From the NCBI GenBank assembly GCA_006384855.1, contig VCJN01001509.1:1-64000 (forward strand): 64,000 nt of DNA, read 5' to 3'. The position numbers and the translations under genes are program-made. A model generated the notes under the pieces. The model did no database searches. It saw nothing but the letters and a program-made list of their open reading frames with translations, and was not told the origin of the DNA. Origin of the DNA: Tetraselmis striata. Lineage: Eukaryota > Chlorophyta > Chlorodendrophyceae > Chlorodendrales > Chlorodendraceae. Shown here in pieces: positions 1-64,000 of this stretch; positions within the stretch are counted from its first letter, which is position 1, and each line of letters starts with the position of its first letter.

Positions 1-814
1 TTCGACTTCATAGCAAATCTACCAAGGCGCGATTCACATACGACAGTGCATTGTTTTGGGGATAGTCTGAATTAGGCCAGTAATAATTGTACATGTAATT
101 GGCCTTAGTGCAAATCAGAGATGCGTGCCCCGAACACCCCGTGCACGAACTAGGCAAGTTCCCTGGCTCAGAATCGAACGTAGGCGCCATGTGATGATGA
201 TCGGTTTTAGTTAATCTCAACTCGCTGATCTGTGATGGCAGTCGTAGTTGCAAGGATGTGATGTAAAGCCTACTTAAAGTTTGGACCACCGGTTCCTTGC
301 CTTTTTTCCTGGCGAAGTGTCTGTGAGTGTGTGTTTGGCTGCTGTCAGAGAGTTTGACTATTGTCTGATTTTTCATATATCCGGCAGCCAGCACTTCGTC
401 ACTCGGCCGGTCGGTATACAACAGCACTACTACAGGTAGTGGCAGTGGCAGGGAGGGCTAGAAGCATTGAAGGGATGGATCCACCAGTGCCTCCCGCCAA
501 CTAACAGAATTTGCATCGCCATTATTTCGGGACAGCATGACGGTTTAAACTCAGCAGTGAAATAGTCGGCATGGGCCTAGCACACTGTAAACAATTCATG
601 ACAGGACAGGAAACATGACATGGCAACAGCAATGACAGATGTGCTGCCAAGATTTTGGACATGTAGTTAGAGTTACATACCGCTAGAAAACAGGCACCGC
701 ACCGAATCATGACGGGGCAACTAACGCACCACAGCCGCGAAGACGGCGAACCCTGGACTCAGATGGCAAGACAGGTATGATACGCAACTGTGACGGCGCG
801 GCGTGTACAGTTGC
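1..814. other. Downstream flank, no gene seen
   Basis: No convincing coding pattern was found on either strand. The open frames are short and low-information. This is probably 3' UTR plus intergenic DNA of the minus-strand gene that ends at 995. Confidence 0.4.
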
Positions 815-819
815 TTACA
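815..819 (-). promoter_or_regulatory. Candidate TGTAA poly(A) signal
   Basis: The minus strand reads TGTAA about 175 nt after the stop codon at 995-997. TGTAA is the usual polyadenylation signal in volvocine green algae. Another TGTAA lies further on, near 674-678, so the site actually used is uncertain. Confidence 0.35.
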
Positions 820-994
820 GTGCGTTGGGGGATGGGGGTTGGGCGTAGGGTTGCAGGTGGAACAGTATCGTCCACCGAGCAGTATCCCGCCTTCCGCATC
901 ATGATACAACTCCTGAGGGGAGGCCCAGTGCGCTCGTCCCCCATAAGGTACTACTGCGCTGCTGCCCCGGCGCTCACACGATTGTGCGAGCAAA

Positions 995-2844
995 TCAGCG
1001 GCGGCGCGGCCCCTTTTTCTTACCCTTCCCAGGGCGTGGGGTCCGGAAGCCACCGCTGCCACCTGCTGATGGTGGTGAAGTGGGGCCGCCCGGCCGGCCG
1101 CGGCCGCTGCCGCGTGCCATGCTACTGCTGAAGCGCAGCGGTGCCACGTGCGTGTTGGCTGGCAGCGGGTTGCCATGCGCATCCAGCGTGAGGTCGCCGC
1201 ACTCAGCCCAGGACGTGATGTCGTACACCACGCCGTCCGTTGCAAGGTACACCTTGGTGGCAGCAGCAAACAGGCTGCCGGTGCTCTCCAGCCAGCCGTC
1301 GCCGTCGCGAGCAGGGTTGCGCGTGTGGCACTTGTCGCACCAGCGCGCCGCAGAGAGCGGGATGTCTGTGTGTAGCACCAGGTGCTCACCCTGGCAAGAG
1401 GGGCAGTGCATGTGCATACCCATGCCACCCGACTCCGCCGAGCTGCCCTCGGCGCCGCCTCGCCCGCGGCGGTGCCTTTCGGAATTGGCGGCGGCAGCGA
1501 GGTTGCGCCGGTACTGCCGGCGGGAGGCCTCTTCGCCAAGCACGTCGGCAGCCTCGGTGATGCGCTGAAACGCCAGCGCAGCCCCAACCGCGTCGTCGCC
1601 TAGCTTGTCCGGGTGGGTCACCAGCGCCTTCATTTTCATCGCCCTGCGCACCTGTGTAGCCAGGCATCATGCGCGCATCAGGTAGCAGTCCGGCTCAACC
1701 AGGCAATGTGAGATCTTGCAAGGTGGGCAGCTGTGAAAGGGCTAGGAACTCAAATGAGAACGGTGGTGGCAAGTGGGCGGAAAGTGCCAGGGCAAACAGA
1801 GCACGGAAGGGGGGGGGGGGGGGGGGGGGGGGTTGCACATTGAGGGAAGGGGGAGAGGGGAGTTGCGATGCGCATTCGCAGCGTCTAAAACGCCCCTCTT
1901 TCACACAGCGAGCATCTGTAACAGGCGTACCGACATGAGTGCCACACAGCCGAGGCATCAACCGAGGGACTAATCCTCACCAACACATCCCCCGCTTACC
2001 GCAAAGCCATTCCAGCAACACTCATGTATGCGACATTCCTCGTACTGAAGTGGCTAGGGCATAGGCGGCTGACAACCATTGGCCCGTTGTGCAACGATGA
2101 CTTGTGAGTTGTGCTGCATCACCGCCCGCAAGCCACGCCTGTATTCACGCAAACACCCGGAGACGCTTGTGACAGGTGGCGCTCCTTATAGCGTGGCACC
2201 AACGCTAAGGCGCTCCTTGTGGTGTGGAATCAAGAGCAGCATACATATACATCTACCACGACCGTGCTGTTACCAGTGTGCCACGTGGATGGATAGAGGG
2301 GAGACTGGTGGTGGAGGCAGTGTGGGGCATGCGGGCTTGGCAGGTCGGGTTCTTGGGCTGCAGGCATGGGCCAGGGCATGCCTGGTCGTCCTTGACGGTG
2401 TTGGGGTCGACCTCCAGCACCTGGAAGTAGTCCGAGCAGCCCAGCACACGCGCCACCTCACCCTTGGCGCCGCGCGGCACCGCAGTGGACAGTCGCCCCA
2501 ACAGCACGTCACCCCCAGTGCCGCCGCTGTCCTCAGCCTCTGCATGGCGTGCTGCCGCGATGGCGCTGCCGAGAAAGAGCCAGCCGCCAAGGGTGAGCAG
2601 CGCCGCGGGGAAGGAGAGCCACCAAGGCAGCAAGCGCAGCTGCCAGCTGATGAGCACCCAAGCGGCGCTGCTCAGTAGCACGCCTGCGCCCAACATGGCG
2701 AGCCCAAATGCGGCAACGCTGCCCACCACCGCCCACCAGCCACCGCCCACCGCCCACCACATCGCGGGAAAGCTCCAAAACAGGTGGAGCAGCAGCAGCC
2801 GGCGCTGCCACAGTAGAAAGCCCGAAAGCGGCCATGTCATGTAC
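995..2844 (-). other. Exons encoding membrane segments, J domain and Jiv90-like zinc domain
   Basis: Exon 2844-2382 has two or three long hydrophobic stretches and then the first half of the J domain (DYFQVLEVDPNTVKDDQ). Exon 1651-995 supplies the second half, with MKALVTHPDK carrying the HPD motif that stimulates Hsp70 ATPase. It is followed by paired cysteines (CPSC, then CDKC) and a WLE...YDITSWAECG stretch resembling the Jiv90 domain of DNAJC14-type proteins. The C-terminus is Gly/Arg/Lys-rich (KGKKKGPRRR). This part is the most certain of the gene. Confidence 0.85.
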
Positions 2845-2880
2845 CTGCCAGGCAAGGGAAGGCGGAGTGGGAGGGGGAAT

Positions 2881-2911
<31 letters not shown>

Positions 2912-5900
2912 AGGAGGAGGGATTTTTTTGGCTTCCCGATTATTAGACTTGCAGTGCATCTCGCAGGGCAGCCGGCAGCAAATAATTTCCAATACAGCAG
3001 GTCAAGATTAATCATTTCAACCACCCATATATACACTGACACGTACATGAAAGCATATATACATGTTATTGTACGAGGGAGTCGCCAGTGACAAAGTAGA
3101 ACTACGGGCACAACAGCCAGGGGTGTGTCAAGACGGTTCACCAGTCTTCAGTTCCCCTAAAGACTTCCAATTCCTATACGCCAAAAACACACCTTGAACC
3201 AGCACAACTGCAATACATGCCTGTGGTCACATAGGCGCACACACCACTGGTACACACAGAGTCGGCGGAAACCAGTGACAGGTGCTTGACATGCACAGTA
3301 AGGAAGGCTCACCAGGTCGGGGTCCAGAACGCAAGGTGAAGCAGGCCCACCGCGCAGCGGCCTAACAGCAGTAGGCTATTGCACAAGATGGACAGCGCAA
3401 GGTGCAGCGCCCAAAAGGCTACCGTCCCTGCCACAACAGCAACAGCAGCACCAACTGCCGCTGAAACGGCCAGCAGCGCGGTACGGCTCCGGCTGCGCGA
3501 GCGCCGGTGCATCGCCAGTGCCAGGCGATCCGCCAGCTCATGTTGGCCAAGCATGCCTGCATCCGCCAAAGATAGGCTGCTCAACTTGACCGCCGCGCCA
3601 ACACGAGGCAGGTGCACGGGGAGGCACGGCGCAGCACGTACCGCCCAGTCGCGGAAGCACGCCCGGCACAAGGGCCCACACACGTGCAGCCAGGTGGCAC
3701 ATTACCAGTACAACAAACATCAGGACAGAGGCAGCAGCCTCTTTCAAGGTCGAGACGGTACGCCGGAGGGTATGGCCCCTGGCTGGTTGAGGGCTGCAGC
3801 CGCCAGAGTCTTCATCCAAGGACTCGTCATCGCAGGACTTATCCTCCTCCGCATCTTCCCTATTCTCATGGTGCTGCTGCTCAGAGTCAGACACGAGATC
3901 TGGCATATCGTCATAGTCACCACTGCCATCATCGCTGCGGCTGTCCTCCAGGGGCGGCTGATCCTGCGGCGGGCAGGTGGCAGTTGCCAGTTTTAGGTTG
4001 CTACGGAACGACCCTGCGCGAGGTAGCAGGTGGGAAACTCGCGGAGAGCATCCACACCAACCAACTGCCGCTCCCCGCTCCGTGCACAATGCCGTTCGCT
4101 GAACCCCCCCCCCCCCCCTCCCCCCCCAAAAAAGGAGTCCCCCCCAACACCCCTCTCTTCCAGGCCCCCTGTCATATCCTCATGCCACCCTCCCCTTGCT
4201 TAAAAACACAGGCTGCTTAGCGCACCTTCGGGGTGCCAGCCGCCGGCGCTGCAACGCCACCGGGCTCGCCAATCACGTCCTGCATCACCTCCACCATCTC
4301 CAGCGCTTCGCAATACTCCTCTGGGGCTAGTTTGCACGCCTTCTGCAGCATGCGCGCCTGCAGCGGGGCGGCGCGAGGCTCAGCCTCCCGCTGGGAGCAC
4401 CGGCATGTGGCACTCGAGGACCGAGCAGGCAGCAGCCGCACCGCTTTGTCATAATCATGCGCACGCAGGGCCTCCATTCCCCTGCGGTACCACCCCTCTG
4501 CCGCCTCCCTGCATAAGGCGCCAGGTCTGCCAGGGTCAGGTAGGGAGAGGAGGTCCGCTGAAGCAGGCTTGGCGTGCTGGCATGGAACGGTAAGAAGCAC
4601 ACGCTATTAAAAGAGTATACAGAAACCTCATGAAAAATCACCACCAGCACAGTAAGGGAAGCAATGGCTGTGCCTTAAGCCAGAGTGAGAGGGGGCTTCC
4701 AGCCCAACGGCCATCACTTATACCCAATCGGGAGACAGAAGCGGGAGGGGGGGGGGGGGGGGGGGGGGGGGCGGGGGGCATGTCATACCGGTTCATCTGT
4801 TCCTTGGCGGCAGCATAGATATTCTCATTGCTTGGTTGGCGCGGGGTTGGCCTGGGCTCGGGCTCGGGCTCCCGTGGATGGGCGCGGGCACTAGGCTTCG
4901 ACTCTGCACTGCTATGGGCTACCTTCTCACGGCGCAGCGGCGGATCGGGTTCGACGCGGGTGGAGCAGCTGCACTCCTCTGCGCTGGTGGTATCCGCAGT
5001 GGCAGGGCCCCGGATGTCGGACTCTGGCGGGAGCGGCGCCGGGAAGAAGCCCCTGGCAGCACATCAGCAGCACAGGGTTGGCGACAGCAAGTCACATCAA
5101 TGGACACCTCCCCAGCGTGCTCGCCTGGGGAGGTGGAAGGGGTGGAAGGCGGGGGCGCTGCGGTGACACTCCCCAGCAAAGGGACATCCAGACCCTTCCC
5201 CCACGAGCATCACTCACCACTACGCAGGCCATGCAATGATGTTCAGGCAAGCACAGCCTCTTGGAGCACAAGGGGCCACTCACCTCCGCAGGCCAGTCCC
5301 TTCTAGTTTTATCTGTCTTGAGGGCAGCGAGCTCGCAGCCTGCGGAACGTTAGCGGGTGCTTCGGTAGGGGGCTTGGTGACGGCTTCGGCTGGTGGGCTG
5401 GTGGGAGGGGGGATACTGGCGGGAACCGAGGCTGCCTTTTGCGGCTGCGCAGTCTCCCGGCCGCTGGCCGCCTGCTGTGCGCTGCCGCCACGGGTATGCA
5501 GCGCCTCCCTGCAGCGTGAGTCACGCATGCGCAAGGCCTCCTCCAGGAATGAGTTGTGTATAGGCTTCGACTCTGCCTTGGCCTTGGGGTGCAGGGCTGG
5601 CCCAAGCACCTCCAGCTCCGCCTGCCGGGGGGCAGGACCACCGTATCAATGCCGGCCCGTACTGCAGCCCCGGAAATAGCAGAGGACATTCAGGGTACTG
5701 GCTACAGGAGTGGGGGGGGGGGGGGGGGGGGGGGCAGCACCTTCAAGACTTCTGTCTTCTTCACAAACCTGAGTTTCTCTGGCTTGTCTGCCACCCGCAC
5801 ATCAAGTGGCAGTTCCTGCACATGAGAGGAACAGTATCAGCTGCAGAGAAACGGGAAAGGGGATGGACCGACAAGAAGGGGGGTGGAGGCGGGGGGTGCA

Positions 5901-6154
5901 CCAGGCGGTAACGACCCTGCACTCGAACGGAGATCTTTTGGGCGGTTATGTGCACCAGCAGCTCCGCGGCAGAGCGAACACCTGCGATACAGGCAGGCAA
6001 TAGCGCGGCGAGGGTATGCCTTTGGAGCGCGCCCAGGGGCCGGGGGGGGGGGGGGGGGGGGGACCAGGGGCGTATGCGCACCTGGTAGCTTCACCTCCAG
6101 CTGCAGCCGCTCTTTTTGGCCATCATCCAGGTGTTTCAGGGAGTATTGCGGAAC
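995..6154 (-). CDS. Multi-exon J-domain membrane protein with N-terminal PIH1/CS-like domain (5' exons unresolved)
   Basis: Nine coding exons keep phase at every junction: 6154-6082, 5981-5902, 5815-5741, 5621-5284, 5052-4789, 4508-4226, 3963-3642, 3556-3313, 2844-2382 and 1651-995 (the last one terminal, so ten segments in all). They give about 932 residues before a TGA. In order: a CS-like domain as in PIH1 proteins (about 1-80), a Pro/Ala linker, a helical hairpin like the N-terminus of DNAJB12/C18-type proteins (from about 275, MNREAAEGW), an acidic linker, about six hydrophobic segments (about 455-690), a J domain with intact HPD (about 697-760), and a Jiv90-like region with CPSC and CDKC pairs. 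J proteins recruit Hsp70; the membrane segments suggest an ER or other endomembrane location. An 84-nt in-frame stretch inside exon 4508-4226 may be a retained intron. The first exons were not found. Two adjacent genes sharing exon 5052-4789 cannot be excluded. Confidence 0.7.
1652..2381 (-). other. GC-AG intron splitting the J domain
   Basis: The coding match ends at GACCAG and resumes at GTGCGCAGG. The intron reads GCATGC at its 5' end and TACACAG at its 3' end. No GT donor joins the two J-domain halves in frame. The intron contains a 24-nt homopolymer (1809-1832). Confidence 0.6.
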
Positions 6155-6552
6155 CTACGCGGCAGTCAGGCATAGAGGAAAGCCGGGGGTGGGTGAGTGG
6201 GGTTTTCAAGGGGCGACCTACAGAAGGAGCATTCCACCACAGGCTGCCGGATGTACACCGGATAGGAAGGAAGAAAGATTCAGTCCCATCGGATGCCATT
6301 TGTTTAATGAGAGAGCTCCGTCAACAGTCGCTGACAGGTGGCCGGCGGCAGGACGCCCGGACGGGGCGGATGCGGGCGTGCTGCCGCGGTCGGCTCGCCT
6401 GGGGGCACAGGGTCCAACGGTTCCGCATACATGGAGCCGACTGACATCCGGACACACAGTATCACAGCCTTTTCCCATATCCAGCCCTAGGGGTGGCGGA
6501 ACCGGGGGAAGTGGTTGGGGTGGATTTTTGGCGGGGGGGGGGGGGGGGGGGG
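1809..6552. repeat. Series of 15-29 nt G/C homopolymers inside introns of the J-protein gene
   Basis: Plus-strand G runs lie at 1809-1832, 2883-2911, 4747-4771, 5712-5734, 6042-6062 and 6533-6552. A C-rich run lies at 4104-4127. All fall in predicted introns or in the unresolved 5' part, so the pre-mRNA mostly carries poly-C. Similar runs occur elsewhere: 10979-10995, near 15490, 21370, 22945, 27437, 28435, 36861, 52460, 56091 and 57157. Confidence 0.8.
4789..6154 (-). other. Exons encoding PIH1-type CS-like domain and linker
   Basis: Three small exons encode VPQYSLKHLDDGQKERLQ (6154-6082), then GVRSAAELLVHITAQKIS and onward (5981-5902), then ELPLDVRVADKPEKLRFVKK and onward (5815-5741). The order V-x-LPGV, short beta strands, LELPL, KxxFxKKxxxL is typical of the C-terminal CS-like domain of PIH1-family dynein-assembly and R2TP proteins. 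Exons 5621-5284 and 5052-4789 are low-complexity linker. The donor at 5284/5283 is a consensus AG|GTGAGT, and the frame runs on into the J-protein part. The PIH1 N-terminal domain was not found. Confidence 0.65.
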
Positions 6553-7114
6553 TTGCAACGGCCTCACCTGCTCTAAGGTGGTCATGAAGACGCCACGGTG
6601 CTTCCCGCGTGATTCCGAAACAGATCGTAACTGGGCGTGTGGCTGCTAAGTACCGCGACGGGCGCCGCAAGCACCCGGGAGATCCGGAAAGGGTGTACGC
6701 AGCGCGTGAAATCCACTTATGGTGGGTCAGCGTGTCATCACATTACGGGGTGAGGTCTCCGCCTCCGCCCACCGCCGCGAGGATAACTACAGACTAGCCG
6801 GTGGTATCGCGAGTTTCATACTACTGTACTACGGGGTTGAGATAGCAGCGTCAGTTTTAAAACAGCATTACAGGGAGCATTACAGTGTTGAGGTTTGGCC
6901 ATGCTAAGGACGGAACTGCCCCTCTCTAAAAGAGGTTCAGCATGATGCCTTTTTTAATTTTACATAAGGGCTTTCACAAAAGCGCACTACAAACAGAACT
7001 AACAGCAACTATGAAAGGTTGCCAGCAAAAGAGAGACACAAGCCTGAAACCAAGGTCGAGCAGGAGGACAGGGAGCCAAGAACCAAGAAGGAGACAAGGG
7101 AACCACGAAGTCAC
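6155..7114. other. Unresolved 5' region of the J-protein gene
   Basis: This stretch should hold the missing first exons. A good donor (GAGCAG|GTGAGG) lies near 6570 on the minus strand, and a 150-codon minus-strand open frame covers 6218-6670. I could not connect either to exon 6154-6082 in frame. 6700-7100 looks non-coding. Confidence 0.35.
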
Positions 7115-8468
7115 TTAGCTGCCAGGAACCAAAGGAACCCCCGCCCCGGGGTAGGCTATCAGCCGCGGCGAGGACGCTTGTAGCCAATGACGCGGGTCAT
7201 AGCAACACATGCCGACGAGCGACGCGACGCAGGCGCAAGGAGCACCATCACGTGCCGCACGCGCGGCCGCGACCCCTCCAAGAACGTTGTCTGCATGTGC
7301 CATGTTGATGAGCAAGGAGAAACGGCGGCGCCACGCAGACAAGAGTTGGCCGATTTTTTTGCCAGTGTGTGCATGGCTAGCATTCGCGAGCTCCACCAAG
7401 AAAGCCTCGGCGTGCGGGGCCCGCGAGCCAAACTCGGAAACGACGAAAGGAACAAAGCGAAGCATGCCGGCGGCGTTTCGGACACCCTCGTCATACTTCT
7501 GGATTTTGTGGCGCTCAGCAGCCCGCAAAGCAGTCGTTGGATCCGAGGTTGACACGCCGAGGATAGGGGCAATGGTGGTATCGACAGCAACCGTGTTTCC
7601 GCGGATACCGCCATACCCGAAAAGCCCGACATCGGCAGGCCGCCCGTCGCTGCCCTTCGGGAGAGAAACAAGCACCGACGGGTCCGTGAGGATCTGGACA
7701 CCCACACCCAGCGCGGACTTCACGTCGTGGAATATGTCGGAAAGGCCATGTGCCGCCCACTCGTGTGCGGCGTGGTTGGAGTCGCCCCCAGAGCAACGTG
7801 CCACGTGATCAGCGTATGCGACCGCCCAAGTTGGAGTGAACTCCACGCCAGCATCCTCAAAACGGGCAAGCATACCTTGTACCGAGAAGGAGCAAGAAGC
7901 ACAAGAGCATGGCTCGCCAAGGGAGAGGACAGGAGCCGCCGGAAGGCCAAAAGGGCGGCAAGCGGCAACACGGAACATGGAATCGTAGTACTAAGGGGAA
8001 CGCTTCACCAAGGCGACCCTCACTTGGAGGATCAGTCACCAAGAACGCTGTCGCAGCGCGTAAGAGGCGGCCTCGGAAGCGGTTGCTGTCAGGGCCGTTT
8101 GTAGGCAAACGCGCAGCAAGCTTTGCGAAACGGACCGTGTGAATGCGGTGGCTCAGGGTTTCCTGTACTTTCCGCATGGAGTGCAAGGGGAAGTCCGAGT
8201 AATGCGGGATAGCTTGGAGGTCGGCCGCCGAGCGTACTTTCAGCATGATGCCCGTCGGGCAATAGGGCTTGGAAATGTTATCTGCAGGGCTATCTACTGC
8301 GTGTCGTACGGCCTGATTTGACCACCGGACGGTTATGTTCCAGCCGTTCACAGGTGGGTGGGTCGTGCATCGCCAAAAAAATCGGTTCGCAGCGTCTGGC
8401 CACACTTGTACACCGCCACCAGCAACACATCGGCGCTCCCGACCTGTCCCACTCGCGTCGCTGGGCAA
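7115..8468 (-). pseudogene. C-terminal part of a retroelement reverse-transcriptase protein, frameshifted
   Basis: Two overlapping frames (8468-about 7975 and 7978-7115) join into one protein with a single frameshift near 7970. The order of motifs matches the C-terminal region of RT proteins common in algal and animal retroelements: a helical segment with a repeated LSHRIHTVRFAKL-like pattern, then a Cys/His knuckle (CSCASCSF...DHVARC...H), then RPADVGLF...VAVDTT as in restriction-like endonuclease folds, then a long helical tail. The RT palm (FADD/YADD) is not present in the neighbouring DNA, so this is a 5'-truncated copy, as is usual for non-LTR elements. The exact clade is not determined. 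Confidence 0.55.
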
Positions 8469-8503
8469 CCGTGACCGTGACCCCCGTCAACCCAAACTGT
8501 TAT

Positions 8504-9045
8504 TTACAACCCATAAGCCTTGCCCACGCTCGGGACGTCTAGGCCGTGGCGCGGAGAGCGGGTCGGGGGACGAGCGTCGCTAGGCATCGGCGGTCGGCGG
8601 GCAGTTGGTGATGTCCAGCAGTGGAGCACGAGGTGCGACCGCCCCCGCGCCACGACGTCTGGTCGCCTTGGGTTTCGCTGCCTTGCAGAACGCCTCCCTC
8701 GCCGCGGCCAGAAGTGCAGAGGTCGCTCGCTGCCCTGTCCGCGTGTAGGCGGGCTGTGGCGATCGCTTGCCTGGCTGAGTCCACGCTTGCCTGTATCCCC
8801 ATCATCACGCGATAGTATCCCTCTCCCCTTGTTGGCTGAACTCGTCATGGCTTCAAAATGGCCAGCGCGGTGGTAGTAGCGCTCCAGGGTCTTTCGGGGT
8901 ATATTCCACTTGGTAGCAGTCGCCATTGAAGTTGAACTCCAGGTGCGGTTTTTCGAACAGGCAGCCTCAGCGAGTTCTGTGAGCGCACCCTCCATGTCCT
9001 CCTCACTCCACTGATTGTACGAGCCACGACCATCGTCGGCCGGCT
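8504..9045 (-). pseudogene. psq-type helix-turn-helix ORF, likely transposase N-terminus remnant
   Basis: An open frame begins around RRKPADDGRGSYNQWSEEDM and continues through KWNIPRKTLERYY. A W-S-E-E-D start, a helix, and an IPRKTL-RY recognition helix are typical of psq/pogo-like DNA-binding domains at the front of DDE transposases. No DDE domain follows; the remaining residues to 8504 are Arg/Pro-rich. It is probably a fragment, and could instead be a small DNA-binding protein. Confidence 0.4.
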
Positions 9046-10477
9046 TTCGACGGCCTTGAGCGAAGCTTGCCTAGCTGTTGCCTTGGCTTTGGCTCGGGGC
9101 TGGCTCTTAGCGCAAGCATGCTTCTTGTGGCCGACGGCGACCAGCGCAAGGAGCGGCAGAAAAAAATAGCAGAAAACTCACGTTGTAAAACGGCAAGCTC
9201 ATCGGCCCGCCACGCACCGAATTGGGCGGCACGCGACGAGCCATAGCTCCGCAGACACCTCAAAAGTGATCTGGGATGGGTGAAGGGGGTCGGTGGCGAG
9301 CAGAGAGGTCGGCCAGGTGGTGCGAGTGCTTAACGATGTGACGATTTTTAACTCGGATCGGTTCACATCGGGCAGGGCCGCAGACCGCAGCCGGCCGGTC
9401 AGCGGCCCGATCCCAGATTTGAAACCATCCACGGAAAGCTGAGGAGCTGAGGAATCCGAGGGTTACCATAGTTTTTGGGCAAATTCGTTTTCCTTACAAT
9501 GTTATTCAGTGAAAACTAAATTTTATGGCCAATTGTTGGTGTGGCCATTTGGGTAACAATGCTCCTACAATAGTTGCAAATATAGGGATTTCACCGAGGG
9601 AGGGAGGGGGCGCAAGCAAATTGCCGGAAATATGATTTGGGTTCATTACAAGCTTTTGGGAGGGGCCGGAAAGCCAATCAGAGGCACACCCGCGAAATAG
9701 AACGAAGTGAGGGGAGGGTGGGTGTGGCTATCCAACATTATCAAAGACAAATAGTATTTATTTCGGAATTACGGAAATCTCCGGTCTCAGCAAAATGGGA
9801 TTGCACGGGGTTATTCAGACTTTGGCTCCATGAGGAGAAAATTCTCCAGAGAAATACTTGCAGATACCTTGTCACCGGACTGCGGACGGCGCCCAACCCG
9901 GAATTAACACACTTAGCCGTGAGCCGTGGAGGTTACAGGATTTTAGTGCAAACATTGGGGAGTCGTTGTTCGTGGGAGTGCTGCCTGTGGTGGTGTCGGC
10001 GAGCATGGAGCACAAAGTGTACGCCGAGTGGTGTTTGTTGATGGGAGTAGGCGGCATGTTCGCGGGCGCATGAGGTGCTTGAGGGTGGGTCTGGCGGTGT
10101 TGGGGGTCGGACGGTGGCCAACGGTGTGGGCGATTGTAGGGGAGAGGTAGACTTAGGCATGTATGACACGGGTCGTGCTCTACTGGTAGACCGCTCTACC
10201 GCCGTAATTTCTACACACACAGCGCACCACGTCGCAAAAAGCAAATGGCGACTAGCCAATCACCATGTAGTATTTTCACTTTTTCAGTTCCTTTTTGAAC
10301 GGTATGACACGGGAACAACTCTACCGGTCAAACTAGCCGCTACCGCCCTACCGCTACCGTCGAGCGCATATTTTGATACGTGTCCGTAAAGCTTGACGAG
10401 TTTTCAAAACGCAGCATCGCCCGCCACCACGCACTCCCTCCGATGAGCACCACCTTCGACTTTCTCGAACTCGCAAA
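9046..10477. other. No gene recognised
   Basis: Only short frames without domain signatures. 9470-9800 is more AT-rich than its surroundings and looks non-coding. Confidence 0.4.
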
Positions 10478-10774
10478 ATGACCGTGCTAACAGTGGGCGG
10501 CGTTCCGCCGATGGCCGTTGTCGGCTGCGTTGCGAATGCCCTCATGCGCTGTTGTAGTGGCTACGATCGGCCCGGAAAGCTGCTGCTGGTCGCCGCCGCA
10601 ACCATGGCCACAGAAGGTGCCAACGGCGCCTGGGCCAGCGGCATCGCCATTGTGGACGAGCTCTCAGCTCATTTCGTTGGCCACGGCAACATAGGCAGGA
10701 AGATCAAGAACAAGCGTGCGACCACTTGTCGGCCAGCGCGCATGGACTGGAGAAGCTGTGAATTTCACACATGA
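10478..10774 (+). CDS. Small hypothetical ORF, 98 residues
   Basis: ATG to TGA with GC-rich third positions and a plausible amphipathic/hydrophobic composition (MTVLTVGGVPPMAVVG at the start, a basic GRKIKNKR patch near the end). No family was recognised and no introns were evident. It could be an exon of an unseen gene or chance. Confidence 0.25.
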   Translation: MTVLTVGGVPPMAVVGCVANALMRCCSGYDRPGKLLLVAAATMATEGANGAWASGIAIVDELSAHFVGHGNIGRKIKNKRATTCRPARMDWRSCEFHT

Positions 10775-11653
10775 ATATGTAGTAGCTCATGCTGGTTGTG
10801 TGTATCATACGCAACACTGCATGTGAGGCAGGGCGCAAAATATGTGCGAGCCCCTGCCAGCAGTAGTGCCCATCATTTCAGGCAGCATTGGGGGCAGGGG
10901 TTATACTGAGCATTCTCAGCGACAGAACGGTGGCTTACATTGTTGTTTGGGGACATCATTGGGAACTATGCAATTGGCGGGGGGGGGGGGGGGGGTCAGT
11001 CATCATGCATCATGATGCTAATGATCCGCTCACGGAGAGCAGCCTTGTTGTCCTATGTCGGGAGTTGCGTTGCTGGACGGTGCAAGCTGAATGTTAGGTG
11101 AAGCCCCCCTGATCGTGTGTGGTGGGCCAGGCAGTGCCTGGCTGACACATGGCCCATCGCAAGTGAAGTCCATCTCCATCGCGCAGTCATCATGCATGAT
11201 GCGGGTCACCATATCCCAAAGGCCATGGATGTGAGCATATTGCCAAATTACAGCCTACAACAGAAACGAAATGTCCGCATCATAAATTTATGTTTGTGCG
11301 CAACAAATGCAGCCATTTGAAAGCATGTAATGGGTATGCGATTGGCGCGCAACTGCCGGCATGTGCATGAAGTTGGGTCGCAGGCAGGGGTCCCCACCTC
11401 CGCTTTTTGTGTAGTTTGCCTCATACCTGCATGATTTATGCAAATTCGCAGTAGGTCAGCAAGTTCGGGAATATGTTATCATTGTTAATTTTTATATACA
11501 TATGTATGTGTGTATATACATATATATGCATTTGATAAATGATGGCACTCACCTAGTCAGGACGCCACGGATATTGACGAGGCACCACTCTTGTTGAGCT
11601 CCTGTGTAGTAGGTCAACACCAAACATGTGACTAGTATTCATGTACATTTATA
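10775..11653. other. Intergenic, no gene recognised
   Basis: Contains a 17-nt G run (10979-10995) and a short TA/TG-rich stretch (about 11490-11535). No coding signature. Confidence 0.4.
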
Positions 11654-12480
11654 TTAAGAGAGGAGCAAAGACCCATGGGAGAAGGCGGTACAGGGGGGGG
11701 AGGGGGCGTACCTTTCCAGCAGCCGCCGCATAATCAGGTGCAGCAGCGTGCACAGGATTAGCTTGGTCTTTGGACCATGTTGGCCGCGTGTCAACGGATC
11801 ATCCCTAAACTGCTCTGGGATTGGTACGTCATACAGTTGACAGCACAACCACTTACGTCTTCTGCAATTAGGTCATCAAACCACATGTGCTTCGACGGAT
11901 CCTCCTACATATACGGCGCATAGCATATAAGCAATTCGCGCACACTATGCACATCCATAATTATGTGCTATAACTACTTACGAAGCACAACAACGCTCGA
12001 CTTGCAGCATGGGAAAGGGGGGCACCTTCTCTTCAAGAAAGCCGTCATCGCTGTCCATGTCATGATCTGTGTCTGCCCCTGTGGAGGGTGGCGCCGGGGC
12101 AGCACCACCAGCTTGGGCAGCACCAGCGCCTGCTAGGTTGGCAGTGTTGGTGCCGCCGCAGCCGCAGTTGTCCATCTCCTCGGCTCCGTAGTAATGGTAA
12201 GAGCAAGGCGGGTGAAAATGGCCGTGGCATACTTTACAACGATGCTGCGAGCCACCCTCCGTCGCTGGAATGTTGCTCCACAGCGGCGCCTGCACCAGGC
12301 GGCACGTCGGACAACCCCAGGCGCCGGCGGGTGAGCCTTCGCGCTGTTGCCAGCTTGCTCAGAGGCCTTCGCGGCCGCGTCGTCCTCATCATCGGTGTAC
12401 TATTGGTTCCTCGTAAAGTAGTCGTCCGGCTCCAAGGGCTCCAGCTCCGCCGCCTGTGACGGGTCCTCCGGGGCGCCAAG
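11654..12480 (-). pseudogene. Decayed spliced ORF with Cys/His-rich segment
   Basis: On the minus strand one frame reads AMLGAPEDPSQAAELEPL, then hits a TAG at about 12400, then continues acidic (YTDDEDDAAAKASEQ). After a frame change it becomes Cys/His-rich (HRCKVCHGHFHPPCSYHYYG, then CGCGG). Further on, HMWFDDLIAED is followed by a GTAAGT donor and, after a very short possible intron, QFRDDPLTRGQHGPKTKL. The pattern suggests a transposon protein remnant. The family was not identified. Confidence 0.3.
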
Positions 12481-12585
12481 CATCGCAGGACCAGCCGCAC
12501 TTGCTGCTCAGTCTCCTGGGCTCAAGTCGGTTCAGTGCTGTCCGCCCGCGACATAAGATCCAGAGGGAGACGGGTCAGCGGTTAC

Positions 12586-12640
12586 AGGGCACATTTTTGA
12601 GTCAAAACGGTCCAATTCCTGGACTCAAAAATGTGCCCCC
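12586..12640. repeat. E1 left terminal repeat with internal hairpin
   Basis: GGGCACATTTTTGAGTC is followed after about 20 nt by its reverse complement GACTCAAAAATGTGCCC. In copy 2 the same block is inverted and imperfectly repeated at the far end, making it the terminal inverted repeat. Confidence 0.7.
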
Positions 12641-13022
12641 CACGTGATCGCTTAGGCTGGGATATGTACCCATTTTTCGGTCACATTTCAGGTGCAATGC
12701 AATACTATACGAGAGTACTAAAATGGCACATCGGCGTGTCCTCTTCGCGCCCTCAGTCGCGTAACGTACTATCCGCCTCACCTTGGAAGATTGCGGACGC
12801 GAGGGCATGGCGACTGCGTTTCAAGCGTTTCAAGCCTGGAAATCGAGCCTCGCTCGCGCAGAGAAGACGCCCCGGGCCTACGAGTCTATCGCCGACCTCA
12901 TAGATTGTGTTCGTCGCAACGAGATGCTACCTCTGAACCCTGCTGACAGCGACGCGGCGTTGGGGCGAGATGTCGGCGCAGGCGGCGGTGCGGGCTTCGC
13001 GTCCCGAGATGAGGGCTCCTTA

Positions 13023-13745
13023 GGCGGAGATGCGGGTCGGGGAGGCGGAGATGCGGCACCGCCACGGGAAGATGTGGCCCTGCGACTCCCACCAGCGGCA
13101 CCCGAAGGCGCCTGACGGCTTGACGGGGCTTCGCGTTTCGGCTTAGGCGTCTTGAAGGGGTCGTCGTCCTCCAAGTCTTTCGCCATCTTAAAAGAGGAGT
13201 CGGCCCACGCTTCTTGGAATGCTTCTTGCGCAGCTTAATGGGCGACAAGCTGCTGCTCTTGCCTCCATAGGCGGAGATGCGGGTCGGGGAGGCGGAGATG
13301 CGGCACCGCCACGGGAAGATGTGGCCCTGCGACTCCCACCAGCGGCACCCGAAGGCGCTTGACGGCTTGACGTGGCTTCGCGTTTCGGCTTAGGCGCATG
13401 GAAGGGGTCGTCGTCCTCCAAGTCTTTCGCCATCTTAAAGGAGGAGTCGGCCCACGCTTCTTGGAACGCTTCTTGCGCGGCTTATTGGGCTACAAGCTGC
13501 TGCTCTTGCCTCCATAGGTGGAAATGCGGGTCGGGGAGGCGGAGATGCGGCACCGCCACGGGAAGATGTGGACCTGCGACTCCCACCAGCGGCACCCGAA
13601 GGCGCCTGACGGCTTGACGTGGCTTCGCGTTTTGGCTTAGGCGTCTTGAAGGGGTCGTCGTCCTCCAACTCTATCGCCATCTTGAAGGAGGACTCGGCCC
13701 GCGCTTCTTGGAATGCTTTTTGCGCAGCTTAATTGGCGACAAGCT
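13023..13745. repeat. About 247-bp tandem repeat, three units (E1 copy 1)
   Basis: GCGGAGATGCGGGTCGGGGA recurs at about 247-bp spacing. On the minus strand each unit starts MAKDLEDDDPF or MAIELEDDDPF and runs into an Arg/Ser/Pro-rich stretch. 247 is not a multiple of 3, so units are out of frame with each other unless spliced. Confidence 0.75.
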
Positions 13746-14069
13746 GGTCTTGCCTCCCGTGCTCAACGCACCGTGCGGGCGCTACGTCGCACTCGAAGGC
13801 TGAGGCTCACTCGGCGGCTTGGCAGTCTCCGAGGGACCAAGCCTGCTCGGGGGAGGGGCGGAGCTGCTCGAAGCTCTATCAAGAGACCTGCTGCAGCGCC
13901 GTTTTGGGAGCCATCTCCGCCGGACCCCGGTGGCGGTGGTTGAGATGCGGGCTTAGAGGACCCGCCAGCCTGACGCGGCGCCGCTACGACCTGGTAGTAG
14001 CGGTCGTCGACCAAGACGGTGGGGGGTAAAGAGCCGGCTCGGCAACCTTCCAGTATGAGGATTTTTATG

Positions 14070-15015
14070 ACAAAAAAGGGATTTAATGGCCCATATGCTT
14101 TACAATACTATACACATTGCAAGGCAGTACCACTAATGCCTGATATTTGCTCGCGGCACGCTATACTACACAGATTGCTGCAGCGCTGCACCGCAGATGC
14201 TGCCTTTAGGCATGCTTCTATTGCCTAGATGGCTGCCAACTATTTCGTATGCGGGGCTGCATGGCATAGAAGGGATGTGAACACGCACCTGCTTGACGAT
14301 ACTATGCAGAGTGCAAGGCAGTAGGGCTAATGCCTGATAGTTGCTGGCGGCACGCCGCAGATTGCTGCAGCGCTGCACCGCAGATGCTGCCTTAAGGCAT
14401 GCTTCTATTGCCTAGATGGCTGCCAACCATTTCGTATGCGGGGCTGCATGGCATGAAAGGGATGTGAACACGCACCTGCTTGACGATACTATGCAGAGTG
14501 CAAGGCAGTAGGGCTAATGCCTGATATTTGCTGGCGGCACGCCGCAGATTGCTGCAGCGCTGCACCGCAGATGCTGCCTTAAGGCATGTTTTAATTGACT
14601 GGATGGCTGCAAACCATTTATTAGTGTGCGGGGCTGCATGGCATGGAAGGGATATGAACACGCACCTACTTGACGATACTATACGGACTGCAAGGCGGTA
14701 GGGATAATACTTTATATTTGCTGGCGGCACGCCGCAGATTGCTGCAGCGCTGCACCGCAGATGCTGCCTTAAGGCATGCTTTAATTGCCTGGATGGCTGC
14801 AAACCATTTATAAGTATGCGGGGCTGCATGGCATAGAAGGGATATGAACACGCACCTGCTTGTCGATACCATACAGATTGCAGGGCAGTAGGGATAATAC
14901 GTTATATTTGTTGGCGGCACGCCGCAGATTGCTGCAGCGCTGCACCGCAGATGCTGCCTTTAAGCATGCTTTGATTGCCTAGATGGCTGCAAACCATTTA
15001 GTATGCGGGGCTGCA
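14070..15015. repeat. About 186-bp tandem repeat, about five units (E1 copy 1)
   Basis: ATGGCTGC(C/A)AACCATTT and GCCGCAGATTGCTGCAGCGC recur at 184-190 bp spacing with moderate divergence. Confidence 0.75.
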
Positions 15016-15039
15016 TGAATCACCAACATGCGCCGGTCG

Positions 15040-15172
15040 CCGCGCGTTGGCGCGTTGGCGCCCCGCTGCGCCGGCCGCGGCGCGTTGGCGCCCCGCTGCG
15101 CCGGCCGCGGCGCGTTGGCGCCCCGCTGCCCCGGCCGCGGCGCGCTGGCGCCCCGCTGCCCCGGCCGCGCTA
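15040..15172. repeat. 30-bp GC-rich minisatellite (E1 copy 1)
   Basis: Four units of GCGTTGGCGCCCCGCTGC plus CCGGCCGCG. On the minus strand it would code for a 10-residue Ala/Pro/Arg/Gly repeat. Confidence 0.8.
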
Positions 15173-15324
15173 GCAAAGGAAGTGCGGTTTGTGAAATCGA
15201 CGGACAGGAGTCGATTAAACTCTTATCTGCGGTTGAGAATGATTTGTTGTTGTAGTTGATTATGATTAATGAGGTATTGTCCAGGGAGCTATGGCAGCGA
15301 ATTTCAAGCTGCATGAATCCCTTG

Positions 15325-15783
15325 TCACGGACCAGACACGAACCCACGTTGCTTGCCGAGGTGCTCCGAGAGATGCGCCCTTAAAGTCGCCGAATCTCGT
15401 CCGACGACCAACTTCAAGGCGTCGACAATTGTCACATCTCGCCCCCTCCTGACGGCAGTGAGTGCCGGGCAGCAATTGAGAAAGATCATGAGGAGCAGCC
15501 CCCCCCCCCCCCCCCTCCCCCGCCACGCTGTCGTCATTGGCAGGACCCGAGCCGTAGTCCGGGTCTGCCATGACGAGGGCTTTTGCCGGGCCATTTTACC
15601 AGGGGACGAGATTCGCATCTGCCGGTGAGCTTCTTGGACATACTCGTTGCAAATCCCCCGCAACTCGTTGTACACAAGCCGGTGGTCTTCAGAGGCCAAG
15701 AAGGCCCGCATGTTCACCGTGCTGCCTCTCGTCCCTGCCCCTCTCTTGCAGTCTGAGGTCATCGGGTATCGCGGATCGTGCAT
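15325..15783 (-). CDS. E1-encoded ORF, unknown function
   Basis: The minus strand reads MHDPRYPMTSDCKRGAG, then a helical stretch (AFLASEDHRLVYNELRG). Copy 2 has the same N-terminus at 21664, but the two diverge in frame after a C homopolymer of different length (near 15490 and 21370). No domain was recognised. A further shared frame encodes QMHLRSGRRAS near 16150 and 22040. These may be exons of a transposon protein or simply conserved non-coding DNA. Confidence 0.25.
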   Translation of the reverse strand: MHDPRYPMTSDCKRGAGTRGSTVNMRAFLASEDHRLVYNELRGICNEYVQEAHRQMRISSPGKMARQKPSSWQTRTTARVLPMTTAWRGRGGGGGLLLMIFLNCCPALTAVRRGRDVTIVDALKLVVGRDSATLRAHLSEHLGKQRGFVSGP

Positions 15784-16193
15784 GATGTGTTAGAGGTCGT
15801 TGGCAGACAAGGACGAAAACACGAAGCGGGTGGGAAACGGGGCGGGTGTCACCACTCATGTCGAGATGCGCGACGGCGAGGTGCGCTTAACGCAGCCCAC
15901 GGCGCCATGATGAGAGATGCAAGCGAAGATGCGAGTCCGCGTACCGTTGGAGTCGCTCCTGTGAGAGGGACCAAAGGTGGCACACCTTGAGGCTTGGGGG
16001 GTCAGGCTGAGGCTCGCCGTGAGGCGAAGGCTGCGAATCTCCGGCAACGGGCCATAGCGGTCCGCTTCCATGTTGCCCACCGCCCGGTTGCATGGGCCTC
16101 ATGGGCTGAGTCGTGGGTATTGGCGCCTGAGACGCCCTCCTGCCGGAACGCAAGTGCATCTGCGGAGAATGTGGCGCCATGGGGGTCACTAGC

Positions 16194-17760
16194 CCTTCGT
16201 CGTCGTCATTGACCATAGTACATTGGGCCCACATCGCGCCTCGTGTGGTTACCCGTAATCTTTGGGACTTCCGCCATGTTGTATTTTAACGCCTCCGTGA
16301 CGACTCGCAACGGCCAACGCCCAACGGCATTGTATGGCTCAAACCAGCTGATTCTTTACATGTGCGGGGGGCAATTTACCATCGTTGCAGCGCCAGTGAG
16401 TAGCTCCAACCCACCCCCACACGCTGCGAGCCGCCGGCGCCAAGTACTGTTGTGCCATGGGGCGTCGCGACTCCAAGCGCCGTATTCCTGAGGGGAAGGA
16501 GGGCTAGACGCCTGCCCACGGCAAACTGTAGGGATACCGGTATCGGCACATTAGCAACCCTCGCCGCGGCCCGCATAACAATATGCTTACGCGACGCGCC
16601 GGAACAGCCAGTGGGCCATCACCACCCAGCCCACGCCCGCCGCTCGTGGGACGACCATACACGGTTCGGTCACTCAAGGCCCGGCACAACGTCTCGAGGA
16701 CACTAAAGCCTGCCGCCACGGTGGTTTTCGCCATCATCCAGGCGGAGCACGGCCGAAGCTTGTCAGGTGAGCGCGGGCAAGTCACAATGCGCACTTGACT
16801 TGCCCGCGCTCACCTCTTTCTGCCTAACCTCGACCCTCCTCTCCTCGCTGTCAAAGTGATCCCGGGACCAGATCCGGCACCCGCCCTAGTCAAACTTAAG
16901 AATCCGGTTGTATAGAACTATATCAAAGTTTATGCCGGACAAAATAGGTGTCGACCCCCTGTGTGATTTGTGGTGTGTGCATATATGTTGCTGTGTGCAT
17001 GTGCATTATGTCTAGTCTAGCGATGCGTGCGCTGCGCCGCTAAGCGACTCAACGACCTATCCTCCGCGCACGGCCGATGCACGGCCTGCGACACCCCCCT
17101 CTGTGATTGACTGTCAACTAGTTTTTGACCGTTTTGTAGACCAGGCTTGTGCCGCGGCACATGACTTGACTGGCGTGTAAATCATTTGCTTTGCCTATGA
17201 TCGCTCGGTCTCTGTGACTGCATCGCAACAATGCTATGTACGGCACTATGCATCGAGCAGTATGGAATGGGGTCATGTTTGATTTACATGGATGTGCTGC
17301 AAACTTGTATTGACTATATATGTAGCTGTGTGGTTGCTTATGCCGGTGCGCTCTATTCTGTGCTGCCGAATATGTGCTAGCCCCCAAAACACCAACATGT
17401 GCGAATGCGATAGATAACCTTTTCATGCACCATGTGCAGCATAGGATCAGGACTGTGAGAGACATTGACGGTCAACTAGTTTTTGACCGTTATGTAGACC
17501 TGGCTTGTGCCGCGGCACATGACTGGACTGGCGTGTAATTCATCTGCTTTGCCTATGATTGCTCGCTCTCTGGGATTGCATCGCTGCAATGCTGTGTGCG
17601 GCACTATGCATCGGGCAGTATGGAATGGGATCATGTTTGAATTACATGGATGTGCTGCAAACTTGCTGTATTGACTATATATGTAGCTGTGTGGTTGCTT
17701 ATGCCGGTGCGCTCTATGCTTTGCTGCCGAATATGTGCCAGCCCGACCCTCAGCACGATC
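16194..17760. mobile_element. Element X, copy A
   Basis: From about 16211 (CCATAGTACATTGGGC) this matches the reverse complement of 43935-43799 and 41070-40260. Both copies keep a start MGRR(D/N)SKRRIPEG and an open stretch VGRPYTVRSLKARHN ending at a good donor (CAG|GTGAGC), so X may encode a spliced protein read left to right here. No family was recognised. Two units of the X tandem repeat end the copy. Confidence 0.6.
17110..17760. repeat. Two units of the about 355-bp X tandem repeat
   Basis: GTCAACTAGTTTTTGACCG and GCCGCGGCACATGACTG recur once at about 360 bp. The array is inverted and expanded at 37457-40260. Confidence 0.75.
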
Positions 17761-18249
17761 TTGGCGTGAATGTGCTGCAGGGCCGGCATGACCCGTGACG
17801 ATCCACCTCCTGCTATGTCGTCCTTGTTGTGCATGTTGCAGTGACGCCTCGCTGCATCCTTGACTGCGATGTGACTGCTGTGCTACACCCATTGGCAGTG
17901 ATAGTCGCTGATGCAGCCATGCTCCCGGATCCAAGCCGCAACAGCACGGAGAACTGCTTGCCGCGCAGCTGAATGCCATCCCTCTTCAGCTTTCAGACTT
18001 GCTAGATCACGCCTCCCTTCTTGGCAATAAAGTCCGTGTAGCTGTCGCCACCTTCACGCATGCCAAACATAGATAGCAGCAGGAAAATAATGCAATTGCA
18101 AGTGATGTTGAATTGATGCCCGAAAAATTTCAACCCACAATCTGTATTACATGCATTTATCGCACCTTCATACAAGTACACTTTATTGCAATAATTATTG
18201 GGGCTATTGATGGACCAGCCATCCATCCCTTTCCCATGCATGTGCAATC
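17761..18249. other. Junction DNA between X and Y, no gene seen
   Basis: Mixed sequence without a coding signature. The X homology stops near 17760 and the Y homology begins near 18250. Confidence 0.4.
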
Positions 18250-18643
18250 CTGCCCTTGGAAGCCCGGCTATCTCGCTACGCTTTGGCCTAATCCGCGATA
18301 GCGCGCGCGGCACAGCCAATGAGCGGGCGCGTGGCAGTGGGCGGCGAGGCGCGCGGTAGTGGGCGGGCGGAATACATTATTTACATCCGGTTTTGACCGG
18401 GACCGCCTCGGCGGCCGGCACACTGCTCGCGGGTGGAGGCAGCGGCTACAGCGGCCCGGCGGCTGGCCCGCGACCCGAGCGCCCCACCTCCCACCCTGGC
18501 CCCGGCACCACCCCGCCCCCCCAGCCGCCGGCTTGGCGGGCTGCTTGGCCTTCTCGGGCGGGGGCTCAGTGCTACTGCCCTCGTCGACGTCAACTGTCGA
18601 CGACGGGGGTCTAACACAGCAACTGCGAAAGTCAGTATGGTAC

Positions 18644-21600
18644 AGGGCACATTTTTGAGTCAAAACGGTCCAATTCCCGGACTCAAAAATGTGCCCCCCA
18701 CGTGATCGCTTAGGCTGGGATATGTACCCATTTTTCGGTCACATTTCAGGTGCAATGCAATACTATACGAGAGTACTAAAATGGCACATCGGCGTGTCCT
18801 CTTCGCGCCCTCAGTTGCGTAAAGTACTATCCGCCTCACCTTGGAAGATTGCGGACGCGAGGGCATGGCGACTGCGTTTCAAGCGTTTCAAGCCTGGAAA
18901 TCGAGCCTCACTCGCGCAGAGAAGACGCCCCGGGCCTACGAGTCTATCGCCGACCTCAGAGATTGTGTTCGTCGCAACAAGATGCTACCTTTGAACCATG
19001 CTGACAGCGACGCGGCGTTGGGGCGAGATGTCGGCGCAGGCGGCGGTGCGGGCTTCGCGTCCCGAGATGAGGGCTCCTTAGGCGGAGATGCGGGTCGGGG
19101 AGGCGGAGATGCGGCACCGCCACGGGAAGATGTGGCCCTGCGACTCCCACCAGCGGCACCCGAAGGCGCCTGACGGCTTGACGGGGCTTCGCGTTTCGGC
19201 TTAGGCGCCTGGAAGGGGTCGTCGTCCTCCAAGTCTTTCGCCATCTTAAAGGAGGAGTCGGCCCACGCTTCTTGGAATGCTTCTTGCGCAGCTTAATGGG
19301 CGACAAGCTGCTGCTCTTGCCTCCATAGGCGGAGATGCGGGTCGGGGAGGCGGAGATGCGGCACCGCCACGGGAAGATGTGGCCCTGCGACTCCCACCAG
19401 CGGCACCCGAAGGCGCATGACGGCTTGACGTGGCTTCGCGTTTCGGCTTAGGCGCCTGGAAGGGGTCGTCGTCCTCCAACTCTATCGCCATCTTAAAGGA
19501 TGAGTCGGCCCACGCTTCTTGGAATGCTTCTTGCGCAGCTTATTGGGCTACAAGCTGCTGCTCTTGCCTCCATAGGTGGAAATGCGGGTCGGGGAGGCGG
19601 AGATGCGGCACCGCCACGGGAAGATGTGGCCCTGCGACTCCCACCAGCGGCACCCGAAGGCGCCTGACGGCTTGACGTGGCTTCGCGTTTTGGCTTAGGC
19701 GTCTGGAAGGGGTCGTCGTCCTCCAACTCTATCGCCATCTTGAAGGAGGACTCGGCCCGCGCTTCTTGGAATGCTTTTTGCGCAGCTTAATGGGCGACAA
19801 GCTGGTCTTGCCTCCCGTGCTCAACGCACCGTGCGGGCGCTTCGTCGCACTCGAAGGCTGAGGCTCACTCGGCGGCTTGGCAGTCTCCGAGGGACCAAGC
19901 ATGCTCGGGGGAGGGGTCCCAACCTTCCAGTATGAGGATTTTCATGACAAAAAGGGGATTTAATTGCCCACATGCTTTACAATACTATATAGATTGCAAG
20001 GCAGTACCACTAATGCCTGATATTTGCTCGCGGCACGCTATACTATACAGATTGCTGCAGCGCTGCACCGCAGATGCTGCCTTTAGGCATGCTTCTATTG
20101 CCTAGATGGCTGCAAACCATTTCGTATGCGGGGCTGCATGGCATAGAAGGGATGTGAACACGCACCTGCTTGACGATACTATGCAGAGTGCAAGGCAGTA
20201 GGGCTAATGCCTGATAGTTGCTGGCGGCACGCCGCAGATTGCTGCAGCGCTGCACCGCAGATGCTGCCTTAAGGCATGCTTTAATTGTCTAGATGGCTGC
20301 AAACCATTTAGTATGCGGGGCTGCATGGCATAGAAGGGATGTGAACACGCACCGGCTTGACGATACTATACGGATTGCAAGGCAGTAGGGCTAATACCTC
20401 ATATTTGCTGGCGGCACGCCGCAGATTGCTGCAGCCATTTGCCTACATGGCTGCAAACCATTTCGTATGCGGGGCTGCATGGCATGAAAGGGATGTGAAC
20501 ACGCACCGGCTTGACGATACTATACGGACTGCAAGGCAGTAGGGCTAATGCCTGATATTTGCTGGCGGCACGCCGCGGATTGCTGCAGCGCTGCACCGCA
20601 GATGCTGCCTTAAGGCATGGTTTAATTGACTGGATGGCTGCAAACCATTTATAAGTATGCGGGGCTGCATGGCATAGAAGGGATATGAACACGCACCTGC
20701 TTGTCGATACCATACAGATTGCAGGGCAGTAGGGATAATACGTTATATTTGTTGGCGGCACGCCGCAGATTGCTGCAGCGCTGCACCGCAGATGCTGCCT
20801 TTAAGCATGCTTTGATTGCCTAGATGGCTGCAAACCATTTAGTATGCGGGGCTGCATGAATCACCAACATGCGCCGGTCGCCGCGCGTTGGCGCGCTGGC
20901 GCCCCGCTGCGCCGGCCGCGGCGCGTTGGCGCCCCGCTGCGCCGGCCGCGGCGCGTTGGCGCCCCGCTGCCCCGGCCGCGGCGCGTTGGCGCCCCGCTGC
21001 CCCGGCCGCGGCGCGTTGGCGCCCCGCTGCCCCGGCCGCGCTAGCAAAGGAAGTGCGGTTTGTGAAATCGACGGACAGGAGTCGATTAAACTCTTATCTG
21101 CGGTTGAGAATGATTTGTTGTTGTAGTTGATTATGATTAATGAGGTATTGTCCAGGGAGCTATGGCAGCGAATTTCAAGCTGCATGAATCCCTTGTCACG
21201 GACCAGACACGAACCCACGTTGCTTGCCGAGGTGCTCCGAGAGATGCGCCCTTAAAGTCGCCGAATCTCGTCCGACGACCAACTTCAAGGCGTCGACAAT
21301 TGTCACATCTCGCCCCCTCCTGACGGCAGTGAGTGGCGCGCAGCAATTGAGAAAGATGATGAGGAGCAGCCCCCCCCCCCCCCCCACCCCCCCCCCCCCC
21401 CGGCCACGCAGTCGACATTGGCAGGACCCGAGCCGTAGTCCGGGTCTGCCATGACGAGGGCTTTTGCCGGGCCATTTTACCAGGGGACGAGATTCGCATC
21501 TGCCGGTGAGCTTCTTGGACATACTCGTTGCAAATCCCCCGCAACTCGTTGTACACAAGCCGGTGGTCTTCAGAGGCCAAGAAGGCCCGCATGTTCACCG

Positions 21601-22563
21601 TGCTGCCTCTCGTCCCTGCCCCTCTCTTGCAGTCTGAGGTCATCGGGTATCGCGGATCGTGCATGATGTGTTAGAGGTCGTTGGCAGGCAAGGACGAAAA
21701 CACGAAGCGGGTGGGAAACGGGGCGGGTGTCACCACTCATGTCGAGATGCGCGACGGCGAGGTGCGCTTAACGCAGCCCACGGCGCCATGATGGGAGATG
21801 CAAGCGAAGATGCGAGTCCGCGTACCGTTGGAGTCGCTCCTGTGAGAGGGATCAAAGGTGGCACACCTTGAGGCTTGGGGGGTCAGGCTGAGGCTCGCCG
21901 TGAGGCGAAGGCTGCGAATCTCCGGCCCCGGGCCATAGCGGTCCGCTTCCATGTTGCCCACCGCCCGGCTGCATGGGCCTCATGGGCTGAGTCGTGGGTA
22001 TTGGCGCATGAGACGCCCTCCTGCCGGAACGCAAGTGCATCTGCGGAGAATCTGGCGCCATGGGGGTCACTAGCAGTGTGTCGAGAGCACTGCTCGTTGG
22101 GTCAAAGCCAAGTGCAGCCGCAGATGTCCCCGCCACGCACAGAACTGTGCAAGCGGGCAGATGTGCGTTTTGCTCTGCGAGGACGGTCTGCCATGCTTTT
22201 GTGCACCGAGAAGCGTTAAGATGCCTCAAAGAATACAAGCGCGAGGGAGCTTGCGAGGGGTAGATGAGTGGGAAGCACAGTGGCGGCGTAGCATTCGAGG
22301 CCAGAAAAAACGGTTGGCGTGGAAGGGTAGCGACGCATCTCGTCAAAGGGCGGTGGACAGGCGTGTAGTACATAGTGAAGGTTCATTTCACTGAACAGTA
22401 CCTCGAACAGTGTTGGCAAGAAAAGGTAGCCAGTTTCACAGTACATTCGTACAGTGTTAGGCTGGACTCAAATTTGCACCCCCCAAAAGGGGTACAATAT
22501 TGAGTTAAGGGGGGTGCAATTTTGAGTCCAGAAATGTGCCCATTTTGACTCAATAATCGCCCT
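18644..22563. mobile_element. Element E1, copy 2, with both terminal inverted repeats
   Basis: 3,920 bp. The left end AGGGCACATTTTTGAGTCAA matches the reverse complement of the right end (AGGGCGATTATTGAGTCAA) over about 54 bp, including the internal CTGGACTCAAAA motif. It has no recognisable transposase, so it is probably non-autonomous. A clean target-site duplication was not seen. It is inserted in Y, as shown by the empty site near 36470. Confidence 0.75.
19079..21045. repeat. E1 copy 2 internal tandem arrays
   Basis: The same three arrays as in copy 1: 247-bp units at about 19079-19800, 186-bp units at about 19920-20850, and five 30-bp GC-rich units at about 20875-21045 (four in copy 1). 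Confidence 0.75.
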
Positions 22564-23150
22564 TTTTCCCTTTTTCGCATTGATGCTTGTCGCGGCGGCG
22601 GTGGCTGTGTAATCGAACGAGTGGGAAAACAAACTCGTCTCACCTGCGGCTTCCCAGTGCGGCGTCACCTCGCAGACCTCGAGCTAGCCTAAGGAATCTG
22701 AGTGTCGCGCGGCCAACATTCGTCAAAGACAGCGCCGGCACCACTGCTTTGTCCTCAAACATCAAAAAGTAACGCAGCACGGGGCGGTCAACGCATGTGA
22801 AATTCGAATCCTCTATGCAGTCAAGTCACCCACCCGCCGACTCATTGTACCTTTCAGGGTGGACTCCAGAACCGGCTCGTGGGAGTATGGCATGGACCGT
22901 CGACGGAGGCGTTTTGAACGCCAGTGCCTCTGTTAGATCCCGTGGGGGGGGGGGGGGGGGCTATGGTACCGGGTTCAAGATCTTGGCACGCGTCGCGTCG
23001 GGTACAAACGAGGCAAAATACAGCGAGACGACACCCTCATCTGACACTTGGACACCGTGATGGAGAGTGCTGGCTGGGGGACGAGCAGCCACGATACCTA
23101 TACTGTTTGGCGAGTGCGCGTCAGGTAGACGCAGCCACTTATTTCTAAAT

Positions 23151-23542
23151 TTAACCATTGTGGGGCCGCGTTTGCCAAAGATGTGAATCTCTTACATTTT
23201 CGGGTGTGAGTAGGCCCACGGGGCGTACTGTCCGCAATGAAAAGGGTAGCATAGCGGGGTGGGTGGATTGCGCTAGCTGGTCAACTGGCGCAAAGGCAGA
23301 AGGTGGACTCCCCTCGTGGTGCGGGTGCGTCATGTAGCAGGGCTGTCGCATGCTGTCGCTAGCGCCGCTAGACATCGGGAAGTCCAAGCGGTACACGTAC
23401 TGCGAGTACATGTACTGGTCGCTAGCATTCAAACTACTGTAGAATCTGAACGATACCAGTACCGGTGACAGAATAGCCCGGTGTAATCAAACCTCTATAT
23501 TACCAATATGACCATTTAACCATTGTGGGGCCGCGTTTGCCA
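23151..23542. repeat. Short direct repeats B2 and B1 of the PAT-like element
   Basis: TTAACCATTGTGGGGCCGCG plus TTTGCCA occurs at 23151-23177 (B2, terminal) and 23516-23542 (B1, internal), flanking A2. The order A1...B1-A2-B2 is the PAT signature. Confidence 0.8.
23268..23514. repeat. Split direct repeat A2 of the PAT-like element
   Basis: 247 bp matching 27912-28158 (A1) with few differences, from TTGCGCTAGCTGGTCA to CCAATATGACCA. Confidence 0.85.
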
Positions 23543-24790
23543 TCATGCCGCCCATGGGCGGGCAGCTTGTCGCTGGCGGCCCACCCCAAGGGGTAAGCCA
23601 GCCGAAGAGCTGCCACGATGCCGCACACGGAAGCGCCGTGGGATTGATGTAGTCGAGCACGACGCTGGACAACTGCGCCCAACAGCCAAAGTGCTTGATC
23701 TTCTGCAGCACCACGCCGATGGCGTACGCCGCAGTGGCCGCGCCCTTGCGGAGAAAGTGTGACGTCCACACAAACCCCGGAGGCGGGTGCTCCTCCAACA
23801 TATGTGCCACTAGCTGCAACCAGTCTGTAACGGTGGCCGATGTCCACGATGCCGCCGGCTCGTCGTGGGTCACTGCCTACCGGCCTGCTGGCAGTCCGCG
23901 CTGACCGCAGTAAACTGCGCGTGCGGCATCAAAATAGGGCAGCAGGGCCGCAATCCGGGGCTGCGCGCGCGCCGGAATCTGGCACTGTAACTTACGGTTA
24001 CGGTGCTGCCCGCGTCTACCTTTTCGGTCCCGATGGTACAATAGGATTGTACCATCTGCAGTAACCGTCAAATCGCCCGTCTGGCAGGCTACGCCGGCCT
24101 TGCCACGCGCGTAGAACATATACATGGCAACGACTGCCATCGCGGCGCGAAACAAGAGGATACGAGGAAGCTGGTCACGGGTTCATGTGGGTCCCAACTC
24201 CTCACGCAGGGTCTCCGCCAGCCGCAACGTCCGTGTGATCAACCGGGCGGGCACGTCGGTGCGGACCCCAGGCGGGTCTGGCTCAACTTGCGATGCCGCG
24301 AGGCCCTTTCTCACCTTGCTGATGAGGTCGCCTTGCGCCACCGGCTCCGCGCCGTGGTCGCGGTAGAAACCGTTGATCGCGGAAAGGTAAGGCTGCAGAC
24401 TGGCTGCCTTGACCGTCCCCCGCAAACCCCGCCACGCGATGTAGCGCGCGACGGTTGCCGCCGTGCCACCCAGGGGCGGCACACCCTGCTCAGCGCAGAA
24501 CTGTAGGAATGGGCGGATGGCACTGCCGTACGTACTGGCGGTAGTCTCTGCCCACGCCGACGCGTACAAATGAAGCGCCGTTTCGCCGAGTTGGTCGTTA
24601 CCTAGTACTGAACGCATGTACGGACGCATAGTAGCTGCCCACGGGTTCGTGCCGCTGGTCAGGAGGTCCAACAGATATTTTGCCTGCGGCACGCGTGGCG
24701 CGCGCGCGGGCCTGACGACAGGCGTAGCACCTCGTCGTACCGGGAATAGCGCCAAGGTTGCGCTCACTGATCCACGGCGCAGGTGCAGCC
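23487..24790 (-). pseudogene. PAT-like tyrosine recombinase
   Basis: N-terminal core-binding part in the frame ending at 24183: LTSGTNPWAATMRPYM, then TASTYGSAIRPFLQFCAEQG, then SLQPYLSAINGFYRDHG. After a stop, a middle part (23877-24155) and a C-terminal part (23873-23487) continue: FVWTSHFLRKGAATAAYAIG holds the H-x-x-R box, and KHFGCWAQLSSVVLDYI the catalytic Tyr. The C-terminus is coded across B1 into A2. It replaces integrase as the insertion enzyme. Frame breaks near 24183 and 23877. Confidence 0.75.
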
Positions 24791-24816
24791 ATGACGGTAT
24801 GGCACACGGAAGACAC

Positions 24817-25654
24817 TCACTGCCCAGCGCGGCGCTCCGGGCATATCGCGCCCCGCCCTTCGCCCCGGCCGAAAAAGATCGCGGCGAGGCAGTACCACGC
24901 GCTCCGCCACCGCCATCTCGGTAAGTGCCTGGTGCCACATCTTGCCCTCCCAGCGAGGGGCCACGACGGTAGCGGCCGCGCCGCTCTGGCGCAGCTTCTG
25001 CACAGGTCCGGCAGAAGCGGCCAAGGGGGGTTGCAGTAGTTGGTCTCGCGACGCCACTCCGCATCGGACAGATGCAGGGAGTCCACCGCCTCGCAGCCGG
25101 GGTCCAACCACGCAGCGTTGTAGCGTGGTAGCATCGCGTTCAGGGCTGATGCGAACCGATCGACGGAGTGCGCACCCCACATTGCCTCCAGCTCTGCGAA
25201 CATGACGGGGTCCAATTGCCAGTCGTCGCTGTCGAGGTGTCGGCTCAGTCGATCCGCCCATACGTTCGCGGCGGACCGGATGTAGCGGGCTCTGATGTGT
25301 ACGCCGTTGCTGTCCGGCAGGTACCATAGCTTGCGTAGTTCCGCCATCATCGCCGGAGAGCGGGAGGTGAGGCCAGCAAGGACGCTGCAAACTGCCTAGT
25401 TGTCCTCGTGCAACAACACGCGGCGACCGGCGAGGTGCGGCAAGAAAGACTCCAATGCCAGCCGGACGGCCTTCAGTTCTTTCCAGGTGATGTGCTGGCG
25501 CTCGTCGGCTGCCCCCCAGAGCCCCCGCGCCTCCAGCCTGCCATTCAGCACTGCACCCCAACCGTAGCCGGAGCTGTCGCAGTGCATGTAGGCCGTCTCC
25601 ACAGGGCGGTGGATAGGGCGGCCGTTGGCCTGAGTCGGCACGGCGGTCCACCAC
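24817..25654 (-). pseudogene. PAT-like RNase H and Dam-like methyltransferase domain
   Basis: RNase H: YMHCDSSGYGWGAVL, then ITWKELKAVRLALE, then LLHEDN followed by TAG where Gln is expected (EDNQA), then RYIRSAANVWADRLSR. The methyltransferase-like domain of DIRS-group elements follows: HSVDRFASALNAMLPRYNAA, then ETNYCNPPWPLLPDL, where NPPW is the adenine-methyltransferase catalytic motif. One nonsense codon at about 25399 inactivates the chain. Confidence 0.7.
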
Positions 25655-26730
25655 TTACTGCAGGTCGCGCCGCAGCTGGTGTGTCATGCGCACTCGGCCG
25701 CCCCACTTGGAGCCCACCACGTCGTGGAGCTCCCGCAGGTAGAAGCGCGCGGCCGGGATTGCCAAGAAAAGGTATTGAGCCCGCCCAACGAGCGACTGCA
25801 TCTCTCGCACGGGTAGCCAACGGGCGTCGCGGGCCGCGCGCTGCAGCAATTGCTTGGCTTGGCGCGCAAGCCGCTGCAGTTTGTCCATTGGGGCATAAAA
25901 TAATCCCGTGGCTGTGTCGATGTCCACCCCCAGGTGCTGGCCGTACTTGATCGGCTCCCACAGCCCTTTGGCGGGGTTGCGCAGCAGGCCCATGCTGTCC
26001 AGCAAGTCGGCGACGCGCTGGCGGAGCTCCAGCGCCTCCGGCTCCGGCGAGGCGAACAGCAAGAAATCGTCGACGTATGGTAAGATGCGCGCTCCCCTCC
26101 ACCACCCGCGGCGCAGCCAGCGGCGCGACCGCGGGACATTGCCAGGCGCAGCGGGGGTAGTCGGAGAGCGTAGGTGCTTGACGAACGTCATCGTGAACGT
26201 CGTGTAGTAGTAAGGGCTGAGCGACCAGCCCATGGGAAGGCCGCACAGCCGGTAGAGGGCCCCGCGGATGTTGACCGTGAAGTAGTCGCGGTCGGAGGGC
26301 GCGATGCCCATGGCATAGAAGCCGTCTTGCATGTCAAACGAAAACATGTAGTCCCTTTTCGCGGTCAGGTGTCGGACGCCCATGAGTGTCTCTATCCGTA
26401 GTCGCTTGCGCGCGCGGAAGGTGTTGAGCACGCGGAGGTCGATGATGAAACGCCACTGGTTGTTGCCGGGCTTCGGAAAGAAGAACGCCCGGGACACCCA
26501 CCATGCGCACGACGACTTCTCCCACGCGCCGGCCGCCGTAAAGCGTCTTAGTTCGGCGGTGAGGAACTTGAGTTGGGCAGGGGTTGCGTCGTTGAACGAG
26601 ACGCCTTGGTTGAACCTTGGGGGTGGCCGGTTGTACCGGAAAGGCACGCGTACGCCATCCCGTATCCAGCTCGTCACTTGCGCGCTCGCGCAGATGTCTC
26701 GCCAGTGCCGCCAACTCCGCCTTACACGGT
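25655..26730 (-). pseudogene. PAT-like reverse transcriptase
   Basis: RT motifs in order: QWRFIIDLRVLN, SFDMQDGFYAMGI, GLPMGWSLSPYYY, and the catalytic LPYVDDFLLFA (about residue 369 of the open frame), then KGLWEPIKYGQHLGVDID. The frame ends at TAA 25655 just before the RNase H part; a single extra base there explains the shift. It is DIRS-group in type. The first ~150 codons of the open frame belong to the gag region in the wrong frame and are left out here. Confidence 0.8.
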
Positions 26731-26783
26731 GACGCATATAGTCGGAGTCGGGGCAACAGTTGTCGGCGCGGCGCGCCACACCG

Positions 26784-27807
26784 TCAGTCGCGTGTCTTGT
26801 CGCCGGTGCTGCCGCCGTTCTTGTCGCAGTTCTTGGTGTCCGCCTCGCGGCGTTGCTGCTCCCGCCTCGTCTCGCGCGCCGCCTTGTCCTTTTCCTTCCG
26901 CGCCTTGTCGCGGTCGGTGTCGCGCTCCGCTGCTTGCCTCTTGAAGATCGCTGATGCATGTGCCTTGGCCGCAGCCGCGAGGCCGACCTCGAGGCGCTTG
27001 TCCTCGAGCGCTGCCAAGAGGCCGTCGACGACGTTGGCGGAGCGTTCATGCTCGGCGGTGTCGGAGACTCGGGAGTAGATGAGTCGCTCGGCGACTTGCT
27101 CCTCGGGGGTGAGGGCCTTCTTGGCCTTGAAGCGTCGAAGGTAAGTGAGCCTGACCTCATCCGCGTCGCCCACTGCTTCAAGCGTGCGATGCGCGGCGTC
27201 GAGTAGGTCGAGGGCGTCGACGCGGTCTTGGGTGGGGGTATCGGGCGCGCAAAGCGTACCCAGAGCTGTCTTAGCCGCCGCGTTAGCGGCGGCGCGGTAG
27301 ACGCAATAGCACTAGACGCAATAGCAGGTGGCGGTACTCGTCGCGCGACGCAGTATTGTTGGCCTCAGTGAGATAGCGGTCGGCCTCGTCGTTTTGGGGC
27401 CGCCAGAGGCTCGGGCGTGTGGCGCCCGACGGGCGGGGGGGGGGGGGGGGGGGGCAGTCTTGGTACGCCCGGGGCAAGAGGTCTTCCCAATCCCGAGGGT
27501 CGATGAACACGGCCGCGGCGTCGCGCGCGCCCCCCGTAGCAGCGGCTGTCTGGGCGTCGTGCTCCGGCTCCTTGCCACCCTCGCCGACTTCGTCGTCGTC
27601 CGAGGGAATGTCGCGCTGCTCCTTGTGCTTGTTGTTGTCATGTTCGTGCAAGCGGGTCGATAAAGCGTCCACCTTCAACGCCAGCGCTTGCAGTAACGCA
27701 AGCGTTGTCGTCTCCCGTGTCGTCTCTGTCTGTTCCGCGGGCGTTTCGGCAAAACTGTCGGCTGGCGTTGCCTTCGTAGGGTCTGCCGCCTTCTTGCCGC
27801 TTGCCAT
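26784..27807 (-). pseudogene. PAT-like gag
   Basis: Starts MASGKKAADPTKATPADS, followed by a coiled-coil-like segment (LALKVDALSTRLHEHDN) and an acidic stretch. A poly-Pro block follows, coded by the homopolymer at about 27437-27454. The frame breaks near 27310, where a short direct duplication (ACGCAATAGCA) is present. It resumes as ALTPEEQVAERLIYSRVSD and ends in a Lys/Arg/Glu-rich tail (stop at 26784). Together this forms one gag-like protein of about 340 residues. Confidence 0.6.
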
Positions 27808-27911
27808 CGTAGCGTGCGCAAGTGCCGTGGTGGAAGACTAGTCGTCGAGACCGTCCACTCGTAGAGATATTCACACCTTGCATATCGTCGCGTCGGAGAG
27901 GTGCGACGCCG

Positions 27912-28158
27912 TTGCGCTAGCTGGTCAGCTGGCGCAAAGGCAGAAGGTGGCCTCCCCTCGTGGTGCGGGTGCGTCATGTAGCAGGGCTGTCGCATGCTGT
28001 CGCTAGCGCCGCTGGACATCGGGAAGTCCAAGCGGTACGCGTACTACGAGTACATGTATTGGTCGCTAGCATTCAAACTACTGTAGAATCTGAACGTTAC
28101 CAGTACCGGTGACAGAACAGCCCGGTGTAATCAAACCTCTATATTACCAATATGACCA
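27912..28158. repeat. Split direct repeat A1 of the PAT-like element
   Basis: The 5' terminal repeat of the element (minus orientation); pairs with 23268-23514. Confidence 0.85.
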
Positions 28159-28255
28159 ATAAACAAGTCCGGCGCCGCGCCTAGACGACTTGCGCTCCGC
28201 GCGAGTCGTCTTAATATCATACACATTATATCATTATGTTATTTATGTCGTAGCG

Positions 28256-28369
28256 TCGCGATTGGTCCTATTGCATGACTGCGGCTGATACACAGTGGCC
28301 GCCATGCGCGTACATACGCTGCCGACTGTCTGAAAATACTGCCACGCTGATCACGCGTACGCGATGACA
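28256..28369. repeat. 114-bp repeat, left copy
   Basis: Matches 35475-35588 with two or three differences. On the minus strand it starts TGTCATCGCG. It is flanked on both sides by TGTCGTAGCG (28246-28255 and 28372-28381), which the right copy lacks. It could be a short LTR or an independent short insertion. Confidence 0.75.
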
Positions 28370-28484
28370 ATTGTCGTAGCGTCTCGGGAGAAAAAGGAAA
28401 AACTGTCTTGACAGGGTGAGGGTATGCTCCTATCCCCCCCCCCCCCCCCCCCCCCAGCTGTGGAACACCGTGCCAGCAGCTGGC
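28370..28484. other. 3' end of the methyltransferase element
   Basis: Contains a C run (about 28434-28455), which is poly-G on the coding strand and might serve as a polypurine tract. It lies only 65 bp from the 114-bp repeat. Confidence 0.35.
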
Positions 28485-30275
28485 TCACACGCCTGACTGA
28501 CACGCCTCGCAGATCCACTCCTCGCTTGGGTCAACGTGAATGACTCCCGCTGGGACACATGTCGTGTGCCACGGGTTGCCACACTTGTCAGATACGACCA
28601 TAGGGGCTGCCGCGCTGTCTTGCGTTCGGCCTCACGTCGCCGCGCCCCTGCCTCCTGCGGCCTACGCTGCCTAGCCTTGCTCATGATCTGGACACCCATG
28701 AGCTGGCTTGTCTTGCCACGCCTCCGCTTCAGAAACAGCATCCTGAGCTCATGCAAGGCCGCGCCCTGCAAGTCGAGCTCTGCGGCATCGCGTTCCGACA
28801 TGGCCTTATTCAGGCGCAACTGAGCTGCGTGAGCAGCTGCCTTCTCAGCCTCATCAGTCAGGCTTAGGGTGGCAACCCAGCCATCCCAATTGCGCTGATG
28901 TGCATAGGCCACTGCGATGCGCAGCATGACTGACACTGAGGTGCTGGCACAGACATTGCCAATGGCTTGCAGGTGCTCCCCCTCAGTACGGCCCAACTCG
29001 GTGCGGGTGTAAAGCCGTGGGTGCACATTCAAACACCTCTCCCTGATTTGAGCAGGGGTTGGCACATAGCGAGGCGGGTTGCTGCCTCGCACACGCAGCA
29101 TGCCAGCGCCAGGCTGTCCAGTCGCATCGAGCACCTGCGTCACGGTGTCCGTCCTAGCAGGGAACTTAGGCAGAACCCTCATGGGCTGCCATCCTCGTTG
29201 AGTCCCCTTATAAGTGTGTGCGGCCTATCGCCGGTGGCTAACTGCAGCGCAAGCTTGCCACGCGATTCCTCGTCCACTATCTGGGCCAATGGCACTGGCG
29301 GGGGCCGATGGAACTCCCGCTCCACTGCGTCATAGTAGCTATTAGTGAACATGTTTGTCCACCAACATGCTGTCCGCATAGTAGTGTCTCCACACAGGTA
29401 GGGCCAATAATGCACATTGGGGCGCCCAAACACTTGCCTCAGAAAGTCATAGATAGGCTTGCGTGACTTCTGGGCTGCGGCTACCGTCTGGCGCATCGCG
29501 CACATTCTCAATAATGTATCCGAAATGAGCTGGGGCTGAGGCCCACTCAACAAAGCCTATGCGCCTAGCCATGAGGTACTGCAAGTCCACCAGCATAGCT
29601 GCTACAGGCACGACGGTACCTGTCCGCGAGCTGTTATGCCTAGCTGCATGCCCAGCGGCGATAGATCCTGGCAGGGCGGTTCAAGTGTTACAAGGTCTAC
29701 TTGGCCCATATAATCCAACGCTAACTCAGCGGTGAGCTGCGTGATGTCATGCCCCACAGCATCGCCTAGATCAAAGGCTCGCTTCATGACCTTGTCTGGC
29801 AAGCGCTCCGGCCATAGATCATGCATTAACTGCAACTGCATGCGCAAGTCCTGCCTGCGCGCCTCATTCGCCTCAATGAGCTGCAAGTTCTCAAAGTGGA
29901 CTCCCTCCTCAACCATCCTGAATGACACGGTGCCCATGCCAGAGTAGCCTGATATGGCTCGCACCGCTCCTGCCTTGCCTTCTGCTGCATCAAGAGGAAA
30001 AACATAGCACTTGTTGGGGTCACTGTGCGGCAGCGCTCCGATGGCGTCCAAATCCGCCTGCGTGTAACCGCTCAACGGCAACTGTCTGCCTGTCCGCACT
30101 GCTGCTTGGCGTTGCTCATAGTACGGCGGCACTGGCCCCTCGCCTGCATAGGCGGTAGCGGTTGCGCCGTCACATTCACCGATCCCCATGCAGCATGTGC
30201 CTATCCCATCACCTTGTTCTGTGCTGGTGGAGTGTGTGGCACCAAGAAAATCGAATACCGCACTCTCCCCCCCCC
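28485..30275 (-). pseudogene. Cytosine-5 DNA methyltransferase with C-terminal degenerate PHD finger, frameshifted
   Basis: Motif I: RAISGYSGMGTVSFRMVEEG; motif II: LQLIEANEARR; motif III: AVGHDITQLT; motif IV with the catalytic Cys: LVTLEPPCQDLSPLG (29679-29668 codes PPCQ); motif VI: FGYIIENVRD; a motif VIII-like TTMRTACWWTNMF; motif X: EHLQAIGNVCASTSVSVML. The chain is broken by frame shifts near 29625, 29470, 29180 and 28610. The end reads VSDKCGNPWHTTC...EEWICEACQSGV then TGA, a PHD-like finger in which one zinc Cys is Ser and the first Cys pair is not visible. A C5-MTase transfers methyl from SAM to cytosine; here it would come packaged with gag and protease. Confidence 0.75.
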
Positions 30276-31490
30276 CACCAACACACAGACCACTGGCTGT
30301 GGTGTTGGGACCACTTCGAGATGCAGACTCTCCACAGCGGTGCCCAGAGTCCGGAAAGGCACCACTGCTTGCGGGCCGTGCAGGCCGCGCGCCACGTCCA
30401 GCGGGTAGCATGCGGTGCCATCGCTCAAGATAGTAAGGGATAGCGCTCGCACCACCGACGTGTCCAACAACACATCGGGGAGCGCAAGGTTGTCCAAGAT
30501 CACCCAGCGCGGCCACGGTAGGCTGATCTCCCACGTTGTGCCACGGTTGAAGGTAAGTGGCAGTGGCTCCACAACCATGTCACACTGCGACACACCTGGC
30601 ACGATGCCGCGCATGCGGACGTGGCCAATGTTGGGCTGAATGCCCTGCTCCTTGCACAGTCTCTGGTAGAATGGGCGGCTGATGCCCGCGATGTCACAAC
30701 CAGTGTCCACCAGCGCTGCGCTGATCGGCATGTCGGCTAGGTGCAGCGCCGTGTGCGCCATGTCAATCAGCGCTGTGCCCGGGCGATCAAAGCCGAGCTG
30801 CGCCTTGCGTGTGTAATACTCTGCCTGCTCCGCGCGGCGCGGCACCAAAGCTGCATCATCCCGCGCAAGGTGCTGCCTCGCAGCGAGCGGCAACACGCGT
30901 AGTGTGACCACCTGACCACAAGGGTCGCCAGTCGCGGCAACCGTCGTCGCGGCGGTCGCTGCAGGCGCATCCGCGTCGGTGCTCATGCTGTACGGCTGCG
31001 GCTGCGGCGGCCAAATGGGGGATGGCACATACGGGTCTAGGTGAATGCCCAACACGCTGCGCACGGCATGGCGGAACACGGCACTCATGTCTTGGTATCG
31101 GAAATCAGTTAAAGTCAGCGGTGCTGACGCTAGCACACGCTTCACTGCTTGCGCTAATGCGGCCTCACATGCGACGTGATACTCGTCACGCCGATCAACA
31201 TGGCCGTTCAACACCTCGGACAGTGCCGTTCGCCAACCGGTGGCCGCAGCAGCTGCTGCATTGCCACCTTCACACAACATCTTCATGCTGACGTTGGGGC
31301 AGGTCAGATGCTCTAAGGCATTGCACCATGCATGCAGCAGCTGCTGCTGGCGCACATCGAGCTGACTCATGTCCATGACCTGCTCGTCAGACGGTGGCGG
31401 GCCAAACGACGCAGGCGCGCTGCCCGGCGTGTTGAAGTCCGGCTCAAAACCGCGCGGGCGATGTGCAAGTTGCTCCCGCGTCTCCGACCA
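30201..31490 (-). CDS. Retroviral-type aspartic protease region
   Basis: After the frame change the sequence reads ETREQLAHRPRGFEPDFN and continues to a stop at 30201. The active site is ISAALVDTGCDIAGIS (DTG, residues 224-226 counting from the Met at 31376), followed by flap- and strand-like segments (VRMRGIVPGVSQCDMVVEPL, WVILDNLALPDVLLDTSVV). It would cleave the gag-pol-like polyprotein as a dimer. The frame is lost at a C homopolymer near 30270; before it the natural continuation is into the methyltransferase frame. Confidence 0.7.
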   Translation of the reverse strand, partial: WSETREQLAHRPRGFEPDFNTPGSAPASFGPPPSDEQVMDMSQLDVRQQQLLHAWCNALEHLTCPNVSMKMLCEGGNAAAAAATGWRTALSEVLNGHVDRRDEYHVACEAALAQAVKRVLASAPLTLTDFRYQDMSAVFRHAVRSVLGIHLDPYVPSPIWPPQPQPYSMSTDADAPAATAATTVAATGDPCGQVVTLRVLPLAARQHLARDDAALVPRRAEQAEYYTRKAQLGFDRPGTALIDMAHTALHLADMPISAALVDTGCDIAGISRPFYQRLCKEQGIQPNIGHVRMRGIVPGVSQCDMVVEPLPLTFNRGTTWEISLPWPRWVILDNLALPDVLLDTSVVRALSLTILSDGTACYPLDVARGLHGPQAVVPFRTLGTAVESLHLEVVPTPQPVVCVLVGGGRVRYSIFLVPHTPPAQNKVMG

Positions 31491-32056
31491 TCATGGGCGC
31501 TCCATGCGCGCGCCTTGGTCTTAGCAATTCCTGGGGGCAGCACCCGCGGGCGCCCATGTCCTCGAGTGGCTGCAGGGGCCTGTGGCTGCACGCTGGGCGG
31601 TGCAGCGGCAATGGCGGCGCGTGGCTTGCGCCCCGAGCGCCCCTTGACACCATACAAGAGGGTGCTCAGCCGCGCAGCAACTGCCTCACCACCACAATGG
31701 CTACCCTCTTCCTCAGCGGCATGCTCGACGGCGCGGATGGCCACCATAGTCGTGCCGTCCTCCGTGCCAAGGTAGTAGGCGTCCTCCCACGACTCATGCT
31801 CGGGGCTGCCACCACATGCTGCATGCATGACAGCGCCCTTGTGCTTGGACTGGCGGCTGCGCCCATTGCGCTGCTTTCGGGAGTGCTTGCCCTCGCCATC
31901 TAGCATCCCGTCAGCCTGTGCCTCACCAGCATGGGCTGCGCCAGGGGGCTGCTGATTGTCCAGGTTCGGCTTTTGCAGCTTGGCAAGAAAGGCAGTGCGC
32001 CGCCGCAGGTCCATGGGGCGGTACGTAAGGCGCTTGCGCAGCCGCTGGTTGAGCGG
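31490..32056 (-). CDS. Continuation of gag after in-frame TAG
   Basis: In the same frame as the gag ORF after its TAG: PLNQRLRKRLTYRPMDLRRR, then a basic and Gln-rich spacer, then HESWEDAYYLGTEDGTTMVA. Either the TAG is a mutation of a Gln or other codon, or it is read through as in some retroviruses. A frame change near 31490 leads into the protease ORF. Confidence 0.5.
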
Positions 32057-33622
32057 CTACGGGCACTCCGTGTAAGACGTGTGCCCCGCACCGGCCTTCT
32101 GGCAGTTCCAACACTCGCTCCTGCGCGACTCCTCAGACTGGTATTGCTGCTGCCTACTGGCGCCGCCCCGCCACTGGGGTCCATTGCCTTGGCCAGCATG
32201 GGCATGCGCAGCATGGCTCTCCTCGGGCGACTCATAACCGGCGTGGGTGGCATGTCCCGCCGCCGCCCGCCCCTCACGGGCGTTCTGCATCACCTTGCGG
32301 TCGCGCGCATGTAGCGGGCATGACCGTTGTGCATGGTAGGGGTCAGGGATGTGCAAAGCAGCACACTCCTCACAGCGTGGCCGAAATTGTCCGTTTACAT
32401 TGCGGCCGTCACGCCCCTCTCTAAACTCTACGTCATAGGGTCGGGTACTAGACAAAGCGGCACGCAACATGGTCCTATTGCTGTCGCCTGCCATCTGCGC
32501 AACACGCTCCAGCGCCAGCGCGTCATCTGCCTCGCGCTCGCGCTGCTCTTGCTCGATCTCCTCGACTATGCGCGCCATGTGGCCTATGCGGTCCACACAA
32601 CGGTCGAGAGAGAGCTGACTCAGCGTGCGCCCTGTGTCGAGGTCCAGGCGGTCCTCTACTAGCCTCTGCCTGCGGATGCGCAAGGCGGGCACGGAGGCCC
32701 AAGGCGGCAACACTCGGCTAAGGAAGCGGCGGTTCAGATCCTGCGTCGTGCTGGTCCTGACTTCGGCATGCGCGCGGTGCATCCTCGCGGCAAGCGTCGC
32801 TGGCCGCTCCATGAAGCCGTCGCGCGTAAGGCTGGTCCACAGGCGCTCGTGTACATCCAGCGCGGTGACCTTAGACACTTCTGCCTTGAAGGTGTCCAGC
32901 TGCACCTTGTATGCAGCATCTCGCGATGCTGCATAGATGCGCTCCTCCGCTGCACGTGCTGCCGCAGGCGTCTCAGGGGGTGCATAGGTGACCTCCGAGC
33001 CACCGCTATCACCGCCCTCGTCTCCGTCACGAGCGACGACCTCGCGCCGCCCACTGGCAGCCGCCTGCATGTGGGCCCTCCTGGCCGCCACTTGGCGCTC
33101 TGCCTCCGCACGCCGTATGGGCTCCTCTGCCCGACGCGCGAGCACCGAGGTCTCAATGGCCGCCTTGACGTTGGGGTCCAGCAGGCTGAGATAGTGCTTC
33201 ATCTTATCATACACGTCCTCTGACGTGGGATCGCGCATGCTGCGCACCACCTCCTCCTCGAAGTCCATCTCCCACCACTCAGCGAAGGACTTCTCATTAT
33301 GTTCCGGGCCCACCCAACGTGGGCACACCGGCAGGTCGCGGTGCCGTCCAGCTGCCACCACCATGGGTCCGTCTGCGGCTGCCCAATCAGCCCTCCGGGC
33401 TGTGGAAGACTGCACCATTATGCTGTCCGCGCCATAGAATTGGTTGTCACGCAGAGCACTGCTGGGTGGGGTACGGCGCGGGCTCCGGCCAAGGCCAGAG
33501 GGGGCGTCCTCATCTTCCGCCCCGTAGCGCGCCTCCTCCTCGCCCCCGCGTGTGCGTGCGACAAAGGCATGACGCTCCACTGCCCCTCGCGGCGGCAAGA
33601 TGCGCCGCACGGAATGGGACAT
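32057..33622 (-). CDS. gag-like protein, 521 residues
   Basis: ATG start MSHSVRRILPPRGAVERH. The middle is helical and charged (KSFAEWWEMDFEEEVVRSM, then long Arg/Glu-rich helices around ALERVAQMAGDSN), as in capsid-type gag proteins. Near the C-terminus are a Cys/His-rich stretch (CEECAALHIPDPYHAQRSC) and a zinc-knuckle-like CWNCQKAGAGHTSYTEC (C-x2-C-x6-H-x5-C, longer than the usual C-x2-C-x4-H-x4-C). It ends at TAG 32057-32059. The same frame then stays open for another 210 codons. Confidence 0.65.
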   Translation of the reverse strand: MSHSVRRILPPRGAVERHAFVARTRGGEEEARYGAEDEDAPSGLGRSPRRTPPSSALRDNQFYGADSIMVQSSTARRADWAAADGPMVVAAGRHRDLPVCPRWVGPEHNEKSFAEWWEMDFEEEVVRSMRDPTSEDVYDKMKHYLSLLDPNVKAAIETSVLARRAEEPIRRAEAERQVAARRAHMQAAASGRREVVARDGDEGGDSGGSEVTYAPPETPAAARAAEERIYAASRDAAYKVQLDTFKAEVSKVTALDVHERLWTSLTRDGFMERPATLAARMHRAHAEVRTSTTQDLNRRFLSRVLPPWASVPALRIRRQRLVEDRLDLDTGRTLSQLSLDRCVDRIGHMARIVEEIEQEQREREADDALALERVAQMAGDSNRTMLRAALSSTRPYDVEFREGRDGRNVNGQFRPRCEECAALHIPDPYHAQRSCPLHARDRKVMQNAREGRAAAGHATHAGYESPEESHAAHAHAGQGNGPQWRGGASRQQQYQSEESRRSECWNCQKAGAGHTSYTECP

Positions 33623-35474
33623 GGGCGCTGATCACTGCCTAGACACGATCGGTCTCAGCAGCCACCCCTCCGGGTTCCAGGCTTGCCTCAGTGTCCACCA
33701 ATCCAATCCGATCCAGAGGTACCAGCTGTCGGTGCTACTGTCCGCTACGAACCGATGGCCTAGTGTCACCGATCCGGACGACTGACGGTAGGCCGCCCAC
33801 AGGGTCGAGGCACACTCATGGCAACGTGCCTCGCTGCGCCCCCTCGCCTCTGAAGGCCCAGGGTCCCCTGCAGCTGTCACCTCTATATAGCCTAAGAACT
33901 GCGGACAGCAGCACCCCAAGAGGAACAACCACCAAGGAAGGTAACAGTAACGGTACCCGCGGGATGCAGATGCGTGTGCGTGCCTGCTGCAGCCCCTTCC
34001 GTATGACTGTCTGAGTCCACGTGCCTTATTTAGTACTGGGGCAAGAGAGTGCCCCTAGAGCCACACCGGACTGGCCCAAAGGCCTCCAACGGCGCACGAG
34101 AGTTAAGCTCCCAGCAAGTGTAACCCACACAACGTGTGGCTTGCCTGCCCACTTGCCGTGCGCCGGCCGGTTGCTCTATATGACTGAGGCAGAGGTGAAC
34201 GAGAGTGGTTGCTGGTGTGTGTGGCTGAATGCAACACTACCGCACACGTGCTGTGCAACGGTAGGGTGCGCTGCGACCCCGGCCACCGGCACACCACAGT
34301 TGGGTTGTTCCAAGCCACCAGCAACACTACTTGGGCAATGCCTCACTCACAACCACAGGTACCAGCGCAAACACCGCTATTACTCAGCGGTCCGCGACTC
34401 ACTAGCCACCAAACTTCACAGTGCCTAAGAACAGACTCTAGTCCGGTACATTACCGAGTTTGACAGCTTAATTGTGCTTGACGGCTCCGTGCTGGTCCGA
34501 GAGGTAACTGGTAGATGTGCAGCGAGTTCGCTGCAGACCACCTACTCTCACCTAGCAACCTAAAGCCTTCCGTTGGGGCGCCGATACTCAGCCAAACCCA
34601 ACAAGACTCGGTATTCGCACCTACCTACTCTAGACCTCGTGACCGAGTTTGCCTCAGAGGTGATTCGTAACGACGACGCTATGGCCAATATTCCGGAGCG
34701 CAAGTTTGTGTTTTCTGCTGGGAGGGAAGCGCCGACTTACTGCGCTTAACGCTGTCCGGAAGCCGGGTACGACGTCGCCGATAGTCCATATCGCCTCCTA
34801 CGAATGAGTTTGTGTTTCGCACGAATGTACGGCTGTCTCGCTCGCTCGTCGGTCTAACTCGACTGAGTGGCACGACAAAGCAAGCCCACCCGACACAACT
34901 AGCTCGTTGTGTACACTACGCTCTCGACGCTCTCGTCACGCATGCTCACGATGCGCCATCAGGCATGTGAAAACATGAACACACGAGGGGCACCTCACGA
35001 CAGTCACAATGTCCTTAAAGGTGTTCTCGCAGCAAGAGAGGCGTCCACGCGCAGTCCAAAGGCAGGTCGCGCCTCAGGGAGCGTTCACGAGTCAGCAGAA
35101 AACACAAACTGGAAGCTGCGGGTGGCGCCTTGCTGCTAACATAACTCGCCGGCTACGGGTGCTACTCGCTGCCCTCGGCTCAAGTACTGTCAATAATTAC
35201 GTAATAATATCGTGCATACTACTACGAACGGATGGCTCTCCTGCACCGTAAGGCACGGAAGTGCCAGCCGTATCTTACGTTATCTACGACGGAAAGCACG
35301 GTGGAATACTACTGTGGAATACTAAGAAAAGTACTATGTCTTGGTCCTCACGACGTGTCTTGCTCTTGCTGACGTGGATGATATGCTCGAGCTCCGTCTC
35401 CACACACATTTGGAAGTTCCAGATAAGAGTCAGAGCTTGCGTTGATATCGGACCGCCAGCTAGGCCATGGTGCC
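33623..35474. other. Leader of the methyltransferase element, no gene recognised
   Basis: About 1.85 kb between the right 114-bp repeat and the gag start. Open frames are short and show no RT, RNase H or integrase motif on either strand. Confidence 0.45.
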
Positions 35475-35588
35475 TCGCGATTGGTCCTACTGCATGACTG
35501 CGGCTGATACACAGTGGCCGCCATGCGCGTACATACGCTGCCGACTGTCTGAAAATACTGCCACGCTGATCACGCGTACGCGATGACA
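35475..35588. repeat. 114-bp repeat, right copy
   Basis: Same orientation as 28256-28369, upstream of the gag leader in transcription direction. Confidence 0.75.
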
Positions 35589-35891
35589 TTTATAGATAAT
35601 ATATTATAATGATCCAATATAAATACATAAAATATATATTAACATGTTATAATAAATCAATATAATATTTTGTAATTTAATATACATTTTAATATGATAA
35701 TACATTACTATATAGTATATTAATTACATAGTATATAACTGCATATTGTAAAGCGCATATCGTAGCAGTACTGCAGTGCGAGTACCCGCCTTGATGCTGC
35801 GTATCCATAGCGTAATATTCGCATATTGTGTTTAGCCCTGAGCCATATCCCGTATGGCGATCGTATTTAGCGCGTAAATGAGAACACATGT
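35589..35891. repeat. AT-rich direct repeat, left copy
   Basis: About 300 bp, strongly AT-rich in its first half, then TATCGTAGCAGTACTGCAGTG and a tail ending AATGAGAACACATG. It matches 37136-37441, most clearly in the tail. Confidence 0.65.
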
Positions 35892-36088
35892 ATCCTCATT
35901 TGACACATACGTCACTATGCTCCCAACCTGTCTCGTAATTACAATGTAATACCCTGTACTCATCATGTAATCTTACCAGTAGTACGACACTCGTCTGTAG
36001 TCATTCCGTGACGTACTCGTAATAAACTGAATCAGGCGCATATCACACGTCCTCGCGACGCTGCATCCAACGCGGAGTATTTTTACAT
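35892..36088. other. Spacer before Y copy B, nothing recognised
   Basis: About 200 bp without repeat or coding signature. Confidence 0.4.
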
Positions 36089-37136
36089 CTGCCCCTTAAA
36101 GCCCGACTATCTCGCTACGCTCTGGCCTCATCCGCGATAGCGCGCGCGCGGCAGTGCCAATGAGCGGGCGCGCGGCAGTGGGCGGCGAGGCGCGCGGCAG
36201 TGGGCGGGCGGAATAAATTATTTACATCCGGTTTTGACCGGGACCGCCTCGGCGGCCGGCCCGCTGCTCGCGGGTGGCGGCAGCGGCAGCGGCGGCCCGG
36301 CGGCCGGCCCGCCACCCGAGCGCCCCACCGCCCGCCTTGGCCCCGGCACCACCCCGGCCCGCTAGCCGCCGGCTTGGCGGGCTGCTCGGCCTCCTTGGCC
36401 GGGGGCTCCGTGCTACTGCCCTCGTCGACGTCAACTGTCGACGTCGGAGGTCTAACACAACAACTGCGAAAGTCAGTGTGCGTGTTGATTGCTTGTCGAG
36501 GCGGCGGTGGCTGTGTAATCGAACAAGTCGGAAAACAAACGCGACTCACCTGCGGCTTCCTAGTGCGGCGTCACCTCACAGACCTCGAGCTAGCCTATGG
36601 AATCTGAGTGTCGCGCGGCCAGGATTCGTCAAAGACAACGCTCGCATCACTGCCTTGTCCTCACCTGCAGGAGCAACATCAAAAAGTAACCCAGCACGGG
36701 GCGGTCAACGCCTGTGAAATTCGAATCCTCTAAGCAGTCAAGTCACCCACCCGCCGACTCACTGTACCTTTCAGGGTGGACTCCTCTCCCCGGCTCGTGG
36801 GAGTGTGGCATGGACCGTCGACGGGGGCGTTCTGAACGCAAGTGCCCTTGTCAGATCCCGTGGGGGGGGGGGGGGGGCTATGGTACTGGGTTCAAGATCT
36901 TGGCACGCGTCGCGTCGGGTACAAACGAGGTAAAATGCAGCGAGACGACACCCTCATCGGACACTTGGGAACCATGATGGAGGGTGCTGAGGGACGAACA
37001 GCTACGGTATTGTCTGGCGAGTGTGCGTCAGGTAGGCGCAGCCGCTTTCTAAAAGAAACAAGTCCGGCGCCGCGCCTGGACGACTCGCGCTCCGCGCGAG
37101 TCGTCTTAATGTCATACATATTCTATCATTATGTTA
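36089..37136. mobile_element. Element Y, copy B, uninterrupted
   Basis: About 1.05 kb. It provides the empty sites for E1 copy 2 (between GAAAGTCAGT and TTGATTGCTTGTCG, near 36475) and for the PAT-like element (between TTTCTAAA and AAACAAGTCCGG, near 37055). A minus-strand frame of 144 codons (36549-36115) is open here. Confidence 0.7.
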
Positions 37137-37441
37137 TATAACATAAATTAAATATATTAGTGTTCCAATGTAGATATAATATGTATATATATACATATTA
37201 TGATAAATTAATATAAAATTTAATAATTCGATTTACATTTGAATATAATGATATATTTCTATATAGCATGTGAATAATATAGCATATAGCTGTAGTGTAT
37301 TATATAGCGCAGATCGTAGCAGTACCGTAATGCGAGTACCCGGCTTGCTGCGTATCCATAGCGTAATATCCGCATAATTGTGTTCAGCCCTGAGCCATAT
37401 CCCGTATGGCGACCGCGTTTAGCGTGTAAATGAGAACACAT
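37136..37441. repeat. AT-rich direct repeat, right copy
   Basis: Same orientation as 35589-35891. Together they bracket Y copy B. On the minus strand both start TGTTCTCATTTACRCGC, so they may be LTRs of a small element. Confidence 0.6.
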
Positions 37442-37456
37442 GCGATCAGAGTTAAA

Positions 37457-40260
37457 GCAAATGAATTACACGCCAGTCCGGTCATGTGCCGCGGCACAAG
37501 CCAGGTCTACATAACGGTCAAAACCTAGTTGACCGTCAATGTCTCTCACAGTCCTAATCGTTTGCTGCACATGGTGCATGAAATGGTTATCTATCGCATT
37601 CGCGCATGTTGGTGTTTTTGGGGCTGGCACATATTCGGCAGCAGAGCACAGGGCGCACCGGCGTAAGCAACCAGATAGCAAGATCTTAGTCAATACAGGT
37701 TTGCAGCACATCCATGTAGTTCAAACATGATCCCATTTCATACTGCCCGATACATAGTGCCGCTCACAGCATTGCAGCGATGCAGTCCCAGAAACCGCGC
37801 GATCGGAGGTAAAGCAAACGAGTTACACGCCACTTCCAGTCATGTGCCGCGGCACAAGCCGGGTCTACAGAACGGTCAAAACCTAGTTGACCTTCAATGT
37901 CTCTCACAGTCCTGATCCTTTACTGCACATGGCGGTGCATGAAATGGTTATCTATCACATTCGCGCATGTTGGTGTTTTGGGGGCTGGCACATATTCGGC
38001 GGCAGAGCACAGGGCAAGCAACAATACAGCTAGATATTTAGTCAATACAAGCTTGCAGCACATCCATGTAGTTCAAACACGATCCCATTCCATACTGCCC
38101 GATACATAGTGCCGCTCACAGCATTGCAGCGATGCAGTCCCAGAGACCGAGCGATCGGAGGTAAAGCAAGTGAATTACGCGCCAGTTCAGTCATGCGCCG
38201 CGGCACAAGCCGGGTCTACATAACGGTCAAAACCTAGTTGACCTTCAATGTCTCTCACAGTCTTGATCATTTGCTGCGCATGGTGCAGGAAATGATTATC
38301 TATGCATTCGCGCATGTTGGTGGTTTTGAGCTGGCAAAGATTCGGCCGAAGTGCACAGGGCAAGCAACAATACAGCTAAATATTTAGTCAATACAGGTTT
38401 GCACCACATCCATGTAGTTCAAACATGATCCCATTCCATACTGCCCGATGCGTAGTGCCGCTCATAGCATTGCAGCGATGCAGTCCCAGAGACCGCGCGA
38501 TCGGAGGTAAAGCAAGTGAATTACACGCCAGTTCAGTCATGTGCCGCGGCACAAGCCAGGTCTACAGAACGGTCAAAACCTAGTTGACCTTCAATGTCTC
38601 TCACAGTCTTGATCCTTTGCTGCACATGGTGCAGGAAATGGTTATCTATCACATTCGCGCATGTTGGTGTTTTGGGGGCTGGCACATATTCGGCAGTAGA
38701 GCACAGGGCGCACCGGCGTAAGCAACCAGATAGCTAGATCTTTAGTCAATACAAGTTTGCAGCACATCCATGTAGTTCAAACATGATCCCATTCCATACT
38801 GCCCGATGCGTAGTGCCGCTCATAGCATTGCAGCGATGCAGTCCCGGAGACCGAGCGATCATAGGCAAAGCAAGTGAATTACACGCCGGTTCAGTCATGC
38901 GCCGCGGCACAAGCCAGGTCTACATTACGGTCAAAAGCTAGTTGACCGTCAATGTCTCTCACAGTCTTGATCCTTTGCTGCACATGGTGCAGGAAATGAT
39001 TATCTATGCATTCGCGCATGTTGGTGGTTTTGAGCTGGCAAAGATTCGGCCGAAGTTCACAGGGCAAGCAACAATACAGCTAGATATTTAGTCAATACAG
39101 GTTTGCAGCACATCCATGTAGTTCAAACATGATCCCATTCCATACTGCCCGATACATAGTGCTGCTCACAGCATTGCAGCGATGCAGTCCCAGAGACCGA
39201 GCGATCGGAGGTAAAGCAAGTGAATTACACGCCAGTTCAGTCATGCGCCGCGGCACAAGCCGGGTCTACATAACGGTCAGAACCTAGTTGACCTTCAATG
39301 TCTCTCACAGTCTTGATCCTTTTCTGCACATGGTGCAGGAAATGGTTATCTGTCACATTCGCGCATGTTGGTGTTTTTGAGCTGGCAAAGATTCGGCTCA
39401 ATACAGCTGCCCGATGCATAGTGCTGCTCATAGCATTGCAGCGATGCAGTCCCAGAGACCGAGCGATCGGAGGTAATGCAAGTGAATTACGCGCCAGTTC
39501 AGTCATGTGCCGCGGCACAAGCCAGGTCTACAGAACGGTCAAAAGCTAGTTGACCTTCAATGTCTCTCACAGTCTTGATCCTTTGCTGCACATGGCGGTG
39601 CATGAAATGGTTATCTATCGCATTCGCACATGTTGGTGTTTTTGGGGCTGGCACATATTCAGCAGCAGAGCACAGGGCGCACCGGCGTAAGCAACCAGAC
39701 AGCTAGATCTTTAGTCAATACAAGTTTGCAGCACATCCATGTAGTTCAAACATGATCCCATTCCATACTGCCCGATGCATAGTGCCGCTCACATCATTGC
39801 GGCGATGCAGTCCCGGAGACCGAGCGATCATAGGCAAAGCAAATGAATTACACGCCATTTCAGTCATGTGCCGCGGCACAATCCATGTCTATAGAACGGT
39901 CAAAAGCTAGTTGACGTTCAATGTCTCTCACAGTCCTAATCGTTTGCTGCACATGGCGGTGCATGAAATGGTTATCTATCGCATTCGCACATGTTGGTGT
40001 TTTTGGGGCTGGCACATATTCGGCAGCAGAGCACAGGGCGCACCGGCGTAAGCAACCAGATAGCTAGATATTTAGTCAATACAAGTTTGCAGCACATCCA
40101 TGTAATTTAAACATGATCCCATTCCATACTGCCCGATGCATAGTGCCGCTCACAGCATTGCAGCGATGCAGTCCCAGAGACCAAGCGATCATAGGTAAAG
40201 CAAGTGAATTACGCGCCAGTTCAGTTATGTGCCGCGGCACAAGGCAAGTCTATATAAGGG
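37457..40260. repeat. About 355-bp tandem array, about eight units
   Basis: TTACACGCCAGTTCAGTCATG, CAATGTCTCTCACAGTC and CAGCACATCCATGTAGTTCAA-type blocks recur every 345-360 bp; one unit near 39220-39480 is about 100 bp shorter. Copy A of X has only two units. Confidence 0.8.
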
Positions 40261-41937
40261 TGAATCACGTAGATAGGCAAGCTCCGCTCTGCAAGCCCGC
40301 TCGTCGCTCAGGACGGTCCGGACACTTAGGGGGGTGTCGCAGGCCGTGCATCGGCCGTGCGCAGGGGGGTAGGTCGTTGAGTCGCTCAGCGGCGCAGCGC
40401 ACGCATCGCCAAGAACCAAACATAATGCACATGCACACAGCAACATATATGCACACACCATAGATCACATAGGGGGTCGACATATATTCTGACCCGCAAA
40501 AAGTATGATATGGTTCTGCACTGCTGGATTCTGAAGTTTGACTAGGGTGGGTGCCGGACCTGGTCCGGGGATCACGTTGACAACGAGGGGAGGAGGGTCG
40601 CCGGTAGGCAGAAAGTCGAGTGCGCGCTGTGACTCGCCCGCGCTCACCTGACAAGCTTCGGCCGTGCTCCGCCTGGATGATGGCGAAAACCACCGTAGCG
40701 GCAGGCTTTAGTGTCCTCGAGTCGTTGTGCCGGGCCTTGAGGGACCGAACCGTGTATGGTCGCCCCACGAGCGGCGGGCGTGGGCTGGGTGGTGATGGCC
40801 AATTGACTTTTTCGGGCGCGTCGCGTCGGCATACATTTATGCGGCGAGGGCTACTAATGTGCAGATACCGCTACCCTACAGGTAGCCGTGGGCAGGCGTC
40901 TAGCCCTCCTTCCCGCCCTCAGGAATACGGCGCTTGGAGTTGCGACGCCCCATGGCACAACATACTTGGCGCCGGCGGCTCGCAGCGTGTGGGGGTGGGT
41001 AGGAGCTACTCATTTGCGCTGCTGCGATGGTTAACTGCCCGCCCGCACTTGCAATAAATCGGTTTGAGCCTTAGGCTGCATTTCATTTTCGGCCGTAACC
41101 GCAAATAATCGTACGGATACGCGGTACGAATTTACGGTTGCGGCTCGCGAGTAGTCGTAAACGACGCTTAACACGGAGTTGTATTATTGAGCCGTAACCG
41201 TAAACTGACGGATTTGCGGCTCGAGGATTTGCGGCTGGCCTCGCTGGTCGCAAATATCGCAATATTTCCGACCGACCTAAATATGGCTCACTATGCCGTA
41301 AATCGATGTAATACTTTACGCAGAGTATACATATTCAGCGCAATGTACATGCCGGCCGCAAAGGGTCGTAGGGGCCAGGCGGGCCCTGCTTGCTGCTCGG
41401 CCCGGCACCAGCCCGGGCGCCAGGGCGTGCTGATGCTAGGCCCGTTTGAACGTTTGAACTCACAGGACTGAGGGAGTGCGGTCAAACGTCACTGAACTGG
41501 CTCATTTGCCAGTCGCCCGCCCACATCGTGCCGTGTTGGGTGCTCATCAGGCTACAACATTCCCAAGCGACTGCTCGCGATGCCCCCCCCCCCTCCCCGC
41601 CCGCGCCGCCGCGGCCGCAAGCCCCGCTTCCAGGCGCTACGGGCATGAATGACGACGACTTCTCGGCGGACGAGGAGAACGAAGAGCAAGTTGGGCCTGG
41701 AGGTGGGTTGGCTGACCGCGCCGTGCAGGGTAACAACGAGAGCACCGAGACATCGAGAACGATCAGGAGGATGAGGATGAGGACGAGGACGGCGGCAACG
41801 AGGACGAAAACGGCGTTTACCCAAGGAGGCACGATTTACCAAAGAATGTCAGCTCGCTTACATTGGAGGCTAAGACGAGAACCACAGGCTTGGCCTGGGT
41901 GTCTCCTAGCGCAGAAAGATGGCTGTGGGTGGGTGGG

Positions 41938-42113
41938 TGCGCGAGCCGGTTGAGGCGAGCGCAAAGCAGAGAGTGCCGGTGCCCGAGGGCGGATCCCTCA
42001 GGTCGTGGTGCTGGTGAGGGCCGGCAGGCCCCAGTCCGTGCGCCGACCGCGGGGATCGGGCGCAGTACAACATTGCTAAGTACTGTAAACCTCTAGATGA
42101 CTACATCTGACCA
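41938..42113 (-). repeat. 3' LTR of the TR-GAG element
   Basis: 176 bp, nearly identical to 43493-43668, plus-strand ends TGCGCGAGCC and CATCTGACCA. A segment TTTACCCAAGGAGGCACGAT adjoins it internally (42114) and recurs outside at about 41816. Confidence 0.75.
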
Positions 42114-42197
42114 TTTACCCAAGGAGGCACGATTTGCCAGAGAAGAAAGCCAAAGGCTTGCACAGGTAGCGAAGTGTAGCGGCCGGACGGGGACGAG

Positions 42198-43463
42198 CTA
42201 GCAGCAGAACCGCAGCATAGCAGCTCGCTGCCGAGGCCGCGCCTTTGCGCAACCTGTGCGATGCCCACGTGACACTGGGGGGCGGCTGGGCGCCCGCCGC
42301 CAGGCAGGCGTCCCGCAGCCAGTCAGTGGGAGTGGCTGAAAAGGACCAAGCGGCGGAAGGCTCCAGCGGGGAGACGCTCCAAATCTTGGTCGGCAGGCCG
42401 GCGCCTGAGAGAGGGCGGCAAGAAGGCGGGGCTCGGCCGCCATCGACACCGTCCAGGGCGCTCCAGAGCCCGGGCGCGGGCGCCGTGCGCGGGACGGGCG
42501 GCCCAGGTACTGTACACTGTACTGCAGTGACGGCCGTACCGCCCGGGATTGGCCGCAGGCCTTAGCATAACAGCGAAGATACAGGTTGTCGTACGCTGTC
42601 AGACCCCGCTGCTCCGCGAGGCCGCGGGCGGCGGTGTCGTCGGTCAGAATCCACAAGCGAGGCTCGTCGCCGTCGCGTGGGGGTGGCTCCAGACCGGAAG
42701 GGGGGACTTGACCGAAGTAGGCGAAGTCGACGTACTCGAGCTCGGTGTCGAGTGCGTCCAGCTCAGCAGGAAGGGGCTCTTGCGCTCCTTGCTCACCACC
42801 CTCGGGCGCAGGCGCGCGCGCGGGAATGGCTGGCTGGGTGCCTTTGGGAGGAGGCGGTTGCACGGGAGGGGCCAGTCGAGCGAGTAAGGCGGCCGTAGCC
42901 GCCTCGAACTGCTCGGCCAGCCGCTTCTCCAGGGCTTCCGCTTGGGCCGTCAGGCGTTTTTCCAATTCGGTGTCGTTGTCGGTCAGAATCCACAAGCGAG
43001 GCTCGTCGCCGTCGCGTGGGGGTGGGTCCAGACCGGAAGGGGGGACTTGACCGAAGTAGGCGAAGTCGACGTACTCGAGCTCGTTGTCGAGTGCGTCCAG
43101 CTCAGCAGGAAGGGGCTCTTGCGCTCCTTGCTCACCACCCTCGGGCGCGGGCGCGCCCGCGGGAATGGCTGGCTGGGTGCCTTTGGGAGGAGGCGATTGC
43201 ACGGGAGGGGCCAGTCGAGCAAGTAAGGCGGCCGTAGCCGCCTCGAACTGCTCGGCCAGCCGCTTCTCCAGGGCTTCCGCTTGGGCCGTCAGGCGTTTCT
43301 CCAATTCCGCGATGGATGCCGCAGTGGCGCCGCCCGGGGCGTCGTCGACTAGGGCGTCTTCCGGTACAGGACGAGGGGGCATCCTGCTTTCGCGGGGTGG
43401 GGAAGGTGTAGCGTCTCGGGAGGCTGAGGCTCGGGTCCGAGTCGGCATAGAGTAAGCTGACAC
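42198..43463 (-). CDS. gag-like protein with duplicated coiled-coil module, 421 residues
   Basis: MSAYSMPTRTRASASRDATP start. A module of about 110 residues occurs twice in tandem with near identity: a coiled coil (ELEKRLTAQAEALEKRLAEQ), a Pro-rich linker (PPPKGTQPAIPA), an acidic strand (ELEYVDFAYFGQVPPSGL) and DGDEPRLWILTD. The C-terminal third (AARGLAEQRGLTAYDNLYLR onward) is Arg/Pro-rich and may be partly non-coding. The coiled coils suggest self-assembly as in gag. No zinc knuckle. Confidence 0.6.
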   Translation of the reverse strand: MSAYSMPTRTRASASRDATPSPPRESRMPPRPVPEDALVDDAPGGATAASIAELEKRLTAQAEALEKRLAEQFEAATAALLARLAPPVQSPPPKGTQPAIPAGAPAPEGGEQGAQEPLPAELDALDNELEYVDFAYFGQVPPSGLDPPPRDGDEPRLWILTDNDTELEKRLTAQAEALEKRLAEQFEAATAALLARLAPPVQPPPPKGTQPAIPARAPAPEGGEQGAQEPLPAELDALDTELEYVDFAYFGQVPPSGLEPPPRDGDEPRLWILTDDTAARGLAEQRGLTAYDNLYLRCYAKACGQSRAVRPSLQYSVQYLGRPSRARRPRPGSGAPWTVSMAAEPRLLAALSQAPACRPRFGASPRWSLPPLGPFQPLPLTGCGTPAWRRAPSRPPVSRGHRTGCAKARPRQRAAMLRFCC

Positions 43464-43492
43464 TCTGCTCGACTGCTAGAGTCGAGACTGCT

Positions 43493-43668
43493 TGCGCGAG
43501 CCGGTTGAGGCGAGCGCAAAGCAGAGAGTGCCGGTGCCCGAGGGCGGATCCCTCAGGTCGTGGTGCTGGTGCGGGCCGGCAGGCCCCAGTCCGTGCGCCG
43601 ACCGCGGGGATCGGGCGCAGTACAACATTGCTAAGTACTGTAAACCTCTAGATGACTACATCTGACCA
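43493..43668 (-). repeat. 5' LTR of the TR-GAG element
   Basis: Pairs with 41938-42113. Only about 30 bp separate it from the start codon of the gag-like ORF. Confidence 0.75.
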
Positions 43669-43935
43669 GATACTGGGATGTCACATTTCACGGTGCCGGC
43701 CGCGACCGTAAACATGCCGAATTTGCGGTTCCTACGAGCATTTTAGTACCCGTACGAATATTTGCGACTTCGGTTACGGCCGAAAATGAAATGCAGCCTT
43801 ACGATGCCGTTGGGCATTGGCCGTTGCGTGTCGTCACGGAGCCTATTGTGAGGCGTTAAAGTACAGCGTGGCGGAAGTCCCGAAGATTACGGGTAACCAC
43901 GCGGGGTGCGACGTGGGCCGCCCAATGTACTATGG

Positions 43936-46500
43936 GGACGGCACAACATGGTAGTGGTAGAAATTACGGAAGGCGGGCCCGCCGGGGACTTCTTTGCGAC
44001 TAGCGAGCCTAGCAGAAAAGTGGCAATTCCACGGTATGTACAGCGATTGCAAGCCCATTCCGTGCGAAAATCGCGATTACGGGCCATTACAATGTAAATA
44101 CGAGACAGGCTGGGAGGCTAGTGGGGGTGCGGGCCGGGAACTCTGCGTGGCGATGATGAAGAGCATCGACGATAGCAGCCGCGATTTGAGCCGGAGGGGG
44201 GGGGGGGAGGGGCATCACTTACTTTGGGGGGAGGGGGGTCGAGAGGTTCGAGGTGGTCGTCAAGCAATTCCCCATGCGAAGAAGTCGTCGCTGATCTGTT
44301 TCGAGGCCTCGTGCCTGGGGAGGGCGGAGTCGGGGATGGGGTCGGTGCTGATCTGGAGGTGGAGTTCCGGCATGTGGTCCGTTGCGGGAAGGCAGCTCAG
44401 TGCCCCTTGTGCTGCACCGCCAGGAGAGTGGCGTCATCCCGTGAGGCCAGTTCTAGGGGGGTTGTTGTGGCGGCGGAGCGCGGTTTATGGATATGGCATG
44501 TTTCCAAGGTAGCGTACAAGAACGCATTAGGGAGGCGCACCATCGGGAACAGCTGGATAGAGGCGCCGGAGAGGGTGGTGTTGGAGGGTGCCTCATGCTC
44601 TTGCCACGCTCATGTCTGCGTGCGGCGATGGCCATGGACTTAAGGATCGCCGGTCGGCAAGTGGAGGCTTTGGCGGCGCGGCTGCGACTTCTCGGGCGTG
44701 CATGGGGGTTAGGATGTTGGTCAGCCACATGTGGAATTCGGTGGCCGACATACCCGCAAGGGCTGGGCTTGCGATATGAATTGAGCGCAGAGCCCGGATG
44801 GCGGGGGTGATGACCGGAGCGTCTCTGCGAGGTTGAGAGGTTTGGCCGGTGGTGGTGTATTGTATAGTCGGTTCACCGTCGCGGTACGGGGGTCGGCCCG
44901 GATGCGGATGGCCTCTGCTGCTCTTGACTCTTCGGATGGTGAGTTTGACGGTGCCCGACGTCATGTCTCGGGGGTCAGTCTTGCCTGCCGCCTTACTGCG
45001 TTTTGAGCAAATGTGCAGGTTCGTAGGGGTTGCTGTGATGTGGGCCCAGTGTTTGTTGATGTTGGGGAGGATGGCCGCCGATGCGTTAGTTGGGGCGTGC
45101 GACAGAGGTGGCGATATCGTGTTGGGGTTTGGCGATGTCGTTGAGCACCATGGTGGCTGTGTTCGACGGGGGAAGGAGGCTGTATTCGCCCGTGAGAGTA
45201 AGGTGCTTTATGTTGTGTAGGGGAAATTTGCAGAGCGCCGGCATGGCTGGGCCGCCGGCGCGAGTTGGAGGTATGTTGTCGCGTTGGGCCCATATCAGTG
45301 CAAGAATTGGGCGGGGTTGGCGGGATTGGGACGTCCATGTGGCCGCGGAAGGTCCGTCAGAGCCCGAGTTTGTGGGTGGCGGAGCTGCGGACCTCAGTGG
45401 GACTTGGGTTCTACCATTTAGGGCTTTCTGTAGGGTGGCGGCCGCCTTGGCGACCGCCCCGTGCAGTATTTCGGGGGTTGGGGCGCGAGGGCGCGCGCAC
45501 CGCATGGGCGGGGCGTCGGCCGGAGTCAGCGGCGGCCCGCGACCCTTCTGCGGTACCTACCTGAGTAGTACCTACATGCTGGGGCGAATGGGGCCGTTTT
45601 GGCGTCTTGGGGCTCCTGGAGGGATAATGGGATGTGGCTTCTGCCTGAGTGTGTCGGCGCGTATGTGGCCGTTTTGCGGGCGGGGGAGGTGGGGTCAGCG
45701 GCGTCGCCGGCCGCATGGGCGGGCGGCCCGGCGGGCGGCCCAAGATCACACGTAGCTGCGGTCGCAACGGCCGGGCTGCCCTTGCTGAGACTGCGTTTCA
45801 TGGAGCGTCGTATTTTGGTTTTGGTGTTGCCGCTTCCGCGAGGGGCAGTCATTGGGCCGGGGCCCTGGTGCCTGCGGCTTTTGAATCTGTAAGGATCTGC
45901 GTGGGGTGACTGTGGAGGGTCCGATTGGCCGATGATGTTGCACATGATGTCGCTCTAATGTCCTCTAATGAACCTCAATCTCCTCCTCGGCATCCCCAGG
46001 AGTCTGCCGTGTCGGCCGCTGCCTTCCGCTGCCTTATTCCAGTCGCGGTTGTTTTGCCCTTCTTGGGCTTGCCGCTTGCATTCCGTTGCCACTGAAACGG
46101 GTTTTATGTGTTTTAAAGCACATGTAGTTTTGATTAGTTAATGAGCCTTTGATCTGAGGTTTCGATTCTTGCACCTTTATACGTTTAGTTATGGAAAGTG
46201 TTATGTATACACCCCTCTGGAATTATTGTATCTATTTGTATGTTGTTGTTGCAGATATGTCATTGAAATTTGTCACATGACTGGCTATGACCTATTTAGT
46301 GCTATCTGCTGATGATCTCACATCCATGCATTTGGAGTCGATATTTTCACCTGGCGGTCCAGTGGTGTATGATCATTGAGTCGGATGCATGTATGTGATG
46401 TTATGTGCATGACATATGTACGTGAGATGTTGCGTGGATCAGAGAAAGGGAGCTAAGAAACAGAAAACATTTATACGCATAAAATGCATGTAGCGACTAC
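43936..46500. other. No clear gene; several long GC-rich frames
   Basis: Minus-strand frames at 45945-45526 (basic segment NTKTKIRRSMKRSLSKG) and 45505-45086 have protein-like composition but no recognised domain, and change frame often. Perhaps a decayed transposon ORF1. 46100-46500 is AT-richer and non-coding. Confidence 0.3.
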
Positions 46501-46699
46501 ATGTGGTGGAGTTTTATTTTCCTGCGAAGCGTCGATTTTTCGGCGGTGAGCTTTATTGCCGTACGGGTACCCGTAGGTATAGTGCAGCGGATGGGGCCTA
46601 TTGGTGCATGACTAAAGCGCTTATCTACTGGCATGTACTACTAAGTACTATAATCCCCCCACCCGCCCGCCCACCCGCCCACCCACGGTCCTTAATTAC

Positions 46700-47010
46700 A
46701 CAGCCGTCCGATTACGATCTCACGATTGGGAGGTACTGGTACTGGTACTCGCTACTCGCTGTTGGTAATGGAAAAAAAACTCCGGTAGCGACTACTTCAA
46801 AGCGGCAATGCGAACGCTCGCTGCTGGTAATGGTACTCGCTACTCGGTGCTGGTACTGCTGGTACTGGTGTGAATTACAAAAAGGCAGTTCCCCAAAGCT
46901 GATGGTACTGGTACTGGTACTGGTACTCGCTGTTGGTATTAATGGAAAACAACTCCGGTACTTCAAAGCGCTGGCAATGCAAACGCTCGCTGCTGGTACT
47001 TCAAAGCGCT
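46700..47010. repeat. Degenerate GGTACT-rich repeat cluster
   Basis: GGTACTGGTACT runs, CGCTGCTGGTA and ACTTCAAAGCGCTGGC recur several times within 300 bp. Confidence 0.6.
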
Positions 47011-47379
47011 GGCCATGCAATTCATGGAACTGTAGGCCAGTGATAGAACCCAATCTTTTGAAATTTTCTTAAAAAATCGACGCATCGTTGATTCAACTAT
47101 CAAGTTGTTGTTCAATTAATCATGCGGTGTGATGTTTTATTTTGCCCATCACGATAGGCGGACTGGTGATGGTGGGTATAAGCAAAGTATACTATGTTAT
47201 TTATGTATCTGCGGACATTTGATTTTGAGATGATCTGGTGTTATTCATGTGATCGTAGTGTTTTATTGCATCTACAAGTCATTTATCGATAGGCTATTAT
47301 CGATAGCATGGATCTGTGTACTTTTTGGACTCCTCCGAAATGATGTGGATTGTTCGAACCTTTCAGCACTTGTTAGATC

Positions 47380-47850
47380 TATGGTTAGTCTATCCCTCGA
47401 GCATTTACAACTTCGGGCTTTGGTTCTTTTATTCTCTGAACCTTTGAGCCTTTGAATATTTTACTTTAATGTTAACTATGTGAACCTTTCGAGCGTTTTT
47501 GGCTGGTAGATGAGATAAGTGGGCAGAGGGTTTAATAATGTAACTCACTAATCTTTCATATGATCGCGGTATTTCATAGAGTATGGGATTAATTTGTTGA
47601 TTGCTTGGAATCTTAAAGCTTTTTTGGTATCCTCTGAAATGGTCTGGACTTTTTGAAACCTTTTGTGCATCGGTTAGATCTTTGATCCGTTTTATCCTTT
47701 ATCCATTGAAACCTTTTGGCTTTGGCTATTGTATAATGTGAACCTCATTTGATCCTTTGAGCCTTTTGAACCTTTGATTCTTTTAGCCGCGTTCTGAACC
47801 TTTCAGCTTTTGAACTCTTGAGCTCTATCACTGTGTACTTTTGAGTACTT
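47380..47850. repeat. Degenerate CCTTT(T)GA(A/G)CC-type short repeats
   Basis: CCTTTTGAACCTTTG-like words recur at irregular spacing through AT-rich DNA. No coding signature. Confidence 0.45.
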
Positions 47851-48591
47851 TAAGCTTTTTGGTATATGTTACCTATTGTATTGTCTCTCGGCATGGGAGC
47901 TGGCTGGTGACATGGTCGCCGACTTGACATGAAGTTTTCGTCGGCTATGCTCCCACGCAGAGCGGACTGCTAGACTCGTGCGCGAAGTCGGCCCGGATAT
48001 AGTCATTTATGTGCATGTGACCGTTAGCGGTTGTATATATATAGCTGCTCCGGGAAAATGCCGGTATATCGGGCATGACATTGTATATATTATAAATGAC
48101 GGCGCGGGTGGTGAGTGTTACACCCAGTGTCATTTCTGTGGCAACACTCGCTCGACTAGGCCTGGCGTGCGGTACCGGGCGTCGTTGTGCGGTGAAATAG
48201 TTACTTTTGTTAGCCTCTGCTTATATCCTCGGGATGAGTTGGAACGACCAGCTTGCTGGCTAGTAGGTAACCCTAAGCTCGGCGGGTGGGACCTCAGCTG
48301 TTACGGGGCGGCCCCATTGGCCGTTTCCAAGTGCTAACGTAGTTGGACTACCGGTCGGTATGCACCGCCGCCCGTCCCATGGGCGTGTCATCTGCACGAG
48401 TCGATTGTCTGGGCATTGGGCATGTCGCCAAGGTAAAGCGAGAGAAGCATGAGAAGACACATGCCAACATGAAGCGCAAGTTCCCAGAGCACACCTTTAA
48501 CACATCCCGTGCGGCAAAGAAATAGGTTAGAAATGTAATTACACACATGCTGGCATCCTCCCGCAATGCCGCCTATGCATGCTGGTGACTA
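47851..48591. other. No gene recognised
   Basis: A 60-codon plus-strand frame (48343-48525) ends in a Lys-rich tail (VKREKHEKTHANMKRKF). It is too short to judge. Confidence 0.3.
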
Positions 48592-49677
48592 TCAGCGACG
48601 CCGCCTTTTCCCCGGCTTCCTGAACTGCCCCAGAAAATCTGTCACCCGTGCATCATAATCATACACCCCCCTAGTTGGTGGCGGCACCTCAGACAGGTCC
48701 ATGGCTATTTTAACGCCAACTGCCTTATCATGCCCATTGAACATGGGATCGCGGCTGGGGGAATAGTTGCCGTTGGTAGCCAGCCTCTCACGCCCACATG
48801 GCACAACGAGCACCCGAAGACGCTCATTCCGCTTGGCAAGGTAGTCCTGCTTCAACGCCCTCCTCTCTTGTTGCGCCGCCCGCTTAGCACGAGCTTTAGC
48901 TTGCTTCTCCGTGCACGCCGCGTGATCCCCGTGTGTCACGAAGCCGGCCACAGCCTTTGTAAGCGCCGGGTGGAGATACATCATGGCAGTGACTGGGTAG
49001 TAGTTAATGTGCCCTTGCTGACCCCAACCTGGCCTCATGGCGGGCTCAAGAAAGCCCCACGTGCCAGGCTGCTAGATAAGCTGCTCCACGTTTGACAACT
49101 GCAGCTTATCCCATTATATATCTGGCTCCTTCAGCAGTGACTGCTGTAACTTATACTGCACATACTCGCGCTGGTCACACACCCATGGGGGGATGTGGGG
49201 GTATCTAATCACCTCCGCTTGCTGAAACATGAGCTCCATCGCGCGCATTGTCAGGAAGACGTAGCCACGCACGAGGCGGCCGACTCCGGGCTTCTCGCTG
49301 TCGCCGCGCTCGCAGTACTTGACCGAGGGATACTCCCGGTCCCACGCCTCCAGGCTCGGCTCCCGACACTTCTTGACGATGTCGCTGACCCAACTGGCAA
49401 GCAGCGCCGAGGGGAAGCCGCAAAGATTGAAGGACTTGGCGGCATTCGAGAGCCGCCAGTCCCGGCCGAGCTCATTCCACGCGGCCAATGGGCTCTGCGC
49501 CTCCCACGTTGCCCGCTCCACGACCGCCACCGGGGCCAGAAGAGGGCCGAAGCAAGCTGTGCATGCGGTGTTCTTGTAGCGCTGCGGCTCCGAGGCGTAG
49601 GCCTCCTCGGAGTACTCTACTAGGCACTCTAGGTACTCGCCATATAGGACGCGGCTCCGCCGATTTACGGCCGCCAT
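48592..49677 (-). pseudogene. Unidentified protein, two nonsense codons
   Basis: One reading frame runs from MAAVNRRSRVLYGEYLECLV at 49677 to FRKPGKRRRR at 48592, about 361 codons. It is broken only by TAA at 49114 and TAG at 49075, each where Gln (CAA/CAG) would fit: EPDI-stop-WDKLQLSNVEQLI-stop-QPGTWGFLEP. The middle is aromatic and Cys-containing (ERATWEAQSPLAAWNELGRD, KCREPSLEAWDREYPSVKYC); the last part has a Lys/Arg-rich helix (EKQAKARAKRAAQQERRALK). No domain recognised; possibly a transposon protein. Confidence 0.5.
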
Positions 49678-50220
49678 TAGCCCTCCCTACGTGACGGGCG
49701 GCACATGTGCAACAGAGGGGCAGTGAGGAGAACGCTTGTAACTTCTTTGATAGGGAAAAACTCGACAAACCCCCGTGTGCGTTCATGCAACTGGTCCTAA
49801 GGAGCACGACGGGCGAAAAACGGCCACGCGAACGGGGATGGCGATGGAGGCGTGTTCATCCCCGTGGCAACGAGTGGGTGAGTCAGTGGGTGGTTGCGAG
49901 CCACACCCAACCCAAACCTACCTGGAGGTGCCGGTCTCGCAGGCAGATGGGGCGCCCTCGGCGCCTATGCTCCCACCTATAGGTCGGTCAACGCTATGGG
50001 TGCACTACCCTGGAAGGGCGCTGGTCGGAAGCGGGTAGCTGGTGCGCACGGTGGGCCGGGCCAGGATGGCCCTGCAATGGGTGAGGCGGTTGAGCGGGGC
50101 GTCTCGCTGACGCAGTTTTTTACACTCGTGTCCCGCGCGCGCGATATTAAAATGTCTGCGCATATTATAGCTGAAATGTGCTGTGAAGGCATATCGCAAG
50201 AGGTTATGCCGTGCATAGCC
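49678..50220. other. No gene recognised
   Basis: Flank of the unidentified pseudogene and of the hexanucleotide repeat; open frames here are extensions of repeat frames. Confidence 0.4.
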
Positions 50221-50556
50221 GGGTGTGGGTGTGGGTGTGGGTGTGGGTGTGGGTGTGGGTGTGGGTGTGGGTGTGGGTGTGGGTGTGGGTGTGGGTGTGG
50301 GTGTGGGTGTGGGTGTGGGTGTGGGTGTGGGTGTGGGTGTGGGTGTGGGTGTGGGTGTGGGTGTGGGTGTGGGTGTGGGTGTGGGTGTGGGTGTGGGTGT
50401 GGGTGTGGGTGTGGGTGTGGGTGTGGGTGTGGGTGTGGGTGTGGGTGTGGGTGTGGGTGTGGGTGTGGGTGTGGGTGTGGGTGTGGGTGTGGGTGTGGGT
50501 GTGGGTGTGGGTGTGGGTGTGGGTGTGGGTGTGGGTGTGGGTGTGGGTGTGGGTGT
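50221..50556. repeat. (GGGTGT)56 hexanucleotide microsatellite
   Basis: 336 bp of uninterrupted GGGTGT. All six frames are open across it, giving artificial dipeptide-repeat ORFs. It is G-quadruplex-prone on the plus strand. Confidence 0.97.
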
Positions 50557-51719
50557 AGGTACCTCGTCACTCGTCGTGGACGGACTCAGAAACGCGCTTC
50601 CCACACGAGCTAGTGTTGGCCTCCATTATTCCCACGCCCCCACGGCAATATGTCTCGTTTTTTGCCGAGTAGGGGCAGCATGTGTAGGGCTGGTTGTTTT
50701 ATTGTCTAACAAGGACTCCAACACGCGCTAGCCACGGGCGCATGTGCCACCTTACTTGCGCATGGGTTCACGGAAACTGTGCGCGAATCAAAAGCGCAGT
50801 TATCTGACCGCACATTTATCTTGCCACATGGGCAGCACGTTCAGCGACTCAACCTCGCTCGGAGTAATAGATGGTCGCACAAATCCAATAACCTTCACGC
50901 CCTTCAACACTCCGGCCACACGGCGGCATGTCTCGTCCTCATCCATGTTTCCGTCGCCACACGCCGAAGGCAGCGTGCCAAGCGGCCATCCAGGAGGGGC
51001 AAGAAGGTAAGTAGGGATCTATGGAAACGAGGCTCAATCTACGCTGGGGCGGGAAAGGGTGGCCCTCTAGCCGCCTCCCGTTTGTGAAGGCATGTTGAGA
51101 GAGGCGTCGGATATAGTACATCGTATAGTTCACGACCGCAGCAATTATCGCGAAGAAATTTGCGAAAGTGGCGGCCCTGTACTTCTAGACTGTGTTGAAA
51201 TTTCACTCGGCATTGCGACCATTTTAGCGTCTTTTTTATTCCCATTAAATGGATATGTTCCGAGTAACGTATTTGGACCAATTCCACTGGATATTGCGAC
51301 TTTTCCCTACCACGTAGTACTGCTTGTAGTGCATAAGCAAATCAGCATTTTGGACGAAAGAAAACCGATTACATGTGAACGTCAAGATACTAAGATACTT
51401 GCGTGTGGATTGCGCTTCGCGAATTTATAATATACATGTACCGTTAGCGAGTACTATACGCACTATACCTACTACCACATGGACAAGAGCCGAAATTGGC
51501 ATGGTTTAGTGGAAGCATGGAGGGAAAACGGAGTCAAGGGGCGTTGTATGTAACGCAACAAAATTGGAAGATGGCGGGCTCTGCTGTTACGGCTGGTTTT
51601 ATTTCTACTCGTGCCGCACACGACTGGGCGCAACTACATGTGAACTAGTAACATGTACCACCTAGTTTCAATGGTAGCTAGAAAAGCGATTAGGAAAGGA
51701 GGAAACTCCATAAACTAGT
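50557..51719. other. No clear gene
   Basis: A 112-codon plus-strand frame (51092-51430) contains a hydrophobic segment (ISLGIATILASFLFPLNGYV) but no family signature. Part of this DNA (about 51250-51295) is repeated at about 55028-55070. Confidence 0.3.
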
Positions 51720-53013
51720 TTAGATCATGTAGGTTGAGTCAGGTTTTGCCTGTGATGAGCGATCGGAGGGAGCGGTAGATTGATGAAGAAGGGGTAGCAC
51801 CACGGCAAGAAGGGGGCACCGGGAAGGCCACCGCTGCGGAGGCTTGCTGAGCTTGGAGGTGGCGAGGGGGCGCGATGTGACCGAAGAAGAACCGCGCGCC
51901 AAGTGAAGGGAGGACGTTAGGGTCGATGTAGTCATGAACGACGTCGGAGTTCGTAGCGTAGCCCCCTTGGTGGCGAATGTGGGACACCGGAACGCCGATG
52001 ACGTTAGCACAAGAGGATGCACTCTTGCAAAGGCTGTGAGAGTGCCGGAGGAAGTGCCGGCGGGAGGGGTAGCACCAACGAGACTAACAACCCTGGCGAG
52101 CCGGTCCGACTTTGTAGCGGCAGTTCAAGATTTGGACAGCTCGCTCGGGGTGACCGCCCAAAAGTTTGTCTCGGCCAAGGCAGTACGGACAAGGGGTAGA
52201 CTGTACTTTGTCGATGAAGTGGTGTATGAGATGGGCGACGCGGAAGACGGTGCTCCGGCACGGGAAGAAGTAGCACACGTAGGTCGTCAGGGCCGCGCCA
52301 TCCGGCACGCCCGTTCTCACGGTACACACGCATGGTGATGTTGTAGGAGTCGACATGCACGTACCGCACTCGGCGGGACACGCCTGAAAGTCCCCTTGCA
52401 AAGAACATGAAGTTGACACTCGAGACCATGACGAGGGCCTGGAGTCATACTAGTACTTGGGGGGGAGGGGGGGGGGGGCGAGCAGCAACAATCAACTCGG
52501 CCCGCACGACGAAAGCCTAAGCGACATCATGAAGCAGTGGGACTCGTAAAGGGGATGCTGCCTCTATGCGGCGTTGCCTTATTTTTAGCAGCATGCCACG
52601 ACGCGCGGCGGCGAGGTGCATATTGTCCTTAGCGACGGGGTCGATGTTGTGCATCTCAAAGAACGTGTTGATTGCTGACACATAGGGCTGCAACGACTTA
52701 GGTGCAATGTGGCCCCGCTCATCAATCCAAGCGATGTACTGCACAACAGTGGCAGTGGTCGCCTCCATCGGGCTGATGTTCTCGAGTCCAAGCAAAACTC
52801 CGGGAACTGACACAGCTTGCCGGCGTAGCTCTTGACCGTCTGGGCCGTGAGAGAGCTGGAGAGTAGGTTGAGGACCCGCTGTCCCAACTCGTCCGAGCCT
52901 AACGCTTCATGTAGACGGGGCCGGAGTGAAGAAGCCATTGGGGCGACAGCTTCGGGCTCGTCAATTACGTAAGTACGGTGATTGGCCGACGGAGTAACAT
53001 GAGGCCGGTTCAT
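51720..53013 (-). pseudogene. Second tyrosine recombinase, DIRS-type, without an RT nearby
   Basis: N-terminal part: LRPRLHEALGSDELGQRVLN, then TAQTVKSYAGKLCQFPEFC, then after a frameshift near 52800 TTATVVQYIAWIDERGH and SLQPYVSAINTFFEMHN. Middle part (from 52429): VSSVNFMFFARGLSGVSRRV and DSYNITMRVYRENGRAG. C-terminal part (51987-51739): HQGGYATNSDVVHDYIDPNV carries the catalytic Tyr. It is clearly related to but divergent from the PAT-like enzyme at 23.5-24.8 kb. Probably a retroelement remnant; a Crypton-type DNA transposon is the alternative. Confidence 0.6.
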
Positions 53014-53289
53014 CGGCCGCGGCGGTTAAAGTGCCGGCGGTTGACCGGTACTTGTTGGACGGGCTAGTCCGGTCAGCAGTAGGGTTTGCGGGGCAAGGTT
53101 CGGGACGGAGGGCCGCTATGCACGCATGTCGCGCCCGTAGCGCTTGTCCTGCGCGTACCGTACACGGACGGAACATTGGCGTAGCGAACCATTTGCAATA
53201 ACTAGTGTAACAACCGACGGACGCAGTGGTGACATGGTTCGGGAGGCGGATTGTTGAGCCGCCATGTGCAAGTGTGCGGATGCCCAAAT
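53014..53289. other. Transition into the satellite array
   Basis: No coding signature; degenerate beginnings of the 180-bp repeat appear near 53220. Confidence 0.35.
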
Positions 53290-54810
53290 CGGCGTCCCAT
53301 TGGCGCGCTGTGTGACGCTCGCGATATATAGCGCGTGCCGTAGTGCATGAGGTCCATAAATAGGTATTCGCACAATGCAGTTTACGGCGCCAAACCGCGG
53401 AACCGCACCAAGCAGTTATCCGGACGAGCCAGGGCGTGTTAGAGCGTGTCCGGATCGTCGAAATGATGCGTGTCCATGTGTGCGCTCCATGACCACGCTA
53501 TGCGAGGTCTTCGGTATAGCGCGTGCTGAAGTTCGGTAGATTTATTCGGAGCTATGTGGTTTAAGGCACACCCCGCGGAACGGCACCAAGCGGTCACCCG
53601 GACAATCCTTGGCATGCCAGAACGTGTTTGCCCGGCCCGTCTGATTCTAGCCCGTATGCGCGTTCACCCGACGCGGTTGGCGGTGCCGGCTCCGGTATAC
53701 AACGTGCCATGCTTGAGGCCCATGAATAGGTATGGACGCAATGCGGCTTAGGGCGCCACTCCGTACGGCACCAAGCGGCCATCAGAACGAGCCGCGGCAT
53801 ATTGGAGCGTATTTGTCTCGTCTAGTATATGCTTGCCCATGTGCGCGTCTCCTTGGCGCGCTGTGTGACGGTTGCGGTATATAGCGCGGTTGTGCTTGGG
53901 GCGCAAAATACGTATGGGCGCAGAGTGATTTACGGCGCCAAACAGCGGAAGCGCACCAAGCAGTCATCCGGACGAGCCGCGGCATTTAAGAGCGTGTCCG
54001 CTTCGTGGAAACAACGCTTGCCCATCTGCGTGTTCCCTTGCCGCGCTTTGTGAAGTCTCCGGTATAGCGCGCGGCATTATGCTTGACGAGGCGCATCGGT
54101 ATCGGCGCCATGCGCGTTAAGGAGCCCAACCGCGGAACCGTACCAAGCGGGCGTCCGGACGAGCCAAGGCGTGTTGGAGCGTGTCCGGATCGTCGAAAAA
54201 ATGCGTGCTCATATGCACTACGTTCCCTAGCCGCGCTATCCGACGTCTTCGGCATAGCGCGTGCCGTTGTTCGGTCGATCTATTCGGAGCTATATGGTTT
54301 GAGGCACACCCCGCGTAACGGCAACAGACGATCATCCGGACGAGCATCTGCATGCAAGAACGTGTTTGCTCGATCCTTTTGATGCTGGCCCATATGCGCG
54401 TTCACTTGACGCGCTTGGCGGTGCCGGCTCCAGGATAGCACGTGCCGTGCTTGCGAAATGCGGTTTAGGACGCCCCTTCGCGGAACGGCACCAAGCAGTC
54501 ATCATAACGAGCCGCGGCATGTTGGAACGTGTTCACCTCGACTAGTAGATGCCTGCCCATATGCGCGTCCCGTAGCCGCGCTCTGCTACTTCGGTATAGC
54601 CTGTTCCATGTCTGGGGCGCATAATATGTATTGGCGCAATGCGGTTTACGGCGCCAACCCGCGGAACTACACCGAGCAATACTCCGGACGAGCCGCGGCA
54701 TGTTGAAGCGTGTCCATTTCGTCGAAACGACGCTTGGCAGTAGGCGCGCTCCCTTGCCGCGCTTTCTGAAGTTTTCGGTATAGCGTGTGCCATACTTGAC
54801 GACGTGCCAT
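53290..54810. repeat. About 180-bp satellite-like array, eight or nine degenerate units
   Basis: GCGGAAC(C/G)GCACC(A)AGC followed by CATCCGGACGAGCC recurs at about 53397, 53575, 53752, 53945, 54131, 54311, 54480 and 54661 (spacing 169-193 bp), with interspersed TATAGCGCGTGCC and TGCGCGTTC motifs. Confidence 0.75.
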
Positions 54811-56103
54811 CCCAACCAATATGGCCGATACCAACGCTATCACGACCACCGTTGAAGGTAGAGAACATGCAAGATCGTCTTCATGCCCGAGGCGGGGGCG
54901 TGCCGAGCCTTGGGGATCCGTGGGAGGGAGGGTGTGCACCGGGGGCCTCCCATGGTACTTTTTGCTCAATTTTCGTTTTTTAGTGCGATGTGTGAATCCT
55001 CATTCATAAAACAGATAGTCTTTTCCGAGTTGCGTATTTGAGCCAATTTCACTAGATATTGCACTCAGTCCCGGCGCGGTAGAACCCACCGACCCGGATT
55101 TTCTCCCATCTCGACACCCATTCGCTCAGTGACTAGCACACGACCTTCTTCTAGTATCCAGCCAGCCTAGCCCCCTAATAGTTGTGGCTTTGCTGATGGG
55201 GACGCGGGCCATCCAAATATCTACCTCTGATGTGATGAGCGCTAGGTTGCCCCATCGTGCCCCCCATTTCCGAGCCAAGAAAGAAAAAAACGTGCAGAAT
55301 CGGACCACGATCATCCACCACATGTAGATGCTCGGTCGACACGCCATCCACCACACCAGACCCATCGATTGTGTATATCTATATCTTCTCGCGACACCAA
55401 CCGGTACCGGTAGGTGGGGTGGCTTCTAGGTGAGTTGGGATCCGATGGGACGATGGATAACTGTGATACTCTCGGAAAACAACGGAAATACGGTTTACGG
55501 GCAAGGGTTGGACGGGGGCCAAATCGAAGCACGATTCTTGACATGTGCTTCATCGAATCCCACCCGACACGGCCCATATTCCACTTATAGCACCTAAAAG
55601 GCCATGGGTGCTATTACATATGTTCTCGTTCGTGTCGTGTGCAGTTTTGCACTGCATGTGGCTGGTTCAACATGATTCGGGGGTGGGATGGAGATGGTCT
55701 TGTTAAAGGTAAATGAGACTGCTACACCGAACACGTGCTATATCGCCGGTTTTAAACACCGGGGGGCGGGTGCGCAATGAAGACTCCCTTCCCACACTCG
55801 TCGAACGGCCGCCCATCTAAATTGCCTAATGATGTATAAGTACGAGTTTCATACCGGTCAGAAACGTACGGGTACTATATGGTGTGTATACTTGCCGTCT
55901 AATAACCGTTCAGCATGCTAATGATGCGTGGCTAATCGCAATGCTCAACGGCCAAGGCGACCGTGGTGGTGCACCCCCTACACACTATGCGGTACGTCGT
56001 GGACTTCTCGTCGTCATTTGTACCTTCGCGCGGCGCGTGGCGCGGCATCGATACGTAGCGACAGTGCAATAGATCAATGGACGCCGGGTTGGGGGGGGGG
56101 GGG
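54811..56103. other. No gene recognised
   Basis: Mixed sequence. Short similarity at 55028-55070 to 51250-51295. A G run lies at about 56091-56109. Confidence 0.35.
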
Positions 56104-56650
56104 GGGGGGAGAATGGCGCCCGCGCATCGGCGAACGACTCAGCTCGGAGGCGTGGGGACGCATCACTACGACGGAGCGTGCCGGACCAGACATTTTTCGG
56201 TATGTCATGGATTGCCGCCTCCGCTCCTTGGTCTCGGTCGCCGGGTCGCCTCTCCAAACGAAGGAGGACCCGACCGCCGTAGTCACGGGGGCCCTCAAAT
56301 ATCGCTATAACCGGGAGCAGGTGGGACAAACGCACATCGCGGCCGTCGAACAGCTCATGGCCGACGCAAGCTTCGACCCCGAGGCGGCCTGCCCACACTC
56401 GTTCGACCCGCAGGGCCGAACGGGGAGGCGGCCATCGTGGCGGGGGCTGATGCCGACATGCTCCGAGATACGCGCAGATTCGTGCGTGGTGGCTTTTCAC
56501 TCGCATATCGCGGTCATATTGGCGGAGCAAACCCGGCAATTCCGGATCCAGCTTGAGCAACACCTGGATCACCCAAAATGCTTACGCGTGCGGAACATGC
56601 CGGCGATCGAACCGGGGAAGAACGCGCCGCGCGCCGATCCACAATCGTAA
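56104..56650 (+). CDS. Possible ORF of unknown function
   Basis: The plus-strand frame after the G run reads EWRPRIGERLSSEAWGR, then RAGPDIFRYVMDCRLRSLVS, then ending RNMPAIEPGKNAPRADPQS. Composition is protein-like with helical segments, but there is no recognised domain and its start is unclear. A second short frame (56823-57101) follows with an acidic stretch (NVDNMDEDLPRLDENL). Perhaps a gag-like remnant. Confidence 0.3.
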
Positions 56651-57155
56651 TATGCATACCAATCAACGATGGTGCCCGGACCTGCTGTATATGCACCCTG
56701 GGCTCCCGGGAAGGAGCATTCCGTCCTCGTCACCCTCGCAACCCTCGACGTCTACGGCAGCGGATGACTAGGGCTAACGATCAACTAGAACGAGCGCGCG
56801 CGCCGACTTCGCACCTCGGGGGGTGTCGCAGCTCCTCGCCATGCACAATCGCGGCGACCGCCAACGCGAGCGACGCGAGTGCCGTGACGACGAACGCCTG
56901 AGTCGCGAAGCCACTCCGGCCGCCGGCTCTAACGTGGACAACATGGATGAGGACCTACCGCGCCTTGACGAGAACCTCGTGGCTGCCTCACTCCCGGAGA
57001 CGGGAGCAGTACCGTTTCTACCGACGACCGCGCACTACGAGTTCGAGACACCGGACGTTACCGCAATAACCAAAACCATGTTGGAACCGACATGCCTTTA
57101 ATCTCCCCGGCGGCGCGAGCCCTATCCGCCCCGGCAAGATTAGTAGGTGACGTCG

Positions 57156-57188
<33 letters not shown>

Positions 57189-57407
57189 TCCTCTTCCGGC
57201 AGCCGCTCTCGCAGCCCAACGGGCCCACTCCGCCGAGCAACCACCAGCGTCGACTCACCGGCGGGCGGTCTCCCGAGGACGGGGGCCCGTGGGCGCGAGT
57301 CGTCGGAAGACCATCTTAGCTGCGAGACCCTACTAGTGGAGCTAACAGCGGTGGTCCACCGCCAGGAGCCCGATCAACATGCCAAGTGGAAGGCTCTAGC
57401 TTAAGCC
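56651..57407. other. Unclear, C-run and short frames
   Basis: Contains a C homopolymer at about 57157-57186. No domain seen. Confidence 0.3.
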
Positions 57408-57810
57408 TGTTCTTTAGGCCCTTTAGGATGCAGCGGAAGGATTTAGAAAGTATGGCCAATCTCTTCTGGCTACAGGGGTTCCGGAGTTATAGGCTGTCTC
57501 TGAAATCTACCTAGTAGACTTGTCCGAGGCGGTATTTATATCCGACGAGGTCATAGTCATACGTGTGCTAGGTTAGCCGGATGTCATGGGATACCCGTGC
57601 TGGGGTAGCCACGCACGTAAGGCTTGAGTCAGAGAACTCTAGAAAGTTCCAGAACAGTCTTCGGCCTTATACTACTTATATTTATACCCGCAATACTAAC
57701 GTATACAGCGAGTCGTTCTACTTATGCGTAGTCGTTCTACTTTAGTGGGCAATTATTCTTGCTAGTATAGCAGAACTACTTTATGGCTAAAGGGAACATG
57801 GAGTAAAACA
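57408..57810 (-). mobile_element. LTR of an older Ty3/gypsy element
   Basis: Minus strand: a purine tract AAGGGGGGAGAG (57822-57811) directly precedes TGTTTTACTCC, and a matching end ...AAAGAACA lies at 57408, giving about 403 bp with TGTT...AACA ends. A TATAAATA-like stretch is inside. The right boundary is firm, the left one tentative. Confidence 0.5.
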
Positions 57811-57973
57811 CTCTCCCCCCTTAGGCACAAGCGTCCTCGCTGTGCATGCGTCACAAAACTACAGTAAACTATAGTCTTGGTCTTGATCTTGAAGTTCAGG
57901 CGGAAGGTACTCGGCTTGGGTAGCGATTCCGGAACCGAATGAAGTCTGGGCTTACAATTAACTGTCGGTATGG

Positions 57974-58226
57974 TTTAGACAGTAAGAACGACCGGAAAAT
58001 GTAAAATGTCCAAGTGTTTGACTCCGCGCAGGGGCTCCCATGTGTCTTCGCTATGTACGTTGTACGGGAACGCCCATCGCACTCGAAACAGTAGTCCAAT
58101 GCCATTGTTGTTGAAGGCAACATCGAGTATGTCTTGAACATGGAATCGGTTTGTGTCATGGACAATCGGTACTCGTTCAGGCTTCGCCTGTAAGTACTCG
58201 TGGCAGTACTTAGTGAAACAGGGCTC
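57974..58226 (-). pseudogene. C-terminal chromodomain fragment of the older gypsy integrase
   Basis: The minus strand reads KPERVPIVHDTNRFHVQDIL, then GLLFRVRWAFPYNVHSEDTW, then EPLRGVKHLDILHF before TAA. This is the end of a chromovirus integrase with a chromodomain, and it is distinct in sequence from the intact element next door. The frame is closed upstream by TAA at 58227-58229. Confidence 0.65.
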
Positions 58227-58249
58227 TTACTCGTAGCGTTTGGCGAATT

Positions 58250-58534
58250 GAGTTGGTTGCAGAATGTAATCTCTTACAACATGCTGGTGGCATTGGATAT
58301 TTATCCTATAGCGGTCCAACTGGGCACCGCGGACAGGCAGCTAGTAGCGCTATCCTGATGATTAGGAGTTGTAGCGCGTACTGTATGTTACAAGGAATAT
58401 TTATTACTGGCGCCTGGTTGTGGCCGTACCAGTACATAATACGCGTGCTGAAATACAGCAGTACAACAGTAAGATTACTTGGCCATAAAACGTCGCAGGT
58501 TGTATTAGGGTAGTCGCTAGGCGCAACCCTAACA
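58250..58534 (-). repeat. 3' LTR of the intact gypsy element
   Basis: Starts TGTTAGGGTTGCGCC on the minus strand at 58534, right after the purine tract CAGAGGGGTGGGAA (58548-58535). The far end is uncertain because the partner LTR is off the window. Confidence 0.55.
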
Positions 58535-58653
58535 TTCCCACCCCTCTGATAAATGACGAACTGGAAAGTGTCTTTTCGCGTCGCCGAAGGCCTGGCGCAG
58601 ATGTCGGTTGGCGGTGGAAGCGTGATATAGCAGTGTCTCAGCAACAGTACGTG
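58535..58653 (-). other. Gypsy 3' untranslated segment with polypurine tract
   Basis: About 120 bp between the pol stop and the LTR. The purine tract adjoining the LTR primes plus-strand DNA synthesis in this family. Confidence 0.55.
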
Positions 58654-61600
58654 TCAACGCTCCGGGATGGACTCTGGAAAACGCGGCGGGTGGCGCGCTC
58701 GCAGGTTGGCGTATTCCTTTGAGCGTAGCGTGTCTTGCAGATGTCGGCTCGTCCTCGCGAAATCGTGTAGCGCCTCGACACGTCGCAGCGCGCTGTATGG
58801 CTCCCAGCTGTCATGACTTGAGTCGTAGTTCAGCCAACGCACCAGAAAGACGAGGCAGAGTCCTCGCTTGTACAGATCCTCGCGGCGCTCGATAGAGAAA
58901 CCGAGCACGCGTTCAACGACGAATTCGTCGACAGGGGGCTCCACACTGGACGGTATTGTATCGGGCTGTGCATCTGGGTTGACGCACTGGCGCAGTCGAC
59001 TGATGTGAAACACATTGTGGCAGTCGAACGTTGGTGGCAGGCGCAGACGATACGCCTGGCTGGAGATCTTGGCTGTGACCGGGTAGGGGCCGATGTAGCG
59101 CTGTCGGAACTTGCGCGCCGGCTGGTTGCGTATGAGCAAGTGCTCCGTTGAGAGCCAGACTTTGTCTCCTTCTGCGAACTCAACAGGGCTGGTTTTGCGG
59201 TCGGCATAGACCTTTTGATATTCATCAGCAAGCTTCAGTTGCTCAGTAATAAACATGTGAATATCTTGAATATTTGCAACTGTGTTGCGTGCATCTTGGT
59301 TGGTAGTAGCAATCAGATCAGGTGGTGTCAGTGGCATCATGCCATAAATTGCCTCAAAAGGGGCATAATGTGTTGCTGAATGGACTGAATTGTTGTAAGA
59401 AAATTCAGCAAGAGCCAAATGACTTAACCAAGAGTCATGTTGCTTGTGAACAAACGCACGTAATATTTGCTCAATAGTTCTATGGGTGCGTTCAGTTTGA
59501 CCGTCAGTTTGCGGGTGATAAGCGCTGGAAATATTTAGCTTAGTTTGCAGAGCTGTAAACAATGATTTCCAGAACACTGAAGTGAACCTGGGATCTCTGT
59601 CAGAGATGATACATCTGCTGAGACCATGGTGTCTGTAAATATTGTCCAAATATAATCTGGCCAGCTGTGTCGCATCAATCTTAATATTGCATGGCACAAA
59701 ATGTGACTGTTTGGTGAATGTATCAACAAACGTAGCAATAGCATCGTAGCCATCCACCTCAGGTAAGTTGGTTATAAAATCCATTGAGATTATCTCCCAA
59801 GGCTTGGTTGCCTTTGGCAAGGGAAATAAAGAACCATGAGGCTTGGTGGTAGTTGTTTTGATTCTAACGCAAGTATCACAGTGTTTGCAGTAATGCTTGA
59901 CTGTGGTATTCATACGTGGCCACCAAAACATACGCAGTATGTTGGCAAGAGTGCGGGTATGGTTGGGGTGTCCATTACCAACATGATACTCCTCAATGAT
60001 AAGTTTTCTCAGTTCAGAATCATTGGGTATACAGACCTTATCTGCCATGTAGTAGAGACCACCAGTCTCATCTTGTCGCACGCCGTTGGGGGTGCGTCCA
60101 TGACTGTAGGCAACATCAGTGATGTAGGCAGCTTTGATCTTGTTTATTAGCTTGCTGTCAATCTGCAAGGCGGACATTGCTGACAAATAGTCCTGCATTT
60201 GTTCAAGGTCAGCTTCGACCAGCTGGTTTTCATATTCAGTCAATGCATAATGCAAGTCAGGGCGGCGAGAGAGAGCATCAGCCTCATTGTCAGCGCCTTT
60301 GCGATATAATATCCGCAACACAGGCTCATTAGTCTGTGGGTTGACTGCCATGTATGGTGAGATTTCATGTAACCATAGGGCATGGCGTCTGCCTAGTCCT
60401 TCCTGTGTAGGCAAATGCCTCAATGTGGCATGGTCAGTTATAACTGTAATACGGCGACTGCCTTCCAAATAGCAGCGCCATTCTTTCAGAGCACACACCA
60501 CACCCAAGAGCTCTTGGTCATAGGTGGGATAATTTGTTTGTGCAGCCTGCAATGTCTTTGCATAATAGCTGCAAGGGTGTAAGTGGCCATCAGCATTAGC
60601 CTGGAGCAGAACTGCACCCAAGGCATATTTGCTGGCGTCAGTAGCCACTACAAACTCAGCATCTTTGCCGGTGACAGGGCTTGCCAGCACTGGGGACTGG
60701 CACAAGGCTTGCTTCAGTTTTACAAATGCAGCTTGGCATTCAACTGTCCAATCAAATATGTTATCCTTTCTTGTGAGGGCATATAACGGTGCTGCAATAG
60801 CAGAATAATTGCGCACATAGCGTCGGTAAAAATTGCAGAAACCAAGATATTGTTGGACATTTTGAACGTTCTTAGGCCTGGGCCAATCCTGAACAGCCTT
60901 GATTTTATTAGGCGAGGGTCTTAGGCCAGCGTGTGATACCATATGTCCAAGGTATTCTAGTTCATTCTTGGCAAACCAGCATTTCTGTAATCGTAGTCTA
61001 ATGTCATTAGACTCGAGCATAGTAAGAGCTGTGTCCAAATGTTGCAAATGTTCCTCAAGCGAGTTGCTAAAAATTAAGACATCATCCAGGTATACAAGTA
61101 TAAAGGTATGCTTGTGTGGCTGGAGTATAGATGTCATCAGGCGTTGAAAAGAGGAGGGAGCACTAGTGAGTCCAAATGGCATTACTAGCCACTCGAATTG
61201 GCCATAGACAGTTCGGAACGCTGTCTTAGGAACATCAGGTGGATTAATCCGGAGTTGGTGATAACCTAAGGCGAGATCAAGAGCTGAATAGACAGTAGCA
61301 CCAGATAGCATATCAAGTAATGCATCAGCAGGTGGAACAGGGAACTCGACCTTTTTGGTGTACTTATTCAATTGACGGTAGTCAATGCACATGCGCAGAC
61401 CGCCATTGGCCTTGCGGGCGAAGAGAACAGGAGCTGCATATGGAGAGAAGGACTCCTGTATAAACTGTTTCTCAAGAAAAGAATCCAGTTGTGTTCTTAG
61501 TTCCTCTAATTCTGCAGGTGATAATCTGTATATTTTTCCAGCAGGTACTTGAGCATCATGAACAAGAGGGATCTCATGATCAAGACCAGGGCGTAATTGT

Positions 61601-63258
61601 GGAAGGTTGTCAAGCGGAGAGCATATTGGTTTATGCTTTCGCAATAAGTCTCTGATCTGAGCGGTATAAGCTGCAGACTGGTCAGTGTCAATTGTATTTA
61701 TCTCATCATCAATATCGAGCTCATCACTCTCTTTGGTGGCATTGTATTGTTTAACAATGGCGCAGAAATAAATTGTGTCAGGATCATGCTTGGCAATTTC
61801 TCTGGCCATGGCATTAGCATGAACCATTCTGACATTAGCCTGGCGAGGCTCTGTTTGGCATTGGACTTTTAGTCCTGTGGAAAATGTCATCAGACCAGAT
61901 TCCCAATCAACATGTGGGTTGTGTTGTTTCAGGAATTGCATCCCTAAAACCAGATTGAAATTATGTTGTAACGGTGTGACTGTGAAGTCAATGGGTATTG
62001 TGTAATTGTTGATATTTAATTCAAGGGTGATTTTTTGTGAGGCGAGAACCATTCTGCCATCAGCAAGAATAACTCTTACTTTGTTTTGAAGTGGTGTAGT
62101 TGGTATTTTATTTTCTTTGACATACTTGGTGCTGGCAAAGTTCAAAGTAGCACCGCTGTCGACCAGTACGGAAGGTGTTATATTAAATTCAGCACATGTT
62201 GGGTGTAATAGCAATAAGTCATGATCAGACTTGCTGGTAACAAAACATTTTTCTGTCATCATACGTGACTGGTGGGACTTTGTGGCTTTTGGTTTATATT
62301 CCTTACCTTGTTGTTCAGCCAGCATGGTTTTGAGTTCCTCAGTGGTAACGACGTCATTAATTGCCTGGGCTGAACGTTCCTCAACAGTGTAGTCAGCCAG
62401 GTAGACATCAACATACCACTCAGTGGGTCCCATAGGTTCAGTATCAGTCGCTGAACTGGGTGTGTGAAACAGATATGTTCCAGGCGGGTAGCTATGAATT
62501 TTCTTATATTTTGAAAGCAGTGGTTTCCAGGATTGTCCTAATTGTGAGGACCATCTGGGCATAACAATAATACCTCTTGTGTCAAAAGGTGACTCTTGTC
62601 TTTGCATCTCAAAATGCTGCAAGATAGGCAGGGCTGTGTCATCATACACTGGATTGATGAACACAGTTTTACCTTTGATATTTTGTTTCAGAAATGGTTT
62701 TTCAGCACTGCAATAATCTGAACAGACAGCATCATATGCTGAGGCACAGGCATCAAAAGTGACTGGACCATAGGCATAATTCAGTCTCTTGAATTCTGCT
62801 TGGTCAAACACAACAGAGTCAGTTGGACATGCATTTGGTTTTGCATATTTGTCAATTTCAGTGTCATTCTTTTGATTACTGTTTTTGGTACGCATTCTGC
62901 GCACTCGAGATCTCTTTTGCATGATAGTCAGTTTGGCATGCAGTTTAGCATGCGTCTTTTTGTCTTTGACATTTTTGTCGACATTTTCTCTGCACCCTGT
63001 CTCGTCCTCGATGTCGGCAACGAGGTGTGAATGAGCACAGGAACACCCATGAGCTTCATGCTCAGGTTGTGAGTCGGAGGGGTTCAGTGCCGCGGGAGCG
63101 CAATGCTCGACCATATCGACATCTGTATCCTCGATCTCATGCAGGGGCTGAGCAGGCAGTTTAGCAGTGCATGCATGTTTGCATGGACTCGGCGACATGT
63201 CAGTGTCAATTGTCTCAATTACATTGAGAGGCACAGGTTGGCATGTCGCCCAACACCG
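58654..63258 (-). CDS. pol: gypsy pol polyprotein: methyltransferase-like domain, protease, RT, RNase H, integrase, chromodomain
   Basis: The frame is open from after the gag UGA to TGA at 58654. Numbering from the residue at 63234: a domain at about 140-280 with TFDACASAYDAV, GKTVFINPVYDD and GIIVMPRWSS, resembling phage-type adenine methyltransferases (NPPY changed to NPVY); protease DSG 359-361; RT with VYSALDLALGYHQL and YLDD 715-718; RNase H with ATDAS 866; integrase HHCC around 1084-1122 and catalytic D1152, D1212, E1248 (D-x35-E); GPY-like segment near 1382; chromodomain about 1438-1490 (FLVRWLNY...DSWEP), which targets integration to marked chromatin. Every catalytic residue is present. 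The N-terminal domain is probably not catalytic. Confidence 0.92.
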   Translation of the reverse strand, partial: RCWATCQPVPLNVIETIDTDMSPSPCKHACTAKLPAQPLHEIEDTDVDMVEHCAPAALNPSDSQPEHEAHGCSCAHSHLVADIEDETGCRENVDKNVKDKKTHAKLHAKLTIMQKRSRVRRMRTKNSNQKNDTEIDKYAKPNACPTDSVVFDQAEFKRLNYAYGPVTFDACASAYDAVCSDYCSAEKPFLKQNIKGKTVFINPVYDDTALPILQHFEMQRQESPFDTRGIIVMPRWSSQLGQSWKPLLSKYKKIHSYPPGTYLFHTPSSATDTEPMGPTEWYVDVYLADYTVEERSAQAINDVVTTEELKTMLAEQQGKEYKPKATKSHQSRMMTEKCFVTSKSDHDLLLLHPTCAEFNITPSVLVDSGATLNFASTKYVKENKIPTTPLQNKVRVILADGRMVLASQKITLELNINNYTIPIDFTVTPLQHNFNLVLGMQFLKQHNPHVDWESGLMTFSTGLKVQCQTEPRQANVRMVHANAMAREIAKHDPDTIYFCAIVKQYNATKESDELDIDDEINTIDTDQSAAYTAQIRDLLRKHKPICSPLDNLPQLRPGLDHEIPLVHDAQVPAGKIYRLSPAELEELRTQLDSFLEKQFIQESFSPYAAPVLFARKANGGLRMCIDYRQLNKYTKKVEFPVPPADALLDMLSGATVYSALDLALGYHQLRINPPDVPKTAFRTVYGQFEWLVMPFGLTSAPSSFQRLMTSILQPHKHTFILVYLDDVLIFSNSLEEHLQHLDTALTMLESNDIRLRLQKCWFAKNELEYLGHMVSHAGLRPSPNKIKAVQDWPRPKNVQNVQQYLGFCNFYRRYVRNYSAIAAPLYALTRKDNIFDWTVECQAAFVKLKQALCQSPVLASPVTGKDAEFVVATDASKYALGAVLLQANADGHLHPCSYYAKTLQAAQTNYPTYDQELLGVVCALKEWRCYLEGSRRITVITDHATLRHLPTQEGLGRRHALWLHEISPYMAVNPQTNEPVLRILYRKGADNEADALSRRPDLHYALTEYENQLVEADLEQMQDYLSAMSALQIDSKLINKIKAAYITDVAYSHGRTPNGVRQDETGGLYYMADKVCIPNDSELRKLIIEEYHVGNGHPNHTRTLANILRMFWWPRMNTTVKHYCKHCDTCVRIKTTTTKPHGSLFPLPKATKPWEIISMDFITNLPEVDGYDAIATFVDTFTKQSHFVPCNIKIDATQLARLYLDNIYRHHGLSRCIISDRDPRFTSVFWKSLFTALQTKLNISSAYHPQTDGQTERTHRTIEQILRAFVHKQHDSWLSHLALAEFSYNNSVHSATHYAPFEAIYGMMPLTPPDLIATTNQDARNTVANIQDIHMFITEQLKLADEYQKVYADRKTSPVEFAEGDKVWLSTEHLLIRNQPARKFRQRYIGPYPVTAKISSQAYRLRLPPTFDCHNVFHISRLRQCVNPDAQPDTIPSSVEPPVDEFVVERVLGFSIERREDLYKRGLCLVFLVRWLNYDSSHDSWEPYSALRRVEALHDFARTSRHLQDTLRSKEYANLRARHPPRFPESIPER

Positions 63259-63261
63259 TCA
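63259..63261 (-). promoter_or_regulatory. In-frame UGA at the gag-pol junction, candidate readthrough site
   Basis: gag ends LHKNK-UGA and the same frame continues CGG TGT TGG into pol. UGA-CGG is a known leaky context (type II readthrough signal of plant viruses). It would set the gag to gag-pol ratio. Confidence 0.55.
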
Positions 63262-64000
63262 TTTGTTTTTATGTAAGTCGATCTTGTCGACTTGCTTGGC
63301 TAGCTTGTTAGCTGCCACTTTGGCTTTGAACTGTTCTTTGTCATGTTCAGACGCATGGCGGCATTCATAAATTGAGTGGCCTTTTTTGCCGCATTTGGCG
63401 CACTCACCAGAGAAGCGACTCTTTTTTGGTTGACGACTGGGGAAGCTGCTGTGAGCAGCAGGACGACTTGGGGCAGAGCTGGTTGATCCTCCGTTGTTGC
63501 GTGACCACGGGTTTGTGGAGGTTGGCATGTGATAACGACCTGAATACTCCTCGTAGCGACGCTTGTGTTTCTTGATGTTGGCCTGCCTCCTTTGGGCAAT
63601 CTCGACAGCGACGCGGTGCTCCTCGTCGATAGCCGAGAGATGTCTGAAAAGTACTTCATGAGTCAAGACAACCTCGTTGTTGTGGTTAGCCATCCTTTGC
63701 ACCTCGGCTCTCTCGTGCTTGGGAATCGCCTGCAAAATACGCTGCACTTGCAAGTACTCAGGCACAACGAAAGGTTCATGCAGCAAAGCAAATGCAGCTT
63801 GTAGCTTGCGCTGCAAGTCGACACAACAAGTAGCCATCTTGGGGTCGCTCGGCTTGATGCAGATGTTACGCGCATAGTCTCCGACAGTTGTCTGAATGCC
63901 GTTGGGGAAAGCGGCCTTGAAAAAAGCTTGTTTCCAATCTTGATAGTTGACAAAGTGAGTCAGGACCTCGCAACCCATAACGATGTGAACTTGAAGCTCA
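63262..64000 (-). CDS. gag: gypsy gag, C-terminal part (start beyond window)
   Basis: The frame is open to the window edge. Capsid-like helical region (FVNYQDWKQAFFKAAFPNGI, EPFVVPEYLQVQRILQAIPK), a basic Ser-rich linker, then a classic zinc knuckle CAKCGKKGHSIYEC (C-x2-C-x4-H-x4-C) that binds genomic RNA. It ends at UGA 63259 in frame with pol. Confidence 0.88.

What the first reader, a model, noticed from the sequence alone, without database searches (positions are those of the whole stretch)
28256..35588. gag-protease-C5 DNA methyltransferase-PHD retroelement without RT or integrase
Seen: gag with Cys knuckle, DTG protease, then C5-MTase motifs I (SGYSGMG), IV (PPCQ), VI (ENV) and X (AIGNV), then a PHD-like end, all on one strand between 114-bp repeats. 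Known: cytosine methyltransferases have been captured by retrotransposons in some algae and dinoflagellates. Inferred: here a polyprotein would pack a methyltransferase with gag and be mobilised by another element's RT, possibly methylating its own or host DNA. The order and the lack of RT/IN make it unusual.
Basis: partly seen in the sequence, partly recalled or inferred. Interest (0 to 1): 0.9.

Follow-up and report, generated by a model that had tools for sequence, protein, structure and literature searches.

The report
Algal retroelement carrying DNA methyltransferase, RT-deleted
This green-alga genome carries many jumping genes that have picked up a DNA-methylating enzyme, and the one flagged here belongs to a small branch that lost its own copying and inserting enzymes and so presumably borrows them from its complete relatives.

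Summary
On the minus strand at 28246-35588 lies a broken retroelement with gag, a DTG protease, a C5-type DNA methyltransferase (MTase) and a PHD-like end, without RT or integrase. The host is the alga of gene set Tetstr1.

The same genome holds complete Ty3/Gypsy relatives, gag-PR-MTase-RT-RNaseH-IN-PHD; one was read in full (C2425, 2970-aa frame). In 44 of 67 distant MTase loci the RT-RH-IN block follows. So this is a deletion derivative: 4 of 4 checkable copies share one MTase-to-PHD junction, the PHD relic out of frame. It is still a multi-copy family (6 MTase copies at 92% or more), one with an open 1753-aa gag-PR-MTase frame. The 114-bp repeats are truncated ~868-bp repeats in a split A1-B1-A2-B2 layout with 4-bp target duplications.

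Closest known: KnitGypsy-Dnmt3. My paper searches showed no such element described from Tetraselmis, but one review lumps DAM- and DCM-bearing elements as present in green algae. In passing: 33 MTase places adjoin Copia-type protease-integrase. Activity is untested.

The parts
28246..35588 (-). whole retroelement copy (7343 bp), 5' end at 35588
   Evidence: termini TGTC...GACA and 4-bp duplication read; repeats; empty-site paralogue
28242..28245 (.). target-site duplication TTTA, left
   Evidence: same length of duplication in other copies
35589..35592 (.). target-site duplication TTTA, right
35472..35588 (-). A1, the first 117 bp of the 5' terminal repeat that are shared with A2 (whole A is about 868 bp in other copies, i.e. 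to about 34721 here)
28256..28369 (-). A2, truncated 3' copy of A
28246..28255 (-). B2, last bases of the B repeat (..CGCTACGACA) at the 3' end
28372..28433 (-). B1 with TTTTTCCTTTTTCTCCC stretch, just inside A2 (AT between them at 28370-28371)
32057..33631 (-). gag frame (524 aa) with Cys/His knuckles near its end; ends in an in-frame stop that the C2722 copy lacks
30300..32056 (-). linker and DTG aspartic protease region (DTG at about 30710)
28800..30279 (-). C5-type MTase region, broken by frame changes; motifs I, IV, VI, VIII-like, X
28494..28607 (-). PHD-finger relic, out of frame with the MTase, first Cys pair missing
23149..28158 (-). neighbouring PAT/DIRS-type tyrosine-recombinase retroelement (RT, RNase H, Dam-like, YR); a separate element

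Best explanation
A broken copy of a non-autonomous Ty3/Gypsy-derived retroelement family of a Tetraselmis alga. Shown: elements of the order gag-PR-MTase-RT-RNaseH-IN-PHD are present in the genome and homologous to it; the copies that could be checked share one junction from the MTase linker into the middle of the PHD, as a single ancestral deletion would leave; copies of the shortened form sit in several places with 4-bp target duplications. Inferred: its RNA is packaged in Gag made by itself or its kin, is reverse-transcribed and inserted by RT and integrase supplied in trans by complete relatives whose ends are alike (TGTCA..GCG / ..CGACA), and the retained MTase, if made, would act inside the particle or nucleus on new cDNA.
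For: Complete relative C2425: 2970-aa frame (gag, PR-MTase, RT-RH-IN-PHD; Pfam RVT_1 63.8, RT_RNaseH 103.8, H2C2 62.7, rve 52.3 bits above cut-off, PHD 19.3 below its cut-off 24). The RT-RH-IN piece gives 57 rows (52 of 2232 candidates scored, so a lower bound); it lies downstream on the same strand within 6 kb in 44 of 67 distant MTase loci, median gap 1501 nt. PHD relics of the close family 45-48% identical to that Pol tail. Same 53-nt MTase-to-PHD spacing in 4 of 4 copies with both anchors (window, C2722, C2666, C224); a fifth, C31, showed only the PHD anchor. Six MTase copies at 92% or more, window included; 17 terminal-repeat places, two of them the window's own. Exact 4-bp duplications in 6 of 8 family copies with both ends visible (window, seven others) and in 5 of 6 complete relatives. 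Gag dN/dS 0.27-0.42 in 6 pairs of four copies, 0.27-0.63 in 14 pairs of six.
Against: No transcript, protein or transposition data. Gag of the complete family is only 25-27% identical, so the direct parent is not the C2425 family itself but more likely a 50-64% relative (C1531-like), whose full length I could not read (the fetch missed the element). 23 of the 67 distant MTase loci had no RT match in the capped list. In the short family the MTase is not clearly under selection: 2 of 10 pairs reach P of about 0.05, one pair has dN/dS 1.07, one 3.92 and one no synonymous change. Two of 8 close copies and 1 of 6 complete ones lack an exact duplication.
Confidence: 0.86

Rival explanations
1. A specialised element that never had RT/IN: gag, protease, MTase and PHD were assembled as a polyprotein to pack a methyltransferase.
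For: The order is real and multi-copy; one copy has a 1753-aa gag-PR-MTase frame.
Against: Homologous complete elements have RT-RH-IN between MTase and PHD; the PHD relic is out of frame and lacks its first Cys pair; relatives with other deletions exist.
Confidence: 0.04
2. A DIRS/PAT-type element mobilised by a tyrosine recombinase, because its repeats are split (A1-B1-A2-B2) and a YR element sits next door.
For: Split repeats in the window copy, its family and the complete relatives; neighbour 23149-28158 is a YR element with split repeats.
Against: Exact 4-bp duplications in 6 of 8 and 5 of 6 copies; the complete relative encodes a DDE integrase; the neighbour's termini are different.
Confidence: 0.04
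3. A host methyltransferase gene or gene piece inserted between two unrelated elements.
For: MTase is distant from the Pfam profile and the copy is broken.
Against: The same fusion at several loci, in long open frames (1753 aa C2722, 1281 aa C2666, 2970 aa C2425).
Confidence: 0.02
4. Not exclusive of the best explanation: the MTase in the short family is a passenger; only gag and the termini matter for its spread in trans, and the MTase is decaying.
For: MTase changes are not significantly constrained in 8 of 10 pairs, while gag is in 6 of 6.
Against: Two copies keep long frames through PR-MTase (C2722, C2666); dN/dS is 0.40-0.69 in 7 of the 10 pairs; numbers of changes are small.
Confidence: 0.45

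Closest known systems
KnitGypsy-Dnmt3 of Klebsormidium nitens (de Mendoza et al. 2018, PMC5890265; parts 1-4 of 7 read, plus passages; figures not held)
   Same: C5-MTase in the Pol polyprotein of a Gypsy element; repeats laid out as in DIRS while the domains are Gypsy (Fig. 4 legend)
   Different: Host is a chlorophyte (recalled), not a charophyte; MTase class not placed in a tree here; PHD tail and RT-lacking derivatives were not seen in what I read ('PHD' and 'protease' have 0 occurrences in its main text)
SymbioDIRS-Dnmt3 and SymbioLINE-Dnmt of Symbiodinium (same paper)
   Same: Retrotransposon-borne C5-MTases, reported there as under purifying selection
   Different: DIRS (tyrosine recombinase) and LINE elements, not elements with DDE integrase
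TR-GAG type non-autonomous plant LTR retrotransposons (recalled; seen only in a search listing)
   Same: gag kept, RT/IN absent, mobilised in trans
   Different: Here protease and MTase are kept as well, and a deletion scar (PHD relic) is visible

Membership tests
Ty3/Gypsy (Metaviridae) LTR retrotransposon | RT-RNaseH-IN encoded, by the window element itself | tested here: not met
   no RT/RH/IN found in 28246-35588
Ty3/Gypsy (Metaviridae) LTR retrotransposon | PR-RT-RNaseH-IN order, in the complete relative | tested here: met
   C2425 read in full; others only by position of matches
Ty3/Gypsy (Metaviridae) LTR retrotransposon | short fixed target duplication from DDE integrase | tested here: met
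   4 bp exact in 6 of 8 close copies (window, seven others) and 5 of 6 complete relatives
Ty3/Gypsy (Metaviridae) LTR retrotransposon | two identical terminal repeats | tested here: not met
   repeats are split A1-B1-A2-B2 with variable A2-B2 joints
Ty3/Gypsy (Metaviridae) LTR retrotransposon | tRNA primer site after the 5' repeat | not tested
   only looked at by eye
KnitGypsy-Dnmt3-like | MTase inside Gypsy Pol plus DIRS-like repeat layout | tested here: met
   complete relatives; layout in the window copy
KnitGypsy-Dnmt3-like | MTase of the Dnmt3 clade | not tested
   no eukaryotic DNMT reference set was obtained; motif resemblance only recalled
DIRS/PAT tyrosine-recombinase retrotransposon | split direct repeats | tested here: met
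DIRS/PAT tyrosine-recombinase retrotransposon | tyrosine recombinase encoded, no target duplication | tested here: not met
   integrase H2C2 + rve in C2425; duplications present
C5 cytosine methyltransferase (PF00145) | Pfam gathering score | tested here: not met
   15.9 bits joined window frames, 15.8 bits C2722 and 14.7 bits C2425, cut-off 22
C5 cytosine methyltransferase (PF00145) | motifs I, IV (PPC), VI (ENV), X (IGN) in order; profile similarity | tested here: met
   alignment, invariant motifs, phrog_363, hhalign (motif names recalled)
C5 cytosine methyltransferase (PF00145) | methylates cytosine | not testable with these tools
   needs an assay
PHD finger | full Cys4-His-Cys3 set in the reading frame | tested here: not met
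   window relic lacks the first Cys pair and is out of frame; the Pol tail of C2425 shows the full set in its sequence but scores 19.3 bits, cut-off 24

The most novel reading that the evidence does not exclude
In this Tetraselmis one lineage of C5-methyltransferases has been taken up by two different LTR superfamilies, Ty3/Gypsy (between PR and RT) and Ty1/Copia (before PR), kept there by selection, and even retained in an RT-less gag-PR-MTase branch, so that particle-borne DNA methylation is a general, shareable part of the life cycle of its retroelements.
Probability: 0.3. Interest if true: 0.8.

Novelty: new variant of a known kind. Interest (0 to 1): 0.55.

Why it matters
Retrotransposons with cytosine methyltransferases were described from dinoflagellates and a charophyte (PMC5890265); what the enzyme does for the element is open. 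This genome offers many long-frame copies, two LTR superfamilies and RT-less derivatives, a natural comparison of which parts are kept when an element becomes dependent on others. In the complete family the MTase is under purifying selection (dN/dS 0.13-0.38, P < 0.005 in 6 of 6 pairs of four copies); in the RT-less branch gag is, but the MTase is not clearly so.

Tried and rejected
I first read the split repeats as a sign of a DIRS/PAT element moved by a tyrosine recombinase (note); the duplications and the integrase of the relatives overturned that. I read B1-A followed by leader sequence as tandem elements; it is the longer 3' repeat. The RT inside the C31 copy looked like an own RT; it belongs to a nested Gypsy with 348-bp repeats (99.7%), a CTCAT duplication and a 99.4% match to window 58189-63791. 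RT-like matches at C179 (24-34%) lie on the strand opposite to the family's copy there. Self-methylation mark: CpG observed/expected 0.87-1.04 in these elements, 0.94 for the rest of the window, 1.13 in the DIRS neighbour, and 0.48 in the window Gypsy 59260-61530, which shows no MTase; CpG transition excess 1.3-2.0 in four comparisons against 0.0, 0.8, 2.0 and 2.3 in four control repeat pairs: no support. PDB search with one sequence and with a profile: 0 matches. Viral and prokaryotic contig collections: 0 relatives. The fetch of the C1531 3' end missed the element. Structure prediction never ran. No MTase tree: no eukaryotic reference set.

Papers: PMC5890265 parts 1-4 of 7 plus passages; PMC6338049 passages only; all others only in search listings. 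Against novelty: PMC6338049 says that DAM- and DCM-encoding elements of the Gypsy and DIRS clades, taken together, occur among others in green algae. That I found no description for Tetraselmis rests on searches of that library only.

Rows dropped before counts: of the 117 rows (30-39% identity, E 3.8e-12 or better) went into; 6 close rows, 16 mid rows and 28 weaker rows did not.
Full report
What is there. The window lies on contig C1220 of a 224-Mb assembly. A gene model of the set Tetstr1, TSEL_017173 (P0004), matches the window at 98.8-100% in four pieces and even joins pieces of this element with the neighbouring one. That Tetstr1 is Tetraselmis striata, a chlorophyte, is recalled. On the minus strand, 35588 down to 28246, are a gag frame of 524 aa, a DTG protease region, MTase motifs in order, and a PHD-like tail. 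The copy is broken: three frames are used, with one in-frame stop and five frame changes within gag-PR-MTase. RT, RNase H and integrase were sought by Pfam in its larger frames and by comparison with a relative's RT-RH-IN; none was found inside 28246-35588 (the one match of that piece in the window is at 59260-61530).

Is the MTase real? Pfam alone would not say so (15.9 bits, cut-off 22). But PHROG 363 'DNA methyltransferase' matches a 521-aa stretch of the C2722 copy with 28.7 bits, E 1.4e-6, and the C2425 MTase with 20.2 bits, E 5e-4. A profile of three retro-MTases aligns to a profile of Dcm and five phage C5-MTases over motifs I to IV at E 4.4e-5, probability 69. Between the two families, 44% identical, the invariant residues include PPCQD, IENV, WWTN and AIGNVCA.TSVSVM. 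The meaning of the motifs is recalled knowledge.

A family, not a freak. In the same genome the MTase N-half has 117 rows (150 of 209 candidates scored): 6 at 92-100% (window included), 16 rows at 48-78% (a mid class at 10 loci held plus pieces), and 67 rows at 30-39% with E of 4e-12 or better; 28 weaker rows were left aside. Gag has 54 rows, the terminal repeat 17. The copy on C2722 has an uninterrupted 1753-aa gag-PR-MTase frame.

The complete relatives. Eight of the distant rows lie in frames of 2934-2970 aa. I read one (C2425) in three pieces: gag, PR-MTase, RT-RNaseH-IN-PHD. Pfam gives RVT_1 63.8, RT_RNaseH 103.8, Integrase_H2C2 62.7, rve 52.3 and PHD 19.3 bits, the last below its cut-off 24. 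Its RT-RH-IN piece has 57 rows (52 of 2232 candidates scored, a capped list). Of the 67 MTase rows, 44 have it downstream on the same strand within 6 kb, median gap 1501 nt; 23 do not; of the 57 RT rows, 46 have an MTase upstream. So gag-PR-MTase-RT-RH-IN-PHD is a common element plan in this genome.

Deletion series. Among 10 loci of the 50-64% class held (L039-L048), 2 show RT right after the MTase linker (C1531, C746), 4 show the IN C-terminal part and what follows straight after it (C2029, C706, C2553, C553), and 4 show neither within the 1.5 kb held on each side. In the window's family, the linker anchor is followed after exactly 53 nt by the PHD relic in 4 of 4 copies with both anchors. 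The relic is in another frame, and its first Cys pair is gone. One event in an ancestor explains this.

Ends and insertion. In the complete family a 1064-bp repeat A (99.4% identical in C2425) begins TGTCACAGCG. At the 3' end comes B1 (about 62 bp with CATTTCTCTTTTTCC), AT, A2, then B2, ending CTGCGACA. Exact 4-bp duplications flank 5 of the 6 copies with both ends visible (C1872, C1905, C198, C1657, C916; not C2425); for a seventh, C2330, the pieces fetched did not show the ends. The window's family has the same plan: A about 868 bp, B about 62 bp, ends TGTCATCGCG and GCTACGACA, exact duplications in 6 of 8 copies with both ends visible (window, C2722, C2666, C2188, C212, C1376; not C1966, and 3 of 4 bases in the solo copy on C31). 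A paralogous repeat at 36485-37442 shows the site without the element and without the neighbour. How a DDE-integrase element comes to have DIRS-like split repeats is not known to me. De Mendoza et al. note the same layout in KnitGypsy-Dnmt3 (figure legend).

Selection. The MTase of the complete family gives dN/dS 0.13-0.38 with P from 4e-3 to 6e-7 in 6 of 6 pairs of four copies. In the RT-less family gag gives 0.27-0.42, P 0.012 or less in 6 of 6 pairs; its MTase reaches P of about 0.05 or less in only 2 of 10 pairs, with 0.40-0.69 in seven, 1.07 and 3.92 in two, and no synonymous change in one (wider set of pairs). Pairs share copies and are not independent.

Mechanism. Shown: homology, shared junction, integrase-type duplications, several copies. 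Inferred: trans-mobilisation by complete elements through similar end sequences; own Gag. Not shown: expression, packaging, methylation. CpG statistics give no support for self-methylation.

Wider context, followed only partly. PF00145 itself has 123 rows (123 of 337 candidates scored), all above cut-off; by coordinates none falls in the close, mid or 67-row classes above. At C1197, in one 2299-aa frame, the PF00145 match (47.6 bits) runs without a gap into a 495-aa stretch with Copia-type domains: Pol_BBD 43.7, gag_pre-integrs 32.6, rve 30.8 bits (cut-off 32.6). That its first ~155 residues are the MTase C-half is my reading by eye. The stretch has 91 rows (86 of 730 candidates scored; several rows can belong to one element), and 33 of the 123 PF00145 rows lie directly upstream of one. 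The RT of these elements was not read. A 43-residue local match (37%, E 6e-4 for the single comparison) around the WTN motif links Copia and Gypsy MTases weakly. De Mendoza et al. state that Copia elements of Symbiodinium lack a DNMT.

Verdict. Confirmed observation, partly right interpretation: an RT-deleted branch of a lineage of methyltransferase-bearing Gypsy elements in a green alga; new variant of a known kind.

Noticed in passing
23149-28158, minus: PAT/DIRS-type retroelement (RT, RNase H, weak Dam-like N6A MTase, tyrosine recombinase) with split repeats: 247-bp A at 27912-28158 and 23268-23514, 29-bp B at 23514-23542 and 23149-23177; about 85 bp from the finding in the same repeat copy.
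   Followed up: partly
58189-63791: Ty3/Gypsy element (RT-RH-IN match at 59260-61530), 99.4% identical to one nested in the C31 copy of the finding's family; its core is CpG-poor (0.48).
   Followed up: partly
G000 C1197:6301-8046 (L080) and 32 more PF00145 rows: Copia-type protease/integrase stretches directly behind a C5-MTase match, at C1197 in one 2299-aa frame.
   Followed up: partly
G000 C1993, C776, C1647, C2337, C355, C1455: Six near-full PF00145 matches in 325-aa open frames (144-151 bits), stand-alone MTases, perhaps viral insertions.
   Followed up: no
G000, 25 PF00145 rows matching profile 45-116, e.g. C1471, C2111, C1014: A further class of MTases in open frames of 385-2162 aa, not next to the Copia piece; element type unknown.
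   Followed up: no
37442-40261 and 12583-22074: Long tandem/satellite-like repeats and a duplicated block in the window.
   Followed up: no
L061-L073, L022-L031: The A2-B2 joint varies between copies of both MTase-Gypsy families although most 4-bp duplications are exact; mechanism unexplained.
   Followed up: partly
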